Assembly (NCBI GenBank): GCA_013350335.1
Contig: CM023532.1
Coordinates: 88,973,383-89,037,382 of the forward strand
Origin: Chimonanthus salicifolius
Lineage: Eukaryota > Streptophyta > Magnoliopsida > Laurales > Calycanthaceae
DNA length: 64,000 nt
Direction of reading: 5' to 3'
Below the pieces are notes generated by a model. It saw only the letters and a list, made by a program, of their open reading frames with translations. It ran no database searches and was not told the origin of the DNA. Numbering within the stretch: the stretch's first letter is position 1; each line of letters starts with the position of its first letter. The translations under genes were made by a program, and so were the position numbers. Of the stretch, positions 1 to 64,000 are shown piece by piece.

Positions 1-176
1 ACCCAATTAAATGCGCCTTACCCATTTACTTCAAATTGAACCTTATACTATCACCGTTGGGTCCTAATTGGGCCATTGACCCAACACCTTACCCATCTAA
101 GGTTCATATCTGTTAATTCACAAATAAAATTGAAAATTCCGTAAATGTTGATAACATGGGATTTTGAAGTGTTACA
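1..176 (-). mobile_element. LTR fragment of the main hairpin-LTR family (sense minus)
   Basis: The block of 'gggtcctaattgggcc' and 'gacccaacacctta' followed by a terminal GTGTTACA matches the right ends of the LTRs ending at 33364, 48718 and 50152. Reading on the minus strand it is an LTR start (TGTAACACTTC). The rest of the LTR lies left of the window, so I cannot tell a solo LTR from a full element. Confidence 0.75.
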
Positions 177-309
177 AGGACTGATATGGGAGATCCATCC
201 ACCCACTCCCATTCATCCGTCCACCCACATTAATCCATCCACCCATCATTCTATGTCTACGTCTGAGTCCGTTTGTGTTTCAAATTAGGTCTGCGTTAAA
301 TCTGTCTAG
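177..309. other. Short intergenic stretch, CCACCCAT-rich
   Basis: No gene is visible. It contains loosely repeated CCATCCACCCA-type words (about 196-252). It separates the LTR fragment from the left arm of the inverted repeat and is probably further relic sequence of the Tat/Athila-like element. Confidence 0.4.
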
Positions 310-1165
310 GCTTGGATTTTCTATTTTGGTTGAGTTAGTATGCGTCAGTCAAGAGTCTAGTGTTTTCTGAGTCCATTCAGTATAATTGTTGCAAGAGAAA
401 CTCTCTCAGAAATTTCTGAACTCGAGTTAGTACTGTTCTGATATACCTTTTTAGTTTGCAACTGATCACTGTAAATTAGGGAACATTGAGGACAATTTTA
501 AATATTGGAGGGTTGCACTTGTCATTCTCAAAAAGAAAAAGTCATGATCTTGTTTAGACAGAAATAAGCAGAAATATTTTAAGAGAAGAGTAAATGAAGA
601 CTGAGACTTCTTAGGGCTAAAACACTGTCAATTTTAGTCTAAAGAGATTAAAGGTGTCTTGACGATCTGACGTTAAAAGAGTCAATTTCTTTAGCAGTGA
701 TACATTTATAAAAAAATTTAGATTATGTTTTTCCGAAAAGATTTTTATGAGATTTATACTTGGAAACATCTGTACACGGCGATATTAAGATTAATCCAAA
801 AAAGAAAAATATCCATGAGTCGAGAGGAATACCAGTGGAGACTTAGACCTAGTGAGCTTTAGAACCATTCTATTTTTCTAAGGGTTTTAAGTAAACTCTT
901 GTTTCCTTTGTTAAACACATTGAGTCGTTTCTAGATCTCATTTTTCTTTGTCTTGGTCATAATAAATTTGGGTTATTATATTTGAATTTTTTCTGAATTT
1001 ATTTGAAGCAAATAAATCACCTTATGAAGCTTAAGATAGGATATAGGCCATTTTTGGATCTATTGAGCCTTTCAAGCTTACCTAGTTTGGTCATCTATCG
1101 TGATAGTTCCCAGTTGATCCTGCTATTGAAACCTATTTATTGACTAGCCATGTTTACCATACTTA
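310..1165 (+). repeat. Left arm of long inverted repeat (Tat/Athila-like 3' noncoding region)
   Basis: This arm is imperfectly reverse-complementary to 4654-5425. Shared landmarks are the block 'gatcactgtaaattaggg' next to 'gaacattgaggacaatt' (about 464-500), 'aatatccatgagtc' (near 808), and 'aagcttaagataggatat' (near 1027). A 'ttgaggacaa' word followed by a G-rich stretch is typical of the noncoding region downstream of pol in Tat/Athila Ty3-gypsy elements. That lineage assignment is from memory of the family, not a search. Confidence 0.65.
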
Positions 1166-2196
1166 ACTTTGGTTGTGGAGTTTGAGTTAAAATCGAAATA
1201 CCTATTCTAAAGGTAAGAAAAGGTTGGAGATGAACAACTGGAATGGTACTCTAAAAAAAATGGCACTTGAAAAGAAAAGAAAAAAAATGAAGATATAGCA
1301 TAAGAAAAGAAAAAAGAAAAAGAAAAGAAGGGGAAAATCCAGACATCGAACGAAGGATGTGACAAAAAATATATAATTTATAGAAAAAAAATGCTTTGAA
1401 AATTTGAAGTGTTGAAAAGAAAAATATTGGAAGAAATATCCCGTTCACATTATGAAGACCTCTACCTTTTATGTTCCAAGTATTTATCTTAGAGTCTTCT
1501 TATCCTTCTTTGATATGACCAGGTCCTAAGCCAGGTTTTGTCCTATTGGAAAGTCCTATTGATTTATGGTGTTTCATGTAGAGAATAGATGAGGAAAACT
1601 AGCGGTGTTTAACTCAACGTTCTCAGGAAAGTAGCATCCATTCATTAGATCTATATTTTCTTTGAAATGTGCCGTCTTTTCTAAAACATATGTGAGATAT
1701 TTTGATTTGAAAACATAAACTCCGCTCACATATACAGTTGAGAGAAAATATACCCAAACTTCTGAGCGTTAGTCTTTCTGAGAGATATATCTGTGAGGTT
1801 TGAAGTCAAAGAGCATTTTCCAATGGTGGTTACAAAACATGTGTGTGTTTGGAAAAAGAAGACTGTCATAATATTTGGCTATCACACACAACACTCCAGG
1901 TATAAGCCTTGTAAAATGAATTTTAGAATTGTATGATATTTGTATTTTTGTCTATGTATTTTTTGCTAGGAAAATTTGATGTTTGTGGGTATCATCACTG
2001 CAATCCCACACGAGACTATAACTCGTCTACTAGGGGTAGCCTAGGGGTCTAAAGGCTTATATTGCATAGGCTAAATGCAATCGAGAGTACCAGTGAAAGT
2101 GGTGTACTTTTATAAATAGATTAGGTTTTCAAATTTCCAATCTTAGTTTTAGGTAGTTTTGCTCGAGGACTAGCAAAATCTAAGTTTAGAAGTATT
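1166..2196 (+). other. Degenerate 3' noncoding region of Tat/Athila-like relic, with polypurine-like end
   Basis: No coding capacity is visible; a purine-rich, A-biased stretch sits at 1250-1350. The end (2161-2196, 'gctcgaggactagcaaaatc' then 'taagtttagaagtatt') resembles a decayed form of the polypurine tract that precedes the 3' LTR in Tat-type elements, and it directly abuts TGTTGAGACATG at 2197. Confidence 0.45.
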
Positions 2197-4653
2197 TGTT
2201 GAGACATGAAAAGTGACTATTTTACCCCTCACTATTGGACCAGTTAGCTCTCAATTTTGTATATATTAGGTACATTTAATATAAATTGTGAGTTTTGGAG
2301 ATAAAATGGGAAAATACAAGAAATCAATTTAAATCCAGAAGAAATTGCAAGGATTTGTGCTTAAAATGGAAGACCCAGAATTTTTATAATTAATTTTTGA
2401 CCACTTTTAGGAATATTATTGTAAATTGAATAATCTAGATCCATGTATGAGAGTCTACATTAATTCAATAATTTTTATAATATAAGTGGTGAATTAATTA
2501 TCTCAATTCTGGAGAGAAGTTGCAATTTTAAGGGCCAGAGTTTGAATTTCGAATCTAAGGGCCAGAGATCTACTCCAATTGGACTAAGCTATGCTTCACA
2601 GGCCAGACATTGGGCCAAGCTCAAGTAATCCATACGTATTTCACAAATGGGCCAGGCCAGTGTGCAAGTCCGAGTTCAGTAGGCCTAAGTTCAAGTTCAA
2701 GAGCTCAAGTCCAAGGTGTTCATTTGAGGCCCAATTACCCGAACCCTGTGATCCAATTACCCATGTTCGAATTTACCCTAAGCCCTACCCCATGTACACG
2801 CCCACTCTCTTTGAATATCCACCATTCATTTCAGCCATCTCTTCATCTAAACCATTCATATCATGCATAAACAATAGGAAAACCCTAGAGCCACCTTTCC
2901 TAATCCATCTCATAAATTCTGCATGTTAGATCTAGGCCATCTATTTCATCTTTCATCTAGGAGAAACCTTAAATTACAACCCTCCATGCATAATCTCATA
3001 TTTTGAATAATCCATCTTAACCATCCATGATAGATCCATTAGATTTAAACCCATTTTGATCAGAGCCATTCAATCAGAGCCACTACCTCATTAAACCTAT
3101 CCTAAACCCTAGCTTCAGAATCCACAAATCCCTATATTCACTCTCCCATACAGCTATGTTTCATTCCAAATCTATCCATGCACATTCCACATCAAAATTC
3201 CTAAAATCTCTCACTCCATGTGCATATCCTCATCTTGTTTCACATGAAACTTCCATACCCTAAAGCCCTCATGCGCATAACACCTATCTAAAACTTTTGC
3301 TCCAAGTCCCCAAATCCAATCTCATACAATTGTTCAATCTTCCAAAATCTTGCATACGACAATCTCACCCTCATTCATGCACATACAACATGCATAACAC
3401 ATAAAACCTTTATTTTACAATTCATCATACGGCCACCATATCTTTTCCACCTCATCATTCGCATATCACTACTTGGCACACAAGAAACACACATTCCATG
3501 AAGCCCTAGCCGTCCATTCCTCTCTCCAGTTTCCTAAAATCCAAAGCTCTTTTCACTTAAGATAATTAAATCTTAGACTTTCATTACCCATCCAAACGCT
3601 GATAAATCTAGCCATTCATTCTAACTTAAACCTTATAAATAGAGCACTAGGGCAGCCTCTGGAATTCGAATTTAGACTTGGATTTTCAAGGGTTTGGCGT
3701 GGAGGAAAATAGAAGAAGAGATCAAGAATATCTTTGGTAAAATTTGAATTTCCTAGGTTAGTTTAATTTGAAATTCTTTTATTTAATGTTATGTATTTAT
3801 TTTTTCTTTAATAAATTCATATTTTACTATAGTATTTCTTGTGTCTAATTCTTGTTCCAAGTATTGAAATTCATATTCCATATTTTAATTAATGAAAGAA
3901 AGTGAGAGTTAGAAATTTTGGTTTTCCAATTATTTTGTTCATGTGTAATAAAGATTTTAAATTTATTTTGATTTTTCTTTTGGGATTATTTTAGAAATTT
4001 TATTAAGAAATTCAAGGAAAGTGAGACTGATTTAGGACTGGTAAGAACTTGGATTTTTCAATCTAAGGATCTTTTTAAAGAGTGACTGCTTTAGATTTGG
4101 AACTTCGATTGGAAATTCTGCCTAAGCCTAAGGCCGAAATTGAATTTTCTTTGTTTAATGGATTTCATAAATTTTATATTAAGAGTTTTAACGAATGAGA
4201 GATCTAAATGCATGTTAAGTAATTTTGGTTTTCCAATTATTTTGTTCTAAGCCGTTATTTTGTTATTAAAATATTGAAAATTATGCCACCTTGAATCTCT
4301 GAACCAATTCCAATGAAAATATGTAAATAGCCTATTTTATTCATTTATTTTTCTTTATCCTTTATCTTTGTTTATAAATCTGATTCAAATGGTGGAACTA
4401 GGTTGGAATTAAATTTAAGTATTCTAATTAGATCTAGGTTAGATTTAGGTTATCTTTAGATTTCTTAATTAATTCCACCATTAAATGATAAACAATTTTA
4501 TTCCAAATATTATGATTAGTTTCTATTTTGTTAATATTTTTGTCTTTATTTTCCGTAATTCCCTTAGGTTCAACCTCGCACTCATTCACTATATTAATCA
4601 ATGATTCATGCGCTTGCGAGTAAAATAAATGTAAAACTATTTATTGCACAACA
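2197..4653 (+). mobile_element. Putative Tat/Athila-like LTR, about 2.4 kb
   Basis: It starts TGTTGAGACATG just after a polypurine-like stretch and ends about ATTGCACAACA. It contains a TATA box and a leader-like AT-rich region. Its right part carries 'cctcgcactcattcactata' and 'gcgcttgcgagt', words common near the 3' end of Tat-type LTRs. I see no primer-binding site after it; instead it runs into the opposite-strand arm at 4654. The exact ends are uncertain by a few bases. Confidence 0.5.
3634..3641 (+). promoter_or_regulatory. TATA box of the Tat-like LTR
   Basis: TATAAATA followed by 'gagcactagggcagcc' is a canonical plant TATA box with a plausible start about 30 bases downstream. It lies inside the putative LTR, as expected for an LTR promoter. 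Confidence 0.5.
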
Positions 4654-5425
4654 GTGTGGTGAACATGGCTAATAACAAAATAGACTATATAAATCTCAAC
4701 TAGGGAACTATCAAGTTACGATGACCAAAATAGGATGGCTTGAGGGCTCAAACGATAAAAAAGTGGCATATATCCTATCCTAAGCTTCGTAAGGTAGTTT
4801 CGTTGTTTCAAATAAATTCAGAAAAAAATTTAGGTGTAGTAACTCAATTTTAATGTCGTTCTCAGTAATATGACCAAAATAAAGAATAATAAAATCAACT
4901 ACGACTTAGTACGCTTAACAAAGATGTTGGAATTTACTTATACCCTCAGAAAAACAGAATGACTCTAAAGCTCACTGGGTTTAAGTCTTCACTGGTATTC
5001 CTTTGGTGATCACTAGACTCATGGATATTTTTCTTCTTCAAACAAACATTAATATGGCTGTGTAAAAATTGCTCCGAGCAAAAATTTCATAAAATGTTCT
5101 CTTTAAAAGCATGGTATAAATTTTTTTAGCCACATATTAATTCTTGAAAAATCATTTTGACTTTTTTTTTTTACATCAAGGAGTCTCAGTTCTCATGAAC
5201 TTACTTTTCCTTTGATTTAATTTTTTTTAAGACAAAAAACACAAAACTTTTTTTTGGACTCACAAGTGTAACCCCTCAATACCCCTAAACTTAAATAGAA
5301 CATTATCCTCAATGTTCCCTAATCTACAGTGATCAGGTGCAAATTAGAAAATATCGGATCAGTGTCAAATCGGGTTTTAGATGTACCTAAGACGTCTCAC
5401 AACGCAACACCTATAAACAGACCTA
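4654..5425 (-). repeat. Right arm of long inverted repeat
   Basis: This is the reverse-complement counterpart of 310-1165, with 'gttccctaatctacagtgat' at about 5315-5334 and 'aatatggctgtgtaaaaatt' near 5051. It belongs to a minus-strand copy of the same relic, whose upstream coding part appears to be at 16190-19528 beyond the element 1 insertion. The region on to 5604 holds degenerate 'aaaatcctagac' repeats. Confidence 0.6.
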
Positions 5426-5429
5426 AAAC

Positions 5430-5560
5430 AAAAATCCTAGACTAGACCGACTCAATGAAAATCCTAGGCTAGGTTGACTTTAACAAATTAATCAAAATCC
5501 TACACTGACTTTAACAAATTAATTAAAATCCTAGACCGACTTAACAAATTGACTGACACT
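5430..5560. repeat. Short tandem repeat of 'aaaatcctagac(t)' units
   Basis: Four to five imperfect units of roughly 35-40 bases built on 'aaaatcctaga' plus 'gactttaacaaattaat' occur here. No coding potential is seen. It is probably tandem decay inside the relic's noncoding region. Confidence 0.5.
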
Positions 5561-5604
5561 AACACACAATAGTTGACCTAAGATGGTGATTATGGTGTTT
5601 TGGG

Positions 5605-8600
5605 TGTAACGCCCCGCCCTCTCCGAGAATTTCAGAGTCTAATTTTTTTTTTTAAATAAACATCGGAAGAGAGCGGGCGGCGTCACGACGCGAGTTAAGT
5701 TCAGACTACCCAAGTCTGAACCTTAACTGGCCACCCATGTGTACATGAAATAGACCATGATAGTGAATCACACATGGAACTAACATCAACATGCGGAATA
5801 ATCTCGATAATTGCGGAATAGAAAGACGAGATAGCAAGTAACAGTCTTAAATATTAACTAACATAGATCAACCATCCACATATTATTATCCTAATCAAAC
5901 CATAGCAAATAACGAATTATTACATGTCCAACAATAGTATTCAAATGACAGTAATATAACGTAATCCAAATCCATTATTAAAGCACTTAGGCTCAGCTCC
6001 CCTCTTGGTCAATGACCTTTCCTTTCCCCTTGCTTGTGCCTGCAATCTCCTCTGAGGATAGAATTAGGGCGTTAGATCAACGCGCCCAGTAGGTTCCCGA
6101 ATCAGGGCTACCACATGTTAGCATATAAAACATGCATATACATATCATATTACATGATCATCAAAAACAGGTAAAACAATGCTATGAAATATGCACATGC
6201 AATGAGCATCCCCCATCATGTACTTTCATAGCCATCACTTGACGTGCCTCGCACCGACAAGGTAAATTACAACACACCTTCATCTCTTCTATAAGCGATG
6301 TACATGTAATGAGCAACCCCCATCATGTACCATCGTATCCATCACTGTAGAACTTCATTCATTATCCCATGACTATGCATGAGATGCCAATGCCTGTATG
6401 CCATTTGTTAATGCATAATATATCATTTGAAACACATATGTTAAAACAAGAGTATCATAAGAAATATTGGGTAAAAACTGTGGTTACAAGTAGGTAGGAA
6501 ACCTACTGAAAATTTGCTTCGGTGTTTGTTCTTTTTCACTTGATCACGACTTGCCCGCCGTTCACGATCCGTTACCTTGTCATGTAACAATAAGTAAATC
6601 ATACTAATAATTAAATATCCACTCTCATATAAGACCCAAACATCTTGTGGGATTCTTCATTCGTCAACTTTAATCTCCAAACTTATCAAATAATCATTGA
6701 TTGGGTTCGGCCATACTACTTGGCCGAACCACATCCTATGGGTTTTTATCCCACTTTCCATCATCATCAATGGTTGATTACATAGTCCATAGTTATCATG
6801 TATGTCTCCTTAATTAAAACAACCATGAGTTCCCATTCAAAACAGCCCATTTATTTCAAAACAGCCCCATGGGGTTCGGCCATACTCATAGCCGAACCCT
6901 AGGGTTCACTTGATCCAACCAACACCATGATCACTCAGGGTCTAATCATGCTAAACCAACCATGAATTAAACATGGTTCAGCCGCATATTAACCCACCAA
7001 AACAGTAACATATTAATCCATTTATTACCATAAAAACACCATATCTTCATATGGTTTTTAACTCACCAAACACATGAAAGACTTACATGGGGTTCGGCCA
7101 TCCAAGGAGGCCGAACCCTAAGTCCATGTTTTGGTCTTTCATACATATTTTTGGTGTCACTTATTCATATAAAATCAGCACATCATTGCTGCACTTTAAC
7201 CTCTCAAAACCATCTAATTATTTTGTCCAAATAACCATCATACCTCATGGGATTCGGCCATCCAAGATGGCCAATCCCCATGGTCCATTTTTCCAGTTTT
7301 AATCTACTGTTTTAGATCAGTAACTTAACCATAACATTACCATGGTTCAGCCATATATTGGCCAACCAAAATCAGTACATAATCTTCATGTAAATCACAT
7401 AAAAACTCCATGATAATGTATGGTTTTTATCTCTCAAAACCATCACCATTAACCACAAAATGATCACACCATTGCATAAACAGTATATTAATATCAAGTT
7501 TTAACTCTCAAAAAAAATCATCCAAAACAGTCCATAAAAAGTCTATGGTTTACATGTTTTTCCAACATGAAACCAACATTCTTTTACATGGGGTTCGGCC
7601 CTCTATGTTGGCCGAACCCAATGGTTATGTTTGCTGTTTTTAAACCTCAATCATCATGTAATTAACAGCGTATTAACATCAGGTTTTAACTTTAAAAGAA
7701 ACTATCCAAAAATTAGCCCAATTTCATAGGGTTTGGCCATGCTCATTGGCCGAACACCATGAAATTGGCTTTGAACATTTAACCCTTTATCTTGGGTTTG
7801 AAACCAACACCCAAATCCATGTTTTTAACCTCCTTAAAACATGCATTCCAAATCCAACAATAACATCTAATATCAGTCCCAAATCATATGGTTTTAATTT
7901 CCAAAAAATATCAAAAACAACCATTTGTTTCCATGGGGTTCGGCCATGCTAAGTGGCCGAACCCAATGGTCCATTTCCTTCTTTTAATCCACTGATTTTA
8001 GACCATATAAACTTCAGTCCCTATGTCATTCAAATCCATGTTTTTAACCATTCTAAAACATGTATTTAAATCTTAAATCAAAACCCAAAAACAGTCCACA
8101 AAATCCATGGTTTTCATGTTTCAAAACATGAAAACCAAGCCATCTCTTACATGGGGTTCGGCCCTTCATGGTGGCCAAACCCAATGGTTATTTTTACCAT
8201 TTTAAATCCTCCACTAATCAAGGTTAAAACTTTGGTGTATTCGGCCATAACCATGGCCAATACACACCACATTTGCTCCATGTTATTATACCAAAATAAC
8301 AAATAAATACTTACCAAACTTCCAATCTTTCTCTTTGCCTTTGGTCCTTGGTTTCTCCCTTTTATTTCTTCCTTTCTTTTGCTGTTTTGTGCTTGATCTA
8401 CTGGTGCAAACACCTCTGCTATTCCAGTTAGGAAAAACGAATTTGAGAGAGGGAGAGAGAGAGAGATGGAAATTCTTGGATTTCCAATGTGAAAAATGGC
8501 CAACCTTGTGTGCTTATTGTTTTTGTAGTTCAGCCCCCAAAACTCCTCCACTCCTTCATAACTTCTTGCACAAACCAATGGGTATTGGGTGCCATCCAAG

Positions 8601-9547
8601 GCACCCCTTGGCAGCTACCTATGCAGCCATTCAAATCCCCAAGCATCTCATCCAATTTCCATGTATTCTCATTTAAAACCCATCATGAAAATCACCAAAA
8701 CAAGTCCCCAACGTGTGGGACTTGTTTTGGTTGGTTTAAGACCAGCCAATCTCTTCAAATTCCCTCTCAACTCACTGATTTTACAGCCCCTTGAATTTCC
8801 ATTTTGACTCACCCAACTCAAGGTATTTTTATTCCAACCCAACTCATCACATTTAATGCATTTCATTTAATGCATATGAGTTAACTCACCTTTTGATTTA
8901 ATTCCAACTCACCTCCATCCCACTCAACTGATTTGAATCGTGTTTGAGCTCCCTTGAGGGTTCACACGGTCAACAATAGTCAACTCGACCCGTTGGGTCC
9001 ACTTTTAGCTCCTTGACCCGTTTTGACAACATGACCCATTTATGGTATTTTGGTCATTTCTAATTGGTTTTTACATATGGATCAAGCCTACCCATTTTTC
9101 CTCCACTTGATTTCCAATCAAATAGACTTAACCCCTTTTAATTTAAAATCACAAAACGGTCCAATAACCCAACAAGACCCGATGGGCCCCATTTGGGCCC
9201 TTTGACCCATTTAGCCATTTTTGACCCAAATGATGAAAATTACCCAACCAATCAAACTTAACATTCATAATGTGCTCATATGATTTTATTTTGAGCAATG
9301 GGCCCCACTATTTCCTTACTTAACATCACAAAATAATTAATTTAACAACTCAGGGGCATTTTGGTAATTTTCCACTTCATTGAGAAATTACCCAACCAAT
9401 CAAACTTGACATTTATAATGTGCTCATATGACCTTAATTTGAGCAATGGGCCCCACCATTTCCTTATTTACAATCATATTTATTGAATTCACCAATCTAG
9501 GGGCATTTTCGTAAATATTCATCTTATTGAGAAATCGGGGTGTTACA
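5605..9547 (-). repeat. Element 1 left LTR (3' LTR in sense)
   Basis: It runs TGTAACGCCCCGCCC to CGGGGTGTTACA, 3,943 bp, the same length as its partner. It carries a conserved hairpin near the left end (about 5694-5729), GGGCG/CGCCC inverted words near 6065-6092, the hairpin array at 6702-8265, a splice-donor-like site at 8308-8315 (minus), a GA microsatellite near 8448-8466 and an AT-rich, (T)GACCC-rich tail. Confidence 0.95.
6702..8265. repeat. Hairpin array in element 1 left LTR (about 11 units)
   Basis: Units occur near 6702, 6870, 7088, 7246, 7590, 7729, 7935, 8152 and 8235, with decayed copies near 6970 and 7338. The typical unit is GGGTTCGGCCAT, a short loop, then ATGGCCGAACCC, often framed by CATGG. 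The arms co-vary: at 7246 GGGATT pairs with AATCCC, and at 8235 GTGTATT pairs with AATACAC, both keeping complementarity. Spacers of 80-200 bp are A/T-rich and not repeated. Confidence 0.9.
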
Positions 9548-9563
9548 ATATAACCCTCTTTTT
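9548..9563 (-). promoter_or_regulatory. Polypurine tract, element 1
   Basis: On the minus strand AAAAAGAGGGTTATAT directly precedes the TGTAACACCCC start of the 3' LTR. The upstream 'tttcgggacgaaaatttt' is also typical of plant chromovirus 3' ends. The same tract occurs at 24016-24031, 33365-33380 and 54328-54343. Confidence 0.75.
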
Positions 9564-9990
9564 AAAATTTTCGTCCCGAAAATCGAGTGAAGTAGGGTTC
9601 TGAACGATTCCATAAATATCTCAGAGTGTGCTATTCTTATTTCCGATTTCAAGTTCCCAAGTGACCTCTTCATTACCATGTCGGTCCACACCACTTTGAC
9701 AAATTGAATCGCTTGGTTCCGTAACACCTTTTGTTTTGTCTCATGTTATATCTTTTTCTCGTGAGCCATTTGTGATCTCACATAGATCAATCTACTCTGT
9801 TTCACTTTACCTGCTCTCATTGTATTTTCCATACGTACCGGCTCAATATGTTCTTTTATCTACTCTCTGTGTGAGGTAGCCTGCCAATGCGAGCCTATGC
9901 TCAGAGCTTTTTCTGATTCCATTTCAACTAGTTTTCTAGTTGCACTCTCCTGGAACTCCATCGGTTAACTACAGAGCCAGGTGATCAGTC
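9560..9990 (-). pseudogene. Degenerate integrase C-terminal end (chromovirus-like), element 1
   Basis: The minus-strand reading at about 9590-9727 contains VLRNQAIQFVKVVW, then LGNLKSEIR and AHSEIF. This resembles the last 40-50 residues of plant chromovirus (Tekay-like) integrases, which usually read V-L-R-x-K-x-I-x-x-V-K-V-x-W and W-E-x-E-x-x-M. Upstream, to about 9990, a conserved but stop-containing stretch continues. No catalytic DDE core is present, so no active enzyme can be made. The block is kept next to the 3' LTR in several elements (33380-33560, 23845-23970, 54340-54480), which suggests a cis role, perhaps in plus-strand priming, rather than coding. Family assignment is by motif memory. 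Confidence 0.6.
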
Positions 9991-10246
9991 TAACTCGGCA
10001 GTCGTCCATAGTTTTCCATTCAAGTTTCACCAGACACTTATCTTTTCCGTTGAGTATATCTCCAAATTTAAACACATCTTTCTTTGCACATAAGTCTCTA
10101 TGTGACTAACAACTTTTGTTCCAACTTCCACGATACCAATTCCCGGCATCAATCAAACCACCATGGGAATAATCACTCCTGGTTAAATACATCCATCCCT
10201 GGTGTTTCGCTTTCAGTAAATATCATCTATCCCTGTTTTATAATCA

Positions 10247-10440
10247 TCCATGAATATAACCCCTATGGGTATAATCCATTCATGGAAACCATTCATCCTT
10301 GGTATCACTCTATCCAGGAGCATCATCTATACAACAGTTACAACCATCCATGAATATAACCCACCTATGGGTATAATCCATTCATGGAAACCATCCATCC
10401 TTGGTATCACTCTGTCCATGAGTATCATTTATCCATGATT
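10247..10440. repeat. Tandem repeat, about 100-bp units, element 1 internal region
   Basis: The two main copies share 'tccatgaatataaccc', 'tatgggtataatccattcat' and 'ccttggtatcact'. Related single units exist at 34080-34160, 23220-23340 (opposite strand) and 55430-55510, so the array is a family feature. The words CCATGAATATAA and ATTCATGG can pair locally. Confidence 0.7.
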
Positions 10441-10879
10441 AATATCCGTAGGAACAACATTCAAATAAATCACTATAAGACTATGGCAACCATATCAAAT
10501 CACAAATATATCCCGACCCCTTGCAAGACTTAGGGCTTATGACTTACCAAGCAGAAGACCCACGTCCAACGTGATCCGGTCTACCTCGCCCTGCATCCCT
10601 TCACCTCATAGGTGATTCAGTCAAGCTCTAAGGCGGTCGCTCCGCGTCTGACGAAGCTAGTACCACCCCCATGGGGTAACATAGTACCTAGCTCTGCGCA
10701 TCCACTCACACTAAGTGTGTGAACTAGTCGTGAGAGCGCCCTCCAGCGCATAGCATGCGAGGGACCCACTCCTCAACGGTAGTCCTACGGGACCAAGTCT
10801 CAGTATTTCGTATCAAGGTTCCCACAGCCTCATAGCTACTCAAATCCATACTCATGAAGTTTATATTCTTATCTCATCA

Positions 10880-11010
10880 ATACCATGTGAGGGACGCACC
10901 CATACCACATCTCAATCATCAACATCACGTGAGGGACGCACCCATACCACGTCTCAATGTAATCAACATCACGTGAGGGACGTACCCATACCACGTCTCA
11001 ATGTAATCAA
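10880..11010. repeat. Tandem repeat built on 'cacgtgagggacgcaccca', element 1
   Basis: Three units of about 38-46 bases (starting near 10884, 10926 and 10970) contain TGAGGGACG, CCCATACCAC and TCTCAAT, with 'caagtgacctcgtcac' following near 11008. Element 2 has two units at 34630-34710. The function is not evident; the CACGTG core is a G-box-like word. Confidence 0.75.
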
Positions 11011-11197
11011 GTGACCTCGTCACCTATATCTTAGTGCCAAAAATCCTCTTAGAATCATAACATCGCATACTTAATATAACTTCATACTTCATCCTTGTAC
11101 AAAGGTGGGTAGGGTGAAACAAACCCTATGTATAACCAAAATATACACCCTTGCAAAAATAACCCTCTTTTTAATACCCTTCATATTACTTCCTATC

Positions 11198-11734
11198 CTA
11201 GTCTTCCGTAGAAGATTCCGCATCATTAGCGAACTTGAAACGGTTATCAGGACACATCATCGCCGTGTGCCCCAATACTTCACATGTCATGCAGGGTATT
11301 AATCCAGGTCCTCCGATATAAGGACAATTAGTCCTCGCCTCTCCATGCCCGTGCAGTCCACAAACCGGACAGACAACTTCTAATGGATGAGGACAATACA
11401 AACTGTTGTGATCGTCCTGATTACACAACTCACAGGTATCCTAGGGATCTACCTCCCCCGCCGATTCCAATATTATAGGAAAGTCTTCCATAGGATCCTC
11501 ATAAAAGAAAAATCCCAGATCCTCCTCTTCTTCCTCAGGAGGTTCCACCATCCCAGGAATGTCATCCATCAAATCCTCTGCAACAGGTGCTAAGTCCATC
11601 TCATCCTCTTCAGGAGGTCCCTCCTGAAGGCCTACTTGAGTTTCTACGTTGGTGTTGATAGAAGCAGACACCAAGTCTATGGGATGGCTAGGAGTTCCAC
11701 TGTGCCATTCCGAGCACTCCACATTACTCGACAT
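11198..11734 (-). pseudogene. Small acidic three-zinc-knuckle protein, element 1 copy (internal stop)
   Basis: One reading frame of 178 codons is interrupted by a single TAG at 11441-11443 (codon 98). Before the stop are MSSN, a TPSHPIDLVSAS motif and a strongly acidic stretch (Asp/Glu-rich, residues about 43-75). After it come three cysteine motifs: CELCNQDDHNSLYC (CX2CX4HX4C), CPVCGLHGHGEARTNC (CX2CX4HX6C) and CMTCEVLGHTAMMC (CX2CX4HX4C), then a short acidic tail. Zinc knuckles of this type are nucleic-acid binding in retroelement Gag proteins, but there is no capsid domain. Homologues sit at the same place in element 2 (34910-35386, intact) and element 3 (56778-57231, broken). The stop in such a young insertion implies that the copy was supplied in trans, or that the stop is read through. 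Confidence 0.75.
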
Positions 11735-12165
11735 ATCTGTACCATATCAGTCGAACACAAGAATATTTAACAACAATTCTAAATAAACCAACCTTGGTTT
11801 TCAGGGGAATCTGATCATGCATAAAGTCATGTACTTTGTTTGGGAAAATTACGAAATCATCACTCTTTGTGTTCTTTTGTTTCAGGGGAAATCTCTAATT
11901 TCCTAATGTTTGTTTCTCAGTGTGGGAGTTTCAGGGAAGTACATCCTACTTTGCTATGTTTGATATGTCCAGTTATGATGACTGTACTTTACTTTGCTAT
12001 CTTTCATTGTCGTTCTCAGATTGATTGTTCAGTCCGAGTCACTCGAAGTAAATTAATCCGGCCCCCAGTCAGCGGACTCCGAAGAGTCGGTCAGTTGGGA
12101 TTCTTATCCGTCGGTGAGACATGAAACCGTCTTAATCTTACTTCGATGATTCAACTTCCCGTTTC
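11735..12165 (-). other. 5' leader of element 1
   Basis: No ORF of note is present. It contains repeated 'tttcaggggaa' or 'ttcccctgaaa' words and a 'cggactccgaagagtcggtc' block that recurs at 35865, 57770 and (opposite strand) 63125. The leader is therefore shared between the non-autonomous elements and the gag-bearing element 4, as expected if it holds packaging or dimerisation signals. Confidence 0.6.
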
Positions 12166-12177
12166 GCTCTGATACCA
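12166..12177 (-). promoter_or_regulatory. Primer-binding site, element 1 (initiator tRNA-Met)
   Basis: On the minus strand it reads TGGTATCAGAGC, complementary to the 3' end of plant initiator tRNA-Met, two bases inside the 5' LTR boundary (LTR end TTACA, then GT). It fixes the element's orientation. Confidence 0.9.
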
Positions 12178-12179
12178 AC

Positions 12180-15100
12180 TGTAACGCCCCGCCCTCTCCG
12201 AGAATTTCAGAGTCTAATTTTTTTTTTTAAATAAACATCGGAAGAGAGCGGGCGGCGTCACGACGCGAGTTAAGTTCAGACTACCCAAGTCTGAACCTTA
12301 ACTGGCCACCCATGTGTACATGAAATAGACCATGATAGTGAATCACACATGGAACTAACATCAACATGCGGAATAATCTCGATAATTGCGGAATAGAAAG
12401 ACGAGATAGCAAGTAACAGTCTTAAATATTAACTAACATAGATCAACCATCCACATATTATTATCCTAATCAAACCATAGCAAATAACGAATTATTACAT
12501 GTCCAACAATAGTATTCAAATGACAGTAATATAACGTAATCCAAATCCATTATTAAAGCACTTAGGCTCAGCTCCCCTCTTGGTCAATGACCTTTCCTTT
12601 CCCCTTGCTTGTGCCTGCAATCTCCTCTGAGGATAGAATTAGGGCGTTAGATCAACGCGCCCAGTAGGTTCCCGAATCAGGGCTACCACATGTTAGCATA
12701 TAAAACATGCATATACATATCATATTACATGATCATCAAAAACAGGTAAAACAATGCTATGAAATATGCACATGCAATGAGCATCCCCCATCATGTACTT
12801 TCATAGCCATCACTTGACGTGCCTCGCACCGACAAGGTAAATTACAACACACCTTCATCTCTTCTATAAGCGATGTACATGTAATGAGCAACCCCCATCA
12901 TGTACCATCGTATCCATCACTGTAGAACTTCATTCATTATCCCATGACTATGCATGAGATGCCAATGCCTGTATGCCATTTGTTAATGCATAATATATCA
13001 TTTGAAACACATATGTTAAAACAAGAGTATCATAAGAAATATTGGGTAAAAACTGTGGTTACAAGTAGGTAGGAAACCTACTGAAAATTTGCTTCGGTGT
13101 TTGTTCTTTTTCACTTGATCACGACTTGCCCGCCGTTCACGATCCGTTACCTTGTCATGTAACAATAAGTAAATCATACTAATAATTAAATATCCACTCT
13201 CATATAAGACCCAAACATCTTGTGGGATTCTTCATTCGTCAACTTTAATCTCCAAACTTATCAAATAATCATTGATTGGGTTCGGCCATACTACTTGGCC
13301 GAACCACATCCTATGGGTTTTTATCCCACTTTCCATCATCATCAATGGTTGATTACATAGTCCATAGTTATCATGTATGTCTCCTTAATTAAAACAACCA
13401 TGAGTTCCCATTCAAAACAGCCCATTTATTTCAAAACAGCCCCATGGGGTTCGGCCATACTCATAGCCGAACCCTAGGGTTCACTTGATCCAACCAACAC
13501 CATGATCACTCAGGGTCTAATCATGCTAAACCAACCATGAATTAAACATGGTTCAGCCGCATATTAACCCACCAAAACAGTAACATATTAATCCATTTAT
13601 TACCATAAAAACACCATATCTTCATATGGTTTTTAACTCACCAAACACATGAAAGACTTACATGGGGTTCGGCCATCCAAGGAGGCCGAACCCTAAGTCC
13701 ATGTTTTGGTCTTTCATACATATTTTTGGTGTCACTTATTCATATAAAATCAGCACATCATTGCTGCACTTTAACCTCTCAAAACCATCTAATTATTTTG
13801 TCCAAATAACCATCATACCTCATGGGATTCGGCCATCCAAGATGGCCAATCCCCATGGTCCATTTTTCCAGTTTTAATCTACTGTTTTAGATCAGTAACT
13901 TAACCATAACATTACCATGGTTCAGCCATATATTGGCCAACCAAAATCAGTACATAATCTTCATGTAAATCACATAAAAACTCCATGATAATGTATGGTT
14001 TTTATCTCTCAAAACCATCACCATTAACCACAAAATGATCACACCATTGCATAAACAGTATATTAATATCAAGTTTTAACTCTCAAAAAAAATCATCCAA
14101 AACAGTCCATAAAAAGTCTATGGTTTACATGTTTTTCCAACATGAAACCAACATTCTTTTACATGGGGTTCGGCCCTCTATGTTGGCCGAACCCAATGGT
14201 TATGTTTGCTGTTTTTAAACCTCAATCATCATGTAATTAACAGCGTATTAACATCAGGTTTTAACTTTAAAAGAAACTATCCAAAAATTAGCCCAATTTC
14301 ATAGGGTTTGGCCATGCTCATTGGCCGAACACCATGAAATTGGCTTTGAACATTTAACCCTTTATCTTGGGTTTGAAACCAACACCCAAATCCATGTTTT
14401 TAACCTCCTTAAAACATGCATTCCAAATCCAACAATAACATCTAATATCAGTCCCAAATCATATGGTTTTAATTTCCAAAAAATATCAAAAACAACCATT
14501 TGTTTCCATGGGGTTCGGCCATGCTAAGTGGCCGAACCCAATGGTCCATTTCCTTCTTTTAATCCACTGATTTTAGACCATATAAACTTCAGTCCCTATG
14601 TCATTCAAATCCATGTTTTTAACCATTCTAAAACATGTATTTAAATCTTAAATCAAAACCCAAAAACAGTCCACAAAATCCATGGTTTTCATGTTTCAAA
14701 ACATGAAAACCAAGCCATCTCTTACATGGGGTTCGGCCCTTCATGGTGGCCAAACCCAATGGTTATTTTTACCATTTTAAATCCTCCACTAATCAAGGTT
14801 AAAACCTTGGTGTATTCGGCCATAACCATGGCCAATACACACCACATTTGCTCCATGTTATTATACCAAAATAACAAATAAATACTTACCAAACTTCCAA
14901 TCTTTCTCTTTGCCTTTGGTCCTTGGTTTCTCCCTTTTATTTCTTCCTTTCTTTTGCTGTTTTGTGCTTGATCTACTGGTGCAAACACCTCTGCTATTCC
15001 AGTTAGGAAAAACGAATTTGAGAGAGGGAGAGAGAGAGAGATGGAAATTCTTGGATTTCCAATGTGAAAAATGGCCAACCTTGTGTGCTTATTGTTTTTG

Positions 15101-16122
15101 TAGTTCAGCCCCCAAAACTCCTCCACTCCTTCATAACTTCTTGCACAAACCAATGGGTATTGGGTGCCATCCAAGGCACCCCTTGGCAGCTACCTATGCA
15201 GCCATTCAAATCCCCAAGCATCTCATCCAATTTCCATGTATTCTCATTTAAAACCCATCATGAAAATCACCAAAACAAGTCCCCAACGTGTGGGACTTGT
15301 TTTGGTTGGTTTAAGACCAGCCAATCTCTTCAAATTCCCTCTCAACTCACTGATTTTACAGCCCCTTGAATTTCCATTTTGACTCACCCAACTCAAGGTA
15401 TTTTTATTCCAACCCAACTCATCACATTTAATGCATTTCATTTAATGCATATGAGTTAACTCACCTTTTGATTTAATTCCAACTCACCTCCATCCCACTC
15501 AACTGATTTGAATCGTGTTTGAGCTCCCTTGAGGGTTCACACGGTCAACAATAGTCAACTCGACCCGTTGGGTCCACTTTTAGCTCCTTGACCCGTTTTG
15601 ACAACATGACCCATTTATGGTATTTTGGTCATTTCTAATTGGTTTTTACATATGGATCAAGCCTACCCATTTTTCCTCCACTTGATTTCCAATCAAATAG
15701 ACTTAACCCCTTTTAATTTAAAATCACAAAACGGTCCAATAACCCAACAAGACCCGATGGGCCCCATTTGGGCCCTTTGACCCATTTAGCCATTTTTGAC
15801 CCAAATGATGAAAATTACCCAACCAATCAAACTTAACATTCATAATGTGCTCATATGATTTTATTTTGAGCAATGGGCCCCACTATTTCCTTACTTAACA
15901 TCACAAAATAATTAATTTAACAACTCAGGGGCATTTTGGTAATTTTCCACTTCATTGAGAAATTACCCAACCAATCAAACTTGACATTTATAATGTGCTC
16001 ATATGACCTTAATTTGAGCAATGGGCCCCACCATTTCCTTATTTACAATCATATTTATTGAATTCACCAATCTAGGGGCATTTTCGTAAATATTCATCTT
16101 ATTGAGAAATCGGGGTGTTACA
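12180..16122 (-). repeat. Element 1 right LTR (5' LTR in sense)
   Basis: This is a direct copy of 5605-9547 at offset 6,575, with the same length and nearly no differences. It is adjacent to the primer-binding site. All sub-features recur: hairpin array at 13277-14840, splice-donor-like site at 14883-14890, GA tract near 15023-15041. Confidence 0.95.
13277..14840. repeat. Hairpin array in element 1 right LTR
   Basis: Identical to the left-LTR array at offset 6,575, so it duplicates by LTR synthesis and adds no independent evidence of structural conservation. Confidence 0.9.
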
Positions 16123-16189
16123 TTGGGTGACTAGGGTGGCTCTATGTATGGAAGAAATGGTAGAATGGAAGGTATATTGTCACTCTACC

Positions 16190-17153
16190 ATGCTTCCGGA
16201 TCTACATATCTGGTAAAATCCCATGGATTATTCATATCATACGAGGGAAAGTCCTGGATAGGGTTTACCTCATTGTTCCCATCAACATTTAAGTTCTTTC
16301 CACCAATGGTCAGACTCTACTCACCATGGTTACAACGATTGGGATTAATGAAAGTTCTGGAACAGAAATTGCCATCACTTCACTAACCCTCTTGTCGTTC
16401 ATAATGGATTGATTACCGACACAAGATTCACAACCTAGGGACTCTATTCTAACCAAACGATTGGTCGAATCGCACCTCCAAACACTCATTTTCACACACA
16501 AGGACAAACAAGACCAAACAAATTACACACAATAAATGACCTAATTCTGAAAAACAAAAAAAATGAATTCACATATTTGGTAATCGTTGAGCACATCAGG
16601 GTGGGAAGACATTTTTTTTCCCAGTGGCAGCATTGAATAAGTAAGTGAGCATGTGACTGTTGAGATCACCTCTATTGCCGTACCTAGGATACACATTTGA
16701 ACAGAAGAGCAAATGTAGAATCCTGTACTCAGGAAACATGTTTCCACCCTTTAGCCAAGTTTGATTTCTCCACTCAACCTTCTTTTTTCCACCAGATTTT
16801 TTTTACAAACTTTTGTCTATCCTTCATTTCAATGAATTTGGGGACTTCTGGAAGATAACCATCTTCAAAAATTGGTAATCCAATTAGCTCAGACACTAGT
16901 TGTGGTGTAACCACTTTTGAATCCCCATTTTGAAATTTAATTTCAAAGCAATTGTCCTGTGGGTGTCTCTTAGAAGAGCAGTACATCCTCGTGGCGACTG
17001 TAGGGTGTATCTTTCCACCCTAGTCCAACAACTTCTCCCAACCCAATCTTTTGATGTGGCGAAGGGCTTTACATTTGGCCAAGTCCTTTGCACAACTTTT
17101 CTTCTCAATATTCAAATTTTTGAAAGAAGCGTAGGGCACTAGAGGTTTGAGCA
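16190..17153 (-). pseudogene. C-terminal part of a 'putative plant transposon protein'-type ORF (Tat/Athila-like relic)
   Basis: On the minus strand from 17142 the frame reads through IKRLGGEKLLD and a stop, then FEIKFQNGDSKVVTP, LVSELIGLP and FVKKIWWKKEG. After a frameshift it continues as FPEYRILHLLFCSNVYPRYG and YLFNAATGKK (about 16720-16600). It ends near 16190 with NPWDFTRYVDPEAW and a stop. The order 'GW-like, xxxELxGLP, W, R-I-L-H-L-L, P-R-x-G' resembles the plant-restricted domain called putative plant transposon protein, found in extra ORFs of Tat/Athila elements. At least one stop and one frameshift break it. Its N-terminal half appears to be at 19060-19528. I am confident it is a relic and less sure of the family. 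Confidence 0.55.
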
Positions 17154-17194
17154 AGGTGAAAGTTCCCTTTACACCGTGCTGGAACAACCTGATT

Positions 17195-19070
17195 GACCCT
17201 AGAGAGCCCGGGGGGGGGGGGGGGGGGGGGGGGTTTGGGTTGTGAATACGTCAATCCCATTTTTCATAGTGTTTACAAATTTCTTGATAGTTAAAAGTGC
17301 ATCGGAACATTCATTAAGAGATTTGTTTAGTGTGATAGATTTATTAAGCAATCACACTAAGATTATGACCCTTAACATATTGTTTGATTATCGATGCTTG
17401 TAGACAATGTATAAAATAAGATAATCAATATGCAAAGCCATGTGTGTTAAGGAGAGTAATTGAATACAAAATACAAACACACAAAGATCAAAACACCATA
17501 AGACCATTTTAAAGTGGTTCGGTTAGCCAACCTACACCCACTGTTAGGACTTGCTCAACCTTGAGCTATCCCCAAAATCCAGTAAGTGGGGACTTACACC
17601 CTCACAATTAAAGTAGGAATTCTACCTCACTCAATTGCCTGTAAATTTCACCCACCACTTTCGAATAAGAATTCCGCTTATCCATTTGGCTGGGAATTCC
17701 ACCACCACTGTGCCGGAGACAACGCTCTAGATTTTTATAGTGGTTTTGGAACCAAGCTTCCTTAATCCACTTTCGGAACAAAGGTTTTAGAATAAAATAA
17801 AAACCAAGAAGGACTTGGCTTTAAAGCTCTTTCTCTTGATGTGTGCTTCTTTAAGATCCTACCCAATGTATGACGACGTTCCACCTCGTAGCCGCCGTTT
17901 AGCAATCACAATGTGACAAGGAAACTGGTTTTACCAAAGTTTCCTAGATATGATCCTTTGTTTCTTCTCTCTTTCTCACTTTCAAACTCAATCCTTAGAT
18001 TGGTTGTTTATGAGTTTTCATCCTTCCGCTCTCTCTCTCACAACTCAATCCATCTGATTGGTGTATTTGATTCCCCAAGTGTACGCACGAGAGAGAGAGT
18101 GATCCTTCTATTGGCCCTTGTTAAGCTCACTGATAAAGATGAGGGTCCAACAGATCCTGCAAAGGGATACCAACTGGTTGTATAAGATTGGTTTATATAG
18201 CGAAGGAAACCAGTTATAGTAACGGTAATGTACCGATAGGTCTGTTTCACCGAGGGGTCAGTGACTAGAAATGTTACCGTTACAATCCCGACCGTTGTGC
18301 ATTAAGTGCACTCCAAAGGTAATATTCTTTCTTGGCCGACATGTCGTTGTCATCGATGGGTCGACATTTATGGCACCGAGAGGTCGGTCCATACTAGAGG
18401 CTGGTTCTGATGCAAAGCATGCTTGACAGTAGTTTCAACACTTTGAAACCTATTACCCAGAACGACCTGTCGCCTTTTACCGAGGGGTCGGTCCTAGTAC
18501 TCTCGATCAGTCTTTCATTGCCGATATGTCTGTTTCTTCAAGAGTCCACATGAGTTCAAGATCTTGATTGAGGAGTCGTTGACCACGAGGGGTCGTTTTA
18601 GCCTTTCACTAAGGGGTCGGTGCATACGAGACTCTCGATCAGAGGCATACCTAGAATGACAGTTCAATGTCCCAGAACCTATGTGAATCTGGACACCAGT
18701 CCTTGACCATGATGGGTCAATCCTGTCCCTACCGAGGGTACGGTGAGAACGACTGGTCAAGCTGACAATTAAACAAAATACATATTTCCAAGTTGGGTTC
18801 AAACTCACTGTCAAACTTCGTCACTTACGTTTTTTATGATTTATCCATTTGTTCTTCTAAGCCTAGAAGACCTCTCTAAGGTGTGGGTACCACCTAAAAT
18901 CATCAATGGCCATATTACCTATTTTGTGATTGCCATAATGATGAATTTCAATCCGGTGGAGTATGATCTTTACTCTTGATCATCTTGCGTCTACAAGCTT
19001 CTAGAAAATGCTTTTTTCCGAGTCATGGAATTGACAAACTTAGGGACTTGGCCAAGCCGATGCACTAACA
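17195..19070 (+). repeat. Copia-like LTR arm (left), inserted in the relic ORF
   Basis: It begins with 'ccctagagagcccggggg', similar to the 'TAGAGGGGGGG(TGAATA)' word in many plant Copia LTRs, and contains 'gtggttcggttagccaacct' near 17514, another common Copia LTR word. From about 17860 to 19070 it is reverse-complementary to 21936-23119. It carries repeated 'accgaggggtcggt' words (near 18249, 18374, 18480, 18586, 18609). It splits the minus-strand relic ORF between 19060 and 17153. Confidence 0.6.
17210..17233 (+). repeat. Poly-G run, 24 bases
   Basis: Twenty-four uninterrupted G residues. A short G run is normal at this place in Copia LTRs; the length may be real slippage or an assembly artefact. 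Confidence 0.8.
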
Positions 19071-19528
19071 AAGGGACCATCTTTGTCTTCACCATCTTCC
19101 TCATCATCATCTTCTTCATCATTTTTTTCTTCTTTTTCCTCATCACTTTCTTCATTATTTCCCTCTTCATTGTCTTCCTCTTCTTCTTCTACCACTTCTT
19201 ATTCTTCTACAATTTCTTCTTCTATAATCTCAGGTTGAGGTCGGGAACAAGGGCCAGATCTAGTTACCTGAAGCTTAGGGGGTCATTCTAAAGGGACTTC
19301 CTCTGAAGTTTGAGCATGGGTAGATGAACTTCCAGATTTGGAAGCCATTTTCTTTAGCTTGGTACCAGTGGTTTTTGACCTTTCGGTAGGAGGATAGTCA
19401 CTTTGAGGGTTATTCCTACTAGAAGGGGCTTCACTGGAACAAGCTATCTTAGTTCTAGCCATTGATTTCAACTTCCCTAACAAGTATTCAAGGAAAATCG
19501 AAATAGGGGAAATCGAAGGCTTATCCAA
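19060..19528 (-). pseudogene. N-terminal part of the relic ORF (basic head and acidic low-complexity region)
   Basis: The minus-strand frame starts near 19462 with MARTKIACSSEAPSS. It then has a Ser/Thr/Lys-rich stretch (SKTTGTKLKKMASKSGSS) and, after a stop near 19283, an almost pure Glu/Asp region (about 19230-19090) encoded by GAA/GAG/GAT repeats. Such heads precede the plant transposon protein domain in related ORFs, and the domain follows at 17153 once the copia-like insert is removed. Stops interrupt it, so it is a pseudogene. MARTK resembles histone H3 only by chance. Confidence 0.45.
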
Positions 19529-19529
19529 C

Positions 19530-20490
19530 AGAAGAAATCACTCGAATTCATGAGAGCAATGAGTCCACACTCCGGAGGAAGATTTTCCAAAGTGGTTTCC
19601 CTACGATATTGGTCAGAGATGGAGGTTCCAAGCACCTAGGGCACGATCGGTCGACGAAAGGGAAGGAGGGTACGAGAGTAGAGAGAGGCGAAAACCCAAA
19701 AACCAGACTGATTTTCGCGAAAGAGTTTTAACTTAAAAACCAAAACTCCGCACGAACGATACATCGTCTAGGACAATCGGTCGTTGGTCCAATCCATCGT
19801 CAAATAACGATGTGCAGCCATGACAGATGAAAATTTTCCATTTTTGGAAATCCTTTTCAGTTTTGAAAACTCCTCTTTGATTTTCAAAAACACATGGCAT
19901 AAACATATTATAAAAGCACAATTATGACACAAAACATCTTGCAAACATTTAATTCAAAATTCACATATGCAAACCAAATGTATTGAATTAAAATGCAAGA
20001 AACAAGTCAACACACCATACATGGTTCAATTGTGTTAACCAAACACATATGTTTAACACATTGAAGCACAAATGTAGGACTTTGAAATCAAATGTCCACT
20101 AATGTATGACTTTCCAAGCAAGACTAGTACTATAGCCAAGAAGAGTATAGTCTAAGCTTGTAGTTGCCTAAAATTTTCATGTCATAGCACAAGGGGATAT
20201 TTGAACTCACATGAACAAGTGAGGTTCAATTGCAATGTTCTTGAGATATACAAGTGAGTCTAAGACCAAGGCAAGGCATGAGTGATGGTCTATCTCTTTG
20301 GCACCCAAATGGTTGAGGTGGGTGATTCATACACATTCCTTTGATAATACCTTTGATGTCACAACCTAGGATTCCTTAACTCCTTCAAAACATTATTCAA
20401 TTGTTTGATCAAGGAGTCTTGCATTTGGTCCACCTTCTTTGGAGGTTTAAGTTTTTGAACCTTAGCTTTAGATGGGTTGATAAAGGCTTA
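19530..20490 (-). other. Noncoding stretch downstream of the copia gag relic
   Basis: I see no ORF with family motifs. The minus-strand frame just after gag reads LKPPKKVDQMQDSLIKQLNN (about 20450-20390) and then decays. No protease, integrase or reverse transcriptase motif is visible, so the pol of this copia relic is missing. Confidence 0.5.
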
Positions 20491-20493
20491 ATC

Positions 20494-21935
20494 CTTCAAG
20501 TGTCTCTTCCTAAGATTGCATTCCATCTTGTAATGCCCAATCTTATGACAATAGAACATTTACCTTTGGGAGCATGAGACACTATCCCTTTAATAAGTAC
20601 TGTATGGTTTATAGATCCTTTGGTTGACATAGATGAACCAAGTCCCGACCTATCACCATAACTTTTACCAAGATTAAGTAATTTTTCATGTTTATGCTCT
20701 CCATGGGTAAATTTATCTTGAAACTTCTCTTTGTGATTTTTCAAGTCTTTTAGTTCAAGAGATAGTTTTCGAACTTCTTCTTCAAAGTGTTTCTTGATGT
20801 CCCACAAATTTTCAACATCTTTTCCATGAATTTATATTTCGTCTTGAAGAGACTTCTCAATTTTTTTTTTTTAACTTTAAAATTTCATCAGGATTTTAAC
20901 TTTGTAGAAATGAGAGTGTCTTCATGTTTCAAATTTTCTATTTTGTTAGAAAGGTTTGAATTTTCAATTTTACCTTTCAAGTTTTTTAGCTAACTTCTCA
21001 CTCTCAAGGTATAATGCATTGAATGATTCTTGAAGATCTTCAACTTCTTCTTCATCATCCTCCATTTCAATTACGGGTGCTTCAAGATCACCCCACTATA
21101 GAGGCTATGAAACCCTTGGATGGTTCAATTTTTTCTTGGGTTTCCTTTCAGAATCACTTTGGATTCAGATGTGTCTTCACAAGTCATATTCATAGCATTC
21201 TTCAATTTTTCCGATGGGCAATCATTTGCAAAATGTCCTTGGCCACTGCAATTGAAACAAGTTCGTTCTTTGGACTTTCTTCTCTTTTTTCCTTACGAGG
21301 TTCGTGTGTTTTAGTCACCTTTTCACTTGATTCACCTTTCTTGATTCTCCTCATTTTGTTCATCCTGCTAAAGTTTTTCAAAAATTTCTTAGCAAACAAG
21401 GCAACTTCTTCACTTGAATCATATTTGTTTTCTGATTATCTTTCTTTTAGCTTTTTAGATTTCAAGGAAGATTTTAATGCAATAGGCTTGTCCTTTGGTG
21501 GTTCAAAATGTAGTTCATAGGTTTGAAGAGAGCCAACAAAATCATCCACATTCATTAGGGCAATATTTCTATGATCCTCCATAGCCACCACCTTGGTCTA
21601 AATCTTTCGGCAAGATTTCTTACAATTTTTGCGCACACCTTATCCTCGGGGATTCTTTCACCAAAAGCCCACGTTGAGTTAACAATGTCACTCAATTTGG
21701 AATATAAATCCATAAAAAATTCATTCTATTGCATCTTAATGCTATCAAATTGAGATTGGAGAATTTGAAGACTTGTTACCCTCTTAACTATTGAGGTACC
21801 TTCATGGGTTCTCTCAAGAATGTCCCATGCTTATTGTGCGGTTTTACATGTCATGATTCTTTTATATTCAGTGGGTGATACGACACAATTTATAGCATTC
21901 AAGGCTCTACCATTAGCAGTGTCTTAGTGCCCTGG
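20494..21935 (-). pseudogene. Decayed Ty1-copia gag (UBN2/Retrotran_gag type)
   Basis: Reading the minus strand from about 21930: ALNAINCVVSPTEYKRIM, AWDILERTHEGTS, LYSKLSDIVNS, FGERIPEDKV, VGSLQTYEL, FAKKFLKNFSRM, a first zinc knuckle CFNCSGQGHFANDCPSEK (near 21240), a coiled-coil-like Glu/Lys stretch (LSLELKDLKNHKEK, about 20760), and a second knuckle CFYCHKIGHYKMEC (near 20540-20515). This order is that of the capsid-nucleocapsid protein of plant Copia elements. Frameshifts and stops (for example in the segment near 21440) break it, and the N-terminus is missing where it meets the arm at 21936. No pol follows. Confidence 0.75.
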
Positions 21936-23119
21936 CTTTGCCGAGTCCCTAAGTTTGTCAATTCCTTGACTTGGGAAGAAGCACTTACTAGAAGCTTGAA
22001 GACTCGAGGTGATCAAGATTGAAGATCATGCTCCACCGGATTAAAGTTGATCGTTATGTCAATCACAAAAGAGGTATTTGGCCATAGATAACTTTAGGTG
22101 GTACCCACACCTTAGGAGGACCACTCCTAGGTTAGTTGAACAAACGATAAAATCATAAAAAAAATAGAGAGGAAGCTTGACAGTGAATTGGAAGCGAACT
22201 CAAAAATATGAATTAAGTTCACTGTCAGCTCGACCAATCGTTCTCACCGACCCCTCGGTGGAGACAGGATCGAACCATCATGGTCAAAGACTGGTCGACC
22301 AGATTGACAAAGGTTCTGGAACATTGAACTGTCATTCTGGGTATGCCTCTGATCGAGAGTCTCGTATGCACCGACCCCTCGGTAACGAACTTAACGACCC
22401 CTCGTGGTCAATGACTCGTCGATGATAACTTATGAGTTATGGAACCTAGAACTCATGTGGAGTCTAGAGAGAGAAAACAAGCATCTTAGTAATTCCGATT
22501 GAGTGTACCAGCACCGACCCCTCGGTAAAAGGCAACAAGTCATTCTGGGCAGGATAAGTTTCGGGACATGAAACTCTGTCTGCATGGTGTTGCCCCAGAT
22601 CGAGACCCTCGTATAGACCGACCTCTCGGTGCCATGATTGTCGACCCATCGGCGACAGAGACATGTCGGCGGGTATAAATTATGCCGTTGGGAGTGCATT
22701 TAATGCGCAACGGTTGGGTGATTGAACAATAATATTCTTAGTCACTGACCCCTCAGTGCACCCGACCTGTCGGTACGTGACAGTTTCTGAAACAGGTTGC
22801 CTTCTCTATAAATACCAATCCTTGTGAAACCGTATCATATCCTTTGGCAAATCTGTTGGACCCTCATCATTATCAGTGAGCTTAAACAAAGGCTAACAAA
22901 TGGATCACTCTCTCTTGTTCTTACACTTGGGAAATCTAATACAACCAATCATAGTGATTGAGGTTGTGAAAAGATAGAGAGGGGAAATGATATATAACAT
23001 AGAGAGGGGAAATGATATATAACTAGGATAGTTATTGGTAGAATCAATTTGCTAGTTACCCTTAGATTGTGATCGCTCAACGACGGCTATGAGGCAGAAC
23101 GTCGGGATTAAATCGGACA
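21936..23119 (-). repeat. Copia-like LTR arm (right), inverted relative to the left arm
   Basis: It is reverse-complementary to about 17860-19070: 'ggaacattgaactgtcattc' near 22319 matches the region near 18660 in reverse, and 'taagtttgtcaattcc' (21951) matches 'ggaattgacaaactta' (19027). The repeated palindrome-like word CCGACCCCTCGG recurs near 22248, 22370 and 22515, with variants near 22393, 22618, 22745 and 22762. Two LTRs of one element should be direct repeats, so this is rearranged. The scaffold gap truncates the arm. Confidence 0.7.
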
Positions 23120-23219
23120 NNNNNNNNNNNNNNNNNNNNNNNNNNNNNNNNNNNNNNNNNNNNNNNNNNNNNNNNNNNNNNNNNNNNNNNNNNNNNNNNN
23201 NNNNNNNNNNNNNNNNNNN
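23120..23219. other. Scaffold gap, 100 N
   Basis: Exactly 100 N bases, the conventional placeholder for a gap of unknown size. The 5' half of the element that ends at 31245 and the left end of LTR A must lie in or beyond it. Confidence 0.99.
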
Positions 23220-23844
23220 TCATGGATGGTTATTAACTATGGATAGATGATACTCACTGGTAGATGAAATGCTCAAGGATGAATTATTTCCATGAATGGA
23301 TTATACCCATAGAAAGGTTATATTCATGGATGATTATAAAACAGGGATAGATGGTATTTACTAAAAGAAAGATACCAGGGATGGATGAGAATAACCGTGG
23401 ATGATGGTTTCCATGGTGGTTTGGATTGATACTGGGTATCAGTATCGTGGAAGTTGGAACAAAAGGTATTAGTCACATAGTGACATATGTACAAATGAAG
23501 ATGTGCAAAATTTTGGAGATGTATTTAACGAAAAAGATAAGAGTCTAGTGAAATACGAATGGGAAGCTATGGGCGACTGCCAAGTTAGTCTAGCTAGCTG
23601 ACTCTGTATTTAGCCGATTGAGTTCCAGGAGAGTGCAACTAGAAACCTAGTTAAAATGGAATCAGAAAAAGCTCTGAGCATAAGCTCACATTGGCAGGCT
23701 ACCTCACACAGAGAGTAGATGAAAGAACGTATTGAGCAGGTATGTATGGAAAATATCATGAGAACAGGTAAAGTGAAATAAAGTAGATTGATCTACGTAA
23801 GATCACAAATGGCTCAGGAGAAAAAGATATAACGTGAGACAGAA

Positions 23845-23970
23845 CAAAAGGTGTTATGGGACCGAACGATTCAATTTGTCAAAGTGGTGTGGACCGACAT
23901 GGTAATGAAGAAGCCACTTGGGAACTTGAAATCGGAAATGAGAATAGCTCACTTTGAGTTATTTATGTAA
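23845..23970 (+). pseudogene. Integrase C-terminal end remnant, plus-strand element
   Basis: The frame near 23865-23950 reads IQFVKVVWTDMVMKKPLGN and then LKSEMRIAHFELFM and a stop. It parallels the minus-strand remnant in element 1. The match to chromovirus integrase tails is by motif; no catalytic core is seen. Confidence 0.55.
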
Positions 23971-25264
23971 ATCGTTTAGAACCCTACTTCGCTCGATTTT
24001 CGGGACTAAAATTTTAAAAAGAGGGTTATATTGTAACACCCTGATTTTTCAAAGATATAAATATTTACAAAAATGCCATTGGAATGGTAAATTAAAAAGA
24101 TATGATCGTAGATGAGAAAATGGTGGGGCCCATTGTTCAAATTAAGACCCAATGTGCATATTATAAGGATCAAATTAAATTAAATGGGTATTGTACATCT
24201 AATTGGGTCAAGATGGTTATTTGGGTCAAAGGACCCAATTGGGACCCAATGGGTCATGATGGACTCATTTGACCATTGGGTGAGCCCAATCTTAATTGGG
24301 TTAGGCTGAATTGATTTGGAATTAAGTAAAGGATAAATAGGTAGGCTGGATGCAAATATGTAAACCACATTTAAATGGGTAAACCATCCATAAATGGGTC
24401 AAGGCGTCAAATTGGATCAATAAGTTAAAATGGGACCCAGTGGGTCGAGTTGACCATGTTGACCACGTTGACTGTGTGGACCCTCAAGTGAGCTCAAAGG
24501 GTGAGTCAAATCAGGTTGAGTTAGGGCTGAAGTGAGTTGGATTTGAATTAAGCAATGGAGTTGACTCAAGTGCTTTAAATGAATGACATTAAATATGGTG
24601 AGTTGAGCTAATGAGTTGGGTGAGTTAAAATGGAAACCAAAGAGACCTTGAAATCCATTGAGTCAAATGGGGAGGTGAGGAGTTGCCTTGGTCTTAAACA
24701 TCACAAAGACAAGTTCCACACGTTGGTAGCATGAGGAGTAGTTTTCCATGCATGAAATTAAATGGAATGGGATAAGTTTTGAATGGGGAATTTGGAGGGT
24801 TTCCATCTCATGATGGAAACCCAAAGCCCAACGTTGGGAGTGCCAAGGGATGCCTTGGTTAGTATCAAAAGACTCCTTGGTTAGATCAAGAATTCATGAG
24901 AGTTAATGAGAAGTTATGGTGGCTGATTAGCATAAGGGATATACACCATCACTTGGCCGAATTCCATCTCAAATAAAGCATAGAATTTCATCTCTCTCTA
25001 TCTCTCTCTCAAAACCTATCTGTTGGCCGAATCATCCTTTGGTTTTTTCACCATTGTTCAAGCTTTTAATCAGCAAAAGGAGGGAGGCTAAGGAAGATAG
25101 GAAGCAAGGATCAAGGGCGAGAGGCTTAGAGAATTGGTAAGTACTCCATGGAATTTTGTTTAATAAGTTGGTTAAATGGAACATGATTTGGCCATGGTAT
25201 GGCCGAATCTATCAAAGGTTAAACCCTGGATTTTGGTGTATAAAAAGGGCAGGAAATGGATCAT

Positions 25265-26660
25265 AGGGTTCGGCCACTTTGGATGGCCGAACCCCATGAA
25301 ATGGTTTGGTTATTGTTGATGGTTTTTGAAAGTTAAAAACCATGCAATATTATGGAGATTTCTAGATGTTTTAATTAGACATAAGATGCAAGTTAAAGGG
25401 TTTTAAATCATGGATTTGAATGTCATGATTTGGTCATGTTATGGCTGAATTTATCAATGGTTTAAATTATGATGATGAGGTTTAAAAAGGATAGAAACTT
25501 GGATCATAGGGTTCGGTCACTTTGGATGGCCGAACCCCATGAAAGGATTTAATAAGCTTATGGTGATTTTTTATGGTTTTGAAAGATAAAAACCATACCA
25601 ATATATGAGAGTTTTTTAAGTGTTTTATTTGGAATAAAAATTGATGTTTTGGGTTGGTCTTTGGATGGCTAAACCATATCATAATTATGGTTAAAAGGTT
25701 GAATATAAACCATACAAGGTATGGAAGGGTTAAGGTGTTAAAAATGGAGATAAGGTGTATGTCTTGGGTCGGCCAATGTATGGCTGAACCATATTTTTCT
25801 TATGGTTAAATTATTATGCCAAAACCATGAATAATTATGGAAAGGATTCATCCAAGGGAACCATAGGGTTCGGCCATGTGTATGGCCGAACCCCATGGAC
25901 CATTTTATGGTTTAAATGGACCCTTGTATGGTATTTGGATTCAAGTATATGAGTAGAAATTATTGTTGGTTTTGTAATTTTTTTTAAAGGGTCTAAAATA
26001 TGACTAAATGGTGAAGTATGATTAATGGATAAAAGAACCAAGGGTGATCTATAGGGTTCGGCCATGGGTATGGCCGAACCCCATAGAAAGAAACATAAGT
26101 CATGTTTGGGGGTTTTGAAGGATAAAAATTATGGAATGATATGAATATCTTAAATGGATTGTTAGCATGTTAATAGGTAGAAATAAAGAACCATAGGGTT
26201 TGGCCATATGTATGGCCGAACCCCATGGAGTAGTTTTGATGGATGTAAGTGATGTTGGAACCAAGAAAATGATGGAAGATTAAGGGCTAGTTAATCACAT
26301 GGATAAATGGGTAACTAGTCTTAATTATGAAGGATTAAGAGACCAATTTGGATTGGTGAGGTTCGGCCATGTTGTATGGCCGAACCCCACTAAGGTGGAT
26401 TTGTTTTGGATACTAGTGGTTAGCAAGATTAATTATTGGTTAGCCTAGTGGCAAAACCGTAAATATAAGTTATAATGGAATGAAGGATTAAAGGACTTGA
26501 AAAGAGGGGTCCAAAACCAAAGTGATAAGGTTCGGCCATGTCGTATGGCCGAACCCTTCCAAGATATGTATGAAGTGTGAAGTGTTTAAGTGTTCATCAA
26601 ATGAAAAGGAATATTAAATCCAAAAGAGGTGAGGTTCGGCCATGGGTATGGCCAAACCAC
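25265..26660. repeat. Hairpin array in the plus-strand element's LTR
   Basis: Units lie near 25265, 25508, 25865, 26052, 26195, 26360, 26530 and 26632, with a decayed one near 25767. They have the same GGTTCGGCCAT ... ATGGCCGAACC design as element 1, about 100-240 bp apart. The sequence between units shares no obvious motif. Confidence 0.9.
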
Positions 26661-28346
26661 ACAAAGTGGTTTTTGGGACTTACATGTAATAAGAAATCAA
26701 AAAGATATGTTATTAACTTGCTGTTGTATAAACAAGGTAACGGGACTTGAACGGTGTGCGAGTCGTGAACAGGTGACGCTTAAGAAAGAATGGACATTTA
26801 AGAGAACTTTCAGTAGGTTTCCTACGTACTTGTAACCACTTTTATATTTGGTTTTATCAGAGTTTTTATGAGATATTTGCTATACTATTATTTTTCATAT
26901 TGGATTTGAATGATGAGATTTATTTACATGTTTCATATATTCCTTGGCGTCTCATATACGGACATGGGATGATGATTATGGAAACCGGAACCCACACTCC
27001 GTCGGTATGCCCGTGATGCAACTGTGGGGCCTCCTTAGGCGATGAGGGTCCCGCCAGGAGGAATATCATGATGATAAGAGTTACATCAAGAAGAAATGAA
27101 AGAATACTGTGGTTTACCTTGACGATGAGAGTCTCGTCAAGTGATGGCTATGTATAGGTGTGATGGGTGGGACTCATTACATTTGCATACATATATAGCA
27201 TTGATTTATATGTTTTTGATGACCATATATTATGATATATGCATGTTTATATATACTAACCATGTGGTAGCCCTGATCAAAAAACATACTAGGCGCGTTG
27301 ATCTAACGCCCTATTTCTATCCTTAGTGGATGATGCAAGAAAGGGGAAGGCAAAGGCTGAGGATCACGAGGAAAGCTAAGCATAGATTCTTGGATGTTGG
27401 AATGGGTTTCTATTTACTGTTGTTTGGATACATTGTTATGGACATGTAATAGTTTAGTAACTTTGCTATGGTTTGTGAATAGTTTGATGATGGATATTTG
27501 GTTTAAGTAGTTTATAATGGATGACTTGTACTTGCTATCTACTCAGTATAATTCCGCAATCAGTTAGTTCCGTAATTGGTTTAGTATTATTCCGCATGAC
27601 TTATTTAGTTCCGTGTGTGTAACACCCTGCCCTTTTTACGCTTAATAATCAGAGTTTATTTTTTTATTTTTTTAAATATAATAATCAACCAAGTGATCGG
27701 GGCGGAGTGCCACGACGCGAGTTAAGTTCGGATTTCTAAAGTCCGACCCTTAACTGGCCAAGCCCATGTGCGTATGGATTAAGTCCATAAGAATCGATCC
27801 ACACATGGTACAATAAACTTGCGGAATATACTTAGTCTTAATCTAACTGAGGTTATAATAGATCCTATAACTACTCAATTTACAACTTAAGATAGCAAAG
27901 TACATGATTTATTCTCCAATATTACTAAATATCCTTAGTCTACCATTCATTCCAAACCATCCAAACAAACCAAACCAAAGTAGCTACTTAACTACATTTT
28001 TACATGCCAACACCACTAATTATCAAATTACATTGTCCAAATAACTTAAACAAAAAGTCCATAAACAGTCCATTCAAAATCCATTCAAATCCATTCAAAT
28101 TGCCCAAGCTCCTATGCATGGTTTCCTTCTCGATCCTCATTCTTCCCCTTTCCTGTGTCATGCACTAAGGATATAGATAGGGTGTTAGATCAATGCGCCC
28201 AGTAGGTCATCCGATTAAGGCTACCACAAGGTTAGTATAAAAACATGCAAATAATATAATAATACATGTTTAACAAAATTCCATAAAACAATGCTATGTA
28301 TGAAATGAATATGTAATGAGTCCCACCCATCACCATTATACAACCT

Positions 28347-28502
28347 CCTCTTGACGGGATTCTCATCGTCAAGGTACCCCACAGTGGTCTTTCGGACGCC
28401 CCGACGGAGTGTGGCCTCCGGATTCCTCTTGATGGGATTCTGATCATCAAGGTACCCCACAGTGGTCTTTCGGATGCCCCGACGGAGTGTGGCCTCCGGT
28501 TA
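28347..28502. repeat. 78-bp tandem duplication carrying a co-varying stem
   Basis: The two units start 'cctcttga' (28347 and 28425). In the first TTGACG pairs with CGTCAA; in the second TTGATG pairs with CATCAA, so both arms changed together. Each unit then has 'cccacagtggtctttcgga' and a GCCCCGACGGAGTGTGGCCTCC block. Confidence 0.85.
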
Positions 28503-28798
28503 CAACACCATCATCCCATGCCATGCATGAGATGTCTATGCAATCATGCCATTTGTAAATATAACTTTACATTCAAATAACTTATCAAACTCAACATAAA
28601 ACAGCAAACATCATATGTGGTTACAAAAAGGTAGGAAACCTACACAATGTTACTTAGTTTGACCCTTCTTTTGAACCGTCACTCGTTCATGACTTGTACA
28701 CCGTTCAAACAAGTCCCGATACCTTATTTACATAGCAGCAAATCGAACATTCATCCATGTAATTCCAACTTGGTCTAAGTCCCAAAAATCCACTATGT

Positions 28799-29713
28799 GG
28801 GGTTCGGCCATACCCTATGGCCAAACCTCACCCATGTAAACTTTGGTCTTTCTTTTCATTTAATCATATTAAACCTCCTCACACCTCAAACATACTTTGG
28901 TAGGGTTCGGCCATACAACATGGCCGAACCTTACCACTTGATTTTGGACCCCTCTTTTCAAGTCTTTTGATCAATCCATTCACATACACAATTTATCTTG
29001 TATTTACAGTTTTGCCATTGGTCTAACCAATGCTTAATTTTGCTAACTTCCATTGCCTAAAATAAAACCATCTTAGTGGGGTTCGGCCATACCACATGGC
29101 CGAACCTCACCATCTTAATTTGGTCCTTTTTAAATCCTCCATACCTCCATATAACTTAACCACTAAGTCCATCAATCACCATTAGTGGGGTTCGGCCATA
29201 CTACATGGCCCTCACCAATCTGATTTTTGTCCCACTTTCCATCTTATATCATGGTTGATCAACTTAATATTAAATCCATAACTAAGCCTAGGTAATTCTT
29301 AAATCAAAAGCATAAAACACATCATAGTTTTCCAATATGATTTAATCCAAACATACCATCAAAACAGTCCATGGGGTTCGGCCATACACATGGCCGAACC
29401 CTATGGTTCTCTTAACACAATAATTCCATCATTTATATACATATTTGGCTCTACACTTTAACCATGAAAACCACATGATTCAGCCATCCCATAACTGGTC
29501 CAAAACAGTAAACTTATTTCCATTAAAAATCATTTACACCTTCAAAACATAATATGGATTTTATCCCTTAAAAACCCTAAACTTCACCAAGTCTTTTCAT
29601 GGGGTTTCAGCCATCCAAAGGGGCCGAACCCTATGGTCCATGTTTTGTTATTTAAAACCAGCATAATACTTGATCTAAACCATTGATGGATCTGGCCATA
29701 CAATGGCCGGATC
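28799..29713. repeat. Hairpin array in solo LTR 27618-31062
   Basis: Units lie near 28799, 28904, 29080, 29188 (right arm deleted), 29372, 29596 and 29688. The last has GATCTGGCCAT pairing with ATGGCCGGATC, another case where the outer bases differ from consensus and yet still pair. Confidence 0.88.
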
Positions 29714-31814
29714 ACATTTCCTTAACCAACTTATTTAACAAGGGTTCAAAGTGCACTTACCAACACCGCGACTCCTTCAGTTCTTTGACTCTTTTTAGAT
29801 CCTTAGCCTTCCCTCTTCCTTCTTGTTCTCCTAACTGAGATTAACCTTGCTGCAACCTCCTTGGAATACTTCAGCCAGGTGATATGGATTTGAGAGAGAA
29901 AATGAGAGAGAAAGAGAGAGAACTTTGGCCTTGGATGAGTGTGATAATCCTTGATGCCAAACTCCTTTGTATCTTTTGTCTTGGTGAAAGGAATCAACCA
30001 AGGACTGATTGAAAATAAGCAACCAGCTGCTGTTCTTGGTTTTGAAAGATGGAGGACGACCAAGGGAGAGAGAGGTAGTGATAGAAAAATGAACTTCTTT
30101 TGGCTAATCAAATTCAGCCCAATGTTGACCTCACATGTAACTCCCACATTTACCCAAGCCCTTGATGCTTACTTGGGGGTTTCATCTATGAAATGAAACT
30201 CCCTAAGTATCCAACGTCTCCCATGGTTTGTATTGTGTAACCTCCCATTTTCCTTCTCCTCTCATAATCATCTTACATGGGAGTTTCATCTTGAGCTGAA
30301 ACCTTCCCCCTCCTCCAACGTGTAGTCTTAACATATTTGAATTTGAAAAGTCAAAACCCCTTTTGTAACTCCATAAAACAACACCCATTCATTCTCCATC
30401 TTTGGAGTTACATGTATGAAATAATAATCCCTTATATTCCAACGTGTGGCCATTGTTGAGCTTAAGTAACTGCCACCTCTTAAATATGTAACTCCATGTG
30501 TGAACCCATTTTGTAACTCCCACAAAAACGGTACCTTCCATTTATTTCCTATCTTGGAGTTTCATGCATGGGATGCCCACCCATGCATCCAACGTGTGGA
30601 CCATCTTATTTGAATATGAAAACCAGCCCTTCAACTTCATACTCCACTCATTTATAATTTAAAACAACTCACTTACTCATAACTTATTTCAAATCAACTC
30701 ACTCACTTATAATTTATTTTTAACCAACTCACTCATTTAACTCAACTATTTAATTCCATTTTCAAACTCCAAACAGCCCCAACTTAATCAAACTTGGACT
30801 CACTTGATGGTCAACTAAGTCAAACCTGACCCATTGGGTCCAAATTGGCCATTTTGAACCATTTCACAAACTTCGACCCAATTAGTAATCTTGACCCAAT
30901 TACTCATTTATTTTATTTCAAACACACAACTCATAGCCATTGAGGCTTAATTTAACAATGTGCCCCACATTTTTCTCATCTATCATCATAACCCTTCAAT
31001 TTATAACTCCAGTGGCATTTTCGTAAATATTAATATATTGCAAAAAAATCTAGGGTATTACAGTGTGTGTATTGTTTATCATGGTTTAGTCCATGCACAC
31101 ATGGTTGGCCAGTTAAGGGTCGGACTTTGGAAGTCCGGACTTAGCTCGCGTCGTGACGCTTCCCGCTCTCTTCCACTTGTTTATTTATAAAAAAAAAAAA
31201 ATAGACTCTGATTTTTGGAAGGTTAGAAAAGGGCGGGGCGTTACACATTTCATCCCTCCCATGCCATGCATGAGATGCAAACGCCAACATGCTATGGAAT
31301 ATTACAAAATATAGCATGAAAATCTCATAATTGCAACATATTGTTTAATACCAAAATAACTTATCAAACATGAAATAAAATCATCATAAATACATAATAC
31401 ATATCCATGGTTTCAATGATGTAGGAATCCTACCAATGATCAACTTAATATGTCTTTGCGTTTTTGTCCGAAAACCGCTCACCGATCGTACCGCTTGTGA
31501 GGTCCCGTTACCTTATAACATATCAATAAATCAAAACCCATGTTCTATCATGTTTATGTCTATAAACACACTTTTGTGGGGTTCGGCCATACAACATGGC
31601 CGAACCTCACATACTTGGTTTGGGTCCCTCTTTTGATTCCTTAATCAATCATACATGAGTTAGTCATTTAGCTTTTATAAAACCTAAGTCCACAAAAGCT
31701 TTCTCCATTAAATCAATTACAATTTTTAAGTCCATAAATGAAGATCCCTCCATGGGGGTTTAATCATACACTTAGGTCTCTCATTTTAAAACATCATCTT
31801 CCATATTTAAAAAC

Positions 31815-32020
31815 CTATTAAGATGACCACATTTCTCCATGGGGTTCGCCCATACAACATGGCCGAACCCTATGGTTCAATAAATCATACCTCCATGATT
31901 TATCATTTTAAAAACCATTTAAGATGACCACATTTCTCCATGGGGTTCGCCCATACAACATGGCCGAACCCTATGGTTCAATAAATCATACCTCCGTGAT
32001 TTATCATTTTAAAAACCTAT
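31815..32020. repeat. Tandem duplication, about 102 bp, including a hairpin unit
   Basis: 'tattaagatgaccacatttc' recurs as 'atttaagatgaccacatttc', followed each time by 'tccatggggttcgcccatac' and 'ataaatcatacctcc'. Both copies share the same change GGTTCGCCCAT in the left arm, so the mutation predates the duplication. Confidence 0.85.
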
Positions 32021-32132
32021 TAAGATCATTAACCAACTTCAATGGTTTTCATCCTTCAAAACCCATAACAATTACTAACATACTTCCATTTTAAAACCTT
32101 TTAATATCCTTAACCCTTTCCATGGTTTAACC

Positions 32133-33364
32133 TGCAACTCCCCGCCCTTTTTCACTATGCCGAAAATCGGAGTCTATTTTTTTCTTTGAATAAAAGAGTG
32201 AGAGAGAGTGGGACGGAACGACGCGAGTTAAGTCCAAGCTTCCAAAGCCCGACCCTTAACTGGCCAACCATACGTGTGCATGGACCAAGTCCACTAAAAC
32301 GTTTCACACGTACTCAAGTTAACATGCGGAATAAAACATAAATGCTAAAATATAATGGAATAACAATTCTATTCCATTTTAGATAGCAAGGAGGTCCATC
32401 ACTTACAATAATTATCTTAAGTTAACATATCCAAAGTTAACATTCAAACCATAGCAAATAAACTACATTATTACAATTCTGAATGCTAGCTATTCAAATA
32501 CATAGTCCATGAATAACATAAATAAAACGAAACCAAAACATCCAAGCTCCTACGCTTGGCTTCGATCTCATTCCTCATTTCGTCCACTTCCTATATCATC
32601 AACTAGGGTAGAAGTAGGGCGATAGACAACGCGCCCAGTAGGTATTCCAATTAGGGTTAAACACATGGGTTAGTACCAAAAATCCAGATATAATATATCA
32701 TGCCTTGTGTATTATCCTCTTGATGGAAAAACTCATCATCAAGGTATGCCCACAGTTGTCTTACGGACGCCCGACGGAGTTTGGCCTCCGGTTACCTCTT
32801 GAGATGGAAACCCTCCGTGTTCCAACGTGTGCTATGGTCATGCCTTGTGTAACCACCAAAAACCCTTTGCCTCCATATTAACCCTCATTAATAATCCATT
32901 TGGAGTTCCATCCCATGAGATGAAACTCCCACTTCCAACATGTGAACACCTTAGGTTTGATCTTATGAGATGTAACTCTCCATCTTATCACCTAACTCAC
33001 CTAAGATCAAAGTCCCATTAACTTCCACTCAACTCATCACTTTAACTCAACTCAGTTAACTCACTTAAAATCAACTCAATTACTTGATTCCATTTCCAAC
33101 TTAATTCAGCCCAATTTAATTAAGCTTGAACTCACTTGGTGGTCAACCAAGTCAACCATGACCCATTGGGTCCCAATTGGGCATTTTGACCCAATTAAAT
33201 AAGTCTTGACCATTTACTTCAAGTGAACGTTATCCATGATCCGTTGGATCTTAATTGGACACTTGACCCAACACCTTATCCATCTAAGGTCTATCTCCAT
33301 TAATTTACAACTTAAATGGGCAATTTCCATAAATATTTATAACTTGAAAATACGGGGTGCTACA
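32133..33364 (-). repeat. Element 2 left LTR, internally deleted
   Basis: It starts TGCAACTCCCC (TGTAAC mutated) and ends CGGGGTGCTACA. Compared with the right LTR it jumps from 'ggttacctcttga' (about 32803; compare 36829) to 'gatggaaaccctccgtg' (compare 42547). GATGGA is present on both sides of the junction, so the hairpin array and promoter-like part are gone. Confidence 0.85.
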
Positions 33365-33379
33365 ATAAAACCCTCTTTT

Positions 33380-33560
33380 TAAAATTTTCATCCCGAAAAT
33401 CGAGCGAAGTAGGGTTTCAAACGGATTACCTAAATAGCTCAGGGTGAGTTGTTCTCATTTACGATTCAAGTTCCCAAGTGGCTTCCTCATTACCATGTCG
33501 ATCCCATACCACCTTGACGAACTGAATCGCTCGGTTCCGTAGCACCCTTTGTTTTGTCTC
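33380..33560 (-). pseudogene. Integrase C-terminal end remnant, element 2
   Basis: The minus-strand text resembles element 1's remnant: a VLR-x-x-A-I-Q-F-V-K-V-V-W-like frame near 33545-33490, followed by sequence like LESxMR and a tract ending 'aaaattttaaaaagagggtt' before the LTR. It is short, broken and without a catalytic core. Confidence 0.5.
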
Positions 33561-34629
33561 ATCTTATATCTTTTTCTCGTGATCCCATTTGTGATCTCAT
33601 GTAGATCAATGTACTTTGTTTCACTTTACCTACTACCAAGGTATTTTCCATACGTACTCGCTCAATACGTTCATTCGTCTACTCTCTGTGTGAGGTTAGT
33701 GATGACCTTGCCCCTCATTGAAAATTTGTTAGTGAGGTAGCTTGCCAATGCGAGCTTATACTCAAGGCTTTCGTTGATTCCATTTTAACTAGGTTTCTAG
33801 CTGCACCCTCCTGGAACTCCATCGGCTAACTACAGAGTCAGGTGATCACTCTAACTCGGCAGTCGCCCATAGCTTCCCATTAAAGTTTCACTAGACCCTT
33901 ATCTTTTCCACTAAGTACATCTCCAAAAGTAAGCATGTCTTCATTTGCACATAAGTCACTATGTGACTAACACCTTTTGTTCAAAACTTCTACGATACCG
34001 ATACCTGCATCAATCCAAACCACCATGGTTATCATCATCCATGGTTATACACATCCATCCCTGGTATCACGCTATCAGTGAGTATCATCTATCCATGGTT
34101 AATAACCATTCATGAATATAATCCTTCCATGGGCATAATCCATCCTTGGGCATAATTAATCAAGGGCACATCATCTACCATGAGATATTCTATCCGTAGG
34201 AACAACACTCGAATGAATCACTACGTGATTGTGGCAACAATATCAAATCATAAATATACCCCGACCCCTAGCAAGACTTAGGGCCCATGATTACTAAGCG
34301 GAAGACCCACGTCCAAAGTGATCAAGTCTACCTCGCCCTGCATCCCTTCACCCCAAGGGTGATTCAATCAAGCTCTAAGGCAGTCGAACAACGTCTAACG
34401 AAGCTAGTACCACCCCCATGGGGTGAAATAGCATCTAGTTCTGCTCATCAACGCACATCAAGTGTGCGAAATAGCCGTGAGAGCGCCCTCCAGTGCGTAG
34501 CATGTGAGGGACCCACTCCTCAACGGCAACCCTACGGGACCAAGTCTCCGTATTTCATATCGAGGTTCCCAAGGTCTTATGGCTACTCTAGGCCATACTC
34601 ATGGAATCTATATACTTATCTCATCAATA

Positions 34630-34720
34630 TCACGTGAGGGACACACCCATACCACATCTCAATCATCAATATCACGTGAGGGACGCACTCATACCACGTC
34701 TCAATATAATCAAGTGACCT
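34630..34720. repeat. Tandem repeat 'cacgtgagggac', element 2
   Basis: Two units with 'atatcacgtgagggac' and 'cataccac(a/g)tctcaat' parallel the three-unit array in element 1 (10880-11010), so copy number varies between elements. Confidence 0.7.
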
Positions 34721-34909
34721 CGTCACCTACATCTCAGTGCCAAAGTCCTCATAAACTCTTAAGTTTGCATACTTTATTAAAAATCATTCCAATTTCCATC
34801 ACAATACAAGGGTTGGTAGGGTTAGGAAAAACCCTTCAAAGAACCAAAACGTACACACAACCCTTACAAAATCTCCCATTTTCCCGACTTTTCCTTACCA
34901 TTTCTTAGC

Positions 34910-35386
34910 CTAACCTTCTGTAAAAGACCCTGCATCATCACCAAAATCGAAGAAGTTGTCAGGGCATGTCGTCAACGTGTGCCCCAACACTCCACAAGTC
35001 AGACAGTGTATTATTCTCGGTCCCCCAATGTAAGGACAATTAGTCATCTCCTTCCCGTGCCTATGAAGTCCACAAACAGGGCAAATAACCTTAAGGGGGT
35101 AGGGGTAGAAAGTACAGTTGTGCCCTTCCTGGTTGCACAACTCGTACATATACCCGGGCACTATCTCCCTTACGGATTTTCCTATCATTGGGATATTTCC
35201 CATATGCTCTTCTCGAAAAGGGGCTAGATTCACTTCGACATCCTCGGGGGATCCTACCTGGACGTCTATGTTAACTTCCACAGCGCGGTCTGGCCTGCTG
35301 GAGTTGTTGGAAGAAGAAACCAGATCTATAGGACAGTTAGGGGTTCCTCTATCCCCCAACGCTATATACTTTATGTTGCTCGACAT
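34910..35386 (-). CDS. Small acidic zinc-knuckle protein of element 2, intact, 158 residues
   Basis: The frame is open from an upstream ATG at 35422, but I choose the ATG at 35386 because MSSN is the start shared with the other copies. Order: MSSN, TPNCPIDLVSSS (about residues 17-28), an acidic linker, then a degenerate first knuckle (YELCNQEGHNCTFY; two cysteines replaced by Tyr), CPVCGLHRHGKEMTNC (CX2CX4HX6C), CLTCGVLGHTLTTC (CX2CX4HX4C) and an acidic tail. It lies 0.6 kb downstream of the primer-binding site, where gag normally starts, but no capsid is present. Known retroelement zinc knuckles bind RNA or DNA; that this one packages the hairpin RNA is only inference. It is the only intact copy among three in the window. 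Confidence 0.7.
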   Translation of the reverse strand: MSSNIKYIALGDRGTPNCPIDLVSSSNNSSRPDRAVEVNIDVQVGSPEDVEVNLAPFREEHMGNIPMIGKSVREIVPGYMYELCNQEGHNCTFYPYPLKVICPVCGLHRHGKEMTNCPYIGGPRIIHCLTCGVLGHTLTTCPDNFFDFGDDAGSFTEG

Positions 35387-35947
35387 ATCTATATCACAAC
35401 AACAAAAGCATATCAATGACAACCGCAGTTGTAATCAAACTAATCTTTGTTTTGGGGAATTTCCCTAATCATCATCTTGTATTTCTTGTTTTGGGGAGTT
35501 TCCTATGTATCACATAATGTCTCTTGTTTGGGGAAATTTCCAAATAAACATCTTATGTTTCTTGTCCTTGCAGAAATTTTCCTAAGTATCAAGTATCATT
35601 TCTCAATTTGGGGAAATCTTGATTTTTCCTGTTCTCGGGGAAAACCTCCTTAAGTATCAAGTATCACTTCTCAATTTGGGGAAATCCTGATGTTTTCTTG
35701 TTTCGGGGAAATATCTCTTATTTTGCTATGTTTGATAATCTAATTTATAGTCACTGTCCTTCCCTTGCTGTCATTCATTTTTCGTCAAGTGTTCTGAGAT
35801 TGAATGTTTCAGTCTGAGTCTAAAGAAGTAAATTAATCTGGCCCCCGTGCAGCGGACTCCGAAGAGTCAGTCAGTTAGGGTTCTTATCTGTCAGTGAGAC
35901 ATGATGCCATCTTAATCTTACTTCGAAAGATTCAACCTTCCCGTTTT

Positions 35948-35959
35948 GCTCTGATACCA
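35948..35959 (-). promoter_or_regulatory. Primer-binding site, element 2 (initiator tRNA-Met)
   Basis: On the minus strand TGGTATCAGAGC, two bases from the LTR end. Same site and spacing as in elements 1 and 3. Confidence 0.9.
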
Positions 35960-36709
35960 ACTGTAACGCCCCGCAATTTTTCACTATGCCGAAAATCAGA
36001 GTCTATTTTTTTCTTTGAATAAAAGAGTGAGAGAGAGCAGGACGCCACGACGAGAGCTAACTCCGAGCTTCCAAAGCCCGACCCTTAACTGGACAACCAT
36101 ACGTGTGCATGGACCAAGTCCACTAAAACGTTTCACACGTACTCAAGTTAACATGCGGAATAAAACATAAATGCGGAAATATAATAGAATAACAATTCTA
36201 TTCCATTTTAGATAGCAAGGAGGTCCATCACTTACAATAATTATCTTAAGTTAACATATCCAAGTTAACATTCAAACCATAACAAATAATCTAAGTTATT
36301 ACAATCCCACGAACTAATTACTCAAATACATTATCGACGAGTAACTTAAACAAAATGAAACTAAAACATCCAAGCTCCTAAGCTTGGCTCCAGTCACGTT
36401 CATTGTTCCGTCCATTCCCTGTGTCATCAACTAGGGTAGAAGTAGGGCGTTAGACAACGCGCCCAGTAGGTATTCCAATTAGGGTCAAACACATGGGTTA
36501 GTACCAAAAATCCAGATATAATATATCATGTCGTATCTGTAAAACATTGTATCCAAAACAGTGTATGATAATAGAGATCCAATCATACAGATAAAACCAG
36601 AAACAGTGCATGATAATAGAGATCATAATCATGCTGATACAATGCCATGCCATGCGTACCATATGCCATGAGTCCCACCCACCAGCCATAACACAATCAC
36701 AAAACATCC

Positions 36710-36915
36710 TCTTGATGGAAAGCTCCTTATCAAGGTATCCTCAAACATAGTATCCTCTTGATGGAAAAACTCATCATCAAGGTATTCCCACAGTTGTCTT
36801 ATGGACGCCCCGACGGAGTGTGGCCTTCGGTTACCTCTTGATGGATAATGCACATCAAGGTACCCCCACAGTTGCCTTACGGACGCCCCGACGGAGCATG
36901 GTCTCCGGTTACATA
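36710..36915. repeat. Tandem CTTGATGG ... CATCAAGG units in element 2 LTR
   Basis: Three copies of a stem (near 36712, 36752 and 36835) with 'cccacagttg' and GCCCCGACGGAG blocks after the last two. This is the second structural repeat set of the family, equivalent to 28347-28502. Confidence 0.8.
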
Positions 36916-37772
36916 TCATCCCTCCCATGCCATGCATGACATGCAAATGTACACTTGCTATGCAAGAATACAAATCATAGCATTAAAAACCCATATTTGA
37001 AACATAACATTTGTTACAAAATAACTCATCAAAATATGAATTAAAACCATCATACATATCCCATGGTATCAATGAGGTAAGAATCCTACTATTGACCACT
37101 AAAGTGTCCTTGCGTTTTCGTCAGGAAACCGCCCACGATCGTACACCGCTTGTGAGGTCCCGTTACCTTATTACATAATCAAACCCATGTTCTATTTGAT
37201 TTCCAATCATGTCTAAGTCCATAAACACACCTTAGTGGGGTTCGGCCATACAACATGGCCGACCCTCACTCACATGGTCTTGGTCCCACTTTTTGATCCT
37301 TGATCATTCTAACCATTGTGGGTCCAAGATCATCCCATCTTTGATTCATTAAACCAAATACATATAAGTTAATCATTTAACCTTAAGAACACTATAAATC
37401 CACTAACACATTCCCCATGGGGTTCGGCCATACACCATGGCCGAACCCATGGTCCATCATTTTCACCCATATTTACCTCTTTGCCATTAATCTTTCCATG
37501 GCTACTCACTTAGCTTATATATGCATAACTTAAGTCCCAACATCATTCTATTAGTTTTACATTAATGGAAGCCCTAAATCCATAAAACATTTTCTATGAT
37601 TCAATCATTCACTTCGGCCATTTATGCATGTCTAAAACCAAAACATGATCCATGGGGTTCGGCCATACACCATGGCCGAACCCATGGTCCTTTAATTTCA
37701 CCATTTGGCCATTCTTTCCTTCCATAGGTAATCACCTAATTTACTTACCCATACTTAGATCCATACATGATC

Positions 37773-40700
37773 TGTAACGCCCCGCCCTCTCCGAGAAATC
37801 AGAGTCTAATTTTTTTTTAAAAATAACAATATAATAACACCGGAAGAGAGCGGGCGGCGTCACGACGCGAACTAAGTCCGAACTACCTAAGTCCGACCCT
37901 TAACTGGCCACCCATGTGTGCATGGACTGACCCACGATAATAATCCACACATGGAACTAAACAAGTTATGCGGAATAAACTAGACTAATTGTGGAATTAG
38001 ACTGAATAGATAGCAAAGCACAAGTCATTCTTTTTAGATTACTTAAACCAAATTAAGATTCATCAAGGCATTCTCAAACCATAACAAATAACTACATTAT
38101 TACATGTCCATAAAAATGTATTCAAATAACAACAATTATAAATCCAATCCAGCACTCAAGCATTTACACTTGGCTCCCCTCCTGGTCATCAACCTTCTCT
38201 TTCCCCTTCCTTGTTCCTGCATTCTCCTCTGAGGATAGAATTAGGGCGTTAGATCAACGCGCCCAGTAGGATTTCCGATCAAGGCTACCACATGGTTAGA
38301 TTATAAATCATGCATATATCAAATGTATGATTATCAAAAACATATAAAACCATGCTATGTATGTATGAAAATGTAATGAGCCCCACCCCATCAGACATAC
38401 ATATAGCCATCACTTGACGTGTCTTATATCAACATATTAATCCTCCTGGCGGGACTCTCACCGCCTAAGGAGGCCCCACAGTTGCATCACAGGCATACCT
38501 ACGGAGTGTGGGCTCCGGTTTCCACAATCATCATCCCATGCCATGCATGAGATGTCAATGCATTGTATGTCATTTGTAAATACATAACTCATCATTCAAA
38601 ACCACATTTGAAACGTAAATCAAATACAACATATCTCATAAAAACATAATAAAACCAAATCATAATTGTGGTTACAAGTAGGTAGGAAACCTAATGAAGA
38701 TTCACTTCAGTGTTCGTTCTTTCTTTAGCGTCACCCGATCACGAGTAGCGTACCGTCAAAGAGATCTGTCACCTTATTCACAAAATTGCCATTGCTACCA
38801 ATAAATAATTTTATCATGCACTAACTTTAAAACCGCCAATTATTTCTATGAAATTGACTCATAACACCATAACCATGGTCCATGGGGTTCGGCCATACAT
38901 ATGGCCGAACCCTATGGCTTTCACATTTGAATTTCTATGTTATAACTTAGCCATAGTAACCCCATGGTTCGGCCATGAAATGGCCTACCTATGTCTTGTC
39001 CAAATGTTCACTTAGAGCCCTTTTTAAACACTTCATAATGTTCCATGATATTCAAGTTTGAAACCCTTTAATTCAACAAAAACAGTCCATATAACTCACC
39101 ATCCTTTCCATCCTTATCATGGTTGATCAAATTAATATTAGATCCATAACTAAGCATAGGTGTTTCTTAGAACAAAAGCATAAAACAAGCCTTAGCTTCC
39201 ATCATGATTTTAATCCAAATCTCCCCTCAAAACAGTCCATGGGGTTTGGCCATACACATAGCCGAACCCAATGGTTCTCTTGATTCAATTAGTCCATCAT
39301 CTATCCATGATTTAAATCAGCAACTTAACCATAACATTAACATGGTTCAGCCATATATTGGCCAACCAAAAACAGTAAATTTTTCTTCATTTAAATCACA
39401 TAAAAACCACATGGTAATGTATGGTTTTTATCTCTCAAAACCATCATCATTAACCATAAAATTATCACACCATTTCATGGGGTTCGGCCATACTCATTGG
39501 CCGAACCCTATGGCCTTTGATTTGAACCTCTTAAACATTTATCTTATGTCTAATTTAATCATCCAAAACAGTCCATCATTTGCATGGTTTAAACTTACAA
39601 AAACCATCAAAATACCAACATCATTTCATGGGGTTCGGCCATCCAAGGTGGCCGAACCCACTGATCCATTTCATCATTTTATACCCAAGGTTTAGACCCA
39701 TGATGCATTCGGCCATTCATGACATCCAAATCCATGTTTTAAACCTTTTCAAAACATGCATCATAAGTCTAATTAAACATCTAAAAACAGTCCCTTATTT
39801 GCATGATTTTATCTTACAAAAACCATCCACATGGTCATAACATTTCATGGGGTTCGGCCAGCCAAGGTGGCCGAACCCTATGATCCATGTTTCCTATCTT
39901 TTAAGCATCAATTTATATACTTCATACCCTTGGTAGATTCGGCCAACCCATGGCCAAATCATGTTCCATTAATCCCATTTTGTTAAACAAAAACCCATGG
40001 AAATACTTACCAAATTTTCCAAGCTTTTCCTCTTGCCTTTGCTCTTTACTTCCTATCTTTCTTAGCCTCCCTTCCATTGCTGGTTTATGCTTGATCAATT
40101 GGTGAAACACCACTGCTGGTTTAGCCAAGAGAAAGAGTTTGGAGAGAGGGAGAGAGATGAGGATTCTTAGGATTCCTTTGTGTGAAAATCAGCCAAATGT
40201 GGTCTTCCTCTTTTGTAATTCAGGAACTTAACCTCTCAATTTCCCTCATAGATTCTTGATCAATTCAAAGGGTCACTTGGCACAACCAAGACACCCATTG
40301 GCACCAGCCAATGCAACCTTTGGCAACCCCATGTAATCTTATCTCATTTAAATCAATTCCATTTAAGACTTTGCATGGAAGCTCACACCACAAGTCCCCA
40401 ACGTGTGGGACTTGTATTGTGTGGCTTGAGACTCATGCACCTCTTCATCTCCCCTTTAACTCACTGATTTTACAGCCCCTTTGATTTCCATTTTGACTCA
40501 ACAAACTCAATGGCTTAACTCACCACATTAAATACCATACATTTATTACACTTGAGTCAACCCAACCATTTAATTTAAATGCAACTCATTCCAATCCAAC
40601 TCAACCTGATTTGACTCACCATTGAGCTCATTTGAGGGTCCACACAGTCAGTCATGGTCAACAAGGTCAACCCGACCCATTGGGTCCCCATTTAGCTTGT

Positions 40701-41088
40701 TGACCCGTTTTGATTCCATGACCCATTTATGGGTTGTTTTAGCCATTTGCATTTGGTTTTCACATGTGCATCAAGCCTACCCATTTATGCTCCACTTAAT
40801 TTCCAATCAATTCAGCTTAACCCCAATAAATTTGGGCTCATCCAATGGTCTAATAAGTCCATTATGACCCATTGGGTCCAATTGGGTCCTTTGACCCAAT
40901 TAACCATATTGATCCAAATTGATGTTCATTACCCATTCAATCAAATTTGACACTTATAATGTGCTCATAGGGTCTTAATTTGAGCAATGGGCCCCACTAT
41001 TTTCTCATTTAACATCATAATTAATAAATTTACCAATCTAGGGACATTTTCGTAATTATCCATTTCATTGAGAAATTGGGGTGTTACA
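37773..41088 (-). mobile_element. Solo LTR nested in element 2's right LTR
   Basis: It starts TGTAACGCCCCGCCC, ends TTGGGGTGTTACA, is 3,316 bp, and has a perfect duplication TGATC (37768-37772 and 41089-41093). It belongs to the same subfamily as element 1's LTRs. Hairpins lie near 38886, 38962, 39238, 39478, 39628, 39848 and 39936. A splice-donor-like site is at 40004-40011 (minus). Confidence 0.94.
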
Positions 41089-43504
41089 TGATCCATAACC
41101 AAACATAGATCCATAAATGAATCCTCCATTTCCCAGCTTAATCATTAATTCATTTAAACATGAATAAGTCTCCACATGACCCATTAAAATGGTCCATGGG
41201 GTTCGGCCATACAACATGGCCGAACCTATGGTGTCCCATTTTCATCCTCTCTTTAAATCCTTTACCACATTAAGTCCATAAATCAAGTCCCTCTATGGGG
41301 AAGTTTAATCATACACTTAGGTTCATCCTTTTAGATCATCATTAACCATATTTAACAACATATTAAAATTACCAATATTCTCCCATCATTTTCATGGTCC
41401 AAAACATCTAAGTCCATCAATATCTTCTCATGGGGTTCGGCCATACACCATGGCCGAACCCATGATCCATGATTCTTATCCATTTACAACCTTTGAGACC
41501 ATTTAAAATGATTAACATTACTCCATTGTTTCCCTCCTTTAGAACCCTTTAAAGTCACCAACATAAATCCATACAAAACCTTTTAAAATTATTAATAACC
41601 TTCCATGGGGTTCGGCCATACACCATGGCCGAACCCTATGGTTCAACATCTTCTCTTAAAATCATTTACTTATCATTATATCCTTTGATGGGGTTCAACC
41701 ATACATCATGGCCGAACCTCATCCAACCCTTTTTGTTGTCCTTGATGGTTCTCATACATATAACTTAGGGTTTGGCCATGCAAGGGCCAAACCATGATCC
41801 TTGGTCATTCACCATTCCATACATGGTTCATGCATAAAGTCCTTAGCCATAAGAATTACGGTTCGGCCATGCAATGGCCGAACCATGTCCTTGACCATCT
41901 TCCTTAATAAAATCTCATGGAGTACATACCAATTCCGCAGCTCCTCCCATTTCTTTCACTCCTTCTTTTTCCTTTGATCTTCTTCTTCCTTAGCCTCTTC
42001 TTCCTCCTTGATCCTTGGCCTAGATTGATCTTGACAAAATCTCTTGGAGTGGTTCGGCCAAGAGGTATAGATTTGAGAGAGAGAGAAAGAGAGAAGATTT
42101 AAAATAACAACTCCAAGTGTTCTCCCTTTGTCTTGAGAGTGGTTGGCCTTGTGTGAGAGAGGGAGAGAGTGAGATAAAGAAAATAGTTCTCTTTACTGCC
42201 CAATGTAGTTCAGCCAAGGCTGGGATCCTTTGGTTGATACCCCTTTTGTAACTCCCATGACTCTTCACCTCCCCATTGATACTTACTTTAGGGGTTTCAT
42301 CCCATGAGATGAAACTCCCAACCATATGCCCCTTGGGCTTCCATGTTCCAACGTGTATGCATCTTGGTTAACCTTGTGTTGTGTAACATCCAAACCCTTC
42401 ACCTTCCTTGTCTTGATCAATGAGGGTCGGCCAAGGGTGGTGTCCTTTGGTGATGCCCTTTTGTAACTCCCATGACCTTTCACCTCCCTCCTTAATGTTC
42501 CACTTGGAAGTTTCATCCCACGAGATAAAACACTCCCAACGTATGACCCTCAAGATGGAAACCCTCCGTGTTCCAACGTGTGCTATGGTTATGCCTTCTG
42601 TAACCACCAAAAACCCTTCACCTCCTCATTAACCATCATTAATAATCTATTTGGAGTTTCTTCCCATGAAATGAAACTCCCACTTCCAGCGTGTGAACAC
42701 CTTAGGTTGGATCTTATGAGATGTAACTCTCCATCTTATCACCTAACTCATCTAAGATCAAAGTCCCATTAACTTCCACTCAACTCATCTCTTTAACTCA
42801 ACTCACTTAACTCACTTAAAATCAACTCAATTACTTGATTCCATCTCCAACTTAATTCAGCCCAATTTAATTAAGCTTGAACTCACTTGGTGGTCAACCA
42901 AGTCAACCATGGCCCATTGGGTCCCAATTGGGCATTATGTGTAACACTTCGGAATTCCATGTTATCAATATTTACGGAATTTGCCATTTTTATTGTGAAC
43001 TAATGGATATGAAACTTAGATGGGTAAGGTATTGGGGCAATGACCCAATTAGGACCCAACGGTTATGGTATAAGGTTGGTTTATGGATTTATGTTAAGGG
43101 CTTAAATGATTAACTTCGTGATGAATGATTAATAAATCTAGAGAGACACTAAAACCAAGTGAGTGAGGTTCGGCCATGATCTATGGCCGAACCCCACAAG
43201 GTTGTGTTTTATGGACTTAGACCTAATGTTAAATCAAATGGAATATGGGATTGATTTGTTGATACGTAACAAGGTGACGGGAGTTCATAAACGATGCGCG
43301 ATCGTGAGCGGTTGCCGGTTGAAGAAGCAAGGACACTTTAGTGGTCTTTGGTAGGATTCTACCTCTTTGAAAACATGGTTTTATGTAATATGGTTTATTT
43401 TGATGAGTTATGTCACAAAAAGATTATATTTTAAATATGAGATTAAAATGCTATGATTTGTATAATTGCATAACACGTGGACTTTTGCATCTCATGCATG
43501 GCAT

Positions 43505-43680
43505 GGGAGGGAGGATATGTAACCGGAGGGGCCACACTCCGTCGGGGCTTCCGAAAGACCACTGTGGGGATACCTTGATGTGCATTTCCATCAAGAGGTA
43601 ACTGGAGGGGCCACACTCCGTCAAAACCACTATGGGGGTATCTTGATGATGAGAATCCCATCAAGAGGTTATGTGTACTT
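43505..43680. repeat. Tandem CCGTCGG / CATCAAG units in solo LTR 42940
   Basis: Two imperfect units contain 'ggaggggccacactccgtc' and 'tcttgatg ... catcaagagg' stems. They are the opposite-strand form of the arrays at 28347-28502 and 36710-36915. Confidence 0.75.
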
Positions 43681-43816
43681 GTGATGGGTGGGACTCATTG
43701 CATTTGACATCATGACATGGCATCGTTTTATATGGTTTTGACATTATGTTATTATATATGATTTGTACTAACCATGTGTAGACCCTAAATGGAATACCTA
43801 CTGGGCGCGTTGTTCT

Positions 43817-46800
43817 TGTAATACCCCGAATTTTTGAATCAATATATATTTGGCATTTATTGATTTTAATTTGAATTTTGACATGATGGAATACCAAATG
43901 GATCAAAAGTTGGGACAAGGGTCCAAGAATGGTCCAATGGGCCATGGATTGGATGAAATCCATTTAATGGGTCAATGAGGACTAATCGGGTCAAGGATTG
44001 TCAAATTGGGCCCAATACTCATTTGGAACCCAATGGACCCAATTGAGGTAAGCCTAAGGTAAGGAGGGAATTTAATTGGGCCATGGGCCCAATGTCTACC
44101 CAATAAACCATGAATTAGAATTAATACAATTAATGGGTCAATGGTAAGTAATTGGGTCAAGATAGTCAATTTGGGTCAAAGGGCCATATGGGACCCAATG
44201 GGCCAAAGTAGGTAAGCCCTAAAATAAATGGGAAAGACAAAATATAATTGGGCCATGGACCCAATGGTGATCCAATTAAGATAAATTAAATAGATTAGAT
44301 AATTATAAAACTATCTAAGTTAAGATGTATCAAGATTAAGTAATATGGCCAAATGGGGCCCACCTCCACCTCACCCATTGAGGTGGCATGTGGACCAAGG
44401 AAAAAGTGGGGCCAACCATCATGGTTGACTTGGTCAACCATGGATAAATTTAAGAAGACTAAGGTGGATTAAGGTAAATTAAATTGATTGAAATTATTGT
44501 AAAATTATCTAAGTTAAAATCAATGGAATTAAAATAACATGGCCAAGTGGGCCCCACCTCCACCTCATCAAGTGAGGTGGCGGGTGGGGTAGGTATAGGT
44601 GGGGGCCGTCCACCATGGTTGACTTGGTCAACCATGGGTGGATTTATTAGATAGATAATTTAATGGAATTAAATTGGAGGGAAATTAATTAACCTAAGTG
44701 AGGACTTAACTTAACTAATTAGGTTGATTAATTATGGTCAACATAGACAAGTCAAAGAGGACAAGGGAGCCATGCTTGGTGGTTGGGTCTCAACCACCAC
44801 CACCAAAGTCAAGCTAGCCCATGCTTGGTTGGTGAGGCCATAATGGAGGGGTATGGTCCAAGTAAGACCAAGGAATGAGATGGGTTTTCCATCTCATCCC
44901 TCTCATTTCTCTCTCTCCCTCTTCACCTCTCTCAAAAAACGTCCCATGCATTGGAGAAAAGAAAAAGAGAAGAAAACTTAGAAGAAGAAGAGAAGAAAAG
45001 AGAAAGAGAGAGCAAGCCTTGGTCCACCCCTTCAAGATCAAAGGCTAAGATCTTGTTTTGCATCACCTTCCCCTCTCCCTCTCTCAATCTAACTCCATCT
45101 ACCATAGCAGATCCAAGCATATTTCACCATTGATCAAGCACATCTAGCCGATCAAACAAGGAGAGGAAGAAGAAAGGAGGCCAAGGAAGTCGACGGGAGC
45201 GACAAAGATCGGAGGAGTCGTCGGATCGTAAGTATGTTCTAAAAAAGAAATTTAATTTTTAGGGTTTTAAGTTTTGGAATCCATTTCCTTGGATTGGATG
45301 GTGGCCAAACCATCATAGGCTTTGAATTTAAAAATCCATCCAATGGTAGGATAAGGAATGGATAAGATGGAGGAATGGATTAAGTAATGGATTAGGGATG
45401 TTAAGTATTTAAAATAATTGTTATGGACTTGTGAGGAAATTTTGGGACATAGGGTTCGGCCATGTAGCATGGCCGAACCCCATGGTGGCAAATTTAAATG
45501 ATGGATGATGGAAGTATGGAAAAATATGGAGAAAAGGTTAGGTTTCCTAAATGCTAAGTAATTGATGATTTTATTAAGATTAGAAAGTTTAAAATGTTGG
45601 AGAATGATTAATGATAATTAGTTTCCAAATGATTTAAAACAGGTGATTTTAAATAGGGCTTAAAGGCATAGAATGGAATGAATGGATGACCATAGGGTTT
45701 GGCCATGTAGCATGGCCGAACCCCATGGTGAAAAATGGGTAATTTATTAAGATTATAAGGTTTAAAAGATAATGGAGAAAAATGATAGATTTAAATGGAT
45801 TTATTGAGTATAAAATGTAATGGTTAAATGGGATGAAAATGGTGATGTAAATAGATGATTTAATTCAAATGGGGGTATGATGTTTTAAAGAAATCATGAA
45901 CTATAGGGTTCGGCCATACAAGGTGGCCGAACCCCATGGTTAGTGATCTATGAAGGTTAGGGCTCTTAGATGCTCAATGGTTAATGTTTTCTAAAGTTTG
46001 AAAATTATGAGTATGGTAAGTAATTTTAAAATGAATTATTTTTGGGACAAAATATTAGTCTTTGAAAATGGCATCCATAAAGGTGAACCCTAGGGTGGTG
46101 ATTAGTGGTTTTAATAAATGGAAAATGATGTAGAAGAATGCTAGATTTTAATGGATTTATGAAAATGATATGTGAGGTTTTAAATGGGATGAGAATGAGG
46201 ACTTAAATGAATAAATTAAATTCATTGGTGATAGGATTAAATGAGACAAAATGGACCCAAAAGAAGGGAGATAGGGTACCATGGGTTCGGCCATGGTGTA
46301 TGGCCGAACCCATGATCCCTTTGTGGGCCACCTTTAGGGCCAAATTTGAAAGGACATATGGGGATTAAATGTTTTTCAAAATTAAACAATAGGTGGCTGA
46401 TTTTGGTTATGTTATGGAATTATAAATGGGTCTAAGTTATGGATGAAATTTAGACTTAAAATAGACATAAGTGGGTGAATGATTAATCATAGAGGAGAGA
46501 GTGGCAAAATGGTAATTATTAGCCACTTTGAAGAACCATGGGTTCGGCCATGGTACATGGCCAAACCCTATGTGGATTAGACATGAAATCGAATGCATTA
46601 TGAATGATTAATTGGAATGGATAGTTGCTGCGTTTAGGTTCGCAAATTAGAGTATTTAAATGGCCAAAGAAATTGGATTTATGTATGTGTTTTAACCTAT
46701 GGATAATGGGCTAAGTTAAGGACCGATTTTTGATAAACTTGTAATATACTTAAGGATCATTGAATGGATCTAGGGTTATGATCAGTTAGGAACTTAATCA

Positions 46801-48023
46801 TGGATAACGTATGGACTAATTCGGTAAATGTAATAAGGTATCGGGACGTCGCAAATGGTACGCGATCGGCCACCGAATTATCAAACGGAAAGCGTAACGG
46901 AACGGTACGTGGTATTCAGTAGGATTCCTACCTTTTTGTAAGCGATGGATATATGATGGTATTTTAAATTATTTTGATTTGGTTTATGATGGATTTATGA
47001 TTATGATTTATCTTATGACGAGTTTCAAGTTATGAATCATATGGATTATATTTTAACATTATGCATTATATGGCTATGTATGGTATATCAAAATTATGGT
47101 TTATCTATATACTACATAGCATAATGCACGTACATCTCATGCATGGCATGGGCGGGAAAATAATGAAACCAGAGTCCATGCTCCGTCGGAGCAACCGAGA
47201 ATCCGACATGGGGATGGCCTGAGGGCTATAACCAGAGTCCATGCTCTGTCGGGGCGACCGAGAATCAAACATGGGGATAGTTCTATAACCGGAGTCCATG
47301 CTCCGTCGGGGCGACCGAGAAGCAAACATGGGGACAATACATTGTATGATCATACGGATGATGGGTGGGACACATGACATTGGCACCCATGGCATAACAC
47401 TCATTACATGCTTATTTTGTTATATTTTATTGTATCGGTATGCATGTTATCACTAATCCATATGCTAGCCCTACTCGGAGTCCTACTGGGCAAGTTTACT
47501 AACGCCCTACTTCTACCCTAGTTGATGACGCAGGGGATGGCGGAAGCGGTGGACATGACAGGAGCCAAGCTTAGGAGCTTGGGAAAGCGGCTACTTAGTC
47601 TTATTTAAGTTTTATTTTGGAAATGTAATTAAGTAGCTTAGCTTGTCGGATTGTAATAATTACTGTTTCTAGCTATGGTTTGGACTATACTATGGACGAT
47701 ATCATTTTGAGATACAATTATGAACATAGGGGTATTTTAGTAATTTAATGATGTATCTTCCATTCTATCTAAAAATCGGTAGGATAGACTCTATTATCAT
47801 ATTCCGTAATGATTAAAATCCGCGAGCTTACTTCTTACGCATGAACCATTCTCGTGGACTTAGTTCCGCGTACGCGTGGGGTTGGCCAGTTAAGGGTCGG
47901 GCTTTAGAAGCTCGGACTTAACTCGCGTCGTGGCGTCCGCGCCCTCTCTCACTCTTCTATTTCAAAAAAAAAAAAATAGATTCTGATTTTCGGAAAGCGG
48001 GTGAAAAAGGGCCGGGCGTTACA
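43817..48023 (+). mobile_element. Innermost solo LTR, 4,207 bp
   Basis: It starts TGTAATACCCCG, ends GGGCCGGGCGTTACA, and has a perfect duplication GTTCT (43812-43816 and 48024-48028). It belongs to the longer subfamily shared with element 3 (for example 'ccacctccacctcaccc' and 'ggttgacttggtcaaccatgg'). It contains a GA-rich tract (44950-45015), a splice-donor-like GTAAGTAT at 45228-45235, hairpins near 45450, 45695, 45902, 46280 and 46540, and three 'gagtccatgctccgtcgg' units at 47165-47335. Confidence 0.93.
47165..47335. repeat. Tandem repeat, about 60-bp units, in solo LTR 43817-48023
   Basis: Three units of 'accagagtccatgctccgtc' followed by 'gcgaccgagaat' and 'acatgggga'. They correspond to the CCCCGACGGAGCATGGACTCC block of element 3 (near 51100 and 58802) on the other strand. 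Confidence 0.8.
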
Positions 48024-50174
48024 GTTCTAACACCCTACTTCTACCCTAGTGGATGACACAGGAAAGGAAAGGAAAGGGACGATGAACGTGATCGGAGCCA
48101 AGCATAGGAGCTTGGATATGTGATTGGATTATATTTTTGTTTAAGTTAGTCATGGACTTGTAATTTGAGTAGCTAGATTTCGGGCTTGTAATAACTTAGA
48201 TAATGTTGCTATGGTTTGAATGGTTTGTTTGGATATTTAAATTAAGCTTAATTATGGTAAAAGACTTGTAGTACTTTGCTATCTAAAATTGGAGTAGAGT
48301 TAGGTTCTATTATAATCCGCAGTTTATGTTATACTCCGAAAAGTTAACTTATTATGTGTGAACCGTTTTCATGGACGTAGTCCATGCACACGTAGGGTTG
48401 ACCAGTTAAGGGTCGGACTTTAGAAGTTCGGACTTATCTCGCGTCGTGACGTCCTGCTCTTTATCTCACTCTTTATTTAAAATAAATAAATAAACTCTGA
48501 TTTTCGGAAAGCAAGTGAAAAAGGGCAGGGTGTTACATTTTGACCCAATTAAATAAGTCTTGTCCATTTACTTCAAGTGAACCTTATCCATGATCCGTTG
48601 GGTCTTAATTGGACACTTGACCCAACACCTTACCCATTTAAGGTCTATCTCCATTAATTTACAACATAAATGGGCAATTTCCATAAATGTTTATAACTTG
48701 AAAATACGGGGTGTTACATAACCACCTTTAAAACCATTTAAACCAATAATATTCTTCCATGGGGTTCGGCCATACAACATGGCCGAACCCTATGGTTCGT
48801 CAATTTATTCTAAAAATCAAACTTCCAAGGTTTAATCCTTTGATGGGGTTCTCACTCATACATCCATTTAAACCCTTTAAAATCATAAACATACATCTAT
48901 GGTTTCCATCCTCCAAATCCATTAAAAATAACTAATGTCCTTCCATGGGGTTCGGCCATACAACATGGCCGAACCCTATGGTTCATCACTTCCTCTTGAA
49001 AATCATGTAACCATGTTCATATTCCTTGATGGGGTTCGGCCATACATCATGGTCGAAGCTCATCCAGCCCTTCCTTTGTCCTTAATGGTTTTTATACATG
49101 AAACTCTATCTTACTTAATAAAATCATCATGTACACACCAATTCTGCGACTCCTCCGGTTTCTTTCACTCCATCTTGTTCCTTTGATCTTTTTCTTCCTT
49201 AGCCTCTTCTTCCTCCTTGATCCTTGGCCGAGTGTGTACTTGAGAGTTCTTGAGATGAAACTTCAAGGAGAGGGTTCGGCCAAAAAGGTATAGGTTTGAG
49301 AGAGGGAGAAAGAGAGAAGATTTGAGATAATACTCTAAGTGTTCTCCCTTTGTCAATGAGAGGGGAATCGGCCAAGAGAGAGAGCTTGAGAGAGTGAATT
49401 GAAACCAAAGTCCTTTCCTTGGTTAATGAGGGTCGGCCAAAGGTGGTGTCCTTTGGTGATACCCCTTTGTAACTCCCATGCCCCTTCACCTCCCTCCTTA
49501 ATGTTCCATTTGGAGGTTTCATCCATGAGATGAAACACTCCCACCGTTTGACCCTTAGGTTTCCATCTTGAGATGGAAACCCCCCACCCCCCCATCTCTC
49601 CAACGTGTAAGCCTTTGTGTAACCTCCAAAACGTTTCACCTCCTCATTAATGACCATTTGGAGTTTCATCCCATGAGATGAAACTCCCATGTCTCCAACG
49701 TGTAGTCTTGACTTGGGTCTCATGAGATGCATCTCTCCACCTTCCCACTCCACTCACTTGAGATCAAAGTCCCATTAACTTCCATTCAACTCATTTAACT
49801 CAACTCACCTCTTTAATTCAACTCCTTTAACTCACTTAAAATCAACTCAATTACTTGATTCCATTTCCAACTTAATTCAGCCGTAATTTAATTAAGCTTC
49901 AACTCACTTGGTGGTCAACTAATTCAACCATGACCCATTGGGTCCCAATTGGGCATTTGACCCAATTGACAACCTTGACCCAATTAAATAAATCTCACCC
50001 ATTTATTTCAATTGAACCATATCCACAATCCTTTGGGTCTTAATTGGGCACTTGACCCAATATCTTACCCATCTAAGTTCCATATCCATTAATTCATAAT
50101 TTAAATGGCAATTTTCATAAATATTCATAACTTGAAAATCTGGGGTGTAACATGAACCTCATCCAATCCTTTCT

Positions 50175-53100
50175 TGTAACGCCCGCCCCTTTTCACCTAA
50201 AATCAGAGTCTATTTTTTTTTTTTTCTAAAGAGTGACAAAAGGTGCGGACGTCACGACGCGAGTTAAGTCCGAGCTTCTAAAGCCCGACCCTTAACTGGC
50301 CAACCCTACGTGTGCGTGGAACGAAGTCCACGGAGAACAGTTCACACGTAGACAGCAAGCATCAAGGAATAATACAACTATATGCGGAATTAACAATAAG
50401 GACTATCCTACAAATTTGAGAACGCAGGGAAGATAACATCCATTTAAATTACTACAATACCTCAAAATCATAATGTCCATAATATAATCCCAAAACATAG
50501 CAAGCAATCTAATTTATTACATTTCCGACAAGCTAAACTATTGCAAATTTCATTATCTGAAATAAACATTAGTAACTATCTAGCACGCCTTTCCAAGCTC
50601 CTTAGCTTGGCTCCCGTCTCTTCCTTCCGCTTCGCCACCTCCTGTCTCATCAGCTAGGGTAGAAGTAGGGCGTTAGACAACACGCCCAATAGGACTCCGA
50701 GTAGGGCTAGCACATGGATTAGTAATAACAGCATACAGATAATAACCCAATGCAAGCTGATAAACCATCATGTAATGAAACTATAAAGTAAATGCCATGT
50801 CATAGGTGCCTATGTTATGCATCCCACCCATCATCCAAACCATATAATATCATATCCCTCTTGAAGGCACGGCCTCGTCAAAATATACACAATCCCAAAT
50901 CATCCCCCTGGACGGCAAAACCTCGTCCAGATATAACCAATCACAAATCATCCCCTTGGACGGCAAAACCTCGTCCCGATATAACCAATCACAAATCATC
51001 CCCCTTAATGGAAGAACCATCATCAAGGTATCATAATTACATATAACATCTCTGATAAATCAAATACATTAAAATATCTCCATGTCTGTTTATCGGTCGC
51101 CCCGACGGAGCATGGACTCCGGGTTCATTTCATCCTTCCCCTGTCATATCCCTCCCATGCCATGCATGAGATGTAGATGTCATATGCCATGTAATGAATA
51201 TAATAACAAACCATGACATTTAAAAATCCCATCCATAAAACATATAACTTGATTATCAAAAAGAGATCAAGAAAAGCCTCAATAATCACATCATAGCTTT
51301 AAAACCCATTTATAAACCAATCATATACTTACCAGAATAAATCAAATGAAAGCCCCTACATAATACATAATTCAAAACCAATCTTAACCAAACCATATAA
51401 TTTTCAAAGTAATTCAAAGAAACCATCACTCCATCCATGGCTTACAAAAAGGTTAGAATCCTACCAAACACCGACTAGCGTTCTTTCTTTCGTTTCCGTC
51501 CGACAGTCCAGCTACCGACACGCGTACCGCTTGCGATGTCCAATACCTTATTACACATTAATCAGTCCACATTTTAATCCCATGAGTGTAAAATCAGCCT
51601 CCCAGGCTTTATTTTACCCTACATAATGCTATTACTTAGAATCCCTAAACCCATGATCATCTCCCATGGAGTTCTTCATTTTAGCCATTATTTACGATTT
51701 TGCCACTACCTCTTCTCCATGGTTAATCACTCATTCATCCATGCATGATTAAGTCCATAGATGATTCATAGATTTGGATCCATCAATGACCCATCACCCA
51801 TATCTTAAAATCAATAAAGTCAGCCACTTAATTTAACCTAAAGTCCATTACTTTAAACATGTACAAACACATTAACCTTAGGCCATAATGATCTACAATT
51901 GAGTCATTAAAATTCAGCCCCTTAAATTTAACCAAATCTCCATTGTCCTTGGTCTTTGGTTACACATTGAATTCATCATAAGGCCTCCATTGAGAGAACC
52001 TAAACCATACACTTGATTTATCGTTACTTAATCACACTTCCATTACAACTAACAACACTAAAAATTAGCCACTTAAACACTCTAATCCTCATTCCTTTCT
52101 CACATACATCATACCAAATTTATCCATAAGTTTACCCACAAATGGGTCATGGGTTCGGCCATACACCATGGTCGAACCCATGGTGTCCTTTTCTCATTTT
52201 TTTTTTCTTGGGTCCATTGCTCACATTTTAATTTATCACAAATCCCTCTATATGGGAATTTCATCATTTATTTAGATCATTCATTTGATCAACATTTGTT
52301 TCATCTCTTGAGCCCATCAAAACTAATAACATTCTCCCTCATCTTTTCATGGTTTCAAACATACTTAACCCATTGAATCTTCCCATTTTCCATCCTTTTT
52401 AAACCCCTTTAAAATTTGTAATACATGACCATAGGGTTCGGCCATACACCGTGGCCGAACCCATGGTTCATGTTCCATTATTTTTCTATGCCTCTTAAGG
52501 CCACAACATTACTCATTCAAAACCCTAAACTCATTAATACATTAATCCCTCTTTTGCATCCCTTAAACCCATCATTTGATCACCATTACACCACCATAGG
52601 TTTCGGCCATTTACCATGGCCGAAACCATGGTTCATGATCCACCATTCATTGCTCCAAACACCTGCATTCACCCATTTAAAATCCTAATTTTCATTTGCT
52701 ACCCTCATTGTCTTCCATTTATCAAAACCTTAACCAATTAAATCAATTAGCTAATCACTCACCATGGGGTTCGGCCATGTCTATGGCCCATGATTTTTCT
52801 CCCAATCATCCACTTCCATACTTAATTCATAAATTACCCAATGCACATAATCACTTATTTATTTCTTTTCCCTACTCCTAATTCACCCATTTAGGGTTTT
52901 CTCCATCTTCCATTTTCTCAAAACCCTAAAAAAACATACATTACTTACCATGGGGTTCGGCCATGCTACATGGCCGAGCCCTATGGCTCTTAACTCCAAA
53001 AAAATGCATGTACCTCTGTGTTTAATCACATTAATCATATAATGTCCATAATCCCTTTTTATTTTTCTTAATCCTAATTTTTCTCCATTAGGGTTTTTGC

Positions 53101-54327
53101 CCACTTTCCATTCCTTCCGTTTGATGGATTTAAAATCCATGGCATAAACTTATGTAACCACCATTAAATTCACAAAAATAAATTCCAATTCTTAAACCCT
53201 AAAAATCCAAATTTTCTTGTTTAAGAAATACTTACAATCCGTCGTCTCCTCCGACTTCCGGCACTCCCGTCGGTTTCCTTAGCCTCCTCTCTCCTTCCTC
53301 TTGATCTTTGGTAGGTCAAGATTCTTGATCCATGGTGGCAACCCCCAACCTTAGGATCGGCCAAGGTAGGGTTTAAATTGAGAGAGGGAGAGGGAGAGAT
53401 GATGAGAGGGGAGATGATCACCTTGATCTTAGGGTGATTTTCCTTAAATATCTACTTCTTTCTTCTCTCCTTCTCTTCTTAGCTTCCTTTCCTTAATTTC
53501 CTTCTTCTCTTCTCCTTCCTAGTGTGGGACGGCCATAAGAGAGTGAAGGATTTAAATGAGAATGAAAAGAGAGAAAGAAAGGAAAAGATGAGGCTTATCC
53601 CCATTTTTTTACTTTACATTAATTACATTCACCAACCTTAAGATATTTTTGAGATATTTAAATTGCTTTATGGTGGTGGTTATCTAAACCACCACCAAGC
53701 CCAACGTGTTTCATATTTGAGGTTGGAATGAGGTGGGTCTTCACCTCTTGGCCCCACTTTGACCACTTCTAACCACCATTTTAAATAATTTAATTATTTA
53801 ATTAATTAGATAATTACCTTAGGTTAATCCATTTGTACTTAACCTAACTCCATCACTCCACCCATGGTTGACCAAATCAACCATGGTGGCCGGTCCCACC
53901 AAACCTTGACCCACACGCCACCTCACTTGATGAGGTGGAGGTGGGTCCCACTTGGCCACATCACCTTGGTTTAATTCCAAATAACTTAGGTGATTTAAAT
54001 TTTATTAAGCCCACTACAACCGATTGGATCATCATTGGGCCTATGGCCCAGTTACATTTCCATCGTACCCATTTACCTTAGAGCTTAACCATCTTGACCC
54101 ATTGGGTCCCAAATGGGTATTTGACCCAATTTGACCACCCATGGCCCAATTGGCCATCATTGACCACTTAAATGACTTTAAAATGTAATCCATGGTCTAT
54201 TGGGCCATATTTGGGCCTTTGTCCAAATTTTGGCCCATTTACCATTTACTCCACCAATTTCCAATTTTTATCATTAAAATAAATAATATTCACATATTTA
54301 TTGATTTAAAAATTTTGGGCCATTACA
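50175..54327 (-). repeat. Element 3 left LTR (3' LTR in sense)
   Basis: It starts TGTAACGCCCG and ends GGGCCATTACA. It contains CTGGACGG/CGTCCAG-type tandem units (50900-51030), hairpins near 52152, 52433, 52600, 52765 and 52950, a splice-donor-like TACTTAC (minus GTAAGTA) at 53229-53235, and GA tracts near 53380-53400. Confidence 0.93.
50900..51030. repeat. Tandem repeat, about 48-bp units, with CTGGACG/CGTCCAG stem
   Basis: Units share 'ggacggcaaaacctcgtcc' and 'gatataaccaatcacaaatc'; a preceding variant near 50857 and a following one near 51000 use CTTGAAGG and CTTAATGG. The stems vary in both arms (GGACG/CGTCC versus TTGATG/CATCAA). The right-LTR copy lies at 58555-58735. Confidence 0.8.
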
Positions 54328-54339
54328 ATACAATCCTCT

Positions 54340-54844
54340 TTTAAAATTTTCGTCCCGAAAATTCAAGCGAAGTAGGGGTTCAAATCATCTTATACAAAGA
54401 GTTCCGAATGAGCGGTACTCATCTCTGACTCCAGTTCCCAGGTGGTTTCCTTATTGCCATGTCGTTCCCATACCACCTTGATCTGCACTGTAGTCTCCGT
54501 AACCAACTCTAGTCCAATCAGCGCAGGCTCACCGGCCTCTGTCCAACACACTGGCTATCTACCCGGCTACCATATAAGGCCTCAAATAGAGCCATCTGGA
54601 GGCTTGCCTGACAACTATTATTGTAGTAGAACTCCACCATGAGCAATTGATTCTCCCATCCACCTTTGAAATCCAGTACACATGCTCTCAACATATCCTC
54701 CAATACCCGTATTGTTCTCTCCGACTGTCCATCAGTCTGTAGGTGGATTGCTGTGCTGGTTAACACATCGGTCCCCATAGCCGACTGCATGCTCCTAGGC
54801 ACATCCGTCCTACCTCGGAATACAAGACCTTGTCCCGGTCGCAA
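54340..54844 (-). pseudogene. Integrase core fragment fused to the C-terminal tail, element 3
   Basis: The minus-strand frame carries AMGTDVLTSTAIH, QTDGQSERTIRVLEDML (which includes the Glu of the DDE triad), LDFKGGWENQLLMVEFYYNN and FEALYG. This is the second half of a plant chromovirus integrase core. After a frameshift it continues as CWTEAGEPALIGLELVTETT and passes at once to VQIKVVWERHGNKETTWEL and ESEMSTAHSEL, which is the extreme C-terminus. About 100 or more residues (the DNA-binding barrel and any chromodomain) are missing between. The first two catalytic Asp residues and the zinc-binding head are also absent, so it is not functional. It identifies the family as Ty3-gypsy chromovirus-like. 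Confidence 0.8.
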
Positions 54845-55690
54845 CTCCTATTCCGGTACTACCTCACTGGTAGACATCTTAGTCCATATCTCCTCCATTT
54901 CTGGGCCTATTCACTGTTCCCGTTCAATCGTGTCAAGTATCTCTTAATTACATCAACACCACTCATATCAACTTATGAGTTTCATTCTTACGGAAATTAC
55001 TCTATCTCCTGCTATCTCTTTCTCTCATGAACCCATTTGCGATCTTATGCAGACTAATGTATTCTATTTCACTTTACCTGCTACCAAGATATTTCCCATC
55101 CGTACTCATTCAACACGTTCTTTCATCTACTCTCTGTGTGAAGTAGCCTGCCATTACGAGCCTATGCTCAAGTCATTGGCTGATTCCATTTCAACTAGGT
55201 TTCTAGCTGCACTCTCCTGGAACTCCATCGGCTAACTACAAAGTCAGATAGCTAGACTAACTCGGCAGTCGCCCATAGCTTCCCATTCGAGTTTCACTAG
55301 ACTTTTTATCTTTCCCATCAATTACATCTCCAAAACTTAACACCTCTTCATTTGCACACAAGTCACTATGTGACTAACCCTTTTTGTTCATAACTTCTAC
55401 AACACCAATACCTGACATCAATCCAATCCACCATGGGAACCCCCATCCATGGTTTATAACCATCCATGAATATAACCCTCCTATGGATATAATCCATTCA
55501 TGGGCATAACTAATACCTTCGTAGGACTATTCTGTCGATCATAAGGCTAGCAGGTCTAACATACGACCCATGCGTCGACTACGAAATCAAAAATGTCTAT
55601 CATAATGCCATTGTCCGGCATCAATCCAAATCATATAAGTACTAATTTCCTACCCCTCTGAATTATTCAACACATATTCATAGATTCCTA
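54845..55690 (-). other. Conserved noncoding region upstream of the 3' LTR, element 3
   Basis: It holds the same blocks as 9730-10240 in element 1 and 33560-34100 in element 2: 'gaggtagcctgcca'-like, 'ctgcactctcctggaactcc', and 'caagtcactatgtgacta'. Frames contain stops in every copy, so conservation is more likely for sequence or RNA structure than for protein. Confidence 0.5.
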
Positions 55691-56640
55691 AAAATAGTGG
55701 TCTAAGCTTACTTAGGTTATGTCAAATAAAATCCATTCACCACTAAAAATATTCCCAAGTATTACAAATTTCACCAACTACCAATACTCCCCCAATATTT
55801 TTTTTTCCATGATTCCAAAACACCTAAGTTCACCAAAATTTCTCCATGGTTTTATTTTTTTAAAACCCTATTTATAATACCTAAACTCCACTTAAAACAA
55901 TGCACCCTCTCCATCATTTTTTTCCTACTTTTACACCCTTCAAATTTACAACCACATAACCCTAGGGTTCATCATCCATTCATGCCTTTTTAAGGCCACC
56001 AAATCATTCGCATCATTCCTAAACTCCCTCATAATTCTTTTAAAATTTGCAACATTTAATCATTAAGCACTTAAAATTCTTAACCATTCTTCCATGGTTT
56101 TAAACCTTAAAATTCCATTAAAATTCCCAAATTTCTTTCCATGTCTTCCATTCTTCACAACCTTATTAAAATCATTCAATCAACCACCATGGGGTTCGGC
56201 CATACTACATGGCTGAACCCTATGGTCCATGGTTCTTTACAAACATTATATACTCTATGCTTAATTAAACTTAAATCCATAATGTCCCTTCATTGTTCTT
56301 AATCTATTTATTTTCCTTAACCCTAATAATTCACTTAAACACCTACCATGGGTTCATGGTTCATCATTCATTGGTGACATTTAAGATCATTAGAAACCTT
56401 AACCTTCATCCATTAACTTCCACAATTTCACACCCAAAAATCATTACAACACCTCACTATAGGGTTCCGCCATTCACCATGGCCGAACCCATGGTTCATG
56501 GACAACCATTTATTCATGTCTTTTAAGACCATATAAACCACTTTACATCTTCATGAATTTCTTCATTCAAGATCCCTAAAAGAAAACATCACTACACTTA
56601 ATCATTATGAGCCTCAATATCCTTGTAAACTTTTAAATTT
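55691..56640 (-). repeat. LTR-like hairpin segment inside element 3's internal region
   Basis: Hairpins of the LTR type (near 56190, GGGGTTCGGCCAT ... ATGGCTGAACCC, and near 56461) and LTR-like text ('ccaccatggggttcggccat') lie inside the internal region, where elements 1 and 2 have none. Possible origins are template switching or gene conversion between LTR and internal sequence, or an old nested insertion whose ends have decayed. Confidence 0.6.
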
Positions 56641-56777
56641 GAATACTTTATTGAAAATCATTCGAACTTTCATCACATTACAAGGTTTGGTAGGGTTAGC
56701 ACAAACCCTTTATAACGTATCCACAACCTTTACAAAATCTCTTCCTTTTCCCCGACATTTCCTTATCCTTTCTTATC

Positions 56778-57231
56778 CTAATCTTCCATAGAAGACCCTG
56801 CATCATCCTCAAACACAAAGGAACTGTCAGGGCATGACACCGACATGTGACCCAGTACTTCACATGTCAACCAAGATATTATCCCTGGTCCTCCAACATA
56901 AGGACAGTTAGTCCTTTCTTTCCCGTGTCCATGTAGCCCACAAACTGGGCATACCACTTCAAAAGGGTAGAGACAGTATGCGCAGTTGTGCCCAACCTGG
57001 TTGCACAACTCGTACCTATAATCGGGTCCCATTTCCCCTACCGACTTTCTTATCATCGGAAAGTCTTCCACATTCTCTTCAGGAAGAGATGATAAATCCC
57101 CTTCATTTTCCTCGGGAGGTCCATCCTGAAAGTCCAGGCTAACTGCTTATGCTAGATGCAGACACCAAATCTATGGGACAGCTAGGGGTTTCCTTACCCC
57201 ACGGTTCCATATACTCCCCGTCATTTGACAT
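56778..57231 (-). pseudogene. Small zinc-knuckle protein, element 3 copy (frameshifted)
   Basis: It starts at an ATG at 57231 (MSN...) and has TPSCPIDLVSASS as in the other copies, then a stop and a frameshift. The intact rest (57071-56778) reads MEDFPMIRKSVGEMGPD, YELCNQVGHNCAYC (first Cys replaced by Tyr), CPVCGLHGHGKERTNC, LTCEVLGHMSVSC (first Cys of the last knuckle lost) and a DDAGSSMED tail. Position and order match elements 1 and 2. Knuckle 2 is the best preserved of the three motifs across all copies. Confidence 0.7.
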
Positions 57232-57861
57232 ATCTATATCATAAAATACAATAGAATACACAAACACCATCCACAGCAGTTTCCAATAAAACCAATCTAG
57301 GTTTTAGGGATTTTCCTATATATAACACAACGTATTTTGGGGAAAATTTTCCTAAGTATCACTATTTTTCTTTCCATTTGGGGGGAAGTTACCAAATAAG
57401 CACACTTGGTTTTCCTTTGTTTCTTGGGGGGAGAATCTCTAAACTCCTACTGTTTGTTGTTCAACTTAAGAATACTGGGGAAAACACATCCTATTTTCTC
57501 TACGTTTGATAAAGTTATCATTGTTTCATCAATTCGGGGGAAAGATTTCTAAGTGATTATACCTTGTTTTGGGGAAAAATTCCTAAGTATCAAAGTACTG
57601 TGTTTTCATTTTCGGGGGAAATAAGCCCTATATTGCTACATTTGATAAATTTAACTTAGGATGAATCTTTCTTCCCTTGCTATCATTCCTTTTCGTCAAA
57701 TGTTGTTCTCAGACTGAATACTTCAGTTTGAGTCAATCGAAGTAAATTAACCCAGCCCCCGTGCAGCGGACTCCGAAGAGTCGGTCGGTTGGGATTCTTA
57801 GCTGCCAGTGAGACATGCAACCGCCTTAATCTTACTTCGAGAGATTCATTCTTCCAAGTTC
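57232..57861 (-). other. 5' leader of element 3
   Basis: Noncoding; repeated 'ttttggggaaa' and 'cctaagtatc' words recur roughly every 60-90 bp (also 35450-35700 and, on the other strand, 63290-63430). It ends with the 'gcggactccgaagagtcggt' block and the primer-binding site. Confidence 0.55.
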
Positions 57862-57873
57862 GCTCTGATACCA
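57862..57873 (-). promoter_or_regulatory. Primer-binding site, element 3 (initiator tRNA-Met)
   Basis: On the minus strand TGGTATCAGAGC, two bases inside the LTR boundary. Confidence 0.9.
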
Positions 57874-57875
57874 AC

Positions 57876-60800
57876 TGTAACGCCCGTCCCTTTTCACCTA
57901 AAATCAGAGTCTATTTTTTTTTTTTTATAAAGAGTGACAAAGGACGCTGACGTCACGATGCGAGTTAAGTCCGAGCTTCTAAAGCCCGGCCCTTAATTGG
58001 CCAACCCTACGTGCATGTGGAACGAAGTCCACGGACAATAGTTCACGCGTAGACAGCAAGCATCAAGGAATAATACAACTATATGCGGAATTAACAATAA
58101 GGACTATCCTACAAATTTGAGATCGCAGGGAAGATAACATCCATTTAAATTACTACAATACCTCAAAATCATAATGTCCATAATATAATCCCAAAACATA
58201 GCAAGTAATCTAATTTATTACATTTCCGACAAGCTAAACTATTGCAAATTTCATTATCCGAAATAAACATTAGTAACTATCTAGCACGCCTTTCCAAGCT
58301 CCTTAGCTTGGCTCCTGTCAGTTCCTTCCGCTTCGCCACCTCCTGTGTCATCAGCTAGGGTAGAAGTAGGGCGTTAGACAACGTGCCCAGTAGGACTCCG
58401 AGTAGGGCTAGCACATGGATTAGTAATAACAGCATACAGATAATAACCCAATGCAAGCTGATAAACCATCATGTAATGAAACTATAAAGTAAATGCCATG
58501 TCATGGGTGTCTATGTTATGCATCCCACCCATCATCCAAACCATATAATATCATATCCCTCTTGACGGCACGGCCTCGTCATAATTTACACAATCCCAAA
58601 TCATCCCCCTGGACAGCAAAACCTCGTCCAGATATAACCAATCACAAATCATCCCCCTGGACGGCAAAACCTCGTCCCGATATAACCAATCACAAATCAT
58701 CCCCCTTGATGGAAGAACCATCATCAAGGTATCATAATTACATACAACATCCCTGATAAATCAAATACATTAAAATATCTCCATGTCTGTTTATCGGTCG
58801 CCCCGACGGAGCATGGACTCCGGGTTCATTTCATCCTTCCCCTGTTATATCCCTCCCATGCCATGCATGAGATGTAGATGTCATATGCCATGTAATGAAT
58901 ATAATAACAAGCCATGACATTTAAAAATCCCATCCATAAAACATATAACTTGCTTATCAAAAAGAGATCAAGCAAAGCCTCAATAATCACATCATAGCTT
59001 TAAAACCCATTTATAAACCAATCATATACTTACCAGAATAAATCAAATGAAAGCCCCTACATAATACATAATTCAAAACCAATCTTAACCAAACCATATA
59101 ATTTTCAAAGTAATTCAAAGAAACCATCACTCCATCCATGGCTTACAAAAAGGTTAGAATCCTACCAAATACCGACTAGCGTTCTTTCTTTCGTTTCCGT
59201 CCGACAGTCCAGCTACCGACACGCGTACCGCTTGCGATGTCCAGTACCTTATTACACATTAATCAGTCCACATTTTAATCCCATGAGTGTAAAATCAGCC
59301 TCCCAGGCTTTATTTTACCCTACATAATGCTATTACTTAGAATCCCTAAACCCATGATCATCTCCCATGGAGTTCTTCATTTTAGCCATTATTTACGGTT
59401 TTGCCACTACCTTTTCTCCTTGGTTAATCACTCATTCATCCATGCATGATTAAGTCCATAGATGATTCATATATTTGGATCCATCAATGACCCATCACCC
59501 ATATCTTAAAATCAATAAAGTCAGCCACTTAATTTAACCTAAAGTCCATTACTTTAAACATGTACAAACACATTAACTTTAGGCCATAATGATCTACAAT
59601 TGAGTCATTAAAATTCAGCCCTTTAAATTTGACCAAATCTCCATTGTCCTTGGTCTTTGGTTACACATTGAATTCATCATAAGTCCCTCCATTGAGAGAA
59701 CCTAAACCATACACTTGACTTATCATTACTTAATCACACTTCCATTACAACTAACAACACTAAAAATTAGCCACTTAAACACTCTAATCCTCATTCCTTT
59801 CTCACATACATCATACCAAATTTATCCATAAGTTTACCCACAAATGGGTCATGGGTTCGGCCATACACCATGGTCGAACCCATGGTGTCCTTTTCTCATT
59901 TTTTTTTTCTTGGGTCCATTGCTCACATTTTAATATATCACAAATCCCTCTATATGGGAATTTCATCATTTATTTAGATCATTCATTTGATCAACATTTG
60001 TTTCATCTCTTGAGCCCATCAAAACTAATAACATTCTCCCTCATCTTTTCATGGTTTCAAACATACTTAACCCATTGAATCTTCCCATTTTCCATCCTTT
60101 TTAAACCCCTTTAAAATTTGTAATACATGACCATAGGGTTCGGCCATACACCGTGGCCGAACCCATGGTTCATGTTCCATTATTTTTCTATGCCTCTTAA
60201 GGCCACAACATTACTCATTCAAAACCCTAAACTCATTAATACATTAATCCCTCTTTTGCATCCCTTAAACCCATCATTTGATCACCATTACACCACCATA
60301 GGTTTCGGCCATTTACCATGGCCGAAACCATGGTTCATGATCCACCATTCATTGCTCCAAACACCTGCATTCACCCATTTAAAATCCTAATTTTCATTTG
60401 CTACCCTCATTGTCTTCCATTTATCAAAACCTTAACCAATTAAATCAATTAGCTAATCACTCACCATGGGGTTCGGCCATGTCTATGGCCCATGATTTTT
60501 CTCCCAATCATCCACTTCCATACTTAATTCATAAATTACCCAATGCACATAATCACTTATTTATTTCTTTTCCCTACTCATAATTCACCCATTTAGGGTT
60601 TTCTCCATCTTCCCTTTTCTCAAAACCCTAAAAAAACATACATTACTTACCATGGGGTTCGGCCATGCTACATGGCCGAACCCTATGGCTCTTAGCTCCA
60701 AAAAAATGCATGTACCTCTGTGTTTAATCACATTAATCATATAATGTCCATAATCCCTTTTTATTTTTCTTAATCCTAATTTTTCTCCATTAGGGTTTTT

Positions 60801-62027
60801 GCCCACTTTCCATTCCTTCCGTTTGATGGATTTAAAATCCATGGCATAAACTTATGTAACCACCATAAATTCACAAAAATAAATTCCAGTTCTTAAACCC
60901 TAAAAATCCAAATTTTCTTATTTAAGAAATACTTACAATCCGTCGTCTCCTCCGACTTCCGGCACTCCCGTCGGTTTCCTTAGCCTCCTCTCTCCTTCCT
61001 CTTGATCTTTGGTAGGTCAAGATTCTTGATCCATGGTGGCAACCCCCAACCTTAGGATCGGCCAAGGAAGGGTTTAAATTGAGAGAGGGAGAGGGAGAGA
61101 TGATGAGAGGGGAGATGATCACCTTGATCTTAGGGTGATTTTCCTTAAAATTCTACTTCTTTCTTCTCTCCTTCTCTTCTTAGCTTCCTTTCCTTAATTT
61201 CCTTCTTCTCTTCTCCTTCCTAGTGTGGGACGGCCATAAGAGAGTGAAGGATTGAAATGAGAATGAAAAGAGAGAAAGAAAGGAAAAGATGAGGCTTATC
61301 CCCATTTTTTTACTTTACATTAATTACATTCACCAACCTTAAGATATTTTTGAGATATTTAAATTGCTTTATGGCGGTGGTTATCTAAACCACCACCAAG
61401 TCCAACGTGTTTCATATTTGAGGTTGGAATGAGGTGGGTCTTCACCTCTTGGCCCCACTTTGACCACTTCTAACCACCATTTTAAATAATTTAATTATTT
61501 AATTAATTAGATAATTTCCTTAGGTTAATCCATTTGTACTTAACCTAACTCCATTACTCCACCCATGGTTGACCAAATCAACCATGGTGGCCGGTCCCAC
61601 CAAACCTTGGCCCACAGCCACCTCACTTGATGAGGTGGAGGTGGGTCCCACTTGGCCACATCACCTTGGTTTAATTCCAAATAACTTAGGTGATTTAAAT
61701 TTTATTAAGCCCACTACAACCAATTGGATCATCATTGGGCCCATGGCCCAATTACATTTCCATCGTACCCATTTACCTTAGAGCTTAACCATCTTGACCC
61801 ATTGGGTCCCAAATGGGTATTTGACCCAATTTGACCACCCATGGCCCAATTGGCCATCATTGACCACTTAAATGACTTTAAAATGTAATCCATGGTCTAT
61901 TGGGCCATATTTGGGCCTTTGTCCAAATTTTGGCCCATTTACCATTTACTCCACCAATTTCCAATTTTAATCATTAAAATAAATAATATTCACATATTTA
62001 TTGATTTAAAAATTTCGGGCCATTGCA
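57876..62027 (-). repeat. Element 3 right LTR (5' LTR in sense)
   Basis: Direct copy of 50175-54327. The end is mutated to CATTGCA from CATTACA. Hairpins lie near 59854, 60135, 60302, 60467 and 60652; the donor-like site is at 60930-60936 (minus). Many differences from the left LTR are C/T or G/A changes, as expected from decay of methylated cytosines. Confidence 0.93.
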
Positions 62028-62540
62028 TTTCTTGTCCTCCATGATCCATAAAAATCTAGGGTTTGGCCATACAAGGGCAAAACCATGATCTATGATCATT
62101 CTCTATTGTTTATATTGAACATGCATGAGGTCCTTACGCTTGTCAAGATTAGGGTTCGGCCATGCAAGGGCCGAACCATTATCCTTGATCATTTTCATGC
62201 TTAATCATGCATGCATACATATTGTCCTTAATGGTCTTCATTCCTAGAATCTATCTCACCCATTAGGGTTTTGTCCATCCAAATATTTTAACCATTACAT
62301 TGATATTTCTTTGAGGTATTTTAAATCGATGGTCTATAATATTTTGGCCAACTCTCCAATCCAAGATGGAACCCCATGGTTTCGGCCATTCCATAGCCGA
62401 AACCATGGTTCCCTTAACCTCCTTTTAATTTATAAACCTTGTTAAGCAATACTTACCGATTCCGCTACTCCTCCATTTTCTTTCGTTCCTCCTTACTCCT
62501 CTGATCTTCTCTTTCCTTAGTCTTTTCTTTCTCCTCCTTG

Positions 62541-63030
62541 ACGCCCTACTTCTATCTTAGATGATGACACAAGAAATGGACAAAACGAAGGACGTGATCG
62601 AGCCAAGCTTAGGAGCTTGGAGGAGCTATATTGAATTATTTAAGTTTATTCATGGATATGTAATTTGAGTACTTAGCTTGTTGGACTAAAATAATTTAGA
62701 CTACTTGCTATGGTTTGGACTTTTATTTTGGACATTTTAATTTGAGGTAATTATCATTAAGTGATGTACTTCCTTGTTATTTAATAATTGGTAGGATAGA
62801 ATTCAATTATAATTCCACATTAAGTTTACATTCCGCAAGCTTAACTTATTATGTGTGAACCGTTCTCGTGGACTTAGTTCCACGCACACGTAGGGTTGGC
62901 CAGTTAAGGGCCGGGCTTTGGAAGCTCGGACTTAGGTCGCGTCGTGACTTCCCGCTCTCTTGTCACTCTTTATTTCAAAAAAAAATAGACTCTGATTTTT
63001 CAGCATAGTGAAAAGGGTCAGGGCGTTACA
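62541..63030 (+). repeat. Truncated 5' LTR, element 4
   Basis: It starts within 'acgccctacttctatc' (the block found near 47502 and 48030) and carries the terminal hairpin near 62903-62937 (GTTAAGG ... GAAGCTCGGACTTAG). About 0.5 kb of an expected 3-4 kb is present. Confidence 0.85.
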
Positions 63031-63032
63031 GT

Positions 63033-63044
63033 TGGTATCAGAAC
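63033..63044 (+). promoter_or_regulatory. Primer-binding site, element 4
   Basis: TGGTATCAGAAC, one change (G to A) from the TGGTATCAGAGC of elements 1-3, two bases after the LTR end. Confidence 0.85.
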
Positions 63045-63499
63045 GAAACCGGAAGAATGAATCTTTCGAAGTAAGATTAAGACGGTATCATTTCTCACTG
63101 ACAGATAAGAATTCCAACTGACTGACTCTTCGGAATCCGCTGCACGGGGGCCGGATTAATTTACTTCGTTAGACTCAGACTGAAGCATTCAATCTGAGAG
63201 CAACATTTGACAAAAAAAGAATGATAGCAAGGGAAGGACAGTCACTATAAATTGGATTTATCAAACGTAGCAAGATAGGACATATTCCCCCGAAAATGAG
63301 AAACAGTGATGGATTTATCAAAAATCGCAAAATAGGAGACATTTCCCCGATTTCCCCAAATTGAAAAAAAACACTTGATACTTAGGAAGTTTTTCCCCCA
63401 AAACTAAGTGTGCTTATTTGGCAATTTTCCCCTAAAAATACGTTAACACAAACTTTACAATGAAACTAAGTCAACGATGTTTTTCAATGACTTAGGAAA

Positions 63500-64000
63500 A
63501 TGCCTCAGAGAAGAAGAACCTGACAAAACCATGTGGAGGAAAAGGTGCAGCAACCCCAACAAGAGGAGGTGCAGTCACCTTATCAAGAGGAGGAACAAAT
63601 AGTATGAACATACCCGGAGTACCTCCCGAGCTACAAAACTTGGTCCAAGCGGTGGTCACTTCTGTTCTTCAATAGCACATGAACGAAAATGCAACCACCA
63701 GCAAGGCCAATGACCGGAGGATGGTCAAGGTTTCCAGCAGCGCCCCCTTACTTCAAAGGGAAAGATGGGCCTGTAACTGGCTAAGGAAAATTACTCAAAT
63801 CTTGACACTACTAAAGATCTCGAGTCATGAAGATAAGATATTACTGGCTACCTCACAACTGATTGACGATGCCGGCAAATGGTGGGAGGTGATAGAGCGA
63901 CAGCGGGCTCTCATAGCAGAAGGACAGAGGACTGCAATGACGTGGGAGTAGTTCTCAGCTATATTTTTGGACCACTACTTCCCAGAGGAAGAGCATGAGC
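63500..64000 (+). pseudogene. Ty3-gypsy capsid gag, 5' part, with stops
   Basis: The likely original start at 63500 (MPQRRRT) meets a stop at codon 8 (63521). A second frame from 63604 reads NIPGVPPELQNLVQAVV, then TAG at 63673, then MNENATTSKANDRR. It continues to DEDK-like HEDKILLATSQLIDDAG, KWWE and a TAG at 63949 within the usual T-W-E-x-F motif, followed by FLDHYFPEE. The pattern 'DK...AxxxLxxxAxxWW' is the plant Gypsy capsid (retrotransposon gag domain). Stops and a frameshift make it a pseudogene as it stands; the 3' half is outside the window. Confidence 0.8.

Follow-up and report, generated by a model that had tools for sequence, protein, structure and literature searches.

Hairpin arrays within a predicted LTR intron of retrotransposons from Chimonanthus salicifolius

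The window, a 64-kb stretch of Chimonanthus salicifolius DNA, is a nest of LTR retrotransposons, and the arrays of short hairpins carried by its giant LTRs lie in a predicted LTR intron. At the sequence level, the analysis establishes the hairpins, the conservation of their arms, the splice signals that flank the arrays of complete LTRs and the coding constraint on a zinc-knuckle gene. We tentatively regard the arrays as reiterated cis-acting palindromes in a spliceosomal LTR intron, whose hairpins may mark unspliced RNA or tune splicing. The units may act in RNA or in DNA, with DNA-binding sites as a strong rival.

Hairpin units of the window and the genome

As defined by a scan of the window, the units have GGTTCGGCC/GGCCGAACC arms and loops of 6–10 nt. 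With a limit of four mismatches, which favours conserved arms, the scan returned 81 matches, as against 0–4 in each of 20 first-order Markov sequences; removal of overlaps left 76 units, or 63 when elements A and B are each represented by a single LTR. The array at 6702–8265 (minus strand) consists of nine units with at most four mismatches (6704, 6873, 7091, 7251, 7344, 7592, 7730, 7937, and 8155) and a weaker tenth (8237), spaced 82–248 bp apart. The preliminary description of about ten hairpins in this region, 80–240 bp apart and inside giant LTRs, is thus borne out in number and spacing. The paired variants that it named are present at 8237, 7251, 29688, 52600, and 62379, some of them with a bulge or one imperfect pair, and its view of the spacers as unrelated holds only in part, since 44 unit pairs have homologous flanks.

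The array lies within the 3,943-bp 3′ LTR of element A (5605–9547, minus strand), which is 99.97% identical to the 5′ LTR at 12180–16122 (minus strand), where the same array is found. The primer-binding site (PBS) of the element, at 12166–12177 on the minus strand, is complementary to the consensus of initiator tRNA-Met, and we take it to be of that type. The two LTRs of element B (50175–54327 and 57876–62027) are 98.2% identical, and four further LTR-like segments of 3.3–4.2 kb, in either orientation, have the ends and blocks common to the LTRs of A and B. Beyond the complete LTRs, the remaining units of the window are located in LTR fragments, except for two, at 56193 and 56463 (56193–56489, minus strand), which belong to the internal region of element B and lie outside its LTRs. 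An inverted repeat, ATTTTCG-GGA-CGAAAAT, is found directly before the polypurine tract (PPT) and is common to elements A and B (9555–9578 and 54334–54357).

The motif is abundant genome-wide: GGTTCGGCCN6-10GGCCGAACC has 97,660 exact matches in the 852.6-Mb genome, with 0 for the reversed control, and the 12-mer GGGTTCGGCCAT occurs 96,068 times in forward and 96,818 times in reverse orientation, with 7 + 7 occurrences of the reversed word. Twenty evenly spaced 10-kb stretches of one contig contain 41 units with at most four mismatches, 27 of them in two stretches. Of 127 units in the genome sample, use was made of the 119 that have loops of 6–10 nt and a clear strand skew. Among the window and sampled loci, most copies form arrays inside the predicted LTR intron. 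One scan of viral contigs gave no match to the hairpin.

Conservation and pairing of the arms

Units with similar flanks were matched as sisters in disjoint pairs, the six nt beside the arms being excluded from the flank comparison. In the 17 sister pairs of the window, flanks differ at 521 of 2,306 sites and arms at 14 of 306. In the 71 pairs from the window and the genome sample, the differences amount to 2,229 of 10,944 flank sites (20.4%) and 89 of 1,278 arm sites (7.0%), arms diverging about three times more slowly. Across seven arrays, 74 CpGs are found in 864 arm nt as against 11 in the other 7,614 nt, a count that measures retention only with the proviso that the motif itself contains CpG. 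Both measures refer to units found by their likeness to the motif. When units were placed by their flanks alone, in a set that includes reciprocal pairs, a complete or truncated core was present in 24 of the 25 placements with a flank E of at most 1e-5, the exception being 32039–32058; over all 62 placements, in which many cores are visibly misplaced or cut off, divergence is 18.0% in arms and 25.5% in flanks. Selection on the units, as proposed in the preliminary description, is supported by the conservation of the arms and the retention of CpG.

The proposal that the arms co-vary fared differently in the sister pairs. Arm changes in the 17 window pairs are one-sided in 10 cases and two-sided in 2, with 0 compensatory. 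Over the nine core arm pairs of the 71 sister pairs, 79 changes are one-sided and 5 two-sided, where 3.1 two-sided changes are expected by independence; a G-U pair is kept in 30 of the one-sided changes and pairing is broken in 49, while 3 of the two-sided changes go from one Watson-Crick pair to another. The core arms of these 71 pairs show no excess of compensatory over one-sided changes, the mark of a covarying structural RNA, so that the check suggested with the original proposal came out mostly against arm covariation. Decay of dead copies probably accounts for much of the recent change in the arms, and compensation could therefore still take place in active lineages; the claimed excess is nevertheless absent.

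Permutation of partners among about 65 units without homologous flanks gave another picture at the base of the stem, where outer pairs 5, 4, 6, 1, and 3 covary above chance (z 6.4, 4.6, 3.3, 3.3, and 2.8, respectively) and outer pair 2 does not exceed permuted partners. Within the arms of the same units, pair 2 covaries (z 4.3) and the remaining pairs show no excess, the highest being pair 5 with a z of 1.4. The permutation takes kinship into account to the depth of flank homology. The signal at the stem base and at arm pair 2 is also observed in the window alone. A duplex-energy test on the 20-nt flanks of 41 non-sister window units detected no clear extra pairing (z −1.1 sense, −1.6 antisense). 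Covariation is restricted to the stem base and arm pair 2 and is seen by one of two tests; of the original claim, the stem base stands by permutation and the arms as a whole do not. Of six copies of the first hairpin placed by their distance from the donor, those with gap-free arms in the alignment have A-T or G-C at pair 2 and T-A or C-G at pair 4.

At arm pair 2, paired variants are uncommon, and some of them are duplicates. By raw genome-wide counts, the T-A variant GTTTCGGCC/GGCCGAAAC has 25 copies, the A-T variant (arm GATTCGGCC) 107, and T-A at the CpG pair 5 (arm GGTTTGGCC) 2,393. Ten of the 25 T-A copies have the loop ATGGTAAAT, two of these being the window's own, and a 7-nt loop is found in 33 of the 50 matches listed for the A-T variant. 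Duplication of a few variant units, which the preliminary description had set against its own proposal, applies in part, some of these variants being amplified copies.

A second hairpin type is located nearer the acceptor. At 28347–28454 (minus strand), two intronic copies, CTTGATG/CATCAAG and CTTGACG/CGTCAAG, differ in both arms and still pair, the latter being a tandem neighbour in the same LTR. Element B carries CTTGATG/CATTAAG, CGGGACG/CGTCCAA, and CTGGACG/CGTCCAG at 50908–51027 (minus strand), the middle one pairing imperfectly; some copies of this type have mismatches. Judged by these copies, this type appears to be the better case for compensation, with the limits that copies are few and that the differing pair at 28347–28454 is a CpG. 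Another hairpin, AGGTTCAGACT/AGTCTGAACTT, is present near the LTR 3′ end of element A at 5697–5723, and its arms are different in other LTRs.

Folding was compared inside and outside the predicted intron. The mean fold z for sense/antisense is −2.00/−2.29 inside and −0.76/−0.99 outside in element A, −1.85/−2.29 and −0.36/−0.41 in P24032, −1.76/−2.22 and −0.98/−1.20 in M37773, and −1.08/−1.68 and −1.49/−2.34 in element B, where the outside region folds more strongly. Antisense values are as strong as, or stronger than, sense values, and the arms give no clear sign of sense-strand G-U tolerance, with 20 C>T and 12 G>A changes at a background ratio of 1.51; neither result points to selection at the RNA level. 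Two other identities of the unit were considered and rejected. Longer miRNA-like stems disagree with the flanks of the 41 non-sister units, which beyond six nt show no gain in pairing over swapped flanks. The Pol III B-box reads GGTTCGA..., whereas the seventh base of the unit is G, and ARAGORN finds no tRNA.

The predicted LTR intron and the zinc-knuckle gene

In the 3′ LTR of element A, the predicted intron covers 2,263 nt (6052–8314, minus strand) and contains the whole array, with a TTG/GTAAGTA donor match at 8315/8314, a branch-like CTAAC, a CAG at 6052, and shifts in base composition. Splice-signal matches place the same predicted intron at 12627–14889 (minus strand) in the 5′ LTR. Corresponding predictions were made for the LTRs at 24032–27617 (25137–27326, plus strand, 12 units inside), 27618–31063 (28165–29760, minus, 9 units), 37773–41088 (38229–40010, minus, 8 units), and 43817–48023 (45228–47521, plus, 5 units), and for the element B LTRs at 50175–54327 (50654–53235, minus, 4 units) and 57876–62027 (58355–60936, minus, 4 units). 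In each of the eight complete LTR copies, which represent six distinct LTRs, a GTAAGT donor match and a CTAAC...AG acceptor match enclose the array. When the region before the array is aligned, a purine-rich block and a CT repeat are followed by a GTANGT common to all 8 rows. A donor pattern had served to select 7 of the rows, and position the eighth; a ninth LTR copy, a fragment near 49100, has GTGTGT at the donor place, which makes 8 of 9. On the acceptor side, a CTA..CCT.AG block is present in the 10 rows that reach it, of 11 aligned, and 8 of the 9 rows that extend over the branch-like region have CTAAC.

Base composition changes at both ends in 6/6 LTRs. At the donor, U rises from 11–25% over the final 100 nt of exon 1 to 30–35% over the initial 150 nt of the intron; at the acceptor, it falls from 34–41% over the final 150 nt of the intron to 7–17% over the initial 60 nt of exon 2. 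The shift at the donor is small, from 25% to 31%, in the LTR at 24032–27617, and exon 2 beyond its first 60 nt is U-rich overall (31–37%). GT-AG ends, a branch-like CTAAC, and U-rich ends beside U-poor exon borders are all features of plant introns, and the position of the array between splice-site matches, together with such base shifts at both ends, is the reason for placing the arrays in a predicted LTR intron. By an approximate splice matrix, the acceptors rank 1, 2, 1, 1, 2, and 4 among 167–241 AGs per LTR, and the donors of the LTRs at 50175 and 43817 come no higher than 16th and 17th.

Loose unit matches in the eight complete copies (six distinct LTRs) fall inside the intron in 62 of 66 cases, with none upstream; the 4 downstream matches have five mismatches each, and two of them are a separate hairpin near the end of the element A LTR. 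In four distinct LTRs, the first unit lies 47–51 nt and the second 130–133 nt from the donor. The corresponding positions are +42/+124 and +53/+164 in two loci of the genome sample (L016 and L023), and the first unit is at +255 and +225 in the LTRs at 50175 and 43817. Among 20 unit-bearing loci of the genome sample, 9 donor matches were found, of which 8 are credible and one, inside an array, was discounted, along with 8 acceptor matches; the acceptor block is also present in 6/6 knuckle-ORF loci of the genome. One sampled locus, L017 (4645–6526), is an LTR with both splice signals and no hairpin unit between them. In element B, a GTAAGT donor-like site directly follows a hairpin unit at 52949 and 60651 (minus strand). 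The short LTR at 32132–33364 was considered as a spliced retrocopy and rejected, having lost its array by a deletion with break points off the splice sites; its partner LTR consists of 35962–37772 and 41089–42940, split by a nested LTR.

A triple-CCHC zinc-knuckle open frame of 174 aa is found at 34910–35434 (minus strand), with homologues in elements A and B and in the protein P0001. The frames of A and B are broken versions: in B, the frame at 56778–57146 (minus strand) is separated from its N-terminal part, which is read in a different, stop-containing frame, and A has a remnant at 11207–11440 (minus strand). Over 72 codons, dN/dS calculated with our own script is 0.15 (M-B) and 0.12 (M-A, dS 1.78), and in the A-B comparison synonymous sites are saturated; these ratios of 0.12–0.15 indicate that the protein is under purifying selection. 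Pfam gave sub-threshold matches only, zinc knuckles among them. A search of a protein collection with the three frames returned one homologue, P0001 (178 aa), and with a single frame alone none. In the genome of the window, P0001 gave 6,324 first-look candidates, of which the best 150, a set biased towards intact copies, are all near full length and 139 are without stops. Six P0001 loci have the acceptor block and an LTR-end match in 6/6 and the exact PBS string in 4/6; no hairpin unit is found within their 3.5 kb, which start ~0.6 kb ahead of the acceptor. Elements A and B have internal regions of 2,632 and 3,548 bp with no frame longer than 122 aa, and the sense frames tried (at least 60 aa) gave no Pfam match to pol.

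Possible mechanisms and relation to known systems

The strong rival to intronic RNA hairpins is that the units are DNA-level palindromes, the CGG...CCG dyad being a duplex site for a dimeric host or element factor of transcription or chromatin and the intron location incidental; we consider this doubtful as it stands, yet a serious possibility. It would account for arms conserved in sequence rather than by compensation, for CpG cores kept in arrays with few CpGs elsewhere, and for the lack of strand asymmetry, and the Sirevirus motifs have the same CGG-CCG core (PMC2829016). It is harder to reconcile with the variable dyad spacing (6–10 nt) of the window's units, with stem-base pairs that change together in units without homologous flanks, and with arrays lying downstream of the exon-1 block, no conserved TATA box being recognised by eye in the pre-array and LTR 3′-part alignments. 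That the hairpins are small-RNA precursors or targets, cut by Dicer-like enzymes or recognised by the host for silencing, seems improbable. In maize, the palindrome clusters of Sirevirus LTRs are reported to draw small RNAs in excess (Bousios 2016, as cited in PMC10760457), but the stems here are only ~13–17 bp, their flanks beyond six nt add no pairing over swapped ones, Rfam has no match at the gathering threshold in the window, and such processing would explain recognition by the host, not conservation of the arms by the element.

Very improbable, in our estimate, is a palindrome without function that has spread by tandem and segmental duplication and whose arms owe their match to hairpin-templated repair or gene conversion. 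Units and flanks are indeed duplicated within arrays (the flanks of 7592 and 8155 are 80% identical), and the rare two-sided variants are partly amplified copies. Templated repair, however, keeps pairing and does not freeze the arm sequence, whereas the arms here evolve three times more slowly than their flanks and retain CpGs, and 79 of the 84 changed pairs remain one-sided.

The preferred reading, intronic hairpins that act in RNA, concerns high-copy LTR retrotransposons in which no pol was detected and the only detected gene is that of the triple-CCHC zinc-knuckle protein. Their LTR leader would be transcribed and facultatively spliced, so that the hairpins would be present in unspliced RNA only. 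There they may fold and be read by a sequence-specific RNA-binding factor, for which the knuckle protein encoded by the element is one candidate and a partner Gag or a splicing factor of the host are others; the unspliced genomic RNA would be retained, marked, or packaged, and the spliced RNA would serve as mRNA. The logic would be that of the retroviral packaging signal, which lies downstream of the major splice donor. Several observations count against this explanation: the L017 locus with splice signals and no units, the two units outside any LTR (56193 and 56463), and, in the LTRs at 50175 and 43817, weak donor ranks (16th and 17th) and first units far from +50. A more specific version, which we think rather unlikely, is splicing-gated packaging, in which the repeated intron hairpin would let the element's own triple-knuckle protein select unspliced RNA, with all enzymes borrowed from an autonomous partner; nothing was found that links the knuckle protein to the hairpins. 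If true, an element with one 178-aa gene would control its own RNA.

As with the retroviral packaging signal, the hairpins are placed so that only unspliced RNA would hold them; they differ in lying in the LTR and in having more units, and a packaging role is for them a proposal. The LARD elements of barley have giant LTRs and are not known to have coding capacity. The elements described here resemble them in their giant LTRs and an internal region without detected pol, and differ in encoding a conserved triple-CCHC protein. Element A has traits that we take to be those of a chromovirus of the Del/Tekay type, with TGTAAC...GTTACA ends, an initiator-Met PBS, and CGGGACGAAAATTTT before the PPT; element B starts with TGTAATGGCC.

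BARE1 is a plant LTR retrotransposon with a proven intron, in which U is 13.5% versus 37.5%, and splicing separates the RNA for translation from the RNA for replication (PMC3735527). The U-rich intron between U-poor exon borders is a likeness; the BARE1 intron has 104 nt and lies in gag, whereas the intron here is predicted, has 1.6–2.6 kb, lies in the LTR, and is packed with hairpins. Arrays in a predicted intron, with near-fixed donor distances in four LTRs and one conserved gene of RNA-binding type, make a concrete test case for how a retrotransposon separates translation RNA from replication RNA, a "major question" in the words of PMC3735527.

The preliminary description had seen in the arrays a possible undescribed structural system, and had overlooked the predicted intron and the zinc-knuckle frame. 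Palindromic repeated-motif arrays in LTRs are, however, already described for Sireviruses: these Copia elements carry palindromic motifs with a CGG-CCG core, 8–32 per element with some internal copies, for the most part within the upper half of the 3′ LTR, ahead of the TATA box, and the arrays, defined by at least 8 copies per element in the 3′ LTR and linker, are presented as Sirevirus-specific in PMC2829016. The literature covered leaves both DNA and RNA action of such arrays in play. Compared with Table 3 of that source, the GGTTCGGCC...GGCCGAACC palindrome has the CGG-CCG core, and the reiteration, the clustering in LTRs, and the occasional internal copies are alike. Element A has ten copies in its 3′ LTR, and element B four in the 3′ LTR and two internal. 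The clustered multiple PPTs of Sireviruses are absent, four elements having one LTR-adjacent PPT and at most 2 other purine runs of at least 9 per 600 nt. Longer stems, the array in a predicted intron, the TGTAAC...GTTACA ends, and the lack of detected pol also set the present arrays apart from what that source describes. The shared core and reiteration, set against the single PPT and the chromovirus-like ends, point to the same kind of motif array in a different type of element. Titles and abstract openings in the literature, with few subscription papers covered, gave no report of hairpin arrays inside an LTR intron. By sequence comparison, the closest known kind is that of the Sirevirus CGG-CCG motifs, of which the present arrays appear as a variant in elements with chromovirus-like ends, and what is new about them is their place in a predicted intron, their scale, and the element with a single gene.
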